The position numbers and the translations under genes were made by a program. Positions 1 to 64,000 of a stretch of DNA of 64,000 bases are shown piece by piece. The notes under the pieces are model-generated. The model did not search any database. It saw nothing but the letters and a program-made list of their open reading frames with translations, and was not told where the DNA came from. This stretch comes from Collimonas arenae (GTDB lineage Bacteria; Pseudomonadota; Gammaproteobacteria; Burkholderiales; Burkholderiaceae_D): the NCBI RefSeq assembly GCF_000786695.1, contig NZ_CP009962.1, forward strand, positions 2,046,001 through 2,110,000. Reading direction: 5' to 3'. The first letter of the stretch is position 1. Every line of letters begins with the position of its first letter.

Positions 1-3000
1 CGCCTCAGACTGCCGGAGTTTTTGCGGCATGACGCCATGGCTTTCTGTCTGCATCCGTCGCTGTTCGATGGCGCGCTGCGCACCTGCCTGGCCATCGGTT
101 CAGAGTCATTGGATGCAACGGTGCCGCTGGTGCCGTTTGCGCTGGGCGAACTGGAGATCCGGCACCCGCTCACCGAGGAATGCTATGCATACGCGACCGC
201 AGTGCCCGATGCCGAAATGCAGGCCAATTTGCAGCCCGATCTGCACAGCGGCCTGCGTAAATACAACATCGCCGTTACCGATTGCGATGGGCGTGTGCTG
301 ATCAAGCTTTGGAACTTCTCCGCTCGTCAGTTAACCAAGGCAGAGCCGCAAGCCTTGCGTACTTTGCAGTACTACGGCTATGACTGGCTGGAGACCCCCG
401 CACTGCCTGCACTAGCGTCAGCGCTCTCAGACCGCACTGTTTTGGTGATCGCAGACGATACGTCGCTGGCCGAAACATTGGCACTTCGCTTTGCATCATC
501 CGTCAATGTCGTGCTGGCGCAGTCCGGCGCTGCATTTTCCAGGCTGGGCGAGCGGCGCTATTGCTTCGATCCGGCCAATCCTCACTCCTATACGGAACTG
601 CTGACCCATCTGGCCAGTCAGGATCTGCGGCCGTCGCATATTACCCATTACTTGCAAGATGTGCAGGACTTCACTACGGCGGTCGATCATGACGACGTGC
701 AGAGCCTGCGTCGCGGGATGTTGTCGATGCGTCACCTGTTCAATGCACTTGAACAGACGATGCCCGGCCAGAGCATACGTTGCGCCTATGTATTCGAGGC
801 CGCACGCGAAGCGATCCAGCCGCAGCACGATGCGATCTCCGGCTATGCCAGATCGTTGCTGACCATTAATCATCGCTTCGAATTGTTCACGGTCCGGGCC
901 GAGCGCTCTAAAACGGCTGAACTTGCCGCCATGTTGCAGAATGAATTTGAGGCATCCGGGACGCTTGCCGGTCTTGAAATAGCTCTCTGGAACGGGCGCC
1001 GTTACCTGCGCAGCCTGGCGCCTCTCGATCCATCCGGCATGTCGCAGAATGCGCTTCCGCTCAAGTCGCGCGGCGTGTATCTGATCACCGGCGGCGCCGG
1101 CAAGCTTGGCCTGGTGCTGGCTCGTTACCTGGCTACGCACTACCAGGCAAGATTAATACTGAGCGGACGCAGCGAGCGGCTGCACGACGAAGCACTGGCG
1201 CAGATCGAGGCGCTGCGCGCCGCAGGCGCCGATGTGCATTACCACTGCTCCGATATCGCCCAAGCCGGGCAGGCCGATGCTTTGCTTGCTGTCGCCAAAC
1301 AGGTCTATGGCCGGCTCGATGGCATCCTGCATTGCGCGGGGGTGGCCAGCGATAAGCTGATAACGGAGTTGGATGAGGTTGCCTTTGCCGAATTGCTGGC
1401 GCCGAAGATCGACGGCCTGCTGGCGCTGGACCGCGCTACCCGGAGTGAGCCGCTGGATTTTTTCGTCAATTTCTCTTCGGTCTCTGCGATGCTGGGCGAC
1501 CTGGGTTCCGGCGCTTATGCCGTAGCCAATCGCTTCATGGATAGCTACGCCGTATGGCGCGACGCGCTGTGCAAGCAAGGTCAGTGCTTTGGCAAGAGTC
1601 TCTCGATCGGCTGGCCTTTGTGGGCGACCGGGGGCATGAAGATTTCGGCTGAGGATGCATCGCTATTCAGCTTCTCGGGAATGTCAGCACTTACTGAGGC
1701 CGAAGGTATCGAAGCCTTTGAACGTCTGTTGCGTGGAGATATGCAGCAGGTACTGCTAGCCGTGGGTGACGCAGCAAAAATCGGGCGTGCGCTGCGCGTG
1801 CACGTCGAACAGGCGCCAGCCAGTGTTCAGGCGACGCCGCGCGCGCTGCCGTTTAAGACGGTTTCGGCGGCGCGTACGACCAGTGACAGTAACATGACGG
1901 CCTTGCCTTCCGGCGCATCCTCCGATGGACTATCAGATCAACAGCGCCGCGCCGAGCACTATCTCAAGGAACGACTGGGGATTGTGGTGAAAGTGGCGGC
2001 TAGCGATATCGGTGGGCATACCACCTTCGAGCAGCTCGGCATGGATTCTGTGATGTTGATGGAGTTGCGCAATAGCCTGACTCAGGATTTCCCCGGCCTG
2101 CCTAAAACCGCGCTGTTTGAATACGACACGCCGGCTCGTCTGGCGCAATATCTGATGCAGCAGCACCTCGACGCCTTGCGGACCTGTCTGGGGGAATCAG
2201 CGCCGGCGGCGGCCGATAAAAAAATGGCCGATCCGGTCGTGGGCGCACTAGTCTCAACTGCCCCGGTTACTACGATCGTCACCAGGTCGACGCCTGCTTC
2301 GCTACCGGTTTCTGGCAAGCGCCGTTCCACGGCAGCTGGCGTAGCGCCTGCCGCGGACGATGCGGTCGCTATCATCGGCCTGGCGGGTCAGTTCCCGCAG
2401 GCGGCCGACCTGGGCGAATTCTGGAGCAACCTGCAACAGGCCAAAGACTGCTTGTCGCCGATTCCAGAGGATCGCTGGCAGACGACCGGCCAGCGCGATG
2501 CGCGTCATGGTTATTGCAACATGGGGGGCTTCCTGAGCGACGCGAACCGTTTCGATCCCGCATTTTTCAGGATGTCGCAGACCGAGGCGGCAAAGACCGA
2601 CCCGCAATTGAGAGTGTTGTTGCGCGCCGCATGGCATGCCATCGAGGATGCCGCCTACACCCCGGAGGCGTTATTACCGGAGCGTGTCGGCGTTTATGTC
2701 GGCGCCATGAACGAAGACTTCACCTGGATCATGTCGGAGTTGTACACCCGCACCGGAGAGTACCAGGGGCCGGGTTCGGTGGTCAGTGAACTGGCCAATC
2801 GGATTTCTTTCCTGATGAACTTCCGCGGCCCCAGCCTGACCGTGTCTACGGCATGTTCGTCTTCGCTCACGGCAGTCCACATGGCCCGGAAATCGATTCT
2901 GGGCGGCGAGTGCGATATCGCGCTGGCCGGTGGCGTCAACCTGAGCCTGCATCCCAGCAAGTATCTCATGCTGAAGGATATGAAGGTACTGTCGCCGGAT

Positions 3001-5166
3001 GGCCAGGAGCGCACCTTCGATGAGTCAGCCAACGGCCTGGTGCCGAGCGAAGGCGTGGGAATGGTGCTGCTCAAGCGCTTGAGCAGCGCATTGGCGGACG
3101 GCGACCAGATCTACGGTGTGATCCGAGGCTCCAGCATCAGCCATGCCGGCACCGGCGCCGGCCAATACCTGCCTAATCTCAAGGTGCTTGAGGAAACGGC
3201 CATGCGCAGCCTGCGCGAATCCGGCCTGCGTGCCGAGGATTTGTCTTACATCGAGAGCCACGGCACCGGTACCGAACTGGGTGATCCGATCGAACTCAAG
3301 GCGCTGGCCAATGCGCTGCGGCAGTCTACTTCGGCGGAACGGTTCTGTGCGATAGGCACCAAGGCCAATCTCGGTCACATGGAAGCTGCCTCGGGCATCT
3401 GCTCGCTGATCAAGGTGTTGTTGAGCATGAAACATGGACGTTTGTCGCCGTGCGCAAAGTTGACTTCGGTGAATTCGTCGTTCGAACACGAGTTCTCGCC
3501 ATTTCACTTTCCGCTCGAGCCGCAGCTATGGAATGTAAACCAGCGAGGAACGCGCGCGGCCGGTATCAATTCCTTCGGGATGGGGGGATCGAACGTGTTC
3601 GTGGTGCTCGAATCCCAGGATCCGGCTGCATCCAGGCAAAACCCGGCGACCGGTCAGGCCGAGCCGTCGATCATCGTACTGTCGGCAAAAAGCGAAGGCC
3701 GCTTACGGGCTTATGCAAGCGCATTGCTGGCTTTCCTGACACATAGTGATCGTGAAACATGGTCGGCTGCGGACTTTGCCGATCTGGCGTATTCGAGTCA
3801 GATCGGAAGGACAACGTTCGAGTATCGCCTGGCAATCGTCGCCACCGACCGTCTGGAATTCATCGCCAAGGCAGGCAAGTACTTGCAATCCGGTCCTGTC
3901 GCGGCGCTCGGTATCTTTGCCGACGGCGGCCGCTCGCAGGAGGAGTTGCCGGATCTTCTGGCGGGGAATGCCGGACAGGAATTCATCGATGCACTGCTGC
4001 AAGCGCGGCAGTGGAACAAATTAGCCTCGATCTGGGCGCGTGGATGCGCTATTGACTGGTCGCGCTTGCACGTCAATGCGAACCGGCGGCGGGTGTCCTT
4101 CCCGGCGTATCCATTCGAAACGTTCAGCTGCGATTTGCGCGACGCGGTCGGAGTCGCCGGGGCGCACGGGAGACGTCAGGTTACACCGGGAAGCGATACT
4201 TCCGCCTCGTCTTCAACTGAATTGGATGCGCCGCGCCAAAACGCTTTGACCGAAGACGAACCACAAGGAAGCCAAGAGTGGTTCAGTCTGGAGTCCACTC
4301 CGAATCAGGTATCGCAAGAGGCTGACGGCAGCGCCGACGAGGGCGACGAAATGGCCAGGCAGTACTGGATCGGTCATCTGCAAGACATCGCCGAAACCAG
4401 TTTCCTGCTCGCGCCGGCACTATTCGAGTATGCCGGACAGGATGCAACCGACGAACTGCCGGCGCACTCCGTCTCGAGTTCGCTAGGATGCGAGCTGACC
4501 CAATCCCTGCAACGTTGCACTCAATTGCATCGGATTGAAGTGGAGACGCTGATCGCGGCGGCCTGGGCCATCCTGATCAACCGCTACACCAAGGTGCGTT
4601 GCTCGCAATTCGGCATCTTGAAGGAATTCGCACCTGTACCGAGCGCAGTCATCGAGTCCGATGCCGGCAGCCATCAGCAGTTGCACAATTTTGTGCCGGT
4701 CCGGATTTGCACGGCCGGCCGGGAAAAAATTGCGGGCTGGTTGACAGGTTTGCAGCGCAATCTGAATCGCAAGCGTGTTTATGCCCATGTGCCGATCCAT
4801 CGGATTGAAAGCTGGATCGGCGTCGAGAACCTGTTCGATAACGCGATTGTCTTCGAGAAGAGCTACGGGCCGCAGGCCGATGCGGTCGAGGTTGCAACAG
4901 TTGCCGCAGAAAGTACAGCGCAATTGCCGGCCTGCGTCGCCATGAAGTTGACGGTAAACATCTACAGCGACGGGCTGGATCTTAATCTGACTTATCGCTC
5001 GGCAAAAGCGGAAGGCGAAAAGCTGAGCACGCTGCTCGATCATTTTCAGGTGTTGCTGGAAGGTCTTGCCGCCAATCCGGAAAAGACCCCGGCAGCCCTG
5101 ACCATGCGCACCAAGCGCGAGAGCCGGGAAACTTTCTGGAACACCCTGGATAAGGTGAATCTATGA
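1..5166 (+). CDS. Modular polyketide synthase, C-terminal part: DH-KR-ACP-KS-partial C (5' end outside window)
   Basis: The frame is open to the window edge, so the true start lies upstream. Residues are counted from a TTG at 22. In order: the end of a dehydratase domain with the HPxLxDGAL motif near residue 12; a ketoreductase near 351-550 with TGGAGKLG and an intact Ser/Tyr/Asn set (SSVSAM, GAYAVANRF); an ACP near 650-715 with the carrier serine in GMDSVML; a ketosynthase near 780-1200 with Cys945 in TACSSS, His1080 in SHGTGT and His1119 in NLGHMEA; the usual post-KS linker; and, from about residue 1443, a stretch resembling only the second half of an NRPS condensation domain, without HHxxxDG. 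No acyltransferase domain follows the KS, which fits a trans-AT PKS. The stop overlaps the next start (ATGA). The final KS has no ACP in cis, so it may extend onto the free-standing ACP encoded downstream. Domain calls are firm; product and substrate are unknown. Confidence 0.93.
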   Translation, partial: RLRLPEFLRHDAMAFCLHPSLFDGALRTCLAIGSESLDATVPLVPFALGELEIRHPLTEECYAYATAVPDAEMQANLQPDLHSGLRKYNIAVTDCDGRVLIKLWNFSARQLTKAEPQALRTLQYYGYDWLETPALPALASALSDRTVLVIADDTSLAETLALRFASSVNVVLAQSGAAFSRLGERRYCFDPANPHSYTELLTHLASQDLRPSHITHYLQDVQDFTTAVDHDDVQSLRRGMLSMRHLFNALEQTMPGQSIRCAYVFEAAREAIQPQHDAISGYARSLLTINHRFELFTVRAERSKTAELAAMLQNEFEASGTLAGLEIALWNGRRYLRSLAPLDPSGMSQNALPLKSRGVYLITGGAGKLGLVLARYLATHYQARLILSGRSERLHDEALAQIEALRAAGADVHYHCSDIAQAGQADALLAVAKQVYGRLDGILHCAGVASDKLITELDEVAFAELLAPKIDGLLALDRATRSEPLDFFVNFSSVSAMLGDLGSGAYAVANRFMDSYAVWRDALCKQGQCFGKSLSIGWPLWATGGMKISAEDASLFSFSGMSALTEAEGIEAFERLLRGDMQQVLLAVGDAAKIGRALRVHVEQAPASVQATPRALPFKTVSAARTTSDSNMTALPSGASSDGLSDQQRRAEHYLKERLGIVVKVAASDIGGHTTFEQLGMDSVMLMELRNSLTQDFPGLPKTALFEYDTPARLAQYLMQQHLDALRTCLGESAPAAADKKMADPVVGALVSTAPVTTIVTRSTPASLPVSGKRRSTAAGVAPAADDAVAIIGLAGQFPQAADLGEFWSNLQQAKDCLSPIPEDRWQTTGQRDARHGYCNMGGFLSDANRFDPAFFRMSQTEAAKTDPQLRVLLRAAWHAIEDAAYTPEALLPERVGVYVGAMNEDFTWIMSELYTRTGEYQGPGSVVSELANRISFLMNFRGPSLTVSTACSSSLTAVHMARKSILGGECDIALAGGVNLSLHPSKYLMLKDMKVLSPDGQERTFDESANGLVPSEGVGMVLLKRLSSALADGDQIYGVIRGSSISHAGTGAGQYLPNLKVLEETAMRSLRESGLRAEDLSYIESHGTGTELGDPIELKALANALRQSTSAERFCAIGTKANLGHMEAASGICSLIKVLLSMKHGRLSPCAKLTSVNSSFEHEFSPFHFPLEPQLWNVNQRGTRAAGINSFGMGGSNVFVVLESQDPAASRQNPATGQAEPSIIVLSAKSEGRLRAYASALLAFLTHSDRETWSAADFADLAYSSQIGRTTFEYRLAIVATDRLEFIAKAGKYLQSGPVAALGIFADGGRSQEELPDLLAGNAGQEFIDALLQARQWNKLASIWARGCAIDWSRLHVNANRRRVSFPAYPFETFSCDLRDAVGVAGAHGRRQVTPGSDTSASSSTELDAPRQNALTEDEPQGSQEWFSLESTPNQVSQEADGSADEGDEMARQYWIGHLQDIAETSFLLAPALFEYAGQDATDELPAHSVSSSLGCELTQSLQRCTQLHRIEVETLIAAAWAILINRYTKVRCSQFGILKEFAPVPSAVIESDAGSHQQLHNFVPVRICTAGREKIAGWLTGLQRNLNRKRVYAHVPIHRIESWIGVENLFDNAIVFEKSYGPQADAVEVATVAAESTAQLPACVAMKLTVNIYSDGLDLNLTYRSAKAEGEKLSTLLDHFQVLLEGLAANPEKTPAALTMRTKRESRETFWNTLDKVNL

Positions 5167-6191
5167 ATAGGAATGGAATGCAAGTGTTCATGACGGGAGC
5201 CAACGGTTTCGTCGGTCTCAATATTGTCTCCGCGCTGATGGCGGCCGGACATCGCGTCACTGCGTTTGTCCGGCCTGGATCAAACGTTTCTTATCTGGAG
5301 TCATTCGGTGTCGATGGTGTTGGCAGCGTCAATATCGTGCGCGGCGAGTTGAGCGATCTCAGCGCCGTGGCGAAAGCGATGAGCGGAGCGCAAGGAGTGA
5401 TCCACACCGCCGGCAACACCAGTTGCAACAAGCGCGACTGGCCGCTGCTGCAAGAGGTCAATGTGCAAGGCACGCGCAACGTGGTCCAGGCCGCGATCGC
5501 AAACCGCATCCCGCGGATTGTGTATACCAGCACGACTTCAACCATCGGCGCCTTCAAGGATCAAGCGCATGTTGCGAATGAAGACGTGGTGCTGAAGGGT
5601 TTTCGAGCGCGCAGCCCTTACGGGATCAGCAAGCAGAGAGCCGAACGGGCTGTGCTCGATGCGCAGAAGCATGGTGTGCAATGCGTCATCCTCAATCCTG
5701 CAGAAGTGCTGGGCGCTTTTGATTACTCGATGCAATGGGGGCGGATGGTACTGGCTGTACATCACAACCAGGTGCCCTTCATGCCGCCCGGCGGCGGCAC
5801 TTTCTGCAGCGCCGCTGAAGTCGGACGGGCCCATGTGAGCGCATTGACGCAGGGACGTTCCGGCGAACGCTACATTCTCGGCGGCGATAACGTCAGCTAC
5901 GAGCATTTCCTGGCGGTCATCGCCAAGGTTTTGGGGCAGGTTTTCGACAAGCCGAACGTCAACTACGGCTGGCTGTATGTCAAATCGGTTCTGCAAGAGA
6001 AGTTTCCGTCGTTATTGCCCGGCAAGCCCATCGTCGAACCGTACCGGATGCGGGTTTTCAGCGGCACGTATTACTTTGACAGCGCCAAGGCCGAGCGTGA
6101 GTTGTCTTATCGGCCGGTTTCACTCGAACAGATGCTGCATGACTGTGTGCAGTGGTACCAACGTCATGGCTTCATCAGTAGCCGTGATTAA
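5163..6191 (+). CDS. Extended SDR, NAD-dependent epimerase/dehydratase family; candidate CerR-like ketone reductase
   Basis: A 342-residue cytosolic oxidoreductase with the N-terminal Rossmann motif TGANGFVG at residues 11-18 and the catalytic Tyr153-x3-Lys157 in SPYGISK; a Ser/Thr-rich stretch near residue 121 supplies the third catalytic residue. Its length fits extended SDRs. It starts inside the PKS stop (ATGA), so translation is probably coupled. The next genes encode an alpha-oxoamine synthase and an ACP. That trio matches the gene content of bacterial sphingolipid loci, where an SDR of this class (CerR) reduces the keto group left by serine palmitoyltransferase. By analogy it may reduce the alpha-amino ketone here. 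It could instead be a sugar-nucleotide-type epimerase or a polyketide ketoreductase. Family is certain; substrate is inference. Confidence 0.85.
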   Translation: MNRNGMQVFMTGANGFVGLNIVSALMAAGHRVTAFVRPGSNVSYLESFGVDGVGSVNIVRGELSDLSAVAKAMSGAQGVIHTAGNTSCNKRDWPLLQEVNVQGTRNVVQAAIANRIPRIVYTSTTSTIGAFKDQAHVANEDVVLKGFRARSPYGISKQRAERAVLDAQKHGVQCVILNPAEVLGAFDYSMQWGRMVLAVHHNQVPFMPPGGGTFCSAAEVGRAHVSALTQGRSGERYILGGDNVSYEHFLAVIAKVLGQVFDKPNVNYGWLYVKSVLQEKFPSLLPGKPIVEPYRMRVFSGTYYFDSAKAERELSYRPVSLEQMLHDCVQWYQRHGFISSRD

Positions 6192-6229
6192 TTGAAAATT
6201 ACCAACATCATTGAACCAGGGGAGACACT

Positions 6230-7501
6230 ATGGATTCCAGAGCGCTAATCGAACTCGAACGGCAGCCATTCAAACAACGGCTGGCCCAGCAGTATTCGGT
6301 TTATTTAAATGAAGTGGGGCAGGGCATGATGTCCGGCCGGGAGGGCTTCGGCCCGGTCGATCGCCGGATGAAATACAAGGACTTGCACAGCGAAGTTTTT
6401 CACGACGTACTTATCTTCGGTTCCAATAGCTATCTCGGTTTGTCGAACGATCCCTATGTGAAGCGCAAAGTGACGGAGGCGGTCGAGCAATACGGCATCG
6501 GCTCGGGCGGCTCACCAGCCTTCTCCGGCTACACCAAACAACACAAGGATCTCGAAAAGAGACTGGCCAGGCTGGCTGATCACGAGGATGCCGTGCTGCT
6601 TCCGGGCGGCTACATGGCAAACCTGTGCTGGGTCAACGGCCTGATGAATCGTAACGATGTCATCGTCTACGACAAGAACAGCCATGCCAGCGTCATCAAT
6701 GCGATCAAAATGACGAGTGTGCCGTTTTATACATTCGATCCCGAGAAACTCGATGAATTCGAGACGCTGCTGAAGCGGATCAAACAGCGCTCGAAGGCGG
6801 ACGTGCAGATTTTCTCGACGGTTGAAGGGGTGCGTTCGATCGACGGATCGATCATCGAACTGAAACGCTATATCGAGATCTGCAAAGCCCATGATGTTAT
6901 CACCATCCTGGATGACGCTCACGGGCTGGGCACCGTCGGCAAGTACGGTCGCGGCACCCTGGAGCACCTGGATCTGCTGGGCCAGGTCGACCTGCGCATG
7001 TCCACCTGCAGCAAGGCGATCGGCGCGCAAGGCGCCTTCGTCTCCGGCAGCAAGGAACTGATCTTCTTGCTGCGGAATTTCTCCTATCCTTATTTGTTCA
7101 CCTCGGCAATGGCGCAGCCGACCATCGCGGCAATTTCGGCTGCGCTGGATATCTTGGAAAGCGAGCCGGAACGCATCGAGATGCTGCATAAGAACGTGCG
7201 CTACATGCAGGATCAACTGGAAGCGGCGGGACTTCGCATCATCCGCGGCGAGTCAGGAATTATTCCGGTGTTCTTCGAGGAGGATGGCGTGGTGCGCAAG
7301 ATCAATCGCGCCTTGTACCAGCGCGGACTGTTCGCCAACATCATGGAATACCCGATGGTGCCGCCTGGACTGGAGCGGTTGCGACTGTCGGTGATGGCGA
7401 CCCACACACGCGAGGAAATCGACACAGCCGTATCGCTGATTGTGGAAACCGCATGTGAATTTGGCGCTTTGCAAAATGAAACTACTCTGGAGAATGCATG
7501 A
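6230..7501 (+). CDS. PLP-dependent alpha-oxoamine synthase (AONS / serine palmitoyltransferase-like)
   Basis: A 423-residue fold-type I PLP enzyme. Enzymes of this family condense an acyl thioester with an amino acid and release CO2, giving an alpha-amino ketone. Visible landmarks are the PLP-stacking His152 in KNSHAS, the PLP-contacting Asp228 and His231 in DDAHGLGTVG, and the Schiff-base Lys262 in STCSKAIG. The glycine-rich GSGGSPAFSGYT stretch near residue 92 is typical of the family. A GGGGAG ribosome site precedes the ATG at 6230. The gene sits between an SDR and an ACP, and its stop overlaps the ACP start. Biotin synthesis (BioF) and 2-amino-3-ketobutyrate ligase (Kbl) are less likely because no biotin or threonine genes are nearby. 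The best reading is a serine palmitoyltransferase-like enzyme that uses an ACP-bound polyketide acyl chain. Amino acid choice cannot be read from the sequence. Confidence 0.88.
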   Translation: MDSRALIELERQPFKQRLAQQYSVYLNEVGQGMMSGREGFGPVDRRMKYKDLHSEVFHDVLIFGSNSYLGLSNDPYVKRKVTEAVEQYGIGSGGSPAFSGYTKQHKDLEKRLARLADHEDAVLLPGGYMANLCWVNGLMNRNDVIVYDKNSHASVINAIKMTSVPFYTFDPEKLDEFETLLKRIKQRSKADVQIFSTVEGVRSIDGSIIELKRYIEICKAHDVITILDDAHGLGTVGKYGRGTLEHLDLLGQVDLRMSTCSKAIGAQGAFVSGSKELIFLLRNFSYPYLFTSAMAQPTIAAISAALDILESEPERIEMLHKNVRYMQDQLEAAGLRIIRGESGIIPVFFEEDGVVRKINRALYQRGLFANIMEYPMVPPGLERLRLSVMATHTREEIDTAVSLIVETACEFGALQNETTLENA

Positions 7502-7770
7502 TGAGCAAGAAAGAAGTGATGTTGGAAACGGTGCTGGATGTCATCAACAACATAAAAAAAACCGGATTTACACGAGACTCGGTAGAGCAGGACTTCTATC
7601 TTGGCGGGGATCTAGGCGTCGATTCGAAGGAGATGCTTGAAATCTGGTACGAGCTCGAGCAGCGTTTGAATATCCGTGTGCAGGACGCGGAAAAACGCGA
7701 TCTGTACACCCTGGATGACGTCATCAATCTTCTGGAAAGCAAACTCGTCCCGGTAGCGGCGACCTTGTGA
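7498..7770 (+). CDS. Free-standing acyl carrier protein
   Basis: A 90-residue acidic carrier protein with the 4'-phosphopantetheine serine at position 43 in LGVDSKEM. The start overlaps the stop of the oxoamine synthase gene (ATGATGA; a start at 7501 is equally possible). It most likely carries the acyl chain used by the oxoamine synthase, or receives a chain from the last KS of the PKS, which has no ACP of its own. A dedicated ACP next to serine palmitoyltransferase is known from bacterial sphingolipid loci. The Sfp-type enzyme at the end of the operon is the obvious candidate to add its prosthetic group. Confidence 0.9.
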   Translation: MMSKKEVMLETVLDVINNIKKTGFTRDSVEQDFYLGGDLGVDSKEMLEIWYELEQRLNIRVQDAEKRDLYTLDDVINLLESKLVPVAATL

Positions 7771-7890
7771 TGTGAGGTGATGTGAGGTGAGGCGGTGCAG
7801 GCGGCGTTTTACCAGACGCCGCCTGCCTGCGGCTGCAGCAGGCCATTGTGGCAATCCACTACGGCAATCCACTACGGCAATCCTGCGCCG
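7768..7890 (+). repeat. Intra-operon spacer with two tandem repeats and two GC-rich hairpins
   Basis: The 171-base spacer between the ACP and AT-AT genes contains a 10-base unit TGATGTGAGG twice in tandem (about 7768-7787), an 11-bp perfect inverted repeat (7797-7807 with 7816-7826, loop of 8), a second 6-bp inverted repeat (7825-7830 with 7838-7843), and a 13-base unit GCAATCCACTACG in two full copies and one partial copy from 7851. No T-run follows either hairpin, so simple Rho-independent termination is unlikely. An mRNA-processing or stability element separating early from late genes is possible. Confidence 0.6.
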
Positions 7891-7941
7891 CCATCCAATG
7901 CGGCGGACGCCATCTAAAAATCAAAACATGAGAGTGACGGC

Positions 7942-9849
7942 ATGACATCAGTGTGGGTATTTCCAGGGCAGGGATCTCAGCATAAGGGCATGGGCGCGGA
8001 GTTATTTGCGCGCTTTCCCCAGCTCGTCCGCGAGGCGGATGAGGTATTGGGTTATTCGATTCGCGAGTTGTGTCTGGACGATCCGAAGAATGTGCTCAAG
8101 CAGACCGAATACACCCAGCCGGCGTTGTTCGTCACGTCGGCACTGTCGTTTCTGGCCAGGCGCGAGCAAGGCGGTGCGCCGCCCGATGTCTACGCAGGAC
8201 ACAGCCTGGGTGAATTTAACGCCATATTCGCCGCCGGCGGATTCGATTTCAAGACTGGGGTCGCCCTGGTGGCAGAGCGGGGCCGATTAATGTCGCAGGC
8301 GACACCCGGCGCCATGGCGGCCGTCATCGGCCTGGATCAGGACAACGTGCTTGAACTGCTGGCATCCTCGCCTTTCGACAAGATCGACATCGCGAATATC
8401 AATTCCTCAGAGCAGATAGTAATTTCGGGCGAGGAAGAGCAGATCGCGCGCTGCGACGCACTGTTTGTGGCGGCAGGCGGCCGTTATGTACGCTTGAATG
8501 TCAGTGCGGCTTTCCATTCCAGATTCATGCGCGATGTCGAGCAGCAGTTCGCTGCTTACCTCGCACGCATGCCCTTGCATACGCTGAAGGCGGAAGTCAT
8601 TGCCAATTGCACGGCGCATCCCTATCCGATGAGCGGTTATCAGGAATTGCTGGCGCGTCAGATCACGCATCCGGTCAAGTGGTACGAGTCGGTCTCACGG
8701 CTGCTGTCGCGGGGTGCGGTGGCACTGGAAGAAGTAGGGCCGGGCGATGTACTCACCAAGCTCTTTTTCAAAATCAAACAGAAGCCGATGCCGATGCCGC
8801 TGCCGTCACGGCTGGGCGACAGCGCAGACGCCTCTGCCGCGGTGCAGGCGCGCAACAGTCAGGCAGTGACCGGCCGCAAGTCTGTTGATGGACCGCTACA
8901 GCCTTCGCGGCGTACCGTGTTCATGTACTCGGGACAGGGCTCCCAGTATTACCTGATGGGGAAGGAGCTGTACCAGAACAGCGCGCCGTTCCGCGAAGCG
9001 ATGGATGCTTGCGATGCGCTGCATCGTGCGCACACCGGCCGCAGCATGCTGGCGGAGCTGTACAACGACACCAAGCGGCACGAGGAGATGACGGATGTGC
9101 TGCTGGCGCATCCGGCACTGTTCAGCCTGGGTTACAGCCTCACCCAGGTGCTGCTGCACGCGGGTATCGAGCCGGATGGGGTATTGGGTTACAGCCTAGG
9201 CGAGTACGTCGCGGCGACGGTTGCGGGAGTGGTTTCTCTGGAGGATGCGATGGCTATGGTTATTTGCCAGGCGCGCTTGCTCAGCGAACAAGCCTCTGGC
9301 GGCGGCATGCTGTCCGTACTGACGCCGGTGGAGCATTTTGAACGCCATGCTGATGTGTACCGGGGCGGCACGCTGGCGAGCGTCAACTTCAGCGGTAACT
9401 TCGTGGTCAGCGGAGACCAGCGGACACTGCTTGCGATCAAGGAGCGGCTGGACGCGCAGGAGATTGTATCGCTGCTTCTGTCGGTCGATCACGGCTTTCA
9501 TTCGGCGGCGGTGGAGCCGATAGAGGCTGAGTTCCGCCGTTTCTTGCAAAGCCTCCCACGGCAGACGCCGCGCCTGCCGATCTACTCGGCCATGCATGGC
9601 CGCGCGATCGACGCATTTGACGATCAGTACTTTTGGGATGTGCTGCGGCAGCGTGTCGATTTCTACAAGCTGATGGGCTCGTTGAGCGGACAGGAAGGCG
9701 TCCGCTTCGTTGACCTTGGGCCGACCGGAACCTTATCCAGCTTCATCAAGTACGGCTTTGGCAATCGCGTTGATCACGCCGTATCGATCAATCAGTTCGG
9801 GAAAAACATCGAAACGGTATCCAAATTGTTGACCAGGCTTTCCGCTTAG
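7942..9849 (+). CDS. Tandem acyltransferase protein (AT-AT), probable trans-acting malonyl-AT plus second AT or acyl hydrolase
   Basis: A 635-residue protein of two complete FabD-like domains. The first (about residues 1-285) has Ser88 in GHSLGEF and the AFHSRFM catalytic-His motif typical of malonyl-specific ATs. The second (about 305-635) has Ser418 in GYSLGEY and a matching GFHSAAV motif. In trans-AT systems such pairs usually combine a malonyl-CoA:ACP transferase that loads the PKS carriers with a second copy that is either another transferase or a proofreading acyl hydrolase (the PedC type). The second domain's GYSxG instead of GHSxG fits the divergent role, but sequence alone does not prove it. 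The PKS end in this window has no AT domain, so this protein is the likely source of extender units. Confidence 0.9.
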   Translation: MTSVWVFPGQGSQHKGMGAELFARFPQLVREADEVLGYSIRELCLDDPKNVLKQTEYTQPALFVTSALSFLARREQGGAPPDVYAGHSLGEFNAIFAAGGFDFKTGVALVAERGRLMSQATPGAMAAVIGLDQDNVLELLASSPFDKIDIANINSSEQIVISGEEEQIARCDALFVAAGGRYVRLNVSAAFHSRFMRDVEQQFAAYLARMPLHTLKAEVIANCTAHPYPMSGYQELLARQITHPVKWYESVSRLLSRGAVALEEVGPGDVLTKLFFKIKQKPMPMPLPSRLGDSADASAAVQARNSQAVTGRKSVDGPLQPSRRTVFMYSGQGSQYYLMGKELYQNSAPFREAMDACDALHRAHTGRSMLAELYNDTKRHEEMTDVLLAHPALFSLGYSLTQVLLHAGIEPDGVLGYSLGEYVAATVAGVVSLEDAMAMVICQARLLSEQASGGGMLSVLTPVEHFERHADVYRGGTLASVNFSGNFVVSGDQRTLLAIKERLDAQEIVSLLLSVDHGFHSAAVEPIEAEFRRFLQSLPRQTPRLPIYSAMHGRAIDAFDDQYFWDVLRQRVDFYKLMGSLSGQEGVRFVDLGPTGTLSSFIKYGFGNRVDHAVSINQFGKNIETVSKLLTRLSA

Positions 9850-9926
9850 CGGATAGGTCGCCGGAGCTGGAGCAGGCGAAAGGTGGGCAGCGTGGATGAA
9901 TCGTTATTGAAGATCATGGAGACATA

Positions 9927-12900
9927 ATGTTATCAGGACAAGAATCGACGGTCGGTCTGAGCATATCGCACAGTGGTTATGGGATGGAGCTGTCAAGCTC
10001 GCTGAACGACGGTATGGCCAACGCAAAATACGAAGGCCAGCGCCGGATGCTGGAATGCATGCCTTTCCCGCGCCATGCCGATCTGCCGATCTGCGTGGCG
10101 GCATGGCATGGCGTTCTGCATTGGCTGAGATATAACGACGAACCCGTAATGACCTGTCTTTTGGGCGCGCAGCCCGAGAAATGCTGGCCACTGGTCACCG
10201 CGATCAGCGAGCACACCTCCCTGGGCGAACTGCTGGCTGATGTCAAACAGCAATGGGTGGACAACGAGAGCGACTGGTTTGATTTGCATGATCCGAATCA
10301 TCCCGGCCTGGCCGATCAGTTGCGCTGTCATGCTATCTGCCTGCATGGTGTCTCGGAAGAGGCGAGCGAGACTGAGTTCATGATCGTGCGCGATTGCGAG
10401 GCGTGGTTTGTCGATTGCGACGCCAGCCGCTTCAGCGCATCCTATCAGCGCTTCGTGATGGCAATGTGGGCGCATTTGGTCACGCGGATGCTGGAAAGTC
10501 CGGCATCGCGCTTGTCGGCTGAGAACCGTTTCGAAGGTCTCGATGCTTATGCGCCTTCGCAGACCGATATGAGCGGGCCGGCGAAGTCGATCGCCGGCAA
10601 TCTGCCCGGACGTTTTGCTGCATCGGTTGCCGCCCATCCACACAAGATCGCTGTCGTCGACGCCGATGGCAGTTTGAGCTTCGCCGAACTGGACGCATTG
10701 TCCGAACGCTGGGCGCAGGCCTTGCACACGGCGGGCGTTATTCGTGGGGACTACGTCGGTGTGGCGTTCGGCCGCAGTCATCGCATGGTTGCGGCGCAAC
10801 TGGCGACGCTGAAAGTGGGAGCGGTGTTTGTCCCTCTGGATGCCACGCAGCCGGCGACCCGCCTGCAGGCAATGGCCGACGACGCTGAGATGCGCGTCGC
10901 CTTGACCGAAACATCCTGGGTATCGTCGATGCGCGAAGCGTTGCCGGCCGTGCTATGCCTGGACGTCGCATCTTCTGCCGCCGCTGTTGTCACCGATACT
11001 GATTTGCATCGTCCACAGCTGCTGGATGTGCTGAGCACGGACGATCTGGCCTACGTGATCTTTACATCGGGATCGACCGGTCGACCGAAGGGTGTCAAGG
11101 TCAGTCATGGCAATCTGCTCAATTTCGTCACTCATCTGAAAGAACTGATGAGCGCGGATGAAATCGTGTCTCAGTTTGCCCCCGTTACATTTGATGCCTC
11201 AGTCGGTGAAATCCATTCAGCCCTGCTGAACGGCGCCACGCTGGTGATTCTGCCGGCGGAACTGATCGACAGTCCCGATCGGCTGCAGGCCTACATGAGC
11301 GAGCAGCGGGTGACATTTGCGGCTTTTCCTCCGCAATACGCAAAACATCTTTGGCCCGAGAAATTGCCGCAACTGAAGACCCTGCTGACCGCGGGATCGG
11401 CGCCCGATCACGAGTTGGTACGGCGCTGGCAACCGCATCTGCAGTACGTCAATGCATACGGCCCGACAGAAACGACGATTCTGTCGACGCTTTGGCAGGC
11501 CAGCCATCAGATTGAACAGCAAGAGCGCTTGACCATTGGCTTTCCGATTATCAATACCGAGGTCCGCGTAGTCAATCGTTTCAACCAGCCATTACCGCGT
11601 GGAGCCATCGGCGAACTGCTGATCGGCGGCGCGGGTGTGACGCACGGCTATCTCAAGCGCGAAGAAATGACGCGGGATAAATTCATTACGGCGGATCGTA
11701 TGCGCTGGTACCGCAGCGGCGACCTTTCCTGCTTCGACGATCAAAACCGCCTGTTCTTCGCCGGCCGCGTCGACAATCAGATCAAGCTGCGGGGGCATCG
11801 GCTGGAGCCGGGCGAAGTGGAGACAGCGTTGCTGACCTTGCCGGGGATCGAGCATGCGGCTGTCATCGTCACCGAGGTCCAGGGAGCCAAGCAGCTGGTG
11901 GTGTTTTGCGTAGGCAAGCCGCAGCCGGAAGAAACGATCCGGACCGGCCTGGGCCAGGTTCTGCCGGCCTGGGCGATGCCTAACCGGATTCTCTGGCTGT
12001 CCGAGCTGCCGCTCACGGTGAACGGCAAGACCGACTATCGCGCGCTGCAAGCGCGGCTGCTGCAGAACGATGCGCCGTCGCGGTCGGCGGATCACGCCGA
12101 CCAGTTGGAAGCGCAGATCGCCGACATCTGGCGCGGTGTCCTGCAGCAACCGGATATTTCGCGCGAGGATAATTTCATCCACCTGGGTGGCGATTCGCTG
12201 ACTGCGCTGGTGGTGATGTCTGCGTTGAAGCGGCTGGGTTATCAGATCACTTCGTCGCAACTGCTGTCGCATCCTCGCCTGGCCGATTTCGCCGAACTGC
12301 TGCGGCATTCCGAGCGCCGGTTGCAGCGCGACTATGCCAGCCGCCAGGGAATTGCGCCGCTCAGTCCGATCCAGGGCTGGTTCTTTCAGTTGCAACTGGC
12401 GCGGCCAGGGGCATTCTGCCAGACCTTGTCCTTCGAGACCGAGGAAGACCTTGACGCCGAGCGTTTGCATCGGGCCTTTTCCGGTCTGGCGGTATACCAC
12501 GATCAATTGCGCGCCCATTTCGTCCGTACCGGAACGGTTGCGCAGGAAGCTTTTCCCTGGCGTCAGGAGATCGCCAGCGCAGCGCTGGCATTGCCGGCGA
12601 TCCCATCGATCGAGGTTGCAGAAGCAGAACTGGAACAGGCGAGCGAGCAATGGCGCACCACGCTTGCGGCTCAATTGCACATCGAACAGGCGCCTCTGTT
12701 CCGCATCGTTCTGCTGAAAACAGCGAGTCGCTCGCGCGTGCTGTGGGTGTTGCATCACTTGCTGGTCGATACCATCAGCCACGGCGTGCTGCTGGACGAT
12801 CTGCGCCATCTTTACGTTAGCGATGGCAACGACCTGGAAGCGATATTGCCAGGCAAAAGCATCAGCTACCTGGACTGGTCGGAAAAATTTTCCGCGCACC

Positions 12901-15900
12901 TCGCCGAAAAACAGGGTGCGTTGCTGGACGACTGGCTTCCGGTGCTGCGCGCGGTCGAAAGCGCGCAGGCGCTGCCGCTGGCGAAGAGGGAGGCGGGGCG
13001 CAGCTCGATTACGATCGGACAGCACCACCTGTCGCGCCAGGATACCGCGCGTTTGACCGGGCAGGCGGCAGCCTGCTACCGCCAGAGCGCAGAAGAGTTG
13101 CTGCTTGCGGCGACCTATCTGGCGCTGGCGCGCAGCTGCAAGCTGGAGCGTATCTGTCTGGATGTCGAATGGCATGGCCGCGACGAGGCATTTGCCGGTC
13201 CTCAGGGCCTCGATCGCACGGTGGGCTGGTTCACCAGCGTGCATCCCTTGTGTCTGACGGTGCCGGCGCAGCAGGATCTGGGGGACTGGCTGGTCCAACT
13301 GAAGGAATGCCGTGCCGCGATTCCGCAACGCGGGCGCGATTTCTACGCGCTGCGCTACCTGAGCCGCGATCCGGCGGTGCGTGAACAATTCGAGCGTTAC
13401 CGCTCACCGCAGGTGCTGTTCAACTTCTCGGGCGTGGTGCAGCGCAGCCACCAGAGCTGGCGTACGGTGCCGATGGCCGCCATCGAAATGGGCGAGGGCA
13501 ACGCCAGTCCCTATGCGCTGTCGGTGGAAAGCGAGATTCGCGATGGCGAATTGATTGTCAGTTTGTATTTTGATCCGGCGGCATGGCCGGACGGCTTGGC
13601 CGACAAGCTGGGAGAGACCCTGATCCAGTGCTTGCGGGAAGTGATCGATCATTGCGTGGTTGACGCCAACCGCCGCTGGACGCCTTCCGATTTTCCGGTT
13701 GCGGCGCTGACGCAGGCGCAGGCCGATGCGTTGCCGGCAACGGTAAAGGCAGTTTATCCATTGACAGACATGCAACGCACCATGCATCGGCACAAGGACA
13801 CCTATCAGGTGCACATGTGCTACCGCATGCCGCGCAGATTGGACTGGCCGGCCTGGCAGTTGGCGGTAGCCGACTGGATTGGCCGCCATGATTGCCTGCG
13901 CACGGTCATCAAGGAATGGGACAGCGAACGGGGTGGCGGCGAAATCCATCAGGTCGTGCTGACGTCGGTAGCTGCGGAGACGCGCATGCACCAGGCGCCG
14001 CCAGGCCAGGGCGCGGCATTCGCGCAGCAGCTGATCGAACAGGCGCGCGGTAAGCCGGTGCAGCTCAGCCAGGCGCCGCTGTTCGATCTGCAGGCCGTGG
14101 ACGAAGCCGGCGACAGTTTCCTGACCGTGCTGTCCATCCATCACATCATCCATGACGGGTGGTCGATCGAGCTGCTGCTGAACGACCTCCTGCGCAGCTA
14201 TCGCCATTTCCTCGGGGAAGACGAGTCCAGGCCGAGTGCGCCGCTGGCCGGCATGGCGGATATCGTGGAGCAGCAGCGCCGCCTTTTGGCCAGCGAGACA
14301 TGGCGCGCCTACTGGTTGGCATTGCCGTGGGAGCGCAGCGCCAGCCAGCTGCCTTGCGCGGCTCCGCTCAACGGCCACGCTGCGGCGCGGCCGGACACAC
14401 GGATTTATCTCGGCAGCATCGAGCGCGACCTGGCGGCGGATGTGCGCGCCCGCGCCGGTGTGCTCGGCGTCACGGCCAACAGCTTGTGGCTGACAGCTTA
14501 CGCCTGCCTGCTGCGTTATCTGGGCGGCCAGGCGCAGGTGCGCTGCGGCGTCATCCAGAGTGGCCGGATGGAAGAGATTCCCGGCTTCGACACTATCACC
14601 GGATGTTGCGTCAACACCTTGCCTCTGGTGCTGAACATCGATTCCACAAGCACGCCGGCCGGCCTGCTGGCCAGCGTCAACGCGCAGCTGGACGCCATGC
14701 GCGCCTGTGCGGCCTTTCCTTTGTCGCATATCCATGAAACCGTAAAACCCCGGCTCGACGACGAGCTGTTCAACAGCTTGTTCAATATCGAGAGCCAGCG
14801 CTACGGCGAGCAGCATGCGCAGTTGCGTCCTGTTCTGGAGTCTGGTTACGAGTCGACCAACTATCGCTTCATTTTTGGCCTGATCGAACAGGATTGCGGC
14901 ATCGACGAAACTGGGCCAGCGGCAGTAGCGCCGCGTTATGGCGTCAGAATAGGCTACGACGCCAGCCTGTACGATGAGGCGACTGTCGCCATGTGGCTGG
15001 AGATCTATGCGCATTGCGTGCGACAGCTGATCGACCAAACGGATGCCGCCTGGAGCGAGTTGCGGCTGCTGCCGCCGGCATTGCGGCGGCAATCGCTGTC
15101 TGCATGGAACCAGACGGATCATGCCTACAGCGCCGATCGTTGCATGCACGAGCTGTTTGCGGAGCAAGCGGCAAGAACCCCGTATGCCGAGGCCCTGGTG
15201 TGCGAGGAAGAACGCTTGAGCTACCGAGAACTCGACCAGCGCAGCAACCGCCTGGCGCAACATCTGTGTAGCTTGGGGGTCGGGCCCGATGTGGTGGTGG
15301 GGCTGTGCGTCGAACGCTCCACGCAGATGGTGGTAGGAATGTTGGGGATTCTGAAGGCCGGCGGCGCCTATGTGCCGCTGGATCCTGAACTGCCGCCGCA
15401 GCGGCTGGCCGCCATGGTGACCGATATCGGCCTCAACCTGGTGCTGACCCAGGCGCCGCTGGCGGCCGGACCGTTGTCGCAAGTCGACGCGGCGGTGCGG
15501 CTGTTGCGGTTGGACGCCGAAGGGGCTCAGATGGCGCAGTATCCGGCCGTGGCACCCGCGACTGGCGTCACGCCGGGACACCTGATTTACGTGATCTTCA
15601 CTTCAGGCTCCACCGGCAAGCCAAAGGCGGCGATGAACCAGCATGGCGCACTGGTCAATTACATCCAGTGCCTGCAGGCAAGTCACGGCCTGGATGCGAG
15701 TGACCGGGTGCTGCAGAAAACGCCGTTCTCGTTCGATGTCTCCGCGCGTGAAATCTTCTGGCCGTTACTGGCGGGGGCGACGCTGGTCATGGCCCGGCCG
15801 GGAGGCCATCGCGACCCGGCCTATCTGAGTCAGGCTGTCCGCGGGCACGGCATCACTACGTTGAGTTTTGTGCCTTCGATGCTGCAGGTATTTGCCGACC

Positions 15901-18900
15901 ACGGCGAGCTGCACGCATGCACCAGTCTGCGCCGCATGTTCGTCAGCGGCGAGGCGCTGCCGGGAGCACTGGCGGCGCGCTTCCTGTCCTTGTCGAAGGC
16001 GCGGCTGTACAACTTGTACGGTCCTACCGAAGCTGCGGTCGATGTCAGCGGTCATGAGGTCAAGTCCGCCGACGGCGCGATCGTGCCTATCGGCCGGCCG
16101 CTCTGGAACACGCGCTTGTACGTGCTTGACGAGCACCTGGAGCCGGTTCCGACCGGTGTCGGCGGCGAACTGTATGTCGGTGGCGTCGCGGTCGGCCGAG
16201 GTTATCTGGGCCGTGACGATTTGACGGCCGAACGCTTCATCGACAGCCCCTTCGAACCGGGAGAACGGCTGTACCGCACGGGCGATCTGGCGCGTTGGCG
16301 CGCCGACGGCGAGGTAGAGTACCTGGGCCGTCTCGACCATCAAGTCAAGATTCGCGGCTTCCGCATAGAGCTCGGCGAAATCGAGCATGCTTTGTCTGCG
16401 CACGAGAATGTCAGGCAGGCGCTGGTGATCGCCAGGGCGGATGGCGGCCATCAGCAACTGGTCGCCTATCTCGTCGCCAAAGACCTGGCGCTGGAGGACG
16501 ATCGCGCCGCATCGCAGCTGATCCAGTCGTGCAGGGAAAAACTGCAGGCCGCATTGCCGGAATACATGGTGCCCGCAGCATTCGTGCTGCTGGAAGCGCT
16601 GCCTTGCAACGCGAACGGCAAGGCCGATCGTGCCGGTTTGCCAGAACCGGGGCCGTCCGCCTACGTACACACTGCCTATGCCGAGCCGGGCAACGATTGC
16701 GAGCGGAAACTGCGGGCAATCTGGAGCGAAGTACTGCAGGCGGCGTCCTTTGGCGTGACCGACAATTTCTTTGCCATCGGCGGCGATTCCATCCTCGCCA
16801 TCCAGGTGGTGGCGCGCGCGGCCAGGCAGGGCATTGTCCTTACGCCGCGCCTGATCATCGAGGAAAAGACTATCCGCAATCTGGCTACCAGGCTGGCGCA
16901 GAAAGAAGATGTCGCCGCCGTGGCCGAACCGGCGCATGAGCGCGAAGCAATCAAGGGCGAGCAGCGCTTGTTACCCATCCAGATCGGATTCCTGCAGGGC
17001 GATGGCGTCGATGTGGACCATTATTGCCAATACGCTGCGGTCAGCTTGCCGCGCCAGGCAAACCTGGAATTGTTGAAAACGGCGCTGGCGGCGATCGTCG
17101 CGCGCCACGATGTGCTGCGCTTGAAATTCCGGCAGACGGCAGCCGGCTGGATTGCACAGTATCGTCCGGAGTTGCTGTCCGACGTCGCGGGGGTATTCGA
17201 TGAGATGATCGTCGAAGCCGATGCGCAAGATACTGCCGGCAATTCAGCCGACCCACGGTCCCGCATCAGAGCGGAAGTAGAGCGCGCACAGGCCGGGCTT
17301 GATATCAGGCAAGGCAAGCTTTGCCGCTGGGTCTGGCTGCGCGACGGAGATCAGTCGCAGCTGATCTGGATCATGCACCATCTCATCGTCGATGTGGTTT
17401 CGTGGCAAGTATTGCAAGACGATCTGAACATGGCGCTGGAGCATGCCTGCCGCGGCGAGCCAGTCAGGCTGGCTGCCGCATCGAGCAGTTACCAGGAATG
17501 GGCGGCGCGTCTGCATGACTACGCTTATAGTGCGCCGCTGGAGCGAGAGAAAGCCTATTGGCTGAAGCAGTTGGAAGCGCCTGCGGCCGTCCTGGCGTAC
17601 GACCGCGACGCGGCGCAGCAAGAGCCCGGCGGTCTTGATTTTCCGGTTCAGGAAACGACGGAGCAGGTAGTCGTCGGTTTGAGCCGCGAGGAAACAGCCT
17701 TGTTGCTAGGCCGGGCCGGCACTTTCTTCGAGGTTCGTACGCATCAGTTGCTGATTGCGGCATTGAGCCGAACCTTGGGCGACTGGCTCGATGCCGATGA
17801 CATCCGCATCGATCTCGAAAGCCATGGCCGCGACGATATGGCAGGAGAAGCTGCATTCGAGGGGCTCGACCTCAGCCAGACCGTAGGCTGGTTCACTGCG
17901 CTGTATCCCATCCATGTGGTCGGCGTCCGGGCCGGTTTGGCAGAGCACGTCCGCGCAACCGGGCGGCAGCTGGAAGCGGTGCCGCGCAACGGCATCGGTT
18001 ACGGCTTACTGGCCAGCCTTGCGCATGACGAGGATCTTATGGCTGCCGGCGCAACACTCGGCGGCCATACGTCCGAAGTGTTGTTCAATTATCTGGGCCA
18101 GGTCGATCCGGATGTGCGGGGCGGCAGTTTCGTCAGCCCACGCAGAGCCAGAACCCATGCGCTGAATATCAACGGCATGATCAGCGCGGGCGCACTGACC
18201 TTGCATATCGATTACAGCCGCCGGCAGTTCAGGCGCGAGACGATGGAGGCTGTGGCCGCGCGCCTGGTCGGGGTGTTGCAGGACATGCTGACTTGTGACA
18301 GTGGCGGACCGGGGCCGGATTCTGGCTTGGGGCGCGAATCCTCGCAGTTTCCGCTGGCCGCGATCGGGCCGGCCGATCTGAGTGCATTGCAGGCGAAATA
18401 CCCCGCACTGCAGGATCTGTACCCATGCACAGGAATGCAGCAGGGTTTGCTGCTGCTCGCCGACCGCGCTTCGAAAGACGGGCTTTATCTCACCCAGCTG
18501 CGGATGCAACTGGAGGCAGTCGATCCGGCGCGCCTGCGCCAAAGCTGGCAGGAATTGGTGAAGCGGAACCCCGTACTGCGGACCGCTTTTGTCGACATTG
18601 GGCAGGATGAACTGCTGCAAATGGTGATGGCCGAAGTCGACTTGCCGTGGCGCGAGCTAGACCTCCGCACAGCGGTTTCGACAGATTCCCCGAACCGTGC
18701 CGGCGATCTGCAGCAAGTGCTGGAACAGCTGCTTGCCGACGAGCGCAGCAAATCGTTTGATCTCGGTGCCGCGCCGTTGATGCGCTTGTTGCTGGTGCGT
18801 ACCGGCGAGCGCCAGCATTGCCTGGCCTGGACTCACCACCATGCTCTCATCGATGGTTGGTCGATGGGGTTGTTGGTAAAGCAATTGTTTCAGATTTACT

Positions 18901-21900
18901 CCGCACCGCAAGCTCAGGCGCTGCCGGCGCCTGAGTACAAGAACTACATCGCCTGGCTGCAATCTCAAGACAGGAAAACTGCACTGCGCTACTGGAGTGC
19001 TTATTTCGACGGCTTAGCGCTTGCCGCCAGCGCCAGCTTGCCGTTGGAGACGGAAGCCGAGGGCCGTGTTGACGCTGGGCAGGCGGGCAGCCAAGAACAG
19101 AAAGCCCATTCGATCGAACTTTCTGCCGACGCTACGACGCAGTTGCGGCAACTGGCGCAGGCCGAGGGAGTCAGCCTCGGCACGCTGATCCTGGCCGCGT
19201 GGGGATTGTTGCAGAGCAAGTACAGCGGCGAACCGGAAGTGCTGTTCGGCTATACCACCAGCGGTCGTCCTGCTGCCCTGGACGGCATCGAGACCATGGT
19301 CGGGCTGTTCATCAATTCCTTGCCCATCCGTTTAAAGATCGTCGCCGATCAGAGCCTTTCTTCCTGGCTGCAAGAGATCCAGCGGATACAGCTCGATCAC
19401 GAGGATCACGGCTTCCTGCCGCTGGCGGATATCCAACGCTGCAGCGGCTCGCGCCTCGGCCAGTCGCTGTTCAATGCGCTGGTGGTGGTAGAAAATTTCC
19501 CGCTTGACCGCGCGTTGCTATCTGCCGATGCGGCCGATGGCCTGCGCATGGTTGACGTCCAGGGCGTCGAACGCAGCGATCTCGGCTTGAGCCTAATCGT
19601 GTATCCCGGTGAACGATTGACGCTCAAACTGGCATATCAATCAACGCAATTCGATGCTGCCCCGACGCTGCAGCTATTGCAGCGCCTGAACGAGTTGCTG
19701 GCGAGCTTCGCCAAAGGCGGCGCGCAGCCGCTCTCGCAGTTGTCCGTGCTGAGCGAGGCCGAACGTCAGCGCGCGGTACGGGACTGGAACGCCACCGATG
19801 CCGCCTATCCCCTCGATCGCTGCGTGCACCAACTATTCCAGATACAGGCCGACACCCGCGCGAACGAGATCGCGGTCGTCGCGGGAACTGAGCGCTGGTC
19901 TTATCGGCAACTGGCCGAACGGGCGCAGGCGATAGCGTCATGGCTGACCCAGAGTGGGGTCGAGCCGGGCGAGCGGGTCGCCCTCAGCCTGGGCAAGGAA
20001 CCGTACCTGATCGCCGCCATGCTCGGCATCATGCGTGCCGGCGCCGCCTATGTGCCGATGGCGCTGGATTGTCCGCCGGAGCGCGGCAGCTTCATGGCGG
20101 AAGATGCGGGCATCAAACGGCTTGTGACGCGGCGCGGTCATCAGGAACAGGCAGACGGCTGGGGCGTAGCGCCTCTGTTTTTGGAAGATTGTCTGCAAGA
20201 CGGGCATCCCGGCATCTCTGCGCAGCAAGATGGTTCGGCGCTGCCGGCGCCAGCCTCTTACTCGACCGCTTATGTTATCTACACCTCGGGAACGACCGGC
20301 AAGCCCAAGGGGGTATTGGTCAGTCACCGTAACCTGGTCAATTTCTGCTGCTGGTTCGGCCAAACCGGGCTGTCCCGGGCCGGCGAAGGATTTTCGCAGT
20401 TTGCGCCACACACCTTTGATGCCTCGGCAGGAGAGATCTTCGGCGCTTTGCTCAACGGTGCAGAGCTGCACCTGCTCAGCGACGAGCTGATCCAGGAGCC
20501 GCGCGCTCTGGCCCAGTACTTCACCGGGCAACGGATTCGTTTCGCCGCCTTCCCGCCGCCTTACTTGCAGCAGATGGACCCCGACCTGGTGCCGGAGGGC
20601 ATGAGCTTGCTCACCGCCGGTTCGGCGCCGACCCCTGAACTGGTGCAGCGCTGGAGCAAGCACTGCCGCTACGTCAACGGTTATGGACCGACCGAGACGA
20701 CCATCCTGTCCTCGGCCTGGATGGGTGAGGGCGACAATTTCGACGGGAAGCTTTCAATCGGCCGTCCCATCGCCAACACGACGATGTATGTGGTGGACAG
20801 CGTGGGCCAGTTGTGTGCCCCCGGCTTGCTTGGCGAGATCTGGATTGGCGGCGAAGGCGTGGCGCAAGGCTATCTCAACCGGCCTGACCTGAGCGCTCAG
20901 CAATTCATCGCCGATCCGTGGCGGCCGGGTAGCCGGGTCTACCGTACAGGCGACCTTGGCCGATGGCTGAACGACGGCCGCATCGAGTGCGTTGGCCGGC
21001 GTGATCGTCAGGTCAAGCTGCGTGGTTTCCGTATTGAATTGAACGAAATCGAGAATCGGATTCGCGAATATCCGGCAATCCAGGATGTCGCGGTGCTGGT
21101 GCGCGGAGACGAGGACGACAAGCGCTTGTTCGCCTGGGTCGTGCAGCGCAATGAAACTACTACAGCAACTGCGGAACCGGCCGAGACCGCCCGGTTTCTG
21201 GCGCTGCTGCGTGATTTCCTGCGACGTTCGCTGCCGGAATACATGGTGCCTCAGTACATTGTGCCGTTGGACCAGCTACCGCTCACCGCTAACGGCAAGC
21301 TTGATGATAAGGCATTGCCGCAGCCAGACGTCGGCGCCGGCTTTGAAGCGGCTTATGTTGCGCCGCGCACTGCAAACGAAACCGTATTGACCGAGATCTG
21401 GGCATCGGTGCTGAAATTGCAACCGGAGCAGATTAGCGCTACCGCCAATTTCTTTGAGCTGGGTGGCCATTCATTGCTGGCGATGCGCGCCGTCACGCGC
21501 TTGCGCGAACAGCTTGGGGTGGATCTTGGGGTGGTGGACTTGCTGGCAAATCCGGTGCTTGCCGATCTGGCGGCGCTCGTGGAAAACGCAGGCAGCCATG
21601 CGCTGCCGCCCATTGCGCCGGTCGACCGCAACGGCGGCTTGCCCCTGTCGCTGGCGCAGCAACGGCTGTGGCTGCTGTCGCAAATGCCAGGAGTAAGCGA
21701 GACTTACCACGTACCCGGTGTGCTGCGTCTGCAGGGCAGGCTGGATCACAAGGCGCTGCGGCGCGCGCTGGACCGGATCGTGGAGCGGCACGAAGTGCTG
21801 CGCACCTGCTTCAGGCTGGCCGGCGGCGAGCCGTACCAGCACATCGACGCCGCCGGGCAGGGCTTTGCCCTGATCGAGCACGATCTCAGCCACGCGGCCG

Positions 21901-24900
21901 ATGCCGAGCAACGTCTGCCGGCGCTGATCAAGGAGGAGGCCGGCGCGGGGTTCGACCTGGCTTCCGGTCCGCTGCTTCGTGGCCGCCTGATCGTGCTGGA
22001 TGCGGAAGAGCATGTGTTGCTGCTCACGCAACACCATATCATCACTGACGCCTGGTCGCTGGCGTTGATGGTGCGTGAGCTAAGCATCATTTATAACGCT
22101 TACCTCATGGGTGCTGAAGATCCGCTGCCCGCGTTGACGGTACAGTACGCCGATTACGCAGCCTGGCAACGCCAGTCGCTGGGGGGGAGCTGGCTGCAGG
22201 CGCAGAGCGGCTACTGGCATGCCAACCTGGCTGGCGCACCGGCGCTGCTGGAGCTGCCGACCGACTGGCCGCGTCCGGCGCAGCAAAAATACGACGGCGA
22301 CGTGGTGGCTTTCACTTTGGATGCGGAACTGACGACGGCCTTAAAAGAGCTGAGCCGCCGTCACGACACCACCTTGTTCGTGACGCTGTTGACGGGTTGG
22401 GCCATCGTGCTCAGCCGCTTGTCCGGGCAGCAAGACGTGGTGATCGGCAGTCCGGTGGCAAATCGCATGCAGGCGGCGCTGGAGCCGATGATCGGCTTCT
22501 TCGTCAACACTCTAGCGCTACGCATCGACCTGTCGGGAGAACCGGCGGTGGGTGAATTACTACAACGCGTGAGGCAGCAAACGCTGGCTGCGCAACGGCA
22601 TCAGCAGATGCCGTTCGAGCAGGTGGTGGAGGTGGTGCAGCCGCCGCGCAGCCTGGCGCATGCGCCGATATTCCAGGTTATGTTCAACTGGCTGAGCGAG
22701 AATGTCGCCGACGCGATCAACCTGGACGGCTTGCAGATATTACCGCAGAGCGCGCCACGAGTATTGTCCAAGTTCGACCTCACGCTCGACCTGGCCGAAG
22801 CCGGCGACTGCATTAGCGGCGTCCTGGAATACGCGACCGCGCTGTTTGAACGGCAGACGATCGAGCGCTGGAGCGGCTACCTGGAGCGTGCATTGCGGGC
22901 AATGGTGGAGCAGGAACAGCAGTGCGTACGGCAAGTGGATCTGATTGGCGCGGAAGAAAAGCGCCGCCTGCTCAGTTTCAACGATACCTGCCGGCCGGAT
23001 TTGATCGACCGCACCTGGCCGGAGCTGTTCGCAGCCCAGGCCTTGCGCACGCCTGAGCGCATCGCTGTGCAATGTGAAACGGCGCAACTGAGCTACGGCG
23101 AGCTGCATCAGCGCACGTCGCGGCTGGCGACGGCTTTGCGGCGGCAGGGCGTGGCGCCCGGGCAGACTGTGGCCTTGTTAGATCACCGCGGCACCGACCT
23201 GTTGGTGATGATTATCGCCGTGCTCAAGGCAGGCGCCGCCTATTTGCCCATCGACCCGACCCATCCGACGCTGCGTTGGCTGGATATCCTGCATGAAGCA
23301 CAGCCTTGCCTGCTGGTGGTCGGCGACACGCTGGCCGAGCCGCGAAGCTGGCTTGAGGAGCATTGGCAGGCCGATAAGTTGCGTTCGACGGCCGGCCTGC
23401 TGGCTGTCGCAAGCACTGCGGAGGAGCTGTTACCTCCAAGTCTGGACGACCTGGCCTACCTGCTGTTTACCTCGGGCTCGACCGGCAAGCCTAAGGGCGT
23501 GATGATCGAACATCGCGGCATGGTCAATAACATGCGTTCCAAGGTTGCGCCGTTGGCGATGTCGGCAGACGACGTGATCGCCCAGACTGCGCCGCAATGC
23601 TTCGATATCTCGGTATGGCAATTCCTCACGGGTTTGTTGCTGGGGGCGAAGGTGTATATCGTCGCCAACGACGTCACACGCGATCCGCAAGCGCTGCTGG
23701 AATGTCTCGACCGCCAAGGGGTGACGATCTGGGAACCGGTACCGTCGCTGATCCAGGCTGCATTGCCGTACCGCAGGCCGCTGCCGCATCTGCGCTGGGT
23801 CATCTCGGTCGGCGAGGCGCTGCCGCGTGAGTTGGTCGAGCGCTGGTTCGAGCAATATCCGGATTTGCCGCTGATGAATCACTACGGCCCGGCCGAATGC
23901 TCGGACGATGTCACCTTCCATCCAATCCACGCTCCAGTTGAGCGCGTGCTGATCGGTGCAGCCATGCCCAATGCGCAAATGCACCTGGTGGACGACCAGC
24001 TACGGCTGCTGCCGCTGGGCGTGGTCGGCGAAATCGCTGTATCCGGCGCTGTGGTCGGCCGCGGCTATCTCAACCGCAATGAGGAAACACAGGCCAAATT
24101 CCGCCGCAATCCGTATGCGCGCCATGCGACTGAAGAGCGTCTTTACCTGACCGGCGACCTCGGCCGGCGCTTTGCCGACGGCACGGTGGAATACATTGGC
24201 CGCAAAGACTTCCAGGTCAAGATCCGTGGCTTCCGCATCGAACTGGGCGAGATCGAAAGCGGCCTCGCCAGACATCCGTCGGTACGTGAAGCAGTAGTGG
24301 TGGCATCCGAAACGGCTCGCGGCGACAAGCAACTGGTGGCTTATGTCACGCTAAAAACCGCGGTGAGCGCAGAGCAGATCAAGGCGCATCTGCGCGCATC
24401 GCTGCCGGATTACATGATCCCGGCCGCCGTCGTGCTGCTGGATGCTTTGCCCTTGAACGGCAATGGCAAGGTCGATCGCAAGGCGCTGCTGGCGCTTGAG
24501 ATCAAAGCTGAGGCTGATACCTACCATGCGCCGCGTGGAAGTCTTGAAATGACCTTGGCCCAGATCTGGCAGGAATTGCTGCAGATCGAGCGCGTCAGCC
24601 GGGACGACGGCTTCTTCGATTTAGGCGGCCACTCGCTGCTGGCCGCACGTATGGTCGGGCGGTTGCGGCAAGAGCTGAAGATCGAGGTGAACATTGCCGA
24701 TCTGTTCGCATTCCCTGTGTTCGCGGACTTTGCGCGCGTGCTTGTCAACGCAGTCGACAGCGATAATCCGGCCATCGTGCCGACAGACCGTAACGGCCCG
24801 CTGCCATTGTCGTTCGCCCAACAGCGGCTATGGTTCTTGTCGCAAATGCAAGGCAGCAGCGAGACCTATCACTTGCCCGGCATGCTGGATCTGCAGGGAA

Positions 24901-27900
24901 AACTCGACCGTGCCGCTTTATATCGCGCGCTGGACCGTATCGTTGCCCGCCATGAAGTGTTGCGGACTCGCTTTGCGCTGATCGGCGGCGAGCCGCATCA
25001 GAGCATCGCTGCCGCTGATCATGGCTTCAGGCTGACGGAACATGATCTCAGCGCCCCGGCCGACGCCTGGCGCCTGCAGCCGCTGATCGAGGAGGAGATG
25101 CATACGCCTTTCGATCTGGCCGGCTGTCCGCCGGTGCGTGGCCGCCTGCTTGTACTGGGGGCAGACCGGCATATTTTGCTGGTGACCCTGCACCATATCG
25201 TGACCGACGCCTGGTCGCAAGGATTGCTGATTCATGAACTGGGCGTGCTCTACAACGCCTACCGGAGCGGCGCAGCCGACCCGTTGCCGCCCTTGGCGGT
25301 GCAGTATGCCGACTACGCTGTCTGGCAGCGCCAATGCCTGGCGGGCGTATGGCTGCAGGAGCAGGTCGATTACTGGCGCGACACCCTGAACGGCGCACCC
25401 ACGCTGCTGGAGCTGCCGACCGACCGCCCACGTCCAGCTCAGCAGGTATACGACGGCGGCTATGTTCCGGTAGTCCTGGATGCGGAGTTTACAGCGGCAT
25501 TGAAGAGCTTCAGCCGCGACCGCGGCGCGACCCTGTTCATGACGCTGCTGACGGGCTGGGCCATCGTGCTCAGCCGCTTGTCGGGACAGCAGGACCTGGT
25601 GATCGGCAGCCCGGTGGCCAATCGCACCCAGGTGGAGGTGGAGTCGCTGATCGGTTTCTTCGTCAATATGCTGGCATTGCGGATCGACCTGTCGGGTGAT
25701 CTGACGGTGGCCGATCTGCTGGAGCGCGTGAAACAGCAGACACTGGGCGCGCAGCGGCATCAGCAGATACCGTTCGAGCACGTGGTGGAAGCGGTGCAGC
25801 CGCCGCGTGGCCTGGCGCATACGCCGGTGTTCCAGGTCATGTTCAACTGGCTCAGCGGGGATGTGGCCGGTGCGGCCGGGGCAGTCGAGCTGGACGGTTT
25901 GCGCATCGCGCCTCAGCCCATAGCTTATCGGCCGTCCAAGTTTGACCTGTCGCTGGACCTGGCCGAAATCGATGGCTGCATTACGGGCGGCCTGGAATAT
26001 GCCACGGCGCTGTTCGACCATGGTACGGTCGAGCGTTGGCTGGGCTATTTCAAGCACGCGCTGCGCGCCATGGCAGATGAGCAAGGGCAGCAGGTGCGGC
26101 AGCTGGATGTGCTCGGTGCGCAAGAGGCGCGCTGGCTATCGGCTTGCAACGATACTTACAGGCCGGAGCTGATCGAACGCAGCTGGCCGGAGCTGTTCTC
26201 AGCCCAGGCCTTGCGCACACCGGACCGCATCGCCGTGCAATGCGAAGCCAGGCAACTTACCTACCGCGAGCTGCATGAACTTACCTCACGGCTGGCGGCA
26301 ACGCTGCGGGAGCGAGGTATCGGCGGCGGCCAGGCGGTGGCGTTGCTTGATCAGCGCGGCACTGACTTGCTGGTGATGATCATCGCTGTGCTGAAGGCTG
26401 GCGGCGCTTATCTGCCGCTCGATCCTAGCCATCCGACGCAGCGATGGCTCGAAATTATCCAGGAGGCCCAGCCCGGCCTGGTGGTGGTCGGCGATCAGCT
26501 GGCTGTGCAGCGCGCCTGGCTCGACGGCCATTGGCTGGCGGACAAGGTGGTTTCGACAGTGGAACTGGTTGCCGCCGCAACAACAGCAACCCCGGCGCTG
26601 GACTTGGCGCCGCCTGCTCCCGGCGACCTGGCCTATCTGCTGTTCACCTCTGGCTCTACCGGCAAGCCCAAAGGCGTGATGATCGAACATAGCGGGATGA
26701 TCAATAACATCCGTGCGAAACACGAACTGTTGTCGATGTCATCGGATGATGTGATCGCGCAGACAGCGCCGCAGTGCTTCGACATCTCTGTATGGCAGTT
26801 CCTTACCGGCTTGCTGCTGGGGGCCAAGGTCTACGTGGTCGCCAGCGACGTCGCCCGCGATCCCGAAGCGCTGCTGGCTTGCCTCCATCGGCAGGCCGTG
26901 ACGATCTGGGAGCCGGTGCCCTCGCTGATCCAGGCGGTGCTGCAGCACGTCCGTTCTTTGCCGCATCTGCGCTGGGTCATTTCGGTGGGCGAAGCGTTGC
27001 CGCGGGAGCTGGTTGCACGCTGGTTCGAGCGCTATCCGGACTTGCCGCTGATGAATCACTACGGTCCGGCGGAGTGCTCGGATGGCGTCACTTTTCATCC
27101 GATCTATGCGCCTGTCGAGCGCGTAATGATCGGAACGCCTATCGCCAATGCGCAAATGCATCTGGTCGACGACTTGCTGCAACGGGTGCCGCTGGGCGCA
27201 GTGGGCGAGATTGCGGTGGCCGGCCCGGCGGTCGGGCGGGGTTACATCAACCGTCCCGAGGAAACACAGAGCAAGTTCCGGCCCAACCCGTATGCACGGC
27301 ACGCCGCCGAACAGCGTCTTTACCTGACCGGCGACCTGGGCCGCCGCTGGCCCGACGGCCAGGTGGAATATATCGGCCGTAAAGACTTCCAGGTAAAGAT
27401 CCGCGGTTTCCGCATTGAACTGGGCGAGATCGAGAGCAGCCTGCTCAATCACCCTGGCGTACGTGAGGCGGTGGTGGTAGCGTGCGAACTCGGAACCGGC
27501 AATACGCAACTGGCAGCGTATGTCACGCTGAAAGGTGTTGTGGCGGTGGATGAGTTGAAAGTGCACTTGCGCATGACGCTGCCGGACTACATGATCCCGG
27601 CGGCGATCATGGCGCTCGATGTATTTCCCTTGAACGGCAATGGCAAGGTGGATCGGAAAGCTTTGCCGGCACTCGCCGCCAGCGCATTTCAGCAAGCAAT
27701 TTACGAAGCGCCGGAAGGCGCCGCCGAGCGGCTGATTGCTGCGGTCTGGCAAGAATTGCTGAATGTTCCGCAAGTCGGCCGCGGCGATAATTTCTTCGAT
27801 CTCGGCGGCAGTTCGATCCTGCTGGTGCGCATGCTTGGCCGCTTGCGTGAGCAAGGCTTGTCGCTGAGCGTCACCGATGTGTATCAACAGCGTACGCTCA

Positions 27901-29477
27901 GGACGCTGGGCGCGGCGTCCTCGCTGAACGACCTCGGCCTGGACGATTGGCTGCAAAGCCGTGGCTGGCGATGCAAGAACATGGCGCTGGATGCCGTTGG
28001 AGGAAAGGTGGCCGTACTGCTGGTCGAGCAAGCCGATTCGTCCAGGGCAGGGGAGCTGAAAGACAAACTGAGCAAGATGGGAAGCGAGGGTCGGCCCGAT
28101 TTCATCCGGATATGCGAGAACCTCGAAAGCGCCGCTTCGAGGTTTGAATCGCAAGGCATCGGCGCGCTGGGATTGCCTCCTGTCGAGCAGCTGCCTGCTG
28201 CTCACGAAACGCAATTCGCCAGCTATCTCGAGGCCATAGCGGCGGCGCCAAGGGAGGATGCGTTCCCGTTCAGCGCACTGCAACGCGGCATGCTGGCATG
28301 GGCCGAACGCGGCAGTTCCGGCATGATAGAGATCGCAGGCTGGCACACGGCGCAGGAACTGCAGGATGCTTTCGGACGCCTGGTCCAGGAGCAGGAGTTG
28401 CTACGCGCCGTCCCCGATCACGATCGCCGTCAGTGGTCCTTGCTGGCTGCGGAGGCAGTGGCCAGTGCGGCGATCGCCCATATCGATTTGAAATCCGCCG
28501 GCGAGGAGCAGTTGAACCGTCATCTGGCCGCCTTCGGCGATATCTTGCATCATGCCAGGAAACGGACGCCGCTGGCTTACACGGCGCTATGGGTATCGGC
28601 ATCGGACACTCGGCATGTCCTGCTGCTGGCGCTAGATCACCTGATCTGGGACGGCATGTCGCAGAGCAGCGCCCAGCGCCGTCTGACCGAACTGTTGAAG
28701 CACAAGCCGAGGTCGATCGAGCGCACGTATCGGGACTATCTAGGCGATGTGCAGCGAAAATGCGACCTGGCGGCACGCGATTTCGCCGACCAGCTGCTTG
28801 ACTACGCGGAGCTGTCGGCGGTCATGCCGGCAACCCGCGCTGCGCTTGAAGCAAGGCGTAGCCAGCCATTGCAGATCCTTGGTTTCGAAGTAGCGCTGGA
28901 TGCCGCATGCACAGGAGAGCAACTGGCCTTCGATATGTTCAAGCACTGGATCACGCAGGCTACCGGCCTGGCGCGGGTCGGCACGGTGCTGATCCACCAT
29001 GGGCGGGAGCTGGGCGAGCACAACTACTTCGATCAGCTTGGCTTGTTTCTTGACAAGATCCCGTTCGTCGTCGCGGCGGATACGTCATTGGCGGAGATGT
29101 CGGCCAAGGCGGCGTGCCTGCAGAAGCAGGGTCTTCATTACGCCAGTCTGGATGACGCGGCAAGCGTTGAGCGAGCGGCTGTCTTGCCAGGTTTGGCGCA
29201 AGAGATATTGTTCAACTTTCAGACCGAAGCGCCGTCACCCCAGGCATCCATGGACACGGCATACCTGCGCAACAAGCTTCAGGATTACTACGGGCTGTTG
29301 TTCGAAGCCTATGTAGCGGACGGCAAGCTGTCGGTGCATTGCGTTTTCAGGGGGAGCGAAGCGGAAATTGATAGTTTCCGGCAAGCGTACGCAGCCGTTT
29401 GCCAACCGGCTGTAGATGGCGCACAACATGGCGCACAGGTGGCCGGCGATAACACCACAGATATTGGAAACCTATGA
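9927..29477 (+). CDS. Five-module non-ribosomal peptide synthetase, [partial C]-A-T-E / C-A-T-E / C-A-T / C-A-T / C-A-T-terminal C
   Basis: A 6516-residue megasynthase; ATG at 9927 follows GGAG. The first ~200 residues resemble only the second half of a C domain and lack HHxxxDG. Module 1: A about 225-720, carrier Ser757, epimerase with HHLLVD at 943. Module 2: C with HHIIHDG at 1405, A about 1742-2240, Ser2288, epimerase with HHLIVDVVSW at 2484. Module 3: C with HHALIDG at 2971, A about 3295-3800, Ser3849. Module 4: C with HHIITDA at 4036, A about 4362-4858, Ser4903. Module 5: C with HHIVTDA at 5089, A about 5418-5918, Ser5963 (GGSSI). The end (about 6112-6490) is a C-like domain whose motif reads DHLIWDG (6237-6243), so the first His is Asp. 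There is no thioesterase. All five A domains keep NGKxD. Predicted peptide: D-aa1, D-aa2, aa3, aa4, aa5. Pocket segments of A4 and A5 are nearly the same (FDISVWQF, HYGPAECSD), so residues 4 and 5 are probably alike. A1 and A3 share FDAS-x-GEI and GPTETTILS. A2 has FDVSAREIF. I do not assign amino acids. The stop overlaps the ABC ATPase start. Confidence 0.95.
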   Translation: MLSGQESTVGLSISHSGYGMELSSSLNDGMANAKYEGQRRMLECMPFPRHADLPICVAAWHGVLHWLRYNDEPVMTCLLGAQPEKCWPLVTAISEHTSLGELLADVKQQWVDNESDWFDLHDPNHPGLADQLRCHAICLHGVSEEASETEFMIVRDCEAWFVDCDASRFSASYQRFVMAMWAHLVTRMLESPASRLSAENRFEGLDAYAPSQTDMSGPAKSIAGNLPGRFAASVAAHPHKIAVVDADGSLSFAELDALSERWAQALHTAGVIRGDYVGVAFGRSHRMVAAQLATLKVGAVFVPLDATQPATRLQAMADDAEMRVALTETSWVSSMREALPAVLCLDVASSAAAVVTDTDLHRPQLLDVLSTDDLAYVIFTSGSTGRPKGVKVSHGNLLNFVTHLKELMSADEIVSQFAPVTFDASVGEIHSALLNGATLVILPAELIDSPDRLQAYMSEQRVTFAAFPPQYAKHLWPEKLPQLKTLLTAGSAPDHELVRRWQPHLQYVNAYGPTETTILSTLWQASHQIEQQERLTIGFPIINTEVRVVNRFNQPLPRGAIGELLIGGAGVTHGYLKREEMTRDKFITADRMRWYRSGDLSCFDDQNRLFFAGRVDNQIKLRGHRLEPGEVETALLTLPGIEHAAVIVTEVQGAKQLVVFCVGKPQPEETIRTGLGQVLPAWAMPNRILWLSELPLTVNGKTDYRALQARLLQNDAPSRSADHADQLEAQIADIWRGVLQQPDISREDNFIHLGGDSLTALVVMSALKRLGYQITSSQLLSHPRLADFAELLRHSERRLQRDYASRQGIAPLSPIQGWFFQLQLARPGAFCQTLSFETEEDLDAERLHRAFSGLAVYHDQLRAHFVRTGTVAQEAFPWRQEIASAALALPAIPSIEVAEAELEQASEQWRTTLAAQLHIEQAPLFRIVLLKTASRSRVLWVLHHLLVDTISHGVLLDDLRHLYVSDGNDLEAILPGKSISYLDWSEKFSAHLAEKQGALLDDWLPVLRAVESAQALPLAKREAGRSSITIGQHHLSRQDTARLTGQAAACYRQSAEELLLAATYLALARSCKLERICLDVEWHGRDEAFAGPQGLDRTVGWFTSVHPLCLTVPAQQDLGDWLVQLKECRAAIPQRGRDFYALRYLSRDPAVREQFERYRSPQVLFNFSGVVQRSHQSWRTVPMAAIEMGEGNASPYALSVESEIRDGELIVSLYFDPAAWPDGLADKLGETLIQCLREVIDHCVVDANRRWTPSDFPVAALTQAQADALPATVKAVYPLTDMQRTMHRHKDTYQVHMCYRMPRRLDWPAWQLAVADWIGRHDCLRTVIKEWDSERGGGEIHQVVLTSVAAETRMHQAPPGQGAAFAQQLIEQARGKPVQLSQAPLFDLQAVDEAGDSFLTVLSIHHIIHDGWSIELLLNDLLRSYRHFLGEDESRPSAPLAGMADIVEQQRRLLASETWRAYWLALPWERSASQLPCAAPLNGHAAARPDTRIYLGSIERDLAADVRARAGVLGVTANSLWLTAYACLLRYLGGQAQVRCGVIQSGRMEEIPGFDTITGCCVNTLPLVLNIDSTSTPAGLLASVNAQLDAMRACAAFPLSHIHETVKPRLDDELFNSLFNIESQRYGEQHAQLRPVLESGYESTNYRFIFGLIEQDCGIDETGPAAVAPRYGVRIGYDASLYDEATVAMWLEIYAHCVRQLIDQTDAAWSELRLLPPALRRQSLSAWNQTDHAYSADRCMHELFAEQAARTPYAEALVCEEERLSYRELDQRSNRLAQHLCSLGVGPDVVVGLCVERSTQMVVGMLGILKAGGAYVPLDPELPPQRLAAMVTDIGLNLVLTQAPLAAGPLSQVDAAVRLLRLDAEGAQMAQYPAVAPATGVTPGHLIYVIFTSGSTGKPKAAMNQHGALVNYIQCLQASHGLDASDRVLQKTPFSFDVSAREIFWPLLAGATLVMARPGGHRDPAYLSQAVRGHGITTLSFVPSMLQVFADHGELHACTSLRRMFVSGEALPGALAARFLSLSKARLYNLYGPTEAAVDVSGHEVKSADGAIVPIGRPLWNTRLYVLDEHLEPVPTGVGGELYVGGVAVGRGYLGRDDLTAERFIDSPFEPGERLYRTGDLARWRADGEVEYLGRLDHQVKIRGFRIELGEIEHALSAHENVRQALVIARADGGHQQLVAYLVAKDLALEDDRAASQLIQSCREKLQAALPEYMVPAAFVLLEALPCNANGKADRAGLPEPGPSAYVHTAYAEPGNDCERKLRAIWSEVLQAASFGVTDNFFAIGGDSILAIQVVARAARQGIVLTPRLIIEEKTIRNLATRLAQKEDVAAVAEPAHEREAIKGEQRLLPIQIGFLQGDGVDVDHYCQYAAVSLPRQANLELLKTALAAIVARHDVLRLKFRQTAAGWIAQYRPELLSDVAGVFDEMIVEADAQDTAGNSADPRSRIRAEVERAQAGLDIRQGKLCRWVWLRDGDQSQLIWIMHHLIVDVVSWQVLQDDLNMALEHACRGEPVRLAAASSSYQEWAARLHDYAYSAPLEREKAYWLKQLEAPAAVLAYDRDAAQQEPGGLDFPVQETTEQVVVGLSREETALLLGRAGTFFEVRTHQLLIAALSRTLGDWLDADDIRIDLESHGRDDMAGEAAFEGLDLSQTVGWFTALYPIHVVGVRAGLAEHVRATGRQLEAVPRNGIGYGLLASLAHDEDLMAAGATLGGHTSEVLFNYLGQVDPDVRGGSFVSPRRARTHALNINGMISAGALTLHIDYSRRQFRRETMEAVAARLVGVLQDMLTCDSGGPGPDSGLGRESSQFPLAAIGPADLSALQAKYPALQDLYPCTGMQQGLLLLADRASKDGLYLTQLRMQLEAVDPARLRQSWQELVKRNPVLRTAFVDIGQDELLQMVMAEVDLPWRELDLRTAVSTDSPNRAGDLQQVLEQLLADERSKSFDLGAAPLMRLLLVRTGERQHCLAWTHHHALIDGWSMGLLVKQLFQIYSAPQAQALPAPEYKNYIAWLQSQDRKTALRYWSAYFDGLALAASASLPLETEAEGRVDAGQAGSQEQKAHSIELSADATTQLRQLAQAEGVSLGTLILAAWGLLQSKYSGEPEVLFGYTTSGRPAALDGIETMVGLFINSLPIRLKIVADQSLSSWLQEIQRIQLDHEDHGFLPLADIQRCSGSRLGQSLFNALVVVENFPLDRALLSADAADGLRMVDVQGVERSDLGLSLIVYPGERLTLKLAYQSTQFDAAPTLQLLQRLNELLASFAKGGAQPLSQLSVLSEAERQRAVRDWNATDAAYPLDRCVHQLFQIQADTRANEIAVVAGTERWSYRQLAERAQAIASWLTQSGVEPGERVALSLGKEPYLIAAMLGIMRAGAAYVPMALDCPPERGSFMAEDAGIKRLVTRRGHQEQADGWGVAPLFLEDCLQDGHPGISAQQDGSALPAPASYSTAYVIYTSGTTGKPKGVLVSHRNLVNFCCWFGQTGLSRAGEGFSQFAPHTFDASAGEIFGALLNGAELHLLSDELIQEPRALAQYFTGQRIRFAAFPPPYLQQMDPDLVPEGMSLLTAGSAPTPELVQRWSKHCRYVNGYGPTETTILSSAWMGEGDNFDGKLSIGRPIANTTMYVVDSVGQLCAPGLLGEIWIGGEGVAQGYLNRPDLSAQQFIADPWRPGSRVYRTGDLGRWLNDGRIECVGRRDRQVKLRGFRIELNEIENRIREYPAIQDVAVLVRGDEDDKRLFAWVVQRNETTTATAEPAETARFLALLRDFLRRSLPEYMVPQYIVPLDQLPLTANGKLDDKALPQPDVGAGFEAAYVAPRTANETVLTEIWASVLKLQPEQISATANFFELGGHSLLAMRAVTRLREQLGVDLGVVDLLANPVLADLAALVENAGSHALPPIAPVDRNGGLPLSLAQQRLWLLSQMPGVSETYHVPGVLRLQGRLDHKALRRALDRIVERHEVLRTCFRLAGGEPYQHIDAAGQGFALIEHDLSHAADAEQRLPALIKEEAGAGFDLASGPLLRGRLIVLDAEEHVLLLTQHHIITDAWSLALMVRELSIIYNAYLMGAEDPLPALTVQYADYAAWQRQSLGGSWLQAQSGYWHANLAGAPALLELPTDWPRPAQQKYDGDVVAFTLDAELTTALKELSRRHDTTLFVTLLTGWAIVLSRLSGQQDVVIGSPVANRMQAALEPMIGFFVNTLALRIDLSGEPAVGELLQRVRQQTLAAQRHQQMPFEQVVEVVQPPRSLAHAPIFQVMFNWLSENVADAINLDGLQILPQSAPRVLSKFDLTLDLAEAGDCISGVLEYATALFERQTIERWSGYLERALRAMVEQEQQCVRQVDLIGAEEKRRLLSFNDTCRPDLIDRTWPELFAAQALRTPERIAVQCETAQLSYGELHQRTSRLATALRRQGVAPGQTVALLDHRGTDLLVMIIAVLKAGAAYLPIDPTHPTLRWLDILHEAQPCLLVVGDTLAEPRSWLEEHWQADKLRSTAGLLAVASTAEELLPPSLDDLAYLLFTSGSTGKPKGVMIEHRGMVNNMRSKVAPLAMSADDVIAQTAPQCFDISVWQFLTGLLLGAKVYIVANDVTRDPQALLECLDRQGVTIWEPVPSLIQAALPYRRPLPHLRWVISVGEALPRELVERWFEQYPDLPLMNHYGPAECSDDVTFHPIHAPVERVLIGAAMPNAQMHLVDDQLRLLPLGVVGEIAVSGAVVGRGYLNRNEETQAKFRRNPYARHATEERLYLTGDLGRRFADGTVEYIGRKDFQVKIRGFRIELGEIESGLARHPSVREAVVVASETARGDKQLVAYVTLKTAVSAEQIKAHLRASLPDYMIPAAVVLLDALPLNGNGKVDRKALLALEIKAEADTYHAPRGSLEMTLAQIWQELLQIERVSRDDGFFDLGGHSLLAARMVGRLRQELKIEVNIADLFAFPVFADFARVLVNAVDSDNPAIVPTDRNGPLPLSFAQQRLWFLSQMQGSSETYHLPGMLDLQGKLDRAALYRALDRIVARHEVLRTRFALIGGEPHQSIAAADHGFRLTEHDLSAPADAWRLQPLIEEEMHTPFDLAGCPPVRGRLLVLGADRHILLVTLHHIVTDAWSQGLLIHELGVLYNAYRSGAADPLPPLAVQYADYAVWQRQCLAGVWLQEQVDYWRDTLNGAPTLLELPTDRPRPAQQVYDGGYVPVVLDAEFTAALKSFSRDRGATLFMTLLTGWAIVLSRLSGQQDLVIGSPVANRTQVEVESLIGFFVNMLALRIDLSGDLTVADLLERVKQQTLGAQRHQQIPFEHVVEAVQPPRGLAHTPVFQVMFNWLSGDVAGAAGAVELDGLRIAPQPIAYRPSKFDLSLDLAEIDGCITGGLEYATALFDHGTVERWLGYFKHALRAMADEQGQQVRQLDVLGAQEARWLSACNDTYRPELIERSWPELFSAQALRTPDRIAVQCEARQLTYRELHELTSRLAATLRERGIGGGQAVALLDQRGTDLLVMIIAVLKAGGAYLPLDPSHPTQRWLEIIQEAQPGLVVVGDQLAVQRAWLDGHWLADKVVSTVELVAAATTATPALDLAPPAPGDLAYLLFTSGSTGKPKGVMIEHSGMINNIRAKHELLSMSSDDVIAQTAPQCFDISVWQFLTGLLLGAKVYVVASDVARDPEALLACLHRQAVTIWEPVPSLIQAVLQHVRSLPHLRWVISVGEALPRELVARWFERYPDLPLMNHYGPAECSDGVTFHPIYAPVERVMIGTPIANAQMHLVDDLLQRVPLGAVGEIAVAGPAVGRGYINRPEETQSKFRPNPYARHAAEQRLYLTGDLGRRWPDGQVEYIGRKDFQVKIRGFRIELGEIESSLLNHPGVREAVVVACELGTGNTQLAAYVTLKGVVAVDELKVHLRMTLPDYMIPAAIMALDVFPLNGNGKVDRKALPALAASAFQQAIYEAPEGAAERLIAAVWQELLNVPQVGRGDNFFDLGGSSILLVRMLGRLREQGLSLSVTDVYQQRTLRTLGAASSLNDLGLDDWLQSRGWRCKNMALDAVGGKVAVLLVEQADSSRAGELKDKLSKMGSEGRPDFIRICENLESAASRFESQGIGALGLPPVEQLPAAHETQFASYLEAIAAAPREDAFPFSALQRGMLAWAERGSSGMIEIAGWHTAQELQDAFGRLVQEQELLRAVPDHDRRQWSLLAAEAVASAAIAHIDLKSAGEEQLNRHLAAFGDILHHARKRTPLAYTALWVSASDTRHVLLLALDHLIWDGMSQSSAQRRLTELLKHKPRSIERTYRDYLGDVQRKCDLAARDFADQLLDYAELSAVMPATRAALEARRSQPLQILGFEVALDAACTGEQLAFDMFKHWITQATGLARVGTVLIHHGRELGEHNYFDQLGLFLDKIPFVVAADTSLAEMSAKAACLQKQGLHYASLDDAASVERAAVLPGLAQEILFNFQTEAPSPQASMDTAYLRNKLQDYYGLLFEAYVADGKLSVHCVFRGSEAEIDSFRQAYAAVCQPAVDGAQHGAQVAGDNTTDIGNL
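21600..27800 (+). repeat. Tandem near-duplicate C-A-T modules 4 and 5 inside the NRPS gene
   Basis: The stretch about 21600-24750 (C4-A4-T4) and the stretch about 24770-27800 (C5-A5-T5) are homologous along their whole length. They share long runs of the same residues, for example around the A-domain core FDISVWQFLTGLLLGAK and the pocket HYGPAECSD, and the C domains share the unusual TDAWS ending of the HHxxxDG motif. This points to a fairly recent module duplication. Homology at this level could also cause assembly collapse or recombination. Confidence 0.75.
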
Positions 29478-30412
29478 TCTATTCGCTGGAAATAAATGAC
29501 GTCCGCAAGCGCTATGGCGATTTCGAGGCCGTCAAAGGCATGAGCTTCCGGGTAAGGAAAGGAGGGTGTTTCGGCATCCTGGGTCCCAACGGCGCCGGCA
29601 AAACTTCCTTGCTGGCGATGATCGAGGGCCTCACTTCAATCACCTCCGGCTCCATTTCCGTGCTGGGAATGGATGTCGCCACGCAGATACGCAAGATCCA
29701 GCCGCGGATGGGGGTGCAGCTGCAGCAGAATAACTATTTCCGTTTCCTGACCGTGGCGCAGCTGCTGAAGTTCTACCAGGAGTTGCGGGTAGCCGGCAAC
29801 GGTAAGCGTAACGGCAAGCCGGTAGCCTGGCTGCTGGATCGGCTCGGCCTGAGCGACAAGCTCAACTTCAAGGTAGAACAGCTCTCGGGCGGACAAAAGC
29901 AACGGCTGTCGATTGCTGTCGCGCTGCTGGGCGATCCGGATGTCATCTTTCTCGACGAGCCCACCTCTGCGCTCGACCCCCATAGCCGGCTCTATACCTG
30001 GGAGTTCATCGAACAGCTGAAGCAGGACCCCGACAAGACAGTGGTCCTCACCACCCATTACATGGAGGAAGCTGAACGCTTGTGCGATGAGATCATGATC
30101 ATGAACGACGGCAAGCTGATTGCACAAGGCAGCCCGTCGGAACTGGTGCAGTCGATGCAGGCGCACCATTCCATCCAGTTCCGTTTCGCCAAGGGCAGGT
30201 TCAAGCTGGAGTTCGTCAAGGACATGGTCGGCGTCATCGATCTGCAGTGGGACGATAAAACCGATTGCTTGCGGGTGCAAACCAGGGAGGTAGCAGACAC
30301 CCTGCGGGAAATTCTCGCAGTAAGTGAAAACCAAAGCATCGACGTCATCAATTTCGATGTCAATCGTCCGAACCTGGAAGACGTGTTCCTATCGCATACT
30401 GGCAAGGATTAG
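29474..30412 (+). CDS. ABC transporter ATP-binding protein (exporter, ABC-2 / DrrA-like)
   Basis: A 312-residue cytoplasmic ATPase with Walker A GPNGAGKT at residues 37-44, signature LSGGQKQRLS near 137-146, Walker B plus D-loop VIFLDEPTSALDP near 157-169 and a switch His in TTHYMEEAE. The C-terminal ~80 residues are typical of drug and lipid exporters of the DrrA/CcmA/NatA class. Its ATG overlaps the NRPS stop (ATGA), so it is part of the biosynthetic operon. With the permease that follows it should form the exporter of the lipopeptide, and possibly the self-resistance pump. Substrate is inferred from position. Confidence 0.93.
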   Translation: MIYSLEINDVRKRYGDFEAVKGMSFRVRKGGCFGILGPNGAGKTSLLAMIEGLTSITSGSISVLGMDVATQIRKIQPRMGVQLQQNNYFRFLTVAQLLKFYQELRVAGNGKRNGKPVAWLLDRLGLSDKLNFKVEQLSGGQKQRLSIAVALLGDPDVIFLDEPTSALDPHSRLYTWEFIEQLKQDPDKTVVLTTHYMEEAERLCDEIMIMNDGKLIAQGSPSELVQSMQAHHSIQFRFAKGRFKLEFVKDMVGVIDLQWDDKTDCLRVQTREVADTLREILAVSENQSIDVINFDVNRPNLEDVFLSHTGKD

Positions 30413-30417
30413 CTGTC

Positions 30418-31503
30418 ATGAAAAAGACCTGGGTATTCTTCAAGCTGCGCATGCTGCAGCTCAAATCGGATAAAACCGCATTGTTCTTCTGTTACGTGCT
30501 GCCGGTGATCTTGCTGCTGGGAGTCGGCTATCCGCTGCAGATGCGCGACGATGCAAAGATCGCCGTGTGGTACTCCGGCGTTGCTGCGGACCCCGCAAGC
30601 GCCGCCGCGATCGCCTATCTCGACCAGCACAAGCTGGTCAAGTTGCTGCCGTATACCGACGCTAAGGTGCCGCCCAGGGCGGCGCTCGCAAGCAACCAGA
30701 TCAAGCATTACCTGGAATTGCGCGATATCCGTCCAGGCGGTGATCAGCAGCATCCCGGGATCCGGCTGTATGCGAACAGCTTGCTGGAGAATCGCATTGA
30801 AAACGCCGCTTTGCAAGGCATCCTTGACGATTACTTTCGCGGCCCGCCAGCGGTTGCTCAACAACAGCAACGCCAAGAGACGATAGCTGCCAGCCGCAAC
30901 GCCTCGTACCTGATGATCTTGCTGCCAGGCGTCATCGGCATGACACTGCTGATCATCGGCCTCAATGGCTTCGGCGCCGTGCTGATCGAGGAAGAGCATC
31001 ACGGCTTGTACAAGAACATCAAGACTATCGACGCTTCGCCGCTGCCGTTTCTTGCCGGGCTGTTCATCTCCAGGATGCTGATCGCCTACAGCGTCGTGTT
31101 CGCGCTATACATGCTGGGCGTGCTGGTGTTCGGCATTCCCCTCGATGTGAACTATGGCTTGCTGTTGCTGGTCATTACGCTGGGCAGCGTGGCGTTCCTG
31201 GGTCTCGGCCTGGCGCTGGCGGCCATCAGTCCCTCGGTGACGGCATTCAACGGTATCGTCAATTTTGTGCAGATGCCTTTCATTATCCTGGGAGGGGTCT
31301 TCTTCTCTGTCAGCGCCTTTCCCGAATGGCTGCAGGTGGTCACCCGGCTGATGCCGCTGACGCAGCTGAACTCTGCCATGCAACAGCTGTTGTTCAATGC
31401 CGTAGGCTTCGGCGATATGTCGAAAATATTGCCGGAAATGGCTGTCCTGGCGGCATGGTCGGCGCTGGCGCTTTTCCTGGTCAGGCTACGGTTCCGATGG
31501 TAG
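30418..31503 (+). CDS. ABC-2 type transporter permease
   Basis: A 361-residue membrane protein: one N-terminal transmembrane segment (about residues 19-38), a periplasmic region of roughly 130 residues, then five hydrophobic segments from about residue 160 to the end. This is the usual ABC-2 (DrrB/YhgE-like) layout. It starts 5 bases after the ATPase stop. Together the two proteins form the export channel of the operon. Confidence 0.9.
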   Translation: MKKTWVFFKLRMLQLKSDKTALFFCYVLPVILLLGVGYPLQMRDDAKIAVWYSGVAADPASAAAIAYLDQHKLVKLLPYTDAKVPPRAALASNQIKHYLELRDIRPGGDQQHPGIRLYANSLLENRIENAALQGILDDYFRGPPAVAQQQQRQETIAASRNASYLMILLPGVIGMTLLIIGLNGFGAVLIEEEHHGLYKNIKTIDASPLPFLAGLFISRMLIAYSVVFALYMLGVLVFGIPLDVNYGLLLLVITLGSVAFLGLGLALAAISPSVTAFNGIVNFVQMPFIILGGVFFSVSAFPEWLQVVTRLMPLTQLNSAMQQLLFNAVGFGDMSKILPEMAVLAAWSALALFLVRLRFRW

Positions 31504-31556
31504 CGTGGCGGATACGTCCATGCATTGCAGCAGGCCTGGCTGCTTGAAAGGTGGCG

Positions 31557-32396
31557 ATGGCAGCGGCTGATCCCGATCCACTACGCATCGACTTGTGGCT
31601 GACTCCGCTTGACGATCAGAGGGATAGCCGCCTTCTCGAAGCCTATCGCCAGCTGCTCAGCGCTGAAGAGCAGCGCCGCGCCCAGCGCTTCCTGCGCGAG
31701 CGGGACCGGCATCGTTATCTTGTCACGCGCGCGCTGGTGCGTACCGTGCTGGCGCGCTTTAGCGGGAGGGCGCCGGAGTCTCTGAGGTTCAAGGAAAATC
31801 GCCATGGCAAACCGTCACTTTGCGCCATCGATTCCTGTCAGCGGGCATTGTCGTTCAATCTGTCTCATTGCGACGACATGATCGTACTGGCGCTGACGCG
31901 GGAACGCGAGCTTGGCGTCGATATCGAAAACGTCGCACTGCGACCGGCTCCGCTCCACATCGCCAGGCGCTATTTCGCACAGGAGGAGGTCGTTGATCTG
32001 GGAACGCTGTCGGCGGCTGCGCAACGCCAACGGTTTTTCGAGTTATGGACGCTCAAGGAAGCTTACATAAAGGCGCGTGGCATGGGGCTAGCCATACCTC
32101 TGGACCAGTTCGGCTTTCGTTTCGACGCTAGCGACCGCCTTGCCATGTGGATGCATCCGGATCTCGGCGACTGCCCGTCCCGTTGGCATCACTGGCAGAT
32201 CCGGATTGCCTCGGACTACCTTGTTGCCATCTGCGCAGAACATCGGGCAGCGACTCCTTTTCCCAGCATCAGCGCGACCAGGACCATTCCGCTGGTCAGC
32301 GAAGAACACATCGGCCACGTGCAGTTGCGGACTTTGAATCTTGATCCAGCCTTGGAGAGCCTCCCTCGGACTGGAGCAAAGAAGCAGGGGAGGTGA
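31557..32396 (+). CDS. Sfp-type 4'-phosphopantetheinyl transferase
   Basis: About 279 residues. It transfers phosphopantetheine from CoA to the carrier serines of the PKS, the ACP and the NRPS. Motifs are FNLSHCDD near residue 100, LGVDIE near 119-124 (Mg2+ binding) and WTLKEAYIKARG near 164, in the order and spacing of the Sfp/AcpT superfamily; the length fits the Sfp group rather than short AcpS. GAAAGGTGG just upstream favours ATG at 31557 over the GTG at 31551. It is the last gene of the biosynthetic operon. Confidence 0.93.
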   Translation: MAAADPDPLRIDLWLTPLDDQRDSRLLEAYRQLLSAEEQRRAQRFLRERDRHRYLVTRALVRTVLARFSGRAPESLRFKENRHGKPSLCAIDSCQRALSFNLSHCDDMIVLALTRERELGVDIENVALRPAPLHIARRYFAQEEVVDLGTLSAAAQRQRFFELWTLKEAYIKARGMGLAIPLDQFGFRFDASDRLAMWMHPDLGDCPSRWHHWQIRIASDYLVAICAEHRAATPFPSISATRTIPLVSEEHIGHVQLRTLNLDPALESLPRTGAKKQGR

Positions 32397-32423
32397 TACT
32401 CGAAGCCTGCGTATCGTTACTTC

Positions 32424-32456
32424 GCATAGTTCCTATGCAAAAGCAGCGCTTTTTTC
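32424..32456 (+). terminator. Weak candidate terminator after the biosynthetic operon
   Basis: There is a 6-bp hairpin GCATAG/CTATGC (32424-32438) followed by AAAAGC-AGC-GCTTTT (32439-32453) running into six Ts. Both stems are short and partly AT, so termination would be weak. Position just after the last gene of the cluster is the main support. Confidence 0.35.
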
Positions 32457-33143
32457 TTTGGCAGCGTTACTTTTAAGTGCTTGATTTTCGGACTTTTTCT
32501 TGCCAACTTCCGTGTCGCTTTATGAGCATCGTAAAGTATTGCAGAAGATGCGTTTTTGCAAATTACGGAAACCGCATGAAGTATGTTTCGCGCCGGGCGA
32601 AGTAATAATTGGGCTTGAGTGCTGTACTGGTGCGCCCTGATGGCTTTGTTGCATGGGCTTCTGGCAGCGAACCTGATGAACATGTAATCCGGCCAGCGGT
32701 TGTTCTTTGGTTTGCTCGATAGCTGGAACTCCAATAGTATCTAATTCTCCTGGGCAATGGGCCGGGTTCCTCGAAACGAAATGATTCATTTATATCAATT
32801 AGAAATTTTTGAATTGAATAGTAATGTTTGACGGGCAAGCGGCTAAATCGTTACCAGAGTGGGGGCAGACCCGCTGCGAACTGGTTTAATTCTTTGTAAG
32901 TAGAAGTGTTGCTTGCGGTCACGATCCGCTTTTGCCTGAATATTGCTTGACAAATCGACCCTGGTTGCACTTTATTCGCTTTCAGCCATCGACTTACGCT
33001 CGCTGCTCGTGTATCCTTCGCAGTCTTTTCTCAAGGGTTTGCGCTTGTCAGATGTCATGACAACAGGCTCTTGCTCAGCAAGTATTCCCAAAGCAACATT
33101 ACAACGGTCGCCGAAGGCCGCCAACGTCAACATGTGAGGACGC
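32457..33143. other. Non-coding stretch after the biosynthetic cluster
   Basis: About 690 bases without a convincing gene. The longest plus-strand frame (32943-33137, 64 codons) has no ribosome site or recognisable product. Base composition is mixed and AT-richer than the flanks. It probably holds the promoter of the J-domain operon near its right end, but I see no clear -35/-10 pair, and no IS ends or tRNA. Confidence 0.5.
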
Positions 33144-33422
33144 ATGAAGGATTATTACGCCGTTCTCGGCATAGACAGTGACGCGTCGACCAGCGCACTA
33201 AAGAACGCCTATCGCAAGAAAGCGTCAGAGTTTCACCCCGATAGAAATACCTCGCCTTCGGCGCCTGCGCAGTTCCGCGAAGTGCAGGAAGCTTACGACT
33301 TGCTGTCGGATGCGGTGAAACGACAAGATTACGATGAAAACCGGCGCCGGAGCCTGCTGGAAAATCCGCTGGAAACGGCCGAACAAATCTGGACCACTTA
33401 TATGAACAAGGTTTTGCAATGA
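33144..33422 (+). CDS. Small J-domain (DnaJ-like) protein
   Basis: A 92-residue protein that is almost only a J-domain: DYYAVLGIDSDAS at the N-terminus, the HPD motif in FHPDRN near residue 33, and the helix-4 pattern EAYDLLSDAVKRQDYD. It lacks the G/F region, zinc fingers and substrate-binding domain of DnaJ, so it is a type III J-protein that should stimulate DnaK (Hsp70) for a special client. The stop overlaps the next start (ATGA), so that gene product or its neighbours may be the client. Confidence 0.88.
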   Translation: MKDYYAVLGIDSDASTSALKNAYRKKASEFHPDRNTSPSAPAQFREVQEAYDLLSDAVKRQDYDENRRRSLLENPLETAEQIWTTYMNKVLQ

Positions 33423-33967
33423 TGCTTTCCCAGTTTTTTGAAGACTTGACCAAGGCCTACCAGGCCGAAATTGAAGACCTGCAAAGTGATTCCGAGGGTA
33501 ACGATATCCTGACTTCGCGCCTGAAAAGCAAGCGCTCCCAGTTTGCCTTGATGATGCCGATGATCGACACCGATCCGGAAATGGTCGCGGTCGCCTTTCA
33601 CGGCGGTATCGATTTCACCAATCCGCAGACGTTGATGATGCTGCTAGGCGATGAGCCGGAAGAATTTCCATCATGGGCAGATGTCGCCGATGCCGTGCAG
33701 TTCGAGTCGTGGGCGCAAAAGCTGGCGGACATCGCCTTGCAAGAGGCCGGTGGCGAGCGTTTTCTGATCACGGCGGTCTGCCTTGAATACCTGCATGAAA
33801 AAAGCAACGGCAACTACAACGGTGCTTACGGAAGCTCTGCTGCGGACGATCAGTCGGACGACGCGGTTGAAGGCGTGGAGCGCGACGACGATGACAATGA
33901 CAGCGGCGATCTGGAAACAGAAGGCGCTGATTGGCTCGCCGAACAGGGTTTCGAGCGTCTCGGCTAA
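33419..33967 (+). CDS. Conserved-looking hypothetical protein, acidic C-terminus
   Basis: A 182-residue soluble protein I do not recognise. It has no signal peptide or membrane segment. The C-terminal 50 residues are very acidic (DDQSDDAVEGVERDDDDN), which suggests a flexible tail or a binding surface. It is coupled to the J-domain gene by a 4-base overlap and lies in line with two further unknown genes, so it is a candidate J-protein client or cofactor. Confidence 0.7.
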   Translation: MMLSQFFEDLTKAYQAEIEDLQSDSEGNDILTSRLKSKRSQFALMMPMIDTDPEMVAVAFHGGIDFTNPQTLMMLLGDEPEEFPSWADVADAVQFESWAQKLADIALQEAGGERFLITAVCLEYLHEKSNGNYNGAYGSSAADDQSDDAVEGVERDDDDNDSGDLETEGADWLAEQGFERLG

Positions 33968-34020
33968 TCCTTCCTCTCCGCCGCAGGATATTTTTAGATT
34001 TTTTTTGACACAGTGATTCC

Positions 34021-34725
34021 ATGACAAACGCGCTCGTAGTGAAAGCAGCAAACCTGATCCGCAATGGTGACATCGCCGGTGCTGAATATGCACTGGTCAG
34101 CCTTGCTGAAACCGAGGGCGATTACGCTCTGGTCGCAGCGCTGGATACGTTGCCGCCCAAGGATTTGCTGGCCGTCATCCGCGAATACGACACCTCGAAA
34201 GAATCTGTCGTCAACTTGCTGGTAACGCCGGAGCAATTTGCCCGTGCAGTCGTCATGGAACGTTTGTATGGTGACCATACGCATGTCCGTCTGCGCGGCA
34301 TGATCAACGCGGTGCTGTTCCGTGACGACACGCAAACCGGTGATTTCATCGAGGCCATTGGCGATGTCGACGGCGGCTGCGAAGCGTTGATCGATTACCT
34401 GTCGGACCGGGACGAAGAAGTCGTGCATTTCGTGACTTACGACACGTTCAACGTCAACCGCACGGAAGAGCGCGATGTGGTCGAAAAATCCGAAATCAGC
34501 GACCGCGACTGGAAAGAGCTGGCCTGGCTGCTCAAGCACGAGCACGAAGACATGTTCGAACAGATCTGGCCAGCGCTGAAAAAGCAGGTCAAGGAGCGCC
34601 AGCGGCGCGAAGCCGAACTGGAACTGCTGGAGCAGAAAAAACTGGAGCCGAAGGCGCGCACGGCGAGTGCGACAGGCGACACGCCGGCAACAGCGCTGGA
34701 CGATGGCGAGGAATCCGCCCTGTAA
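34021..34725 (+). CDS. Hypothetical protein in the J-domain operon
   Basis: A 234-residue cytosolic protein of unknown function. The first ~110 residues are helical and TPR-like in look (repeated Ala/Leu with short loops, starting NALVVKAANLIRNGD), and the C-terminal ~60 residues are charged with a probable coiled coil (KKQVKERQRREAELELLEQ). It lies 53 bases after the preceding gene on the same strand, so it is probably co-transcribed. Confidence 0.7.
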   Translation: MTNALVVKAANLIRNGDIAGAEYALVSLAETEGDYALVAALDTLPPKDLLAVIREYDTSKESVVNLLVTPEQFARAVVMERLYGDHTHVRLRGMINAVLFRDDTQTGDFIEAIGDVDGGCEALIDYLSDRDEEVVHFVTYDTFNVNRTEERDVVEKSEISDRDWKELAWLLKHEHEDMFEQIWPALKKQVKERQRREAELELLEQKKLEPKARTASATGDTPATALDDGEESAL

Positions 34726-34791
34726 GGCAGCCTCGCATGGTCGTTGCCGTGCCTTCACCACTGTTTTAACTCTTCTTCATACCCGTACCTC

Positions 34792-36024
34792 ATGTCCGAC
34801 AAGAACCGGCATATAGAAATAGTCGACAAGCGTCCTTTTTTCGAAAAGGCGCTCAGCTTTGGCGTGCAGAACCACATCATCGACCAGGAAAAGCGCCGTG
34901 CGATCATCGCCGACGGCGCAAAGGGTACGGTACAGGTCGCAGCGCATTTCGGCACCAGCCACCTGCATACCGATCTTGAAAATGCACGTCAGCGTATCGT
35001 CAACCTGGTCAGCCTTTACCTTGAGCATACGCATAGCGGCGATCTGCGCAAGGCGGCCGAGTCCCTGCGCGACAATACCTTCCTTTCCCATTCGCGCGGC
35101 GGCAACGAAATGCTGAAAACGCTGCATGCGATGCCGGAGTCCGCCATCTTCGGCGACAGCAAGGCGCAGCCGGTCAAGGAATTCCAGGATGAGCGCACGC
35201 TGGCAAAACCGTTTTCCCTGAACGCCTACCGGAAAGAACGCCAGGCACGCGAAGAAGCCGCGACCACCATCGCCGCAGCGCTGTGGTTTGCCAGGAACAT
35301 GCACCTGCCGCAATCGTCGCTTGATTTTGTCGGTGCAGAAACCATTATTCGTACAGCTTTACTGGTTCGCCTTGGTCTGGGGGATGAATTTCCCAACCGG
35401 ACCGAATTCGCCAAACTGATCAATGCGATCCGCACAAAAAATGCGGCCGGCGGGAAGCTGAAATTCCCAAAGAAAATACTGGACGACTTGCCGCCAGAGT
35501 ACCGGGAGGTTGCAGAGAAGATCCGGCGTGAAATCGAAAAGCATGACGCGCCGCTGATGGCCGACGCCTCCATGGCGCTCGATGTGCTGCTGAACCTGGT
35601 CGAAGCGCGCTATTTTGTGCTGGAAAGCGACATGGAAGATATCGGCGACTTCGATGCACTGGTGTCGAAGGAGTGGCATAAAGTCACCAAGGGCAAGGAA
35701 GATCCATATTCCCGGCTGACCGTTTTCATGTGCATCGCCGCGGGCGCCAAACCCAAGACTACTGTATCGGAGAGCGAGGCGAGGGCGCTTATCCGCCAGG
35801 TCCGCCAGCATGGCTTCGATAACGATGCGGTCTCTGCCTTTATCAAGGACGCTGCGCCGTTTGAGATCAAGGACAATTTGTTGTCCCTGTGGAGCGAGGA
35901 GTTCCTGCCGGATGCGGAAGAATACCTGGTCGATGACAGCGACCCTAAATACACCCGCGCCATGAAGTTCTTGAAAGAAAATTGCAACATCAAGACAAAA
36001 GACGCCGGCAAGGAAAAGAAATAG
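34792..36024 (+). CDS. Hypothetical protein, last gene of the J-domain operon
   Basis: About 410 residues, soluble, alpha-helical by composition, rich in charged residues, with a lysine-rich C-terminus. I chose ATG at 34792 (MSDKNRHIEI) over the in-frame TTG at 34744 because the extra 16 residues look unlike protein-coding sequence; no strong ribosome site supports either. I recognise no domain. Location suggests a role with the J-domain protein. Confidence 0.68.
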   Translation: MSDKNRHIEIVDKRPFFEKALSFGVQNHIIDQEKRRAIIADGAKGTVQVAAHFGTSHLHTDLENARQRIVNLVSLYLEHTHSGDLRKAAESLRDNTFLSHSRGGNEMLKTLHAMPESAIFGDSKAQPVKEFQDERTLAKPFSLNAYRKERQAREEAATTIAAALWFARNMHLPQSSLDFVGAETIIRTALLVRLGLGDEFPNRTEFAKLINAIRTKNAAGGKLKFPKKILDDLPPEYREVAEKIRREIEKHDAPLMADASMALDVLLNLVEARYFVLESDMEDIGDFDALVSKEWHKVTKGKEDPYSRLTVFMCIAAGAKPKTTVSESEARALIRQVRQHGFDNDAVSAFIKDAAPFEIKDNLLSLWSEEFLPDAEEYLVDDSDPKYTRAMKFLKENCNIKTKDAGKEKK

Positions 36025-36168
36025 AACGCAAGCCGGCTTGGCTACGGTAAGTCAGGAAAATCTATATTTTCTCTAAAAATTGCATTTAAGTTAACGTATT
36101 TTCGATTGTCTCTTGCTAACTTCTGCACAACCGTCGATGTTGCATCGCACGATAAGGCCGCCAGCCGT

Positions 36169-36174
36169 TATAAT
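36169..36174 (+). promoter_or_regulatory. Candidate -10 box for ppa
   Basis: A perfect TATAAT lies 52 bases before the ppa start. A convincing -35 at 16-18 bases upstream is not visible, so only the -10 is offered. Confidence 0.35.
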
Positions 36175-36225
36175 TTCAGGTTGCAAGGTAGTAGCAAATT
36201 TTTTAATTATTGACGAGAGCACACC

Positions 36226-36765
36226 ATGAGTCTGAATCAAGTATCGGCCGGGCGCGATTTGCCAAACGATTTCAACGTCATCATCGAAATCCCGATGAAT
36301 GCCGATCCGATCAAATACGAAGTAGACAAGGAATCCGGCGCGATTTTTGTTGACCGCTTCATGGGTACTGCCATGCATTACCCATGCAACTACGGCTACA
36401 TCCCGCAAACCTTGTCGGAAGACGGCGATCCGGTCGACGTGCTTGTGATCACACCGTTCCCGCTGTTCCCTGGCGTGGTAGTGCGCTGCCGCCCGGTTGG
36501 CGTGCTGAAGATGTCGGACGAAGCCGGCCAGGACGCCAAGTTGCTGGCAGTGCCTGTCGACAAGGTTCTGAGCATCTACACTCACTGGCAAAAGCCGGAA
36601 GACATGAATGAACTGCGCCTGAAGCAGATTCAGCATTTCTTCGAGCACTACAAAGATCTGGAAAAGGGCAAATGGGTCAAGATCGACGGTTGGTTTGGTC
36701 CAGACGAAGCGCGCAAGGAAATCCTGGCGGGCGTAGAAGCATATAAGAAGTCGATTGAGGCGTAA
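36226..36765 (+). CDS. ppa: Inorganic pyrophosphatase (family I)
   Basis: A 179-residue cytosolic enzyme that hydrolyses pyrophosphate to two phosphates and so drives biosynthetic reactions. The length and the family I signature are typical: YEVDKESG near the start, the Lys/Glu/Arg set of the N-terminal half, and [12 protein letters not shown] near residue 65, whose three aspartates bind Mg2+. It has its own upstream -10-like box and a strong terminator downstream, so it is likely a single-gene unit. GAGAGC precedes the ATG at a suitable distance. Confidence 0.96.
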
Positions 36766-36817
36766 TTCGCTGGAACTCCGATAAACCCCGATCCGCCATA
36801 GCGGCGTGGGTGATCGA

Positions 36818-36846
36818 TAAAAGCGCACTTCGGTGCGCTTTTTTTA
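36818..36846. terminator. Bidirectional Rho-independent terminator between ppa and the exporter gene
   Basis: A stem AAAAGCGCAC / GTGCGCTTTT with a TTCG loop is followed by Ts on the plus strand and by a shorter T-rich run on the minus strand. It lies between two convergent genes and can serve both. Confidence 0.88.
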
Positions 36847-37728
36847 TGATCTGACCGTTTTCATCAACAGCAACAGGCGCGCGCCGAACAGGTTCAAGGC
36901 GAGCCCGGCCAGCACCAGCAAACCGGCCACGATTTTCCACCATTGCAGCGATTCATCGAGCAAAATAGCCGCGCTCAGCATGCCGACCAATGGGACCAGC
37001 AGCGAGAACGGCGCGACAGTAGCGGCTGGATACTTGCGCATCAAGATGGTCCAGATGCCGTAGCCAATGATAGTGTTGGGATAGGATTGATACAGTACTG
37101 CGGCGACCGAGATCCAGCCAAAGTGGCTGAAGGCGCTGTGCCATGCCGCCGGACCTTCCAGCACGGCCGAGGCCAGCAGCAACGGCGGTGCCGCCATCAG
37201 CGAGCCCCACGCCATCAAAGCCAGCGGATTGATCTTGCCGATTTTCTTGGTGACGATATTGGCGCTGGCCCAGCTCATGCCCGCGCCGATCACCATCAGG
37301 AATCCAACCACGGTCGATTTCGCTTCCAGATGAGTGGCGACCAGCACCATGCCGGCCAGCGCTACCAACGCGCCCAATAATTGGGTTGCCAGTGGCCGCT
37401 CACCGAGCAGCAATACCGCCAGGCCAATGGTGAAAAATGCCTGCAACTGGATCACCAGTGAAGCCAGGCCGGCGCCTATGCCAAGTTGCATGCCGGAGAA
37501 CAGCAGAGAAAACTGGAAGGCGAACTGAAACAGGGCAAAGCCGATCAATAGCCGCCAGGGAGTCGCCGGGCGCTTGATGAAAAACACCAAGGGCAATGCT
37601 GCAAAGACAAAGCGCAACGCCGAAAACAACAGCGGCGGCAGACCAGCCAGGCCGATCTTGATGACGACAAAGTTCATCCCCCAGATCAGGACGGTTAGCA
37701 AGGCTAGCAAGATGTCGGTCGGTTGCAT
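36844..37728 (-). CDS. eamA: EamA-type DMT superfamily exporter (O-acetylserine/cysteine exporter-like)
   Basis: A 294-residue inner-membrane protein with about ten hydrophobic segments in two EamA repeats. The N-terminus (LLALLTVLIWGMNFVVIKIG) is close to E. coli EamA, which exports O-acetylserine and cysteine, and the length is right. Substrate could differ, because the DMT family is large. It converges with ppa on a shared terminator. Transport of metabolites near a sulfur-related operon is suggestive, but the two loci are 4 kb apart. Confidence 0.85.
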   Translation of the reverse strand: MQPTDILLALLTVLIWGMNFVVIKIGLAGLPPLLFSALRFVFAALPLVFFIKRPATPWRLLIGFALFQFAFQFSLLFSGMQLGIGAGLASLVIQLQAFFTIGLAVLLLGERPLATQLLGALVALAGMVLVATHLEAKSTVVGFLMVIGAGMSWASANIVTKKIGKINPLALMAWGSLMAAPPLLLASAVLEGPAAWHSAFSHFGWISVAAVLYQSYPNTIIGYGIWTILMRKYPAATVAPFSLLVPLVGMLSAAILLDESLQWWKIVAGLLVLAGLALNLFGARLLLLMKTVRS

Positions 37729-37757
37729 GGCTGCTCTTATAAAGTGGCGTAGGTTGT

Positions 37758-38912
37758 CTAGGGTCCAGCCGAGCGGAACGGATTGCGATCGTTCAGTTCA
37801 TCCATATAGCTCTCGATGCCGTCAGATTCCCGCTCAAGGAAATTCGCTACGGCGTCGGCAAAGCCCGGATGCGCCAGCCAATGCGCCGACCAGGTTTTCT
37901 GCGGCAAGAAGCCGCGCGCCATCTTGTGCTCGCCCTGGGCACCGCCTTCGAAGCAGGCGATTTTTTGCTCTATGCAGAATTCCAGCGGCTGGTAATAGGA
38001 CGTTTCAAAGTGCAGGCAAGGTACAAACTCCAAGGCGCCCCAATAGCGGCCGTACAAGGTTTTGTCGGTGTGAATCAACAGCGACGATGCAATCGGCCTG
38101 CCGTCGCGCTCGGCCACGATCAGCAGGATGTTTTGCGGCATGCTGACACCTATCCGCAGGAAGAAATCCAGGTTCAGATAGGGCGTGGAACGATGCTCGG
38201 CGTAGGTTTGCGCATAGCACCGATTGAAAAAAGCCCAGTCCGCCTCGCTGGCATCGACGCCGCGTATGCGGCGCAGGCTGACGCCAGCCTCAGCCACCTT
38301 GCGCCGCTCGGCGATGATGTTCTTGCGTTTCTTGCGTTCCAGCGTATCGAGAAACTGATTGAAGTCGCGATAACCCGGATTGAGCCAGTGAAACTGCACT
38401 CCGCTGCGCAGCATGAATCCGGCCTGCTGCAAGGCGCTGGCTTGTTGTTCCGGCGGATACAGGATATGGGTGGAGGAAGTCTGGGTATCGCGCCGCAGCG
38501 ATTGCAGCACCTTGATCAGCGCCGCCTGCGCTGTGTCGTCGCGCGCCAGCAAGCGGCCGCCGGTAACCGGTGTGAACGGGATTGCCGACAGCAGCTTGGG
38601 ATAGTACTCCAGGCCGTTGCGCTGATAGGCGTCGGCCCAGGCCCAGTCGAATACATATTCGCCGTAGGAATGATATTTGACATACAAGGGCAGGGCGGCG
38701 GCCAGTTGTTCCGCTTCATCCCACAAGGTGATGTACTGCGGCTGCCAGCCCGATTTTTCCGAGGCGCTGCCGCTCTCATGCAAGGCGTGCAGGAAGGCAA
38801 AGGACAGGAATGGATTGGCGTCGGCCTGCAGGCCCAGCAGTTCGTCCCAAGCAGCCTGGCCGACTTCGCTCAGGGAGGCAACGATGCGGGTAGTGAACAT
38901 GCCTGCCGTCAT
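37758..38912 (-). CDS. FemAB/GNAT-like protein, DUF482 family ('peptidogalycan biosynthesis' annotation class)
   Basis: About 384 residues, cytosolic. The GNAT-like fold with the cluster HLFYPPEQQ-type strands, the RKKRKNIIAERRK basic helix and the late motif FEGGAQGEHKMARGF are typical of DUF482 proteins, which are common in proteobacteria and resemble FemAB aminoacyl transferases. No biochemical role is established. I chose ATG at 38912 (MTAGMFTTRI); a longer frame starts at 39011, but its extra 33 residues run through the upstream regulatory region. It is divergent from nadE. Confidence 0.8.
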   Translation of the reverse strand: MTAGMFTTRIVASLSEVGQAAWDELLGLQADANPFLSFAFLHALHESGSASEKSGWQPQYITLWDEAEQLAAALPLYVKYHSYGEYVFDWAWADAYQRNGLEYYPKLLSAIPFTPVTGGRLLARDDTAQAALIKVLQSLRRDTQTSSTHILYPPEQQASALQQAGFMLRSGVQFHWLNPGYRDFNQFLDTLERKKRKNIIAERRKVAEAGVSLRRIRGVDASEADWAFFNRCYAQTYAEHRSTPYLNLDFFLRIGVSMPQNILLIVAERDGRPIASSLLIHTDKTLYGRYWGALEFVPCLHFETSYYQPLEFCIEQKIACFEGGAQGEHKMARGFLPQKTWSAHWLAHPGFADAVANFLERESDGIESYMDELNDRNPFRSAGP

Positions 38913-39085
38913 CTTTGCTGTCTTCTCTGTAGTTTTATTAGTCAAGGAGTCAAGAACCAGGCAAGCAGTGAATGTAGAGGGCGAAAACGTGAAGTTTAGC
39001 ACCGACGCCACAGGTCTGCCGCGTCAACCGGCCCTGGCATGCGATAATTGAAAGTATCAAGCAGAGCGCAGGAAGAATGATGACA

Positions 39086-41134
<2,049 letters not shown>

Positions 41135-41175
41135 CAGTGCGCAGGCCGGAAGAGTGTTGCATCAATCCGCTTTAA

Positions 41176-41678
<503 letters not shown>

Positions 41679-41945
41679 CCATGCAGTACCCTGAACTTTT
41701 GTACTTCCTTCCCTTCAAGTTCTGATATTTGGCCGCGGTCGTTCGATGTTCCGGATGGCTGGCCGCGGCTCCAAACTCACTTAGTTCATTCCCCTCTTTA
41801 GCATTTTCCCTTCGTTCCGCATTTTCCGCATACTCTCAGGCGTTTTTGTTATTGGACGCCGCGTGCACCTCCACGTTATCGTTTCCTCTTAGCAGCCGAC
41901 TGCAGCCACAAGTTGCCGTCAACCGCGTCACAAAAGAGGTGATTC

Positions 41946-43190
41946 ATGTCGTCTATCGCGACAATAGCAACAGATGTAAGCCCGGCAGACCTGTTACCCC
42001 GGGTCTTGCCAGCGCATCGCATCAGCAGTGATCAAGAGGCGCTGGATATCGCGCGCAAGCTGGCCGCCGAGTTTCGGGTCGACGCCAGCGTGCGCGACCG
42101 TGAGCGTCGTTTGCCATGGAAGGAAATCGAGCAATTCTCCGCTAGCGGCCTGGGCGGCATCAGCGTGCCGCGCGAGTTCGGTGGCGCGCAGGTTTCCTAC
42201 CGTACGCTAGCGGAAGTATTCCGCGTGCTGTGTTCTGCCGACCCGGCATTGGGACAGATTCCGCAAAACCATTTCGGCATCCTCGGTGTGGTTGCCCACA
42301 GTGCCGACAACGCGCAAAAGGCGCGCATCTATGCCGACGTACTGAATGGCCTGCGGATCGGCAATGCCAGCCCGGAGCGGGGCACCAAGAACATCCTGGA
42401 AATGAAGGCACGCCTGGCGGAAACCCCGAATGGCTATCGCCTTAACGGCAAAAAATTCTATTCCACCGGTGCCTTGTTCGCGCATTGGGTGCCGGTCAAG
42501 GCCTTGGACGATCAAGGCCAGGCGGTACTGGTGTTCGTCAAACGCGGCACACCGGGTCTGACCATCGTCGACGACTGGTCGGCATTCGGCCAGCGCACCA
42601 CCGCCAGCGGCACTGTGCTGCTGGAGAACCTGCCGGTGGCCGTAGAAAACGTGCTGCCGCTGCAGAAGTTCGCGGAGCAAGCCAGCATTCAAGGCCCGGT
42701 ATCGCAATTGATCCAGGCTGCGATCGACGCCGGCATTGCCGAAGCGGCCATCGATGACACCATACAGTTCGTGCGTACCCGTTCACGGCCCTGGGCCGAT
42801 AGTGGCGTCGAACGCGCCAGTGACGACCCTTACGTTATCCGCGATATCGGCGATCTGAAAATACGCCTGCACGCCGCCAATGCTTTGCTGGCCAAGGCCG
42901 CCGGCGCACTCGACCAGATTGCGACGGCAGTGATCGACGCCGATGCCTCGGCCCGCGCGTCGATTGCGGTCGCCAAGGCCAAGGTGCTGACCACCGAGAT
43001 TGCGTTGCTCGCCAGCGAAAAACTGTTTGAACTGGCAGGTTCGGCATCGACCCTGGCGGAGCATAACCTGGACCGCCACTGGCGCAACGCCCGCACCCAT
43101 ACCTTGCACGATCCGGTACGCTGGAAGTTGCACGCGATCGGTAACTATCTGTTGAACGGCGTCGCGCCGGCACGCCATTCCTGGAACTGA
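41946..43190 (+). CDS. SfnB-family flavoprotein (acyl-CoA dehydrogenase fold), copy 1
   Basis: A 414-residue cytosolic FMNH2- or FAD-using enzyme of the DszC/SfnB branch of the acyl-CoA dehydrogenase superfamily. Members act in desulfurisation and sulfonate/sulfone use under sulfate limitation. Visible features are the N-terminal helical half, the mid-domain segment NGKKFYSTGALFAHWVPV, and the C-terminal signature HNLDRHWRNARTHTLHDPVRWK, broken here at LDRHWRNARTH. GAGGTG lies before the ATG. It is followed 3 bases later by a paralogue and then by an FMN monooxygenase. The exact sulfur compound is unknown. Confidence 0.87.
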   Translation: MSSIATIATDVSPADLLPRVLPAHRISSDQEALDIARKLAAEFRVDASVRDRERRLPWKEIEQFSASGLGGISVPREFGGAQVSYRTLAEVFRVLCSADPALGQIPQNHFGILGVVAHSADNAQKARIYADVLNGLRIGNASPERGTKNILEMKARLAETPNGYRLNGKKFYSTGALFAHWVPVKALDDQGQAVLVFVKRGTPGLTIVDDWSAFGQRTTASGTVLLENLPVAVENVLPLQKFAEQASIQGPVSQLIQAAIDAGIAEAAIDDTIQFVRTRSRPWADSGVERASDDPYVIRDIGDLKIRLHAANALLAKAAGALDQIATAVIDADASARASIAVAKAKVLTTEIALLASEKLFELAGSASTLAEHNLDRHWRNARTHTLHDPVRWKLHAIGNYLLNGVAPARHSWN

Positions 43191-43193
43191 CAC

Positions 43194-44402
43194 ATGACGA
43201 CTCAATTCAATGCCGCCGCCGGTCCGGTGGCACGCATCCTCGACGATATCCAGGCTCTGGCCGCAGCCCGCGCGCTGGCGGCATCCTTCACTCGGGAAGC
43301 TAGCCTGCGCGACCGAGAGCGGCAATTGCCCGTGCACGAACTGGAGCAGTTTTCGCGTTCCGGCTTGTGGGGGATTTCCATACCGCGCGCCTATGGCGGC
43401 GCCGGCGTCTCGCATGTCACGCTGGCGGAAGTCATCGCCACAATTGCAGCCGCCGATGGTTCGCTCGGGCAGATCCCGCAAAACCATTTCTATGCCGTGG
43501 AAATTTTACGGGTCAACGGCAGCGAGGCGCAAAAGCGCTTTTACTTTGAGCGCATCCTGGCTGGCGAACGTTTTGGCAATGCACTGGCAGAACTTGGCAC
43601 GCGCACCTCGCAGGAGCGCCGCACCCGCCTGAGCAAGGACGGCGACGGCTTTCGCATCAATGGCCGCAAATTCTATGCAACCGGCGCGCTCTACGCACAC
43701 CGGATTCCGATATCGGTCATCGACGACGACGGCGTCCAGCAACTGGCGATCGTCAAGCGCGACGCCGCCGGCGTCAGTGTCATCGACGACTGGTCCGGCT
43801 TCGGCCAGCGCACCACCGGCAGCGGTTCGGTAGTGCTCGATAATGTGTGGGTGACTGCAGAAGAGGTGCTGCCATTCCAAAGCGCCTTCGAGCGGCCGAC
43901 TTCACTCGGCCCTGTGGCGCAACTGCTGCACGCGGCGATCGATATCGGCATTGCCCGCGCGGCTTTGCATGATGCCGCGGTGTTCGTGCGCACCCGTTCC
44001 CGGGCATGGATCGACAGCAAGGTAGAACGCGCGATTGACGACCCCCTGACCGTGCGCGAGTTCGGCGACCTGGCGGTGCGGCTGGCCGGCGCCGAAGCCT
44101 TGCTGGAACTGGCTGGGACTGTGGTCGATGCAGCCGCCTGGGATCCGACCGTGAACTCGGTCGCAGCGGCTTCGATTGCGGTAGCCGAAGCACGCGTCCT
44201 GACGACGGAGATATCGCTGGCGGCCGGCAGCAAGCTGTTCGAGCTGGCCGGTACCCAAGCCACCCTGGCCGAGCACAATCTCGACCGTCACTGGCGCAAC
44301 GCCCGCACCCATACCTTGCATGATCCGGTGCGCTGGAAATATCACGCAGTCGGCAACTATTATCTGAATCAAAAGAACCCACCGCGCCACGGCGCCATCT
44401 GA
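43194..44402 (+). CDS. SfnB-family flavoprotein (acyl-CoA dehydrogenase fold), copy 2
   Basis: A 402-residue paralogue of the preceding protein, with the same NGRKFYATGALYAHRIPI and LDRHWRNARTHT segments. The pair arose by tandem duplication but is well diverged, so the two probably act on different substrates or as a heteromer. It sits in one transcription unit with its neighbours, with a 3-base gap before and about 19 bases after. Confidence 0.87.
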   Translation: MTTQFNAAAGPVARILDDIQALAAARALAASFTREASLRDRERQLPVHELEQFSRSGLWGISIPRAYGGAGVSHVTLAEVIATIAAADGSLGQIPQNHFYAVEILRVNGSEAQKRFYFERILAGERFGNALAELGTRTSQERRTRLSKDGDGFRINGRKFYATGALYAHRIPISVIDDDGVQQLAIVKRDAAGVSVIDDWSGFGQRTTGSGSVVLDNVWVTAEEVLPFQSAFERPTSLGPVAQLLHAAIDIGIARAALHDAAVFVRTRSRAWIDSKVERAIDDPLTVREFGDLAVRLAGAEALLELAGTVVDAAAWDPTVNSVAAASIAVAEARVLTTEISLAAGSKLFELAGTQATLAEHNLDRHWRNARTHTLHDPVRWKYHAVGNYYLNQKNPPRHGAI

Positions 44403-44421
44403 GCGCGCGTTATTCCTACCT

Positions 44422-45792
44422 ATGTCAAAGAAGCAAATCCGCCTCAACGCGTTCAACATGAATTGCGTCGGGCATATCAATCATGGCTTGTGGACCCATC
44501 CACGCGACCGTTCCATCGAGTACACCAGCATTGAATACTGGACCGAACAGGCCAAACTGCTGGAGCGCGGCAAATTCGACGGCCTGTTCCTGGCCGATAT
44601 TGTCGGCGTCTACGATGTCTATCAGGGTTCGGCTGATTTGACCCTGCGCGAGTCGATCCAGCTGCCGGTCAATGATCCTTTGCTGCTAGTGTCTGCGATG
44701 GCGGCCGTCACCAAACATCTCGGCTTTGGCGTCACCGTCAACCTGACTTACGAAGCGCCGTATTTGTTCGCACGCCGCATGTCGACCCTTGATCACCTGA
44801 CCCGCGGCAGGATCGGGTGGAATATCGTCACCGGCTATCTCGACAGCGCCGCCCGTGCCATGGGCTTGAGCGAACAGCCGGAGCACGATACCCGCTATGA
44901 GCGTGCGGAAGAATTCATGCAAGTGCTGTACAAGCTGTGGGAAGGCAGCTGGGAAGAGGGCGCGGTGCTGCGCGACCGCCAACGCAGGGTCTTCGCCGAT
45001 CCAGCTAAAGTGCATCGCATCAGCCACCACGGCGCTCATTACCAGGTGGATGGCTACCATCTCAGTGAACCATCGCCGCAGCGCACGCCAGTGCTATATC
45101 AGGCGGGCGCGTCGGACCGCGGCCAAAAGTTTGCCGCCGCCCATGCCGAATGCGTATTCATCTCCAGCCAGAAACCGGAAGCAGCGCGCAAGCTGGTAAC
45201 GGAGCTGCGCGACCAGGCAGAACTGGCTGGCCGCCGCCGGCAAGATCTTAAAATCTTCATGGGTATTTCGGTCGTCGTCGCACCCACCGCCGCCGAGGCG
45301 CGGGAAAAGTACGCCGAGTACTGCCGCTACGCCAACCCGGAAGCCGGCCTTGCGCACTTTGCTAGCGGCACCGGCTTCGACTTTTCCACCTACGGCATCG
45401 ATGAGCCGATCAAGCCAGCCAGCAGCAATGCCATCCAGTCCTCCGCTAAGGCCGTGAGCGCAGCTGACGCAGGCTGGACCGTTCGCAAATTGCTGGACCA
45501 GCTGGAGCTGGGCGGACGCTATGTCACCATCGTCGGTTCTCCGCAGCAGGTCGCCGATCAATTAGAGGCATGGGTGCGCGACACCGATATCGACGGCTTC
45601 AACCTGACCCGCACGGTAGCGCCGGAAAGCTTCGAGGATTTCGTCAATCTCGTCATCCCCGAACTACAGGCGCGCGGCTCCTACAAGCTGGATTACGAAG
45701 AAGGCACGCTGCGCGAAAAGCTGTTCGAATCCGGACAGGCCCAACTACCAGACCGGCATCCCGCAGCCGGTTTCCGGCAACCCACCCGATAA
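44422..45792 (+). CDS. FMN-dependent monooxygenase, NtaA/SnaA/DszA branch of the luciferase-like (LLM) family
   Basis: A 456-residue TIM-barrel flavin monooxygenase that needs reduced FMN from a partner reductase. Landmarks are MNCVGHINHGLW at the N-terminus, GLFLADIVGVYDVYQG near residue 58 and GRIGWNIVTGYLDSAARAMG near 132-151, typical of the DszA/NtaA group. Together with the two SfnB-like proteins it resembles sets that release sulfite or sulfur from organosulfur compounds. No flavin reductase gene lies in this operon. Confidence 0.88.
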   Translation: MSKKQIRLNAFNMNCVGHINHGLWTHPRDRSIEYTSIEYWTEQAKLLERGKFDGLFLADIVGVYDVYQGSADLTLRESIQLPVNDPLLLVSAMAAVTKHLGFGVTVNLTYEAPYLFARRMSTLDHLTRGRIGWNIVTGYLDSAARAMGLSEQPEHDTRYERAEEFMQVLYKLWEGSWEEGAVLRDRQRRVFADPAKVHRISHHGAHYQVDGYHLSEPSPQRTPVLYQAGASDRGQKFAAAHAECVFISSQKPEAARKLVTELRDQAELAGRRRQDLKIFMGISVVVAPTAAEAREKYAEYCRYANPEAGLAHFASGTGFDFSTYGIDEPIKPASSNAIQSSAKAVSAADAGWTVRKLLDQLELGGRYVTIVGSPQQVADQLEAWVRDTDIDGFNLTRTVAPESFEDFVNLVIPELQARGSYKLDYEEGTLREKLFESGQAQLPDRHPAAGFRQPTR

Positions 45793-45905
45793 AGTCATCG
45801 CCAGATCGCCGTTGATTCAATGCCGGCAAGATGTCATGCTGTGCTTTCGCGTCGCCGAATCCGGGCGATTTGAAAGATCAGACGATTCTTGGAGGAGTGG
45901 CCTAT

Positions 45906-46355
45906 ATGCCAATCACCGTGCGCAGCGCCGAAGCGCAAGACCAGGCGGCTTTACAAAGGCTGTTCCTGAGCACGCGTCGCCAGACCTATACCTGGATGGA
46001 TGTCGGCGCCTTCCGTCTGACGGACCTGGAGCAACAGACCCGTGGGGAAGCGATCCTGGTGGCAGAAGATGAGCTGGGAGCGATAGCCGGCTTCATCGCA
46101 ATATGGGAACCTGACCATTTCATCCACCATCTGTATGTCGTTCCAAGCCAGCAAAGAAGGGGAGTCGGACGCGCATTGCTGGCAGCGCTTCCCGGTTGGC
46201 CTGTGCAAAAGTATTCGCTGAAATGCCTGCTGTTGAATCATGTTGCGGCAACTTTCTATCGCGCAAACGGGTTTGTGGAAGCCGGGAGGGAAGAGGGCGA
46301 AGATGGCGAGTACGCCGTGTTCGAGTCAGGCAACGATGCCGCCCGGGATGCCTGA
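45906..46355 (+). CDS. GNAT family N-acetyltransferase
   Basis: A 149-residue protein with the acetyl-CoA binding motif VVPSQQRRGVGRALL near residue 79 and the late FYRANGFVEAGR strand-helix. GGAGGAG eight bases before ATG 45906 decides that start over one at 45831. Substrate unknown. It lies about 110 bases after the sulfur operon and may or may not be co-transcribed. Confidence 0.85.
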   Translation: MPITVRSAEAQDQAALQRLFLSTRRQTYTWMDVGAFRLTDLEQQTRGEAILVAEDELGAIAGFIAIWEPDHFIHHLYVVPSQQRRGVGRALLAALPGWPVQKYSLKCLLLNHVAATFYRANGFVEAGREEGEDGEYAVFESGNDAARDA

Positions 46356-46418
46356 TTGCCTGCATGCTGCCCAAGCCACCGCAGGCGCTTTTTCCCTGAA
46401 TGCGCTACAGTACGCTCC

Positions 46419-47051
46419 ATGAAACTCCTACCTGAAGATCTCGAAAAAATCGCCGCTCTCACGCTAGAGCACTACAACCAGCGCGCGGAAGATTTCCGCG
46501 AAGGCACGCGCGACCATGACGTCAGCCAGAACATTGCCGCTTTGCTGCGCAACATCAACGCCACGCCGCCATTCACTATCCTCGACGTTGGCTGCGGCCC
46601 CGGCCGCGACTTGCGCACCTTCAGCAAGCTAGGCCACATCGCTATCGGCGTTGAAGGAGCCTCGCGTTTCGTCGAAATGGCGCGCACCGACAGCGGCTGC
46701 GAAGTCTGGCATCAGGATTTTCTCCATCTCGATCTCCCCGCCGGCCGCTTTGACGGCATCTTTGCCAACGCTGCGCTATTCCATATCCCCAGCCAGGAAT
46801 TGCCACGCGTGCTGCTGCAATTCCGTGCCGCGCTCAAGCCCGGCGGCGTCCTGTTCAGCTCCAATCCGCGCGGCAGCAATGAAGAAGGCTGGAACCACGG
46901 ACGTTACGGCAGCTACCACGATCTCGCCGCCTGGCAAGCGTTCATGTCGGCTGCGGGTTTTGTGGAACTTGAGCATTACTACCGCCCTGAAGGTTTGCCG
47001 CGCGAGCAGCAACCCTGGCTGGCCAGCGTCTGGCGCAAACCCGAAAATTAA
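46419..47051 (+). CDS. Class I SAM-dependent methyltransferase
   Basis: About 210 residues with motif I LDVGCGPGRDLRTF near residue 55, an acidic motif II (IGVEGASRFVEMA) and the post-motif FANAALFHIPS. This is the Methyltransf_11/25 type used for small molecules. ATG at 46419 is chosen because the shared motif order starts there; the frame runs upstream to 46356. Substrate unknown. Confidence 0.85.
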   Translation: MKLLPEDLEKIAALTLEHYNQRAEDFREGTRDHDVSQNIAALLRNINATPPFTILDVGCGPGRDLRTFSKLGHIAIGVEGASRFVEMARTDSGCEVWHQDFLHLDLPAGRFDGIFANAALFHIPSQELPRVLLQFRAALKPGGVLFSSNPRGSNEEGWNHGRYGSYHDLAAWQAFMSAAGFVELEHYYRPEGLPREQQPWLASVWRKPEN

Positions 47052-47255
47052 ACGTAAGCAGTTGCCGTAAAACGCATAGCAAACCATACAAGATGGTCTG
47101 GTTGCGGGTTTACTATATGGCTTGATGTTCTTGGAAAAGGCATCGTTCGGCGGCAGGATTACCGGTGCGGGAAATGACCAGTCGTCCTGTTCGTGAAGAA
47201 GGGCAGTACAGCAGTAAAACCAGAGAAGTTTTTTGTAGTACCGCAGTAATAAGAC

Positions 47256-47289
47256 GCGGACCGCATGGGTAGCAGCCCATACAGTCCGC
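47256..47289 (+). promoter_or_regulatory. Structured leader hairpin before the SymE-like gene
   Basis: An outer 6-bp stem GCGGAC/GTCCGC (47256-47261 with 47284-47289), a 3x3 internal loop and an inner 5-bp stem ATGGG/CCCAT (47265-47269 with 47276-47280) form a compact hairpin 34 bases before the start of the SymE-like gene. It may influence translation or be a target for an antisense RNA, as symR is for symE. The rest of 47052-47255 holds nothing else I can call. Confidence 0.45.
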
Positions 47290-47323
47290 TAACCACCCTC
47301 AACGTAAAGAGAAAGAGTTGAAA

Positions 47324-47533
47324 ATGGCTAAGCGCAATTCTACGCGAGACTCACTCGCGCCCACAACAACAGACCAATCAGAACAGCTAAGCGTTTCCTT
47401 CTATACGGAAGACAATGCAGAAACACTTTGGATACGCCTCAGCGGCAGCGGTCTCAAGCGGTCTGGCTTCACCTCCGAAACCCCCATGCGATACAGGATC
47501 ATGAAAGGTTGTTTGCTCATGACCAGTGACTGA
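47324..47533 (+). CDS. SymE-like small protein (type I toxin-antitoxin, SymE family)
   Basis: A 69-residue protein. Its second half, WIRLSGSGLKRSGF followed by TPMRYRIMKGCLLMTSD, matches the SymE family pattern (a strand-helix-strand with GF and a late G-C-L). SymE proteins are AbrB-fold, ribosome-associated RNA or nucleic-acid binding proteins, controlled in E. coli by the antisense RNA symR. Family members are often found beside Rhs/VgrG loci, which fits this position. ATG 47324 follows AAAGAG; a TTG six bases earlier is less likely. Confidence 0.68.
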   Translation: MAKRNSTRDSLAPTTTDQSEQLSVSFYTEDNAETLWIRLSGSGLKRSGFTSETPMRYRIMKGCLLMTSD

Positions 47534-47579
47534 CGCCAGATCTCAAACCAATACACCTAATCAAATTTAAGCCGTTCCT

Positions 47580-47599
47580 TAATCCAATGCGTTGGATTA
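47580..47599 (+). terminator. Perfect 8-bp hairpin, candidate terminator after the SymE-like gene
   Basis: TAATCCAA-TGCG-TTGGATTA is a perfect stem-loop 47 bases after the stop. It is followed by GGGGATGTTTCTTTG rather than a clean T-run, so termination is plausible but not certain. The rest of 47600-47896 holds nothing I can identify. Confidence 0.45.
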
Positions 47600-47896
47600 G
47601 GGGATGTTTCTTTGTTGATATGGTGCGTGGATTAAAAATACAGTCGGCCCAATTCGTAGAATCGGGGTTGGATCATGCAATGACATATTGCCGAAACAGG
47701 AAACTGAAAGATCCGACACAGGAATAGCGTGATCTGATTCTGATTTTCCGGGGCAGCTAAGTTCCTATCTATTTTGTACATACGTTCGTATATGGCTTAA
47801 GTAGTGCCGGTCTGTTTATTTACATCAAAACGACTGTACTTTGCTTTTTATGAATGTTACATTTTTGATATTATTATTTGGCTGAAGGGATATGAC

Positions 47897-48919
47897 ATGC
47901 CACATTGCGGCGATCCGAAATGTATTCCTTGCAATGCCGAATTTGGAAAAATACCACCTCCGCCACCGCCATTTCCTTGTCGAGATTCTTGGTATGGGGT
48001 GCAACAGGAAGCTGAACGCATCATCGCTCCTGATGGGAGGCTGATTTTCAATCCTATTGAGCGAAATAGGCGCATTAACGCCGCATATGCAAAATTGTGG
48101 CTGGATGACCGTCGTTTTCAATGGGCAGGACTGGCAGCATTCGCGTCGAAGCAGGTAGGTTGCGGATTATTGAATGCCGCTGACATGATTCGCAAATCCA
48201 ATCAGCAGCGTGATGCATATAAAAGTTGGGCGAATAGCGCCGATCCGTTGGAGCGCCTCTCTCCATTCGCGTCGCCGCCGATGTCGATAATTGATCAAAC
48301 TGCGAGTAGGGGAGCGCAAAAAATTTATCATATGCTTGCGTTGGGCAACACAGCGCTGTTTTTGGACATATGGCCTTTGCATATGTTTTACAAGCGATAT
48401 GGTCTATCGCGATTGCGGGCTTGCTTACCAATTCGCCAGACATTGGGTGGCTCTACGCTATATAGTGGAATTTGGCCAATTGGCCATAAACTCGCATTCG
48501 GAAGAGATTATCCGGAAATTCTGCAAGGGTTTGAGGCGATAGAATCCGGGAGTATTACGCGTAGTGTAAATTTTCTGGCCAGTCACGAACAAAAGAATAT
48601 CTTGCAACCCGCTATATACGAAGATGCGGAATTTCAAGCTTTATTGAGAGCAAATCAGGTAAGTTTTGTGACATCAATGCCATCTGGTTTGGCGACCGAG
48701 ATCCAACTGACTCTAGCGAATCAATGCAGTCTGCCAAGCAGTGATCGTCGTACCGTATCCTTTAGCCATAGTTCAATTGCGAATTTGTCGAACATCAACG
48801 AGAGGATGGTTTTTGTATTGCGCGCAGCAAATCGATTCAATGAATTGCTTGATGGTGCATACGAAAAACATCAAGTTGAATTTGCTATCCAGAAAATAGC
48901 GGCTGGGGAATCATCATGA
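47897..48919 (+). CDS. DUF2515-like protein, possible T6SS-linked effector
   Basis: About 340 residues. GAAGGGA six bases before decides ATG 47897; the open frame runs back to 47804. The N-terminus is Cys- and Pro-rich (MPHCGDPKCIPCN, then a run of six prolines). The middle has AAYAKLWLDDRRFQWAG and FASKQVGCGLL, which look like the DUF2515 family. No signal peptide is seen. The stop overlaps the start of a small membrane protein gene (ATGA), the arrangement common for toxin-immunity pairs. Composition is more AT-rich than the core genes. The family call is from memory of its pattern; function is unknown. Confidence 0.6.
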   Translation: MPHCGDPKCIPCNAEFGKIPPPPPPFPCRDSWYGVQQEAERIIAPDGRLIFNPIERNRRINAAYAKLWLDDRRFQWAGLAAFASKQVGCGLLNAADMIRKSNQQRDAYKSWANSADPLERLSPFASPPMSIIDQTASRGAQKIYHMLALGNTALFLDIWPLHMFYKRYGLSRLRACLPIRQTLGGSTLYSGIWPIGHKLAFGRDYPEILQGFEAIESGSITRSVNFLASHEQKNILQPAIYEDAEFQALLRANQVSFVTSMPSGLATEIQLTLANQCSLPSSDRRTVSFSHSSIANLSNINERMVFVLRAANRFNELLDGAYEKHQVEFAIQKIAAGESS

Positions 48920-49314
48920 GCAAAGATAAAGCGGCATTTTTCAAAATTTTTTTGGGCATTCTTTTATGTCCTTTGGCGCCAGCATTTGTAGTTTGCGTCT
49001 ATATCGGGGGCGTTCATTTTTTTAGTGTTTTTACCTCTCTGCTCTGGGTGTTTTTATTGGTGATAATTGAGTCATATAAACTTACGCTGGCATTTGCTGT
49101 GCCTGTAGTAATAATTTTGGGCCTCGCAAGAAAATTCACATTTCGGCCGCTGCTACTTGCCAGTATTGTTTGCGCGATCATTTATTCGATTGCTCGCAAT
49201 TTCCCACTGCAAAATAATTACGATTTATTGATGGAGCAAATCTTGATCTTTACGCCGCTTGGTTTATCGGCTGGAGTGGTGTTGGGTTACATTGCCTGTC
49301 CGAGCGATAAATAG
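48916..49314 (+). CDS. Small membrane protein, possible immunity partner
   Basis: A 132-residue protein with four strong hydrophobic segments (about residues 8-30, 35-55, 57-75 and 95-125) and little else. It overlaps the DUF2515-like gene by four bases and nothing follows it, so it probably works with that protein. It could protect against a membrane-acting product or anchor it. Confidence 0.65.
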   Translation: MSKDKAAFFKIFLGILLCPLAPAFVVCVYIGGVHFFSVFTSLLWVFLLVIIESYKLTLAFAVPVVIILGLARKFTFRPLLLASIVCAIIYSIARNFPLQNNYDLLMEQILIFTPLGLSAGVVLGYIACPSDK

Positions 49315-49664
49315 CGATCGAAGAACCGGTCGGGAGCCGGTTTTGCAGCGACACATTTCCGAAAAAGAAAATCGAAGATTCAATCTAGGCTTGCATGCTA
49401 TTCGACGGGTGGAGCATTTGAAGTCAGTAGTCAAGGCCGGCAAGCCAGGAAAGGCTTGAGATCGGATCTTGCAAGAACACATTTCGCGACTGCACTTTTC
49501 TTCGAGTTATCTAACGCGAAAAGTGGCGAATTGTGTCGGAAAAATATGCAGTTCACCAAGTTTTCTTGCGGGAGTGCAGGCTAAATCATTGGCTGCGAAA
49601 GCCCCAGGTTGCCATCTTCGTTGCATGCTGGCAGCGCATATAATTGCCAAGATGTAACATTTGT

Positions 49665-49694
49665 TTGCAGTTTAATACTGCAATATGGTATAGA
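49665..49694 (+). promoter_or_regulatory. Candidate sigma70 promoter upstream of an orphan terminator
   Basis: TTGCAG (49665-49670), an 18-base spacer and TATAGA (49689-49694). It lies in a gene-free stretch and points at the strong terminator at 49785-49814. Confidence 0.4.
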
Positions 49695-49699
49695 GTAAA

Positions 49700-49814
49700 G
49701 GAGCGTGTTGACGCGTTGCAACCCCGCCAGCGGCTCAAATTTACTAGTGAATAAGCCCGTATAACTTCATGCATCTGCAACGAGAGCCGTGGCATTTCGA
49801 TGCTACGGTTTTTT
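49700..49814 (+). ncRNA. Candidate small RNA upstream of vgrG
   Basis: A promoter-like sequence ending at 49694 and a strong intrinsic terminator at 49785-49814 bound a stretch of about 115 bases with no open frame. This is the layout of a free-standing bacterial sRNA. The remaining part of the gap (49315-49664) shows nothing I can call. Expression is not known. Confidence 0.4.
49785..49814 (+). terminator. Strong Rho-independent terminator before vgrG
   Basis: CCGTGGCAT-TTCG-ATGCTACGG forms a 9-bp stem with one G-U pair and is followed by six Ts. No coding gene ends within 470 bases upstream, so it probably ends a non-coding transcript, and it would insulate vgrG from upstream reading. Confidence 0.85.
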
Positions 49815-49885
49815 AGCTTTTGCCTCGCATACGATGAGAGATTCAACCCATGCGTCATTACTTAAAATCTATTCGAAGGTAGTCA

Positions 49886-52399
49886 ATGGCTAATCTTAGT
49901 GCAATAGGAAACAGTATCAGCCAGCAAAGCCGCCTTCTTAAACTGGATACCCCGCTCGGCGCCGATGTCCTGCTTCCTCATCGCGTGGTTGCCCATGACC
50001 GTCTGGGTCGGGGTTATACCTACACCCTCGATGTGCTGTCCCTGCAGAGCGATATCGAGCTCAAGCAGTTGATCGCCCAGCCGGTGACGCTGTGGATCCA
50101 GCAGGCCGACAAGCGCAGCTACCTGCCAGTGCACGGCTATGTGCATCAAGCCGGCATGCTCGGTCACGACGGCCAGTTCACGGTCTACCAGCTGGCTTTT
50201 TCTTCCTGGCTGCATTTTCTCCAGTACCGGCAAGATGCCCGCATCTGGCAAGACAAGACTACCGATGACATCATCAGCGACGTGTTTGGCCAGCACACGC
50301 AGGCACGCGGCAATTTCCGCTTCGATCTGACGCAGCCCGCGCCGTCGCGCTCCTATTGCACACAATACGAGAGCGACTGGAATTTCGTGATGCGGCTGAT
50401 GGAAGAAGAAGGCTGGTACAGCTATCACGAACAGAAGCAGGATGGCTCAGGCCATACGCTGGTGATCACCGATTCGGTGCACCAGTTGAAGCCGCTGGCG
50501 CCGGAAGAAATCCGGTTCCACCGCGCCGGCAGCAACGATGAAATCGACAAGATCACCCGTTGGGGCGGACAGCGCAAGCTGCTTAGCCGGCAATTGTCGA
50601 GGGTCACCTACGACTACAAATCTCCCGGCAATAATAAAGCCACCAGCACCTACACCCTGGACGGTCATGGCGCGGTGCCGAATCAACTGGAAGTCTACGA
50701 ATACACGGGTAATTACACCTATCTGGAGCGGGATCGTGGCGACAAACTGGCCAAGATCAAGGTCGAAGCCTGGGAGTCTCAAGCCAAGCGCTACTTTGTC
50801 TGGTCGAGTGTTTCTCGCCTCGCCGCCGGCGTCGGTCGCTGGTTCAGCCTGGCGGATCATACGGATCACGACCGCGATTCCGACCAAGATCGCCAATTCA
50901 TCGTCATCGGTCTGCATTGGTATATCGAAAACAACCTGCCACTGTCGACGACGGTCAATCATTTCCCCGGCAGTTTGGAACAGCAGATTGCCGACGCCAA
51001 GCAGCAAACCGCGACCAGCGACAAGATCACCAACGAACAAAGCGGTTATTGCGTCAACAGCATCGAGGTACAGCGTCGTACGGTGGAATACCGCAGCCCG
51101 TTTGAACACCACAAGCCGGAGATGCATGCACAGATCGCCACGGTAGTGGGGCCCGACAGTGAAGAGATTTATACGGATTCCCTCAACCGCGTCAAAGTGA
51201 AATTTCCATGGAACCGCTTGAACCCTGGCGATGAAAAAGCGTCTTGCTGGGTGCGGGTCAGCTATCCGAATGCAGGGCAAGGTTACGGCGCCCTCAATGT
51301 GCCTCGCATCAAGCAGGAAGTGGTGATCACCTTCCTGGGCGGCGATCCTGACCGTCCGCTGGTGACTGGCCGCGTCTACAACGGCGCACAGACGCCCGAT
51401 TGGCATACCGATGGCAAGCTGTCGGGTTACAAATCCAAGGAATACAAAGGCAGTGGATTTACGCAGCTGGTGATGGACGACAATACCAACCAGAACCGGG
51501 TCCAGCTCTATAGCAGCAATACCAATGCCCAGCTGAACCTGGGTTATCTGGTCGGGCAGCAAGGCAATACCCGCCAGGCGTTTTACGGTTCGGGATTTTC
51601 CTTGAATTCAGATGCTTTTGGGGCCATTACCACCCATCAGGGGCTGTACATCAGCACCTTCGGCCGCCCCGGTGCGCAAGGATCGCAATTGGATGTGCGG
51701 GAAGCGCATCAGCAACTGGAAGCTGGTCAGAATCTCACCAAATCGTTGTCGGACACCAGCAGCAAGGCCAACGCCGAGGCCCTGGATGGACAGGAATCGC
51801 TGAAGAAATTCACCGAAGCGACGCAAGACAAATACGAGGGCGAAGGCCAACAGCAGGCCAATCGCTTCAAGGAACCGGTTCTACTGGCGGCATCGCCAGC
51901 CGGTATTGGTCTGGCCACACCCAAGAGCACACATATTCACAGCGGCGAGAATGTGACGCTGTCATCAGGCACCGACACCAATCTGGCGGTCGGCAAGAGC
52001 CTGGTCGCCAGCATCAAGGAAAAACTCAGTCTGTTTGTGTATAACGGTGGTATCAAACTGTTCGCGGCCAAAGGCAAAGTCGAGATCCAGTCGCAGAGCG
52101 ACAACCTGGACATCATTGCCGAGAAAGTGCTGCGCTTGATTTCCACGACGGACAACATTGAAATTTGGGCCAAGAAAGAAATCACTATCGGCGCTGGTGG
52201 CTCGGCGATCAAGATCAACGCCTCGGGAATTACTGATATCACGAACGGCCAGCGGATTATCCATCAAGGTGATTTCAACCTGACTGGGCCGAAAACCGTA
52301 CCATTCCCGATGCCGACGCTACCCAAGAGTATATGCGTGGAATGTTTGATGAAACGCGCGATGGGGCGGTCCGCCTTCATTAACAAGGGAACACAATGA
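49886..52399 (+). CDS. vgrG: Type VI secretion system tip protein VgrG
   Basis: An 837-residue spike protein that trimerises at the tip of the T6SS tube. The N-terminal gp27-like domain spans about residues 10-380 (ESDWNFVMRLMEEEGWYSYHE near 157), then the gp5/OB fold near 400-500 (DSLNRVKVKFPWNR, CWVRVSYPNAGQGYGA), and a C-terminal DUF2345 region with a beta-helix look (NLDIIAEKVLRLISTTDN). No extra effector domain is fused at the end. The GC-rich codon use contrasts with the cargo genes downstream. The adaptor gene overlaps its stop (ATGA). No sheath or baseplate gene is in the window, so this is an orphan vgrG cassette served by a main T6SS elsewhere. Confidence 0.96.
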   Translation: MANLSAIGNSISQQSRLLKLDTPLGADVLLPHRVVAHDRLGRGYTYTLDVLSLQSDIELKQLIAQPVTLWIQQADKRSYLPVHGYVHQAGMLGHDGQFTVYQLAFSSWLHFLQYRQDARIWQDKTTDDIISDVFGQHTQARGNFRFDLTQPAPSRSYCTQYESDWNFVMRLMEEEGWYSYHEQKQDGSGHTLVITDSVHQLKPLAPEEIRFHRAGSNDEIDKITRWGGQRKLLSRQLSRVTYDYKSPGNNKATSTYTLDGHGAVPNQLEVYEYTGNYTYLERDRGDKLAKIKVEAWESQAKRYFVWSSVSRLAAGVGRWFSLADHTDHDRDSDQDRQFIVIGLHWYIENNLPLSTTVNHFPGSLEQQIADAKQQTATSDKITNEQSGYCVNSIEVQRRTVEYRSPFEHHKPEMHAQIATVVGPDSEEIYTDSLNRVKVKFPWNRLNPGDEKASCWVRVSYPNAGQGYGALNVPRIKQEVVITFLGGDPDRPLVTGRVYNGAQTPDWHTDGKLSGYKSKEYKGSGFTQLVMDDNTNQNRVQLYSSNTNAQLNLGYLVGQQGNTRQAFYGSGFSLNSDAFGAITTHQGLYISTFGRPGAQGSQLDVREAHQQLEAGQNLTKSLSDTSSKANAEALDGQESLKKFTEATQDKYEGEGQQQANRFKEPVLLAASPAGIGLATPKSTHIHSGENVTLSSGTDTNLAVGKSLVASIKEKLSLFVYNGGIKLFAAKGKVEIQSQSDNLDIIAEKVLRLISTTDNIEIWAKKEITIGAGGSAIKINASGITDITNGQRIIHQGDFNLTGPKTVPFPMPTLPKSICVECLMKRAMGRSAFINKGTQ

Positions 52400-53292
52400 T
52401 GGTGATGCAAGAATTCCTGCAGCAATGGCAAGCGCTTCCTCAAGTACCCGATCTGCATCTTTATGCCATCGTCGATTCGGCGCAGGACGCTCGTTTGCTT
52501 GCCAAGTTGCATAAAACGACGCCATGGATGCACAGCCAATGCTTGTTGGCCGATGTGCAAGGGCCAGAACTCAGCAAGGCAGCTCCCCATCTGGCGACAT
52601 TGCCATCAGTTGCAGAAGAGTCAGAAGCATGGCTAACGCTCTTTCGTAGCGCAGCCTCAAATCCAGCCAGCCTCAGCATCATCGCCAGTCGGCAAGAGTT
52701 TGCGCCACTTCATGCTCACCTGGAGCAGTTCACGGAAATCGTCCTGCCGGACGGCGACGAAATGCATTTTGCATTCTGGGATCCAGCAATCCTGGGCACC
52801 TTGGTCGGCCAGAAAGACGACAATACCCTGCATGTCTCGGGGCCTGTATTGTCGGCGCGCCAGCGCAGCCGGCTGCTGACAGGGATCAGCGCGTGGTGGT
52901 ATTTGGATCGCAACAGGCAACTGCGTCAAATACGTGACGAGACCCCGCAGAGCGACGCTGGTCAGGTGGCGTTGCCACTTAAGCTGACGCAGGTCCAGAC
53001 AGATATGCTGGTCGAAGCAAGCGTGCCCGATCATCTGCTCGGGCACATCAAGGAAAATCAGCCGCAATTGCTGTTCGATATTCCAGAGGGTGAACGGTAT
53101 GCACGCGTCGAACGACATCTGCTGGAGGCACGCAAACTCAATTTGCGCAGCATGCAGGACATCATCAATTATATTTGCGCGGGATTGATTTACGGCAGCC
53201 AGATGCAGCAGAACAGCGTCATCGGAGAGTTGCTGGACAAAGTCAAGACGGGGCAGATCAGTTTGCCGGAAGCATTGGAGCAGTTCCCATGA
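52396..53292 (+). CDS. DUF4123 T6SS effector adaptor (Tap/Tec-like)
   Basis: A 298-residue cytosolic chaperone that loads a cognate effector onto VgrG. The DUF4123 pattern is visible: LHLYAIVDSAQDARLLAKL near residue 20, RSAASNPASLSIIAS in the middle and FAFWDPAILGTLV near 125. The position directly after vgrG (4-base overlap) and before the lipase cassette fits the role, with the Tle1-like protein as likely client. Fragments of this gene recur at 54790-54863 and 59520-59737. Confidence 0.92.
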   Translation: MMVMQEFLQQWQALPQVPDLHLYAIVDSAQDARLLAKLHKTTPWMHSQCLLADVQGPELSKAAPHLATLPSVAEESEAWLTLFRSAASNPASLSIIASRQEFAPLHAHLEQFTEIVLPDGDEMHFAFWDPAILGTLVGQKDDNTLHVSGPVLSARQRSRLLTGISAWWYLDRNRQLRQIRDETPQSDAGQVALPLKLTQVQTDMLVEASVPDHLLGHIKENQPQLLFDIPEGERYARVERHLLEARKLNLRSMQDIINYICAGLIYGSQMQQNSVIGELLDKVKTGQISLPEALEQFP

Positions 53293-53735
53293 GATGGTCA
53301 TCAGGTAAAAAATTATTTGTCAGAGTATTACTATTCTGTGCTGCGTTTTCTCCTCTCATTGCTTACTCAAAAAATGAGGTGGTGGATCATTGGCTGGAAC
53401 CATTGTTCATGCTGCTTCTGCTTTTCGGATCACCTCTGCTTGTTGCCTGGTTATTCTCGAAAGCATTCGGCAGGAACTATATGGCGCAACATTTCGTCGC
53501 TATTGGTCTTTGCATCTTCTCGGTAATAGGGGCGTGGCTGGCCGTTCCCATTTTCTTTGCTCCCGTTGGTGTGCTGCTTTCAATTTCCAGCTGGTTCAAA
53601 TTCAAGCGCCAAATGGATCAAAAAGGTGAGACAGGGTATTGGCGCGCTGGTTTGTTGAATGCCCTACCGCTGGTGTGTACGATAGTGATAGTGTCCTTTG
53701 AATATCACATGCTCAGTACAGAACGTTGGAATTGA
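53289..53735 (+). CDS. Small multi-pass membrane protein
   Basis: A 148-residue protein with about four hydrophobic segments (residues 10-28, 35-60, 68-95, 120-138). Its start overlaps the adaptor stop (ATGA), and its stop overlaps the next start (TGATG), so it is tightly built into the cassette. I do not recognise it; an accessory immunity protein is one option. Confidence 0.65.
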   Translation: MRWSSGKKLFVRVLLFCAAFSPLIAYSKNEVVDHWLEPLFMLLLLFGSPLLVAWLFSKAFGRNYMAQHFVAIGLCIFSVIGAWLAVPIFFAPVGVLLSISSWFKFKRQMDQKGETGYWRAGLLNALPLVCTIVIVSFEYHMLSTERWN

Positions 53736-54241
53736 TGACGATATTTGGCATTCACCGCAATATATCGGGCCGCATGCTAGTGCTTGGATCGCTCTTTTTT
53801 CTCTTTGCTTGCGGAGAAGGAAAGCAAAAGGGAAGTTTATTCGCGACAAAACAAATAGTGGTCGATGTTGTTGTCTTTAACTATTTAAATCGTCCGATCT
53901 ATGACGTGTATCTGGATGGAAAAATGGTCGGTGGCTCGGCCTCTTTGTCCGACAGTCCTTACGGACAGTTCAGTACGATTGCTGGCGTAGTTGTCCCCTT
54001 GGGGCCGCAAACTCTGACCTGGATCTTGGATGGCCCAAAAGGGATGTTTCGTAACGGAGAAATTGATAGCGTTAAAAATTCCTTGGTTATTACCCCGGAA
54101 TTAGTTCCGCCAGGCGTTCGTTCCCTGGGAGTTCACATTTATCCGGATAACACGGCGGAACTGATTTTCTCGAAAGATGTTTTGGAACAAAGTGAACGCG
54201 GTTTGGTTTATGCCAAGGAGTTTCAAAAGCATAATGAGTGA
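53735..54241 (+). CDS. Lipoprotein, candidate immunity protein, copy A
   Basis: A 168-residue protein with an N-terminal hydrophobic segment ending in a lipobox (LFFLFAC), so it should be lipidated at that Cys and face the periplasm. The body repeats a pattern shared with three more copies downstream: VVVFNYLNRPIYDVYLDG, then PLGPQTLTW, and LGVHIYPDNTAELIFSKD. A periplasmic lipoprotein beside a DUF2235/Tle1-like phospholipase is the usual form of a Tle1 immunity protein. Unlike the other copies its leader lacks a twin-arginine motif. Function is inference from context. Confidence 0.72.
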   Translation: MTIFGIHRNISGRMLVLGSLFFLFACGEGKQKGSLFATKQIVVDVVVFNYLNRPIYDVYLDGKMVGGSASLSDSPYGQFSTIAGVVVPLGPQTLTWILDGPKGMFRNGEIDSVKNSLVITPELVPPGVRSLGVHIYPDNTAELIFSKDVLEQSERGLVYAKEFQKHNE

Positions 54242-54287
54242 GGAAAAATCTGTAATTTCTTCTAGCCTGAAAATTGGAAAAGTTTTA

Positions 54288-54770
54288 ATGAGCATGATTA
54301 CGCGCCGTAAAGTCCTAGGCGGCTTGGCTGGTTTGAGTTTTCTGTATCCGCTAGTCGCTTGTGGAAAAGGAAAATTATTAATGAATAAGAATATTACATT
54401 GGACGTAGTGTTGTTCAGCTACTTGGACAGGCCGATTTTTGATGTGTATCTTGATGGTGGAGATATAGGTTTAGCTGGGGCATGGCTACACAGTGGTAAA
54501 GCAGTAATGACCGGGGGAAATATTCCTGTCGGTTCTCAAACCTTGACCTAGTGGTTAGGTGGCCCACGTGGAATGGTACGTAACGGCGGAACTGTTACTG
54601 TTAAAAATGCTCTTGTTCTTACTGCGGATAAAATCCCACCGGAGGCTAATTATCTTGGTGTGCATATCTATCCGGACGACACTGCAGAACTCATTGTGTC
54701 TCAATGTATGCCGGAAAAGAGTGTGCGCGGTGAACAAATAGCGGAAAGTTATCGTGACCATGGCAAATGA
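54288..54770 (+). pseudogene. Lipoprotein copy B, broken by one nonsense codon
   Basis: Homologous to copies A and C. The leader has a twin-arginine lipoprotein signal (TRRKVLGGLAGLSF...LVAC). The frame is open and in register along the whole length except for a TAG at 54549-54551, where copy C has a TGG Trp codon; the sequence then runs on as WLGGPRGMVRNGG to a normal stop. A single G-to-A change explains it. The product would be a truncated protein of about 87 residues. Confidence 0.8.
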
Positions 54771-54773
54771 ACA

Positions 54774-54970
54774 GCTACAAGTCAATTTGCGCGAGATCGA
54801 TTCATGGCAGCCAGATGCAGCAGAACAGTGTCATCGAGGAGTTGCTGGATAAAGTCAAGGCAGATTTGGATTGGTTCTGGACAGAAAAAAATCTCAAAAT
54901 TGCCCCTCATCAGACTGGGGGAAAGAATTTAGTGATGGGGGCGTTGCGACAATTGATACGGCGCGATTAA
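54774..54970 (+). pseudogene. Mosaic remnant: DUF4123 tail joined to a DUF2235-gene fragment
   Basis: About 54790-54863 matches the end of the DUF4123 gene (53166-53250; both contain GGCAGCCAGATGCAGCAGAA). Directly after, 54866-54900 matches the inside of the DUF2235 gene at about 56177-56213 (shared TGGACAGAAAAAAA). The fusion gives a short open frame (54767-54970) that I do not regard as a functional gene. It records an illegitimate join between two cassette genes. Confidence 0.7.
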
Positions 54971-55013
54971 AAAAACTATAGGACATTCAGGTCTGTAAAT
55001 TGGAGCAATCTTA

Positions 55014-55493
55014 ATGAACGTTATTACTCGCCGCAAAATCCTCGGCAGCTTGGCCAGCTTAAGCCTGCTCTACCCACTAGTAGCATGTGGAAAAGGAAAT
55101 TCATTTATGACAAAAGAAATCGTAATGGATGTAGTAGTGTTTAATTACACAAGTAGACCAATTTATGAAGTGCTTTTAAATCATAAAGTGGATGGCGGCG
55201 GTGCCGCATATGATGGGGGAAGAGGCATTGTCGTTGGAGTCACTGTTCCTATTGGTCCGCAGAACCTAACTTGGCGATTGGGCGGTCCACGCGGTATGGC
55301 ACGGAATGGCGAAACCGTGAAAGCTAAAAATTCTCTTGTTCTAACGCCTGAACAAATTCCCTCTGACGCACGATATATGGCAATTCATATTTACCAAGAT
55401 GAAACGGCTGAGTTGACATTTGCGCGTTATTTGCCGGAGGCGACACCGCGGGGGCAAAAAATTCTGGACGAGGCTGAAAAACATGGAAGATAA
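55014..55493 (+). CDS. Tat-type lipoprotein, candidate immunity protein, copy C (intact)
   Basis: A 159-residue protein with a twin-arginine leader (ITRRKILGSLASLSLL) that ends in a lipobox PLVAC, so a folded lipoprotein exported by Tat. The body has the shared pattern: VVVFNYTSRPIYEVLL, PIGPQNLTW, GGPRGMARNGE, and MAIHIYQDETAELTFA. It overlaps the start of the DUF2235 lipase gene by 11 bases, so it is the best candidate for the lipase's own immunity protein. The overlap should keep both at matched levels. Confidence 0.78.
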   Translation: MNVITRRKILGSLASLSLLYPLVACGKGNSFMTKEIVMDVVVFNYTSRPIYEVLLNHKVDGGGAAYDGGRGIVVGVTVPIGPQNLTWRLGGPRGMARNGETVKAKNSLVLTPEQIPSDARYMAIHIYQDETAELTFARYLPEATPRGQKILDEAEKHGR

Positions 55494-57567
55494 CAAAGGC
55501 AAGCTAGAAGCTGCTCAGGCTTGTAACCGGGATGTTCCGACCGGTACTCCTAGTCCTAAACAAGATTGTTCTGATATCGTCAATATAAGTGTGTTTTTTG
55601 ACGGCACTGGTAATAATAAAGACGTTGATGAATCGGATCATAAGTGGAGCAACCCTGCGCGCATGTGGTTGGCTGCAGTACAGCGGAAAGAGCAAACTAA
55701 TTATCCTATCTACATTTCTGGTGTCGGTACCCCTTTTAATAATACCGCCACAAAGGGACTTGAGAAATGGTGGATTGATAAAGAAGATGGCCTTCCTGGA
55801 AACGTTAGTGGGGCCGGTGGTAGCCGTCGTTTGGATTTTGGTCAAGATAATATCAATAGTACGTTGCGCCAAGTGCTACTCAACAACGCCAAAAAGCTAG
55901 GAGTTACGACTAAAGCGTACTCAGAAAATGGTAAGAGTAAAAGTCTTGGCGAATTGAAGACCGCACTGGATAAACATCGTTTGATCAAAATGATCAATTT
56001 GTCGATCTTCGGTTTTTCCCGTGGCGCTGCTTTGGCGAGAGCATTTAGTAACGATTTTTTGAGCCTGTGCGGGACAGATAGCAATGGACAGAAAACCTAT
56101 AACGGCTTCCCGATTCGTATTCATTTTGTTGGATTGTTCGACACGGTAGCATCGTTTGGTATCCCTGCCACCAACATAGATTGGCCATGGACAGAAAAAA
56201 AACTCAAGATACCCGGTGAGGTAGAGCGCTGTGTGCATTACGTCGCTGCGCATGAATTGCGGTTTTCTTTCCCCTCAGACTTGATCCGTGATCATGGCCG
56301 TCTGATGTCCAATTGGACGGAGACAGTCTATCCTGGCGTGCATTCGGATGTTGGTGGCGGATATTTGCCGTTGACCAAGGATACTAAAGATAATCCCGAC
56401 GATTATGCCGCGACTCAAGGTCTTTCCAACAATTATGCTCGTATACCAATGCACGACATGATGAACGAGGCGGTCAAAGTTGGAGTGCGTATGTTGGCCT
56501 ATGACGATATTGAAAAAATCAATGCCCCTTTGTTTGATGAACGTTTCGCTATTGAATCTAAGGCAATAGATGATTTCAGGCGTTACATGGCGGCGGTGCC
56601 AGCGGGTAAAACAACGGAGGAAACTGTTACAGCGCACATGAAAGCTCTGTATTCTGCTTATGGCACTATGACACGTAAGGGAATGAAAACACCTGATAAG
56701 GTTGCGTCTGCGGGGAGCGTGAAGCACGCTCTGTTTGGACACGTAGGAATGGCAAGTGAGGTTGGGGCATTGCAACATCGTGGTAAAGCCGCGAAGTTGC
56801 TTGTGGAGCAGGCGAATTTGCCGCATATCTTGCAATTTTATGGCACAACCTACTCACAAGTTGTCCGCCCTGAGGCTTGGCGTTTGCAAGCATGGGACAG
56901 CGATGCTAACGAGGCAATTGTTACATTTATAAAAAACTGGGTACATGACTCTAAAGCTGGTTTCATCAATAGTGTAGAGCCATTCAGTTATTTCCGTGGT
57001 CGCGGGATGTCCGAATCAACAAGGAATGTGCTTGCCCAAGGTTTGCAATGGTTTGATGCAAATATAGAAGCTGCGAAAGGTGGTGTGATCAAGATTTATC
57101 ACGCCGCCGAAGGGGTGGTGGTGGAAACATGGAAGCAAGGCGTGTTGACGGCTACCCAGACCTACAAAGTCGGCGAGAAATTCACAATCGATACAATAAA
57201 CGCTGGAGAAAAATATACCGTTGAGGTGTACAACACCGGCAAACAGATCGTGATCTCGACTGTAGATGCAGGCCAGAAAATGATCGTCAGCTCAATCAAT
57301 ACTGCACAGAAGAAAGCGAATGAACTGGCGGACGCCGCTCAGAAAAAGGCGTCTGAAGTAGGGCAAGAAATCCAGCAAGGCGCGACGAAACTTTCAAACG
57401 AGGCTGGTCAAGCCTACGATGCGGCAAAAAAAAGTGCGTCCGACCTGGCGACCCAGGTTGGACAGGGCGCCCAGCAAATGTCGGATGCTGTCGGTAATAA
57501 AGTCGACGCCGGTATGAAGGCAGTTGACGATGGCTGGAAAGCGACCAAAAGTCTCTTGGGATTTTGA
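55483..57567 (+). CDS. DUF2235 / Tle1-like phospholipase effector with helical repeat tail
   Basis: About 694 residues. The alpha/beta-hydrolase DUF2235 domain (about 25-370) starts with NISVFFDGTGNNKD, has the nucleophile Ser179 in GFSRGA, an Asp in VGLFDTVASFG and a His in YPGVHSDVGGGY, as in Tle1 phospholipase effectors delivered by T6SS. From about residue 530 the protein changes to short repeats (VGEKFTIDTINAGEKYTV and similar), and the last ~90 residues are Ala/Lys/Gln-rich amphipathic helix like LEA proteins (KKASEVGQEIQQG). That tail is unusual for the family. ATG 55483 is chosen because the family pattern starts after it; the frame runs back to 55420. It should be loaded on VgrG by the DUF4123 adaptor. 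Confidence 0.86.
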   Translation: MEDNKGKLEAAQACNRDVPTGTPSPKQDCSDIVNISVFFDGTGNNKDVDESDHKWSNPARMWLAAVQRKEQTNYPIYISGVGTPFNNTATKGLEKWWIDKEDGLPGNVSGAGGSRRLDFGQDNINSTLRQVLLNNAKKLGVTTKAYSENGKSKSLGELKTALDKHRLIKMINLSIFGFSRGAALARAFSNDFLSLCGTDSNGQKTYNGFPIRIHFVGLFDTVASFGIPATNIDWPWTEKKLKIPGEVERCVHYVAAHELRFSFPSDLIRDHGRLMSNWTETVYPGVHSDVGGGYLPLTKDTKDNPDDYAATQGLSNNYARIPMHDMMNEAVKVGVRMLAYDDIEKINAPLFDERFAIESKAIDDFRRYMAAVPAGKTTEETVTAHMKALYSAYGTMTRKGMKTPDKVASAGSVKHALFGHVGMASEVGALQHRGKAAKLLVEQANLPHILQFYGTTYSQVVRPEAWRLQAWDSDANEAIVTFIKNWVHDSKAGFINSVEPFSYFRGRGMSESTRNVLAQGLQWFDANIEAAKGGVIKIYHAAEGVVVETWKQGVLTATQTYKVGEKFTIDTINAGEKYTVEVYNTGKQIVISTVDAGQKMIVSSINTAQKKANELADAAQKKASEVGQEIQQGATKLSNEAGQAYDAAKKSASDLATQVGQGAQQMSDAVGNKVDAGMKAVDDGWKATKSLLGF

Positions 57568-57602
57568 TGTATATGATTTTCAATCAAAGGAGAGCTTAAC
57601 AA

Positions 57603-57869
57603 ATGGCTCTTTCTATCATTCGCTTGGGCGATAAAACCACGCACGGCGGTGTCGTTATCAGCGCATCGCCGATTCACGTCATTCACGGCCTGGGTATTGC
57701 CCGCGTGGGTGACATGGTGACCTGCCCGCAAACCGGACATGGCACCAATCCCATCATCGAAGGTTCGCCGACATTTACTATCGACGGCCGTCAGGTGGCT
57801 TTGCACGGACATCATACGGCTTGCGGTTGCGCCTTGATTTCCAGCATGCCGACTGCTTCGCAAGGGTGA
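57603..57869 (+). CDS. PAAR domain protein
   Basis: An 88-residue PAAR protein that caps the VgrG spike. It has the typical start (IIRLGDKTTHGGVVI), the middle VGDMVTCPQTGHG and late HGHHTACGCALISS with His and Cys residues that bind the metal at the cone tip. AGGAG lies before the ATG. It follows the lipase gene by about 35 bases and precedes a membrane protein gene by one. Confidence 0.93.
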   Translation: MALSIIRLGDKTTHGGVVISASPIHVIHGLGIARVGDMVTCPQTGHGTNPIIEGSPTFTIDGRQVALHGHHTACGCALISSMPTASQG

Positions 57870-57870
57870 T

Positions 57871-59238
57871 ATGTTGAAATTAACTGCATTTTTTTCATCC
57901 CCGAGCATTGCCGTGCGCAGCATCACGTGGCTGATCACATTTTTGCTGTTGACGATGCTCTGGGTATTTCTGTTGCGATTCCTGCCCGTGAACGGCTTAT
58001 TTCATTATCTCGGCACACTTGGCATGACTGGCACGCAGACCATCATGGCAATCACTCTGTTGCCGCCGCTGGCGCTGTCCTTGTTGAGCTGGATTGGCCT
58101 GCAAGTGTTTACGCCTCCGGCAGCGGCGCCAAACGTAGCTCCTGTGCAGCCACCGACCGAGGCTATCGTGGATGCACCAGTAGAGATGCCGCGTATCGCC
58201 GCGTGGAGCGCCGTGACGCCGTTCGGTGATGCCGCAGCTACAATAGCAAGTAGCCAGGAACAAGAAAAAATCTTCCGTCCCGACCATACTATTCGCAATA
58301 CTGAAGGCCATCCAGTCCATGCCGCGATGGTTGAAAAATTACCCCTGGAAGTACTCGACTATCCGGTCGAGACCCGTTCTCGCGCTATGCGCATCACCGC
58401 GATGCTGGTGACCGTACTCGATACCCTGTTTGATCAGCGGGAGGAATTGGCGCAATCTGGCACGGCGCCTGTGTCGGTCTACTGGCTAGTCCCGGAGGCG
58501 CTACCGCTGGATAATGAAACACGTCTCTGTTTTTCCATGGCTTGGACACATTCCTCCTGGCGCAATGTGGGCTTTGATTTACATCTTTTGCCTGCCGCAA
58601 CAGAAAGCGCTTACGGTGCTGTGAATGCATTGCAGCAGCATATGAGCAACGGCAAGATGCCTTATGTTTTGCTGCTGGCGGCCGATAGCCTGGTGAATCC
58701 GGATGAATTGCTTTCACCGCTGGCGCTAGACCAAGTATTTTCCAGCAAGATAACGGATGGCTTTGTTCCGGCGGAAGGAGCGGCAGGACTGTTATTGGTC
58801 GATGCGGCATTCGCTGCGCACTCACAGATGGATGCGCTTTGCTCGCTTGGCACTGTGCAACGTGCTTTGCGCACCTCGGATCGCACCGCAAAAGGAAAAG
58901 CTGACTCCAGCACGTTGACGACTTGTATCACTAAGGCACTGGAAGCCTCCAAGATAGAGGCCGGTGAGATCGGTAACGTTATTAGCGATACCGATCATCG
59001 ATTTTCCCGTACCGCCGAGGTGATTGATGCGATAGGGCAGACATTGCCTGAACTTGATCCATTGTCACAGCGGATCGCGCCGATGGCCTATGCAGGATCC
59101 TTTGGCGTGGCGTCGGATCTCATTCACATCGCATTAGCTGCCGAGATGGCGACGGCAACCGAGCAAGCGACATTGGTTGTCAGCGTAGCTGAAGCACGAC
59201 AAACCAATGCGATGATGGTTTTGCCAGTTCAAGCCTGA
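57871..59238 (+). CDS. Membrane-anchored thiolase/ketosynthase-fold protein of the T6SS cassette
   Basis: A 455-residue protein with two N-terminal membrane segments (about residues 15-38 and 48-72), a Pro/Ala-rich linker, and a cytosolic domain that looks like a thiolase or beta-ketoacyl synthase fold: LLLAADSLVNPDELLS and GFVPAEGAAGLLLV correspond to known strands of that fold. The catalytic Cys/His/His set of real ketosynthases is not visible, so it is probably not a condensing enzyme. It follows the PAAR gene by one base. Similar proteins sit beside PAAR genes in Burkholderia-type loci; their role is unknown. Confidence 0.68.
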   Translation: MLKLTAFFSSPSIAVRSITWLITFLLLTMLWVFLLRFLPVNGLFHYLGTLGMTGTQTIMAITLLPPLALSLLSWIGLQVFTPPAAAPNVAPVQPPTEAIVDAPVEMPRIAAWSAVTPFGDAAATIASSQEQEKIFRPDHTIRNTEGHPVHAAMVEKLPLEVLDYPVETRSRAMRITAMLVTVLDTLFDQREELAQSGTAPVSVYWLVPEALPLDNETRLCFSMAWTHSSWRNVGFDLHLLPAATESAYGAVNALQQHMSNGKMPYVLLLAADSLVNPDELLSPLALDQVFSSKITDGFVPAEGAAGLLLVDAAFAAHSQMDALCSLGTVQRALRTSDRTAKGKADSSTLTTCITKALEASKIEAGEIGNVISDTDHRFSRTAEVIDAIGQTLPELDPLSQRIAPMAYAGSFGVASDLIHIALAAEMATATEQATLVVSVAEARQTNAMMVLPVQA

Positions 59239-59430
59239 TGGAGTGACTGGCTGGCAGCGTTAAATTCGTTACTTCATGCCTGCCTTTGTTTGTTTGGGGC
59301 CTCCTTCAGCGCTAGCGATCTCCGCACTTCTGCATATAGTGCAAAGACATAGTGCCACGGAATAATTAAAGGAACGTTCCTGACCCACAGGATGGTGATG
59401 GCCATCGTCTAAGTGGCGTCGTCAATTTGT
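59220..59430. repeat. Imperfect ~210-base direct repeat, left copy
   Basis: This segment, from the end of the ketosynthase-fold gene to a piece of a minus-strand membrane protein gene, is repeated with many differences at about 60273-60484. The right copy is the real 3' end of the minus-strand gene; this one is a decayed copy. The two flank the remnant region 59431-60272. Confidence 0.75.
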
Positions 59431-59736
59431 TCAACGGTCCTTACGGACAGTTCAGTACTGGGAACAATAAGGATGTAGACAAAAAACCAAGAAATGGAGC
59501 AACGTTGCGCACATGTGGCGTTCGGTGGCGAAGCTGACACGGGTACAGACCGATATGCGGGTCGAAGCCAGCGGGTCTGATCATATCCTTGCACGCATCA
59601 AGGATATTCAATCGTAATTGTTGCTCGACTTGCCAGAAGGTGAGCAATACTCAAGCATCAAGAAACATCTTTTTGGGTTGTTGGGTAATGTAAAAATTGC
59701 CCAAATCAGCCTATCAAAAGCATTGGAGCAATTCCC
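59431..59736 (+). pseudogene. Mosaic of lipoprotein, DUF2235 and DUF4123 gene fragments
   Basis: In order, about 59437-59457 matches lipoprotein copy A (CCTTACGGACAGTTCAGTA), about 59458-59515 matches the start of the DUF2235 gene (around 55600-55670), and about 59527-59645 matches the DUF4123 gene (52981-53097). The last ~25 bases match its end (GCATTGGAGCA). A stop and frame changes rule out a product. It lies just before lipoprotein copy D, so it marks a former adaptor-immunity pair. Confidence 0.72.
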
Positions 59737-60222
59737 ATGAATGCCTTAACTATCCGTAAAATCCTCTGTGGCTTAACAAGTCCGTGTCTACTTTATCCAC
59801 TTGTCGCTTGCGGAGAAGAAGCCCACAAAGAGGGGTTATCCATTACAAAGCAGGTAGTAGTAAATGTTGTTGTTTTCAACTATTTAAATATACCGATCTT
59901 CGATGTGTTTTTAGACGGGAAAATGATTGGCGGTTCTGCGTCTTTGTAGGAAAGCCCATATGGGCAATTTAGTACGGTCGCAGGCGTCTCCATTCCTTTT
60001 GGAGTTCAAACGCTCACTTGGCGTGATGCCGGCTCGGGGAGAACGTTTACTGTTAAAAATGCGCTTACCTTAACTCCCGAGAAAATTCCGCCGAATGCTA
60101 GCTCCTTGGGTGTCCATATTTATCCAGATAACACGGCGGAATTGATTTTCTCGAAAGATGTGCTGGAGCAAAGTAAGCGCGGTTTAGGTTATGCCAAGGA
60201 GTTTCAAAAATATAGAAAATGA
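59737..60222 (+). pseudogene. Lipoprotein copy D, broken by one nonsense codon
   Basis: A homologue of copies A-C in register over its full length (161 codons) except for a TAG at 59947-59949, where copy A has TCC in LSDSPYGQF. The leader has lost one Arg of the twin-arginine motif (TIRKIL instead of TRRKIL), so export would also be affected. The last part is closest to copy A (PDNTAELIFSKDVLEQS). No intact lipase gene lies next to it. Confidence 0.8.
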
Positions 60223-60272
60223 ACAATTACAATCGGCTATAGCGTCTGGTCGTGATATGCCAACTGACTGAT

Positions 60273-60484
60273 TTTTCCAGTTCAAGTCTGACAGGGGACC
60301 GGCTGGCAAGGTTGAATTTGCTTCTTCATGTCTGCCTCCGTTTGTCTGGTGTTTCTTTCAGCGCCAACGATCTCCGCGCTTCTGCACATAATGCACAAAG
60401 ACATAGCGCCAGGGAATAACAAATGGAACAATCACAACCCACAAGATGGTGATGGCCATCGCCAAAGTGGCGTCGTCCATTTGT
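60273..60484. repeat. Imperfect ~210-base direct repeat, right copy
   Basis: The partner of 59220-59430. It includes the 3' end of the minus-strand membrane protein gene and, at its left end, a short echo of the end of the ketosynthase-fold gene (CCAGTTCAAG). Confidence 0.75.
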
Positions 60485-60762
60485 CCGCTCGACCATAGCG
60501 GAGCGGCCACGACGATCAGCCAGATCGACTTCCATGCCAATTCCCAAAGCAGTACGGGCAACATCAGTAGCGGATATCGCAGTCCTAAGATTGCGAGGAG
60601 CCAAAAGGCGGCCAGCATGCACTGGACCACACCTTCCATCAGTTCCCAAGGTTTGTGATGGCTGATGAATCCTGGCCATATCACGACTGCGCCTAGCCCA
60701 ACGACGATGAGAAGGTACAGGGCTCTTAGCAAATACAGGCGAAATAACGATACGTCATTCAT
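60358..60762 (-). CDS. Small four-helix membrane protein
   Basis: A 134-residue protein with four hydrophobic segments (about residues 10-32, 44-62, 64-88, 98-122) and a basic C-terminus. I do not recognise it. It is the third gene of a minus-strand unit behind an ArsR-type regulator and a small coiled-coil membrane protein. Its 3' end is the template of the left direct repeat. Confidence 0.7.
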   Translation of the reverse strand: MNDVSLFRLYLLRALYLLIVVGLGAVVIWPGFISHHKPWELMEGVVQCMLAAFWLLAILGLRYPLLMLPVLLWELAWKSIWLIVVAAPLWSSGQMDDATLAMAITILWVVIVPFVIPWRYVFVHYVQKRGDRWR

Positions 60763-60834
60763 GCTGGCAACTCCTGTGTGTCGGTGCTCTGGCTGGCGGC
60801 TGTTAGAAAAGACGGCTCACTTCTCTCCTGGCCG

Positions 60835-61092
60835 TTATTCGACTTCCTTCAGAACCTTTTCAATCGCTGACAAGCGCGTCTTGACGTCCGACAGCGTAGC
60901 GTTGATGGAAGAAAGCGTCGTCGCGGTCTCGGCCTGGGTTGCCACTGCTTTTGCGGCTATCTGCCGATGGGCATCATCGCTGGCGAGACGAGCCTTCGCC
61001 TGCTGGATCACCGAGAAGTAGCGCATGCCGAAGACGAGCAAAATCGTGCCGAGTGCGAGGCAGATTGTTAAAAGGTAGATGGTTTCGGACAT
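60835..61092 (-). CDS. Small membrane-anchored coiled-coil protein
   Basis: An 85-residue protein: one N-terminal membrane helix (about residues 5-25), then a helical region with heptad-like spacing (AETATTLSSINATLSDVKTR) that should form a coiled coil in the cytosol. It lies 8 bases after the regulator gene, so both are probably co-transcribed. Function unknown. Confidence 0.68.
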   Translation of the reverse strand: MSETIYLLTICLALGTILLVFGMRYFSVIQQAKARLASDDAHRQIAAKAVATQAETATTLSSINATLSDVKTRLSAIEKVLKEVE

Positions 61093-61100
61093 GATGCCCT

Positions 61101-61433
61101 CTATTTTTCAAGATCGGTTGTAAGGGATTTCGCCGCCTCAGCAATCATGGCCGGGGTGAGTTCGACGGCGAAGCTGGAAACTTCGAAGTAGTTAAGTGCC
61201 TTGCCATCCCGGGACAACTCAAGTTGACTCGTGACGAGGCCGGCGTTTTCAAGTTTCTGCAGGTGCAGGTGCAGTAAAGGGCGGCTAATGCCGATTTCGC
61301 GCGCAAGCTGACTGACGTAGTTACGGCCGCCAGTCGCTAGCGTTGCCATGATTCTCAACCTATGCGGATTGGCCAGCGCCGCCAGCATGGCCAGCAACTG
61401 ATCCCCATTTTTTGAAATGTTTTTAGTTTTCAC
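61101..61433 (-). CDS. ArsR-type winged-helix transcriptional regulator
   Basis: A 110-residue regulator: LAALANPHRLRIMATLA near residue 15, then the recognition helix ISRPLLHLHLQKLENAGLV. It has no obvious metal-binding Cys pair (CxC), so it is more likely a metal-independent member. It heads a minus-strand unit with two membrane proteins and probably controls it. The start is preceded by an AT-rich stretch likely to hold the promoter and operator. Confidence 0.86.
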   Translation of the reverse strand: MKTKNISKNGDQLLAMLAALANPHRLRIMATLATGGRNYVSQLAREIGISRPLLHLHLQKLENAGLVTSQLELSRDGKALNYFEVSSFAVELTPAMIAEAAKSLTTDLEK

Positions 61434-61668
61434 GTGTAAACAATATCTTACAGGTTGCGGGAAGTAAAGGGGAAATTGATATCGGTCCAGGCAGCGTCAT
61501 GCGACACTATTGGACAGTCCGCCTCGCGGAAGCCTTGATGTAGCGGATTTCTGCTCCCGATTTCTCCGCATCGAAATAGCTTGTACAGCTTGTTTTCATC
61601 GCAAGACGAGATACCGTTTATTATTGGCGTGTCAGTTCGATTGTTCAGCAACGCCTTGCCCACCCCAT

Positions 61669-62481
61669 ATGAATGCATTATTGATCTTGACTATTCTCAT
61701 AGCCGCCATCGTACTGGCGGTTTGGATACCAAAATTTCGCCTGAAGCGGGCAATGCAGTCCCGTTTTCCGGATCGGTTTGTCGTGATCCTGACAAAAAAT
61801 ATACCGATTTATTCGAGAATGCCGAGCGACTTGCAACTACAGTTGCAGCAGCTGATGAAGCAATTTCTTCATCAAAAGAAATTTTACGGTTGCGGCGGAC
61901 TGGAAATTACCGACGAAATGCGGGTGACGATAGCTGGCGAGGCTTGTTTGTTGCTGCTGAATCGCCGCACGCGCGTCTATCCTGAGTTACGGTCGATTCT
62001 GGTTTATCCTGCTGCGTTCGTTGCGCCGAGAACCGACGTGGCTGCGGGTGGGGTTGTGACGCACAGTAAGCAGGGCTTATTGGGAGAGTCCTGGGGCGAT
62101 GGTCGTGTGATATTGGCATGGGACCATGTGCAACAAGGCGCCAGGAATTTTGCCGATGGACATAATGTGGTCCTGCACGAATTCGCACATCAACTGGATA
62201 GCGAATCCGGCACTACCAATGGCGCGCCGCTATTGAGAAACCTGTCGAGTTATCGAAGCTGGGCGGCAGTATTCACGCGGGAGTTTGCGGCGTTGCGAGC
62301 AGACGCGCTGCAGCACAACGAAACTTTGCTCGATCAATATGGCGCCACAAATCCGGCGGAATTTTTTGCTGTCGCAACAGAGACGTTTTTCGAAATGCCA
62401 GCACAAATGGCTGAACAGCACTCCGAGTTGTTTGAAGAATTGAAGAAGTATTACCGGATCGATCCGCAAGAGTGGCTATAA
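61669..62481 (+). CDS. mtfA: MtfA-type zinc-dependent peptidase (M90)
   Basis: About 270 residues with an N-terminal membrane segment (residues 3-20) and the zinc motif HEFAH (170-174) followed by QLD, plus a downstream glutamate-rich part, as in MtfA/DUF980. In E. coli MtfA titrates the repressor Mlc and has aminopeptidase activity. ATG 61669 is preferred over earlier in-frame starts because the hydrophobic N-terminus begins there. It is divergent from the ArsR unit. Confidence 0.9.
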   Translation: MNALLILTILIAAIVLAVWIPKFRLKRAMQSRFPDRFVVILTKNIPIYSRMPSDLQLQLQQLMKQFLHQKKFYGCGGLEITDEMRVTIAGEACLLLLNRRTRVYPELRSILVYPAAFVAPRTDVAAGGVVTHSKQGLLGESWGDGRVILAWDHVQQGARNFADGHNVVLHEFAHQLDSESGTTNGAPLLRNLSSYRSWAAVFTREFAALRADALQHNETLLDQYGATNPAEFFAVATETFFEMPAQMAEQHSELFEELKKYYRIDPQEWL

Positions 62482-62507
62482 CATTTTCAAAAACGTCTTG
62501 GAAATCT

Positions 62508-63167
62508 TCATTGATTGAATGAGTCGATCAAAGGACGGATTTTCCGCTTCCAAAGTAAGTATCCGTCGTCATTGAGATGTATGTGGTCGCTCGTTACATC
62601 GCTTCTTAAACGTTGATTGCGCGATAGAACAGAATTCAGATCGACGTAGTTGATATTGTTTTCCCGGCAGAATCGGGAAATGGCCTGGTTCAGTATTTCA
62701 ATCTCCTTGTTCTTTGCATCCTGGTTCGGGACGCTCATATACAGGGTGGATTGCACCGTTACCTTCGCCCCGGTATCGGCTAAAGCGGTTATTAAATTCT
62801 GATAATCGGCGGCTATTTGTGGCGCAGTGTGATCTCCCCCGAGGATGTCATTTACACCGATCATCAGGAAGACGTACTTTGCCCCGGTTGAACGAATGCT
62901 CGGCAAGCGATCGATGACGCCGGTTACCGAGTCGCCGCCTATGCCGCGGTTTGCAATACGAACCTCAGGAAATAACTCAGACCAATGACCACCCTCGGTA
63001 ATGCTGTCTCCGACCATCACCACGTCATAGGATTTTTTGTCGGCCTCGAATTCCCTGACCCGGTCATCGTAATAGGGATAGTGGCCGGCGCTATGCGCTG
63101 TAGAGGCAAACAGGAACAATGCAATAGCCAGAGCTCTCAAAAGCGATGTAGTGGAGAGGGCATTCAT
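62508..63167 (-). CDS. Secreted SGNH/GDSL hydrolase
   Basis: About 219 residues with a Sec signal peptide (basic MNALSTTSLLR, hydrophobic core, AHSA cleavage region near residue 26). The four SGNH blocks are present: block I GDSITEGG with Ser55, block II NRGIGGDS, block III GVND, block V SDHIHLN. It is probably an esterase or acetylhydrolase acting in the periplasm or outside. ATG 63167 is chosen because the signal peptide starts there; the frame extends to 63206. Confidence 0.88.
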   Translation of the reverse strand: MNALSTTSLLRALAIALFLFASTAHSAGHYPYYDDRVREFEADKKSYDVVMVGDSITEGGHWSELFPEVRIANRGIGGDSVTGVIDRLPSIRSTGAKYVFLMIGVNDILGGDHTAPQIAADYQNLITALADTGAKVTVQSTLYMSVPNQDAKNKEIEILNQAISRFCRENNINYVDLNSVLSRNQRLRSDVTSDHIHLNDDGYLLWKRKIRPLIDSFNQ

Positions 63168-63331
63168 GGCGTCTTTCTGAAAATGTGCGTGCCTATTTAT
63201 CCGCACACGATGAAGGTCATTTTAAACAGGAGACCAGATTCCATTTTTTTCTAATTAACCGTCGTTTAATCATGCGTAGGGTCAGAGTGATCGAAAGGGG
63301 CATAGCCCTGTTCTATTAAATGGACATGAAG

Positions 63332-63601
63332 CTATCGCTTACCACGCAGACCGAAAATAAGCATGACGAAAGGATAGGCGAGCAGTCCTGGAAGAGCAAA
63401 AAACGGGTTGGCATAGTAATTGGCTGCACCAGCTGAGAGCTTGTACGTTAATACGCTTAAAAGAACAAAAGCGCATGGACGCCATAAGCCTTCCGAAAGC
63501 GCCCATGGCATTGGAGTGAAAAACCCGAGCCAGCAAAAGCACATTTTAATCGTTCTCCGCTTTCCATCATCGCGTCTCAACAAAACCAACTTTTTCATCA
63601 T
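63332..63601 (-). CDS. Small membrane protein, hypothetical
   Basis: An 89-residue protein with two to three hydrophobic segments (about residues 20-34, 41-55, 66-84) and a basic N-terminus. The pattern (short basic head, FTPMPWALSEGLWRPCAFV) resembles small DUF2628/YfjD-like membrane proteins, but I cannot name it with confidence. Confidence 0.6.
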   Translation of the reverse strand: MMKKLVLLRRDDGKRRTIKMCFCWLGFFTPMPWALSEGLWRPCAFVLLSVLTYKLSAGAANYYANPFFALPGLLAYPFVMLIFGLRGKR

Positions 63602-63835
63602 CGGGGAGTGTGAATGCTATTTGATCAATCGGGAGATGTTGCCGCAGGCCCACTTTTGGAGCAATATTGATCCGATTAAGCCCGTCATTGCACAGATGCC
63701 AGCTTCGGACCTAATTACCTATCGTATATATTCCCGGTTTTACACGCCTACAGACGCTAAGGGGGGCAAGCCTCTTACGCGGGGAGGCAGCAAAGTGCTT
63801 TCTATAAATCAAAATCAAATTCGGAGGATCAAAGA

Positions 63836-64000
63836 ATGAATCCTAAGGTTGATGCATATCTAAGCAAGGCAAAAAAATGGCAGGAAGAATTTGAGAAATT
63901 GAGAATGATCATTCTCGACTGCCAGCTGACCGAAGAATTGAAGTGGGGCGTTCCTTGTTACTCGCTCGATAAAAGAAACATCGTTTTAATACATGGATTT
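63836..64000 (+). CDS. YdeI/DUF1801-like protein, N-terminal part (3' end outside window)
   Basis: The 55 visible residues start MNPKVDAYLSKAKKWQEEF and continue with ELKWGVPCYSLDKRNIVLI, which fits the YdhG/YdeI (DUF1801) family of small cytosolic proteins. TCGGAGG precedes the ATG at 63836. The gap 63602-63835 before it holds nothing else I can call. The gene is cut by the right edge of the window. Confidence 0.75.
   Translation, partial: MNPKVDAYLSKAKKWQEEFEKLRMIILDCQLTEELKWGVPCYSLDKRNIVLIHGF

Follow-up and report, generated by a model that had tools for sequence, protein, structure and literature searches.

A conserved PKS-NRPS operon of Collimonas that may make a peptide with a sphingoid-like tail at its C-terminus

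Introduction

As far as the available portions of the reports go, the described systems closest to the locus analyzed here share parts of its proposed chemistry: SgaAB converts a PKS chain and serine into sphinganine (PMC12134224), the ACP of the rhodobacterial sphingolipid locus serves as acyl donor to its α-oxoamine synthase (AOS) (PMC9386255), and a terminal condensation (C) domain releases glidonins by transferring the peptide onto free putrescine (PMC10587159). In the literature that we found there is no described product with the arrangement presented below, and no report of a PKS-derived sphingoid joined to an NRPS peptide. An earlier sequence-only reading of this DNA had held that no characterized bacterial product is known to combine these parts in this way; this has to be narrowed, since PKS-derived sphingolipids are known from SgaAB (PMC12134224, available portion), and it stands for the joining to an NRPS peptide, which is unreported in the literature found.

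Our analysis concerns a 64-kb stretch of a Collimonas genome (the window), whose proteins were searched against Pfam and NCBIfam. What we observed is the gene content, the residues, the conserved order, the partial C domains and the terminal C-type domain. We propose, with a probability of about one half, that the product of the operon is a peptide with a sphingoid-like C-terminal tail.

Results

Layout of the operon and its occurrence in relatives

The genes of the operon, all on the forward strand, are the following:

1 to 5166, forward strand: 3' part of a trans-AT-type PKS gene (whole product 5418 aa)
5163 to 6191, forward strand: extended SDR, proposed ketoreductase of an amino ketone (342 aa ORF)
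6230 to 7501, forward strand: α-oxoamine synthase (AOS) with H152, D228, A230, H231, S261, K262 and R385 (423 aa ORF)
7498 to 7770, forward strand: stand-alone acyl carrier protein (ACP; 90 aa ORF)
7942 to 9849, forward strand: tandem acyltransferase, a FabD-like AT and a second AT, with a proposed role in trans (Pfam/NCBIfam)
9927 to 29477, forward strand: NRPS of 6516 aa with five A domains
29474 to 30412, forward strand: ABC transporter ATPase (Pfam)
30418 to 31503, forward strand: ABC-2 type permease (Pfam)
31551 to 32396, forward strand: 4'-phosphopantetheinyl transferase, taken here as the last gene of the operon

The PKS gene begins 11,090 bases upstream of the window (L017:8910) and ends at 5166, overlapping the SDR gene by 4 bases, and an overlap of the same length joins the AOS and ACP genes. 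Pfam assigns the SDR to Epimerase (PF01370, 6.6e-32), the AOS to Aminotran_1_2 (PF00155, 8e-41) and two stretches of the AT protein to Acyl_transf_1. The 90-aa ACP has no Pfam match; nine NCBIfam ACP-type models match it, the best at 5.1e-10 and every one under its cut-off, and its sequence includes GVDS, a phosphopantetheine-type motif. The SDR, AOS and ACP trio that the sequence-only reading had placed between the end of a PKS and a five-module NRPS is thus borne out by ORF coordinates and overlaps, with Pfam matches for the SDR and AOS, and the five A domains agree with the number of modules it had given.

A scan for close relatives of the AOS yielded 12 loci, with AOS identities of 73-97%, and all of them repeat the order PKS, SDR, AOS, ACP, AT. 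Because this order recurs in 12/12 loci, the arrangement of the trio is more than chance; the dedicated ACP and SDR beside an intact AOS are fixed features of this type of PKS-NRPS operon. The cassette is found in Collimonas, Lysobacter, Xanthomonas, Cellvibrio, Gynuella, Rouxiella, Erwinia and Pantoea, and among the cassette proteins compared the AOS is the most conserved. In G566 and G597, where the AOS is 60% identical, NRPS genes are present and no match to the SDR, the stand-alone ACP or the AT was found beside the AOS, so that the enzyme can also occur apart from the cassette. Between the AT and the NRPS of Cellvibrio mixtus lie MMPL and LolA-like genes, both kinds associated with lipid transport, and a gap of similar size separates the AT and the NRPS in the other Cellvibrio.

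Relationship to sphingolipid enzymes

The four catalytic residues of the AOS named in advance (His152, Asp228, His231 and Lys262) proved exact on alignment to the Sphingobacterium serine palmitoyltransferase (SPT; PDB 3a2b), where they correspond to H137, D209, H212 and K243, and R385 aligns with R366; these five SPT-type residues are common to every AOS-family row aligned and in that set are not specific to SPT. S261, equivalent to Ser242 of 3a2b and preceding the catalytic Lys, is kept in 13/13 cassette AOS and in both 60% relatives, and the position is occupied by Gly in 11 BioF, 9 proteobacterial Kbl and 1 HemA rows, most of which were named by their position in the tree. A Kbl-type row from Bacillus, Persicobacter and the rows that we take to be PigH-like, ACP-fused AOS (L135-L137) have Ser there as well. 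Because these non-SPT rows carry Ser too, Ser261 does not prove that serine is the substrate of the AOS, even if Ser242 of SPT contacts the hydroxyl of serine in a docked model (PMC3870968, available portion). At 3a2b position 81, the 13/13 cassette AOS and both 60% relatives have Pro (Pro96) and 4/4 SPT rows have Arg.

The AOS scores below the NCBIfam cut-offs for SPT (NF047600, 280.8 against 640 bits; NF047599, 247.4 against 500; NF047603, 185.2 against 670), for Kbl (TIGR01822, 246.1 against 493; NF005394, 286.5 against 460) and for BioF (TIGR00858, 297.9 against 426.45 bits), yet the last is its best-scoring model. In a 26-row tree the cassette AOS form their own clade and SPT a separate one; when the long Persicobacter row is left out, the cassette clade neighbours BioF with a support of 40/27. 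The AU test gave p values of 0.083 for a grouping of cassette AOS with four SPT rows, 0.022 with 3a2b alone, 0.056 for a joint clade with BioF, and 0.013 with Kbl, with which the AOS does not group. The AOS thus forms a clade of its own that these trees do not place relative to SPT, BioF and Kbl, and the phylogeny proposed as a check on the first reading finds the AOS firmly with neither BioF (40/27; p 0.056) nor Kbl (p 0.013). A structure prediction from 13 rows was of low confidence (mean pLDDT 53.8).

The other two members of the trio are further from sphingolipid loci. The SDR is 28% identical over 162 residues to the SDR of the E. coli BL21 sphingolipid locus and its nearest NCBIfam model is HpnA (231.8 bits, under the cut-off of 367.65), so that it is no CerR orthologue. 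The ACP and AcpR share 23% over 64 residues (pair E 0.002), an alignment too short to decide. Full orthology of the SDR-AOS-ACP trio with the sphingolipid locus was not found in the pairwise comparisons of SDR and ACP: the proposed likeness holds for the retained Ser261 of the AOS, and the SDR and ACP are not recognizable as CerR-type and AcpR orthologues.

The junction between PKS and NRPS

The order of domains in the PKS is KS-DH-KR-ACP-KS-DH-ACP-ACP-KS-DH-KR-ACP-KS-partial C, and in the portion inside the window Pfam identifies PS-DH, KR, ACP, KS and condensation, the last at profile positions 191-453 of 456 only. No AT match was found in the 5418 aa and the tandem AT protein adjoins; with KS modules that lack an embedded AT and a free-standing AT, the PKS is of the trans-AT type. 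Three to four extensions by themselves would give a short chain. The NRPS reads partial C-A-T-E-C-A-T-E-C-A-T-C-A-T-C-A-T-terminal C, and the domains on either side of the junction are:

2359 to 3477, forward strand: fourth KS, with Cys, His and His present and no ACP after it in the same protein
4360 to 5139, forward strand: partial C domain at the C-terminus of the PKS (C-terminal part only, no HHxxxD)
9987 to 10571, forward strand: partial C domain at the N-terminus of the NRPS (C-terminal part only; found by profile comparison, weak singly)
12345 to 13709, forward strand: E domain of the first module (TIGR01720, 63.4 bits, cut-off 74.2; placed by protein order)

The PKS tails, as a profile of 11 rows, match C domains at 99.2% over C positions 188-431, and the NRPS N-termini, as a profile using 10 of 11 rows, do so at 99.4% over positions 188-439. 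The stub of the window NRPS alone scores 5.3 bits; the joint profile of six singly weak stubs, including that of the window, reaches 91.5% over 149 columns (248-436), and three control sets in the same test gave 0.1-0.6%. None of the 11 NRPSs, the one in the window included, has HHxxxD before its first A domain, and the first module is A-T-E in 6 of them. Partial C domains on both sides of a PKS/NRPS junction are a new observation here and, on this sequence evidence, direct hand-over from PKS to NRPS looks disabled.

A PKS and an NRPS in one operon, in the usual order, would suit a conventional lipopeptide, in which the polyketide acyl group is attached to the N-terminus of the peptide by cooperating partial C domains or by a C domain elsewhere (a genome-wide search lists C domains elsewhere in the genome) and the AOS and SDR make another unit; a trans-AT PKS-NRPS of R. 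badensis, perhaps another cluster, was predicted by antiSMASH to yield a lipopeptide, with tolaasin nearest (PMC9749400, available portion). However, the part with HHxxxD is absent from both partial C domains. Since the two pieces correspond to one region of the fold, they could not make up a whole C domain between them; the idea of a split domain with complementing halves was dropped for this reason. No conventional N-acylation is visible, since both stubs consist only of the C-terminal part of C and lack HHxxxD, and we regard this alternative as improbable.

The A-domain codes of the window are DAGALAAIL (A1), DVRSFSLVD (A2), DAGALAGIL (A3), DIWEIVHDD (A4) and DIWEIVHDG (A5). The last two resemble DIWELTADD of relatives, presumably a diaminobutyrate code, and that of A2 resembles what we take to be serine codes; both are leads.

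Release from the NRPS

The NRPS of the window has no TE match and ends as follows:

28137 to 29396, forward strand: terminal C-type domain, full-length, with DHLIWDG; release onto an amine is proposed

In DHLIWDG the first His is replaced by Asp, and the second His and the Asp are retained. A terminal C-type domain is present in 11/11 NRPSs, with DHxxxD in 8 and HHIACDA in 3, the latter being the three enterobacterial NRPSs and a different, HH type. A profile of the 8 rows aligns with C domains over 356 columns (97.9%). The domain of the window scores 34.5 bits in Pfam as a separate piece (cut-off 30.6) versus 27.1 in the genome search; it matches no NCBIfam model and, up to E 1, no PDB sequence, and its single-sequence structure prediction is of low confidence (mean pLDDT 42.4). 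Rouxiella has the sole TE among the 11 NRPSs, after the terminal C domain, and in Lysobacter bin 5 this domain is followed by about 450 residues without assignment. A complete domain with the catalytic His and no TE is consistent with release by the terminal C domain, with an amine as candidate acceptor.

The amine could also come from another source. Terminal C domains accept free putrescine (PMC10587159, available portion), and, with no KR after the last KS, a β-keto group would remain for an SDR working in trans; the terminal C domain might thus close a ring or take an unrelated small amine such as a diamine, with the AOS product joined elsewhere, or the SDR might reduce the β-keto group on the ACP-bound chain. 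Against an outside amine, no annotated gene of the operon resembles diamine biosynthesis and the AOS would already provide an amine; the two roles of the SDR fit these data alike. We consider this group of readings the least probable of the alternatives weighed here.

The operon could instead make two products, a free sphingoid-like lipid, secreted or for the envelope, from the AOS branch and a separate NRPS peptide. A PKS and an AOS suffice for free sphinganines in the case of SgaAB (PMC12134224, available portion), and the MMPL and LolA-like genes of Cellvibrio mixtus would suit such a lipid; in contrast, the operon is unbroken, with overlapping genes, and 11/11 NRPSs terminate in a C-type domain, for which a nucleophile is needed. 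Among relatives the NRPS varies in size, from 3 to 6 A domains (four in C. humicola, L005), and the order of the PKS and the AOS are constant. A variable NRPS beside a constant PKS order and AOS would be expected for a single molecule with a variable head, and we find two separate products unlikely, if slightly less so than a conventional lipopeptide.

Known products of Collimonas

Two reported systems were considered and rejected. Carenaemin of Collimonas arenae Cal35 is assigned to a PUFA-synthase-type hybrid cluster in the available portion of its report (PMC13291983), and hence belongs to another system. The NRPS for a 'new lipopeptide' of Song et al. 2015 is given there as 16.9 kb for five amino acids (PMC4690342, available portion), a size that fits another locus of this genome, a 5681-aa frame at C1:3.59-3.61 Mb with five C-family matches, which may include E domains. 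The antifungal phenotype in that report is not attributable to the cluster described here.

Discussion

We infer every chemical step of the pathway, the joining order, the amino acid used and the sphingoid unit itself. The trans-AT PKS would build an unsaturated chain, which its last KS would hand to, or extend onto, the stand-alone ACP. The AOS would couple the acyl-ACP to an amino acid, for which serine is the likeliest candidate, with loss of CO2 and liberation of an α-amino ketone, which the SDR would reduce to an amino alcohol. Separately, the NRPS would load a first amino acid of its own and start the peptide there, leaving the N-terminus free (A-T-E). The terminal C domain would release this peptide by allowing the amino alcohol to attack the last thioester through its amine, and the products of the ABC genes would export the compound. 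Somewhat more tentatively, such operons could define a class of C-terminal, PKS-made sphingoid caps that has spread horizontally among Proteobacteria associated with plants and soil, in which two arms converge at the terminal C domain, the ancestral junction C domain has been inactivated on either side of SDR-AOS-ACP, and a constant lipid is combined with a varying peptide arm.

If this is true, the lipid would be the nucleophile that ends peptide synthesis and not the acyl group that starts it, which would provide a mechanism for C-terminal lipidation and join PKS-derived sphingoid bases with nonribosomal peptides by a convergent logic. It would also represent a natural case of a chain-transfer domain dismantled and bypassed, and a family of amphiphilic products, new to science, in soil and plant-associated bacteria.

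Parts of this scheme have counterparts in known systems. PigH-like AOS probably also work on carrier-bound chains in secondary metabolism, as their fused ACP part suggests; they differ in having the carrier fused to the AOS (read from length and N-terminus) and in forming a separate clade (support 100/100). As in our locus, SDR, ACP and AOS occur together in the rhodobacterial sphingolipid locus (AasR-AcpR-SDR-SPT; e.g., E. coli BL21, L138), which has a fatty acyl-AMP ligase and no PKS, and whose SPT lies in a separate clade. In PfSgaAB(C) of Pseudomonas fluorescens MYb115, a PKS acyl chain likewise meets a dedicated AOS and an amino acid, with an SDR proposed for the ketone; SgaB is likened to the AOS of the window by description and not by sequence. 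Unlike our locus, that system has a single iterative PKS, the available portion of the report describes neither an NRPS nor a stand-alone ACP for it, its SDR is homologous to KDSR, and it yields free sphinganine or the phosphoglycerol lipid of sphinganine (PMC12134224). The proposed release resembles the glidonin termination module and VibH-type amide synthases, as far as the available portion of PMC10587159 goes, in that a C domain at the end of the NRPS passes the peptide to a free amine; in glidonin, however, this amine is free putrescine, with no lipid from the same operon, and the module also has A*-T-TE, whereas the amine proposed here would belong to a lipid made by the operon itself.

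Operon organization and conservation

The source genome (5.64 Mb, two contigs; the window is C1:2046001-2110000) carries the locus as one operon, in which the PKS gene starts 11 kb upstream of the window and the final gene as read, a phosphopantetheinyl transferase gene, brings the operon to its end at 32396. The sequence-only reading had proposed that an SDR, an α-oxoamine synthase (AOS) and an ACP make the sphingoid-like part of a lipopeptide from the PKS chain. The three genes lie in the place that it gave and its observation stands; its interpretation holds in part and is extended here. The PKS and SDR genes, and likewise the AOS and ACP genes, overlap by 4 bases.

5163-6191, SDR (ORF)
6230-7501, AOS (ORF)
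7498-7770, ACP (ORF)
7942-9849, tandem AT, downstream of the trio

In the PKS (5418 aa) the domains run KS-DH-KR-ACP-KS-DH-ACP-ACP-KS-DH-KR-ACP-KS-partial C, with no AT or ER match; Cys-His-His is intact in all four KSs, and KS3 has MCSSS. Module 2 holds two nearly identical tandem ACPs (PKS residues 2540-2800, read from the upstream stretch L017 together with the window), then a third ACP-like stretch that, judged by eye, lacks the Ser, and gave no KR match. In the NRPS (6516 aa) the domain order is partial C-A-T-E-C-A-T-E-C-A-T-C-A-T-C-A-T-C, and its end gave no TE match. Its E domains were assigned from domain order and from matches to TIGR01720, which we take to be a marker of E domains, at 63.4 and 67.2 bits, slightly below the cut-off of 74.2; the C domain after E gave no such match. 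Elsewhere in the genome, G000:C1:3592402-3609927 holds an NRPS frame of 5681 aa that gave five C-family matches; judged by its size, it may be the NRPS that Song et al. 2015 described for a 'new lipopeptide'.

A pattern scan of 84,980 species genomes for near AOS relatives returned 12 loci, all with the order SDR, AOS, ACP, AT downstream of a PKS end (contig ends cut the AT in L009 and the PKS in L009 and L010). Identities to the window proteins are 73-97% for AOS (97% in C. humicola), 53-93% for ACP, 52-92% for SDR and 41-89% for AT. The window genome is taken as Collimonas on the strength of the C. humicola match and of a search within that genus, which returned the same copy (G006). Near AOS orthologues were found in 2 of 15 Collimonas genomes, in 1 of 369 genomes drawn evenly from the class (the window's own), in 1 of 250 genomes of the order (3 of 250 with 60% identical relatives included) and in 6 of 297 genomes of the Xanthomonas relative's family, five of these six being loci already found. 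The Collimonas AOS pair adjoins Lysobacter yr284 in the 47-row tree (88/88), a position that suggests horizontal transfer.

The two 60% relatives (G566 and G597) belong to another cluster type, in which no SDR, ACP or AT match was found. These clusters (L146-L151) have two NRPS genes, one of them A-T-E, together with an ABC transporter and a PPTase; that of G566 also has an AMP-binding protein and, at its edge, a KS-like match (92 bits with a KS model made for this analysis), and the frame scanned gave no Pfam match. Similar NRPS genes, of types A-T-E and A-C-A-T-C, lie on the opposite strand of the cassette contig in a Gynuella MAG (L113-L114), where they replace the usual downstream NRPS. 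In Cellvibrio mixtus, the tandem AT is separated from the NRPS by genes for an MMPL-type transporter and a LolA-like protein (L121:2642-6188). Rouxiella has P450 and glycosyltransferase genes downstream of the NRPS (L119:17066-19684), and its product may therefore be oxidised and glycosylated; Pantoea has ORFs there whose starts, the part compared, resemble those of these two genes.

The ends of the PKS and NRPS

A conventional hybrid would use a C domain to hand the chain over from the PKS to the first amino acid. In this operon, the C domain matches at the C-terminus of the PKS and at the N-terminus of the NRPS are both confined to the later part of the domain. In profile comparisons with C domains, PKS tails reached 99.2% over 229 columns (C positions 188-431) and NRPS stubs 99.4% over 213 columns (C positions 188-439). 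As single sequences, all 11 PKS tails matched at 24 to 76 bits, the two from Cellvibrio within C positions 187-263 only; of the 11 NRPS stubs, five matched at 27 to 153 bits, and the other six, which include that of the window, at only 1 to 6 bits. A profile built from these six gave 91.5% against C positions 248-436, and equal-length control pieces from the SDR, AOS and KR families gave 0.1, 0.3 and 0.6%. HHxxxD is absent upstream of the first A domain in all 11 NRPSs (the window's counted in, those of Gynuella and L009 left out), and the 222-291 residues found there are too few for a complete C domain. The first module is A-T-E in six and A-T-C in five.

At the other end, all 11 NRPSs finish in a C-type domain, with the motif DH(L/F)xxD in eight and HHIACDA in the three enterobacterial ones. 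Searching with the window's terminal domain matched 7 of 11 relatives and missed the three enterobacterial ones and Gynuella. An eight-row profile of the domain aligned with C domains over 356 columns at 97.9%; the window's domain alone is weak, with 34.5 bits in Pfam as a piece (cut-off 30.6), 27.1 in the genome search, and no NCBIfam or PDB sequence match. In Rouxiella a TE (PF00975) follows the domain, and the Erwinia and Pantoea NRPS tails read have none after it; two relatives have an ABC ATPase fused there, and the Lysobacter bin 5 NRPS continues for ~450 residues.

Residues and placement of the α-oxoamine synthase

By alignment with 3a2b, the Sphingobacterium SPT structure, H152, D228, A230, H231, K262 and R385 of the window AOS correspond to H137, D209, A211, H212, K243 and R366, and S261 to Ser242, which docking has linked with the hydroxyl group of serine (PMC3870968). 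S261 is present in all 13 cassette AOSs and both 60% relatives. The rows are named mostly by tree position (L138, L140, L141, L142 and L143 also exceed an NCBIfam cut-off), and on that naming the column is Ser in four SPT, three PigH-like and one Bacillus Kbl-type row and in Persicobacter, Gly in 11/11 BioF, 9/9 proteobacterial Kbl and the HemA and B. glumae rows, Ala in L004, and Ala and Gly in the pair L093/L094. Among the aligned rows, Pro96 is limited to cassette-type AOSs, the two 60% relatives and Persicobacter; its column is Arg in SPT, PigH-like, Kbl and HemA rows, and Ala, Gly or His in BioF.

No NCBIfam model reached its cut-off with the window AOS, BioF scoring highest. In a 47-row tree the 13 cassette AOSs form a single clade (100/95), and adding the two 60% rows gives a long-stemmed one (100/100) that adjoins Persicobacter (97/94). 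With 26 rows, a joint clade with Kbl was rejected (AU p 0.013), as was one with 3a2b alone (0.022); those with PigH-like rows (0.051) and BioF (0.056) were borderline, and one with the four SPTs was not rejected (0.083). With the long Persicobacter row removed, the cassette clade adjoins BioF (40/27). We treat the cassette-type AOS as a subfamily of its own, loosely placed in the tree. Another setting with a PKS-linked AOS is a Burkholderia glumae plasmid (L139), where bioB, a type I PKS and a gene of carbamoyltransferase type lie in the neighbourhood of a BioF-like AOS. Pantoea sp. A4 has, besides its cassette AOS, an SPT-type AOS (L091) whose tree neighbour is the E. coli BL21 SPT (100/99).

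Proposed pathway and comparison with known systems

As far as the domains can be read, no entry of a lipid arm at the peptide N-terminus is visible; since the domain at the NRPS end would require a nucleophile and the AOS could supply an amine, we propose two converging arms. PKS, ACP, AOS and SDR would make an amino alcohol, the lipid arm; the NRPS would make a peptide with a free N-terminus; and the terminal C domain would join the two.

Among the titles and abstracts listed from the open PMC library, none dealt with a bacterial product that joins an AOS-made unit to an NRPS peptide, a weak negative. Clusters of the present kind may already be in published lists, to judge from descriptions of a 'transAT-PKS, NRPS' lipopeptide cluster in R. 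badensis (PMC9749400) and of uncharacterised trans-AT PKS-NRPS clusters in Lysobacter (PMC11451712). No SPT was found in the window's own genome (0 of 5 matches above the NF047599 cut-off). The SDR scored highest with HpnA in NCBIfam, below cut-off, and with 3wj7, a putative oxidoreductase, in the PDB; its likeness to the SDR of the E. coli BL21 sphingolipid locus is confined to 162 residues (28%), and for the ACP the match to AcpR of the same locus is at 23%. With likeness this weak, the trio would at best resemble a sphingolipid trio in its working; these comparisons showed no descent from one. We infer amino-alcohol formation and release onto an amine by analogy with two described systems, SgaAB, in which a PKS chain and serine give sphinganine (PMC12134224), and the glidonins, in which the peptide is released onto putrescine (PMC10587159).
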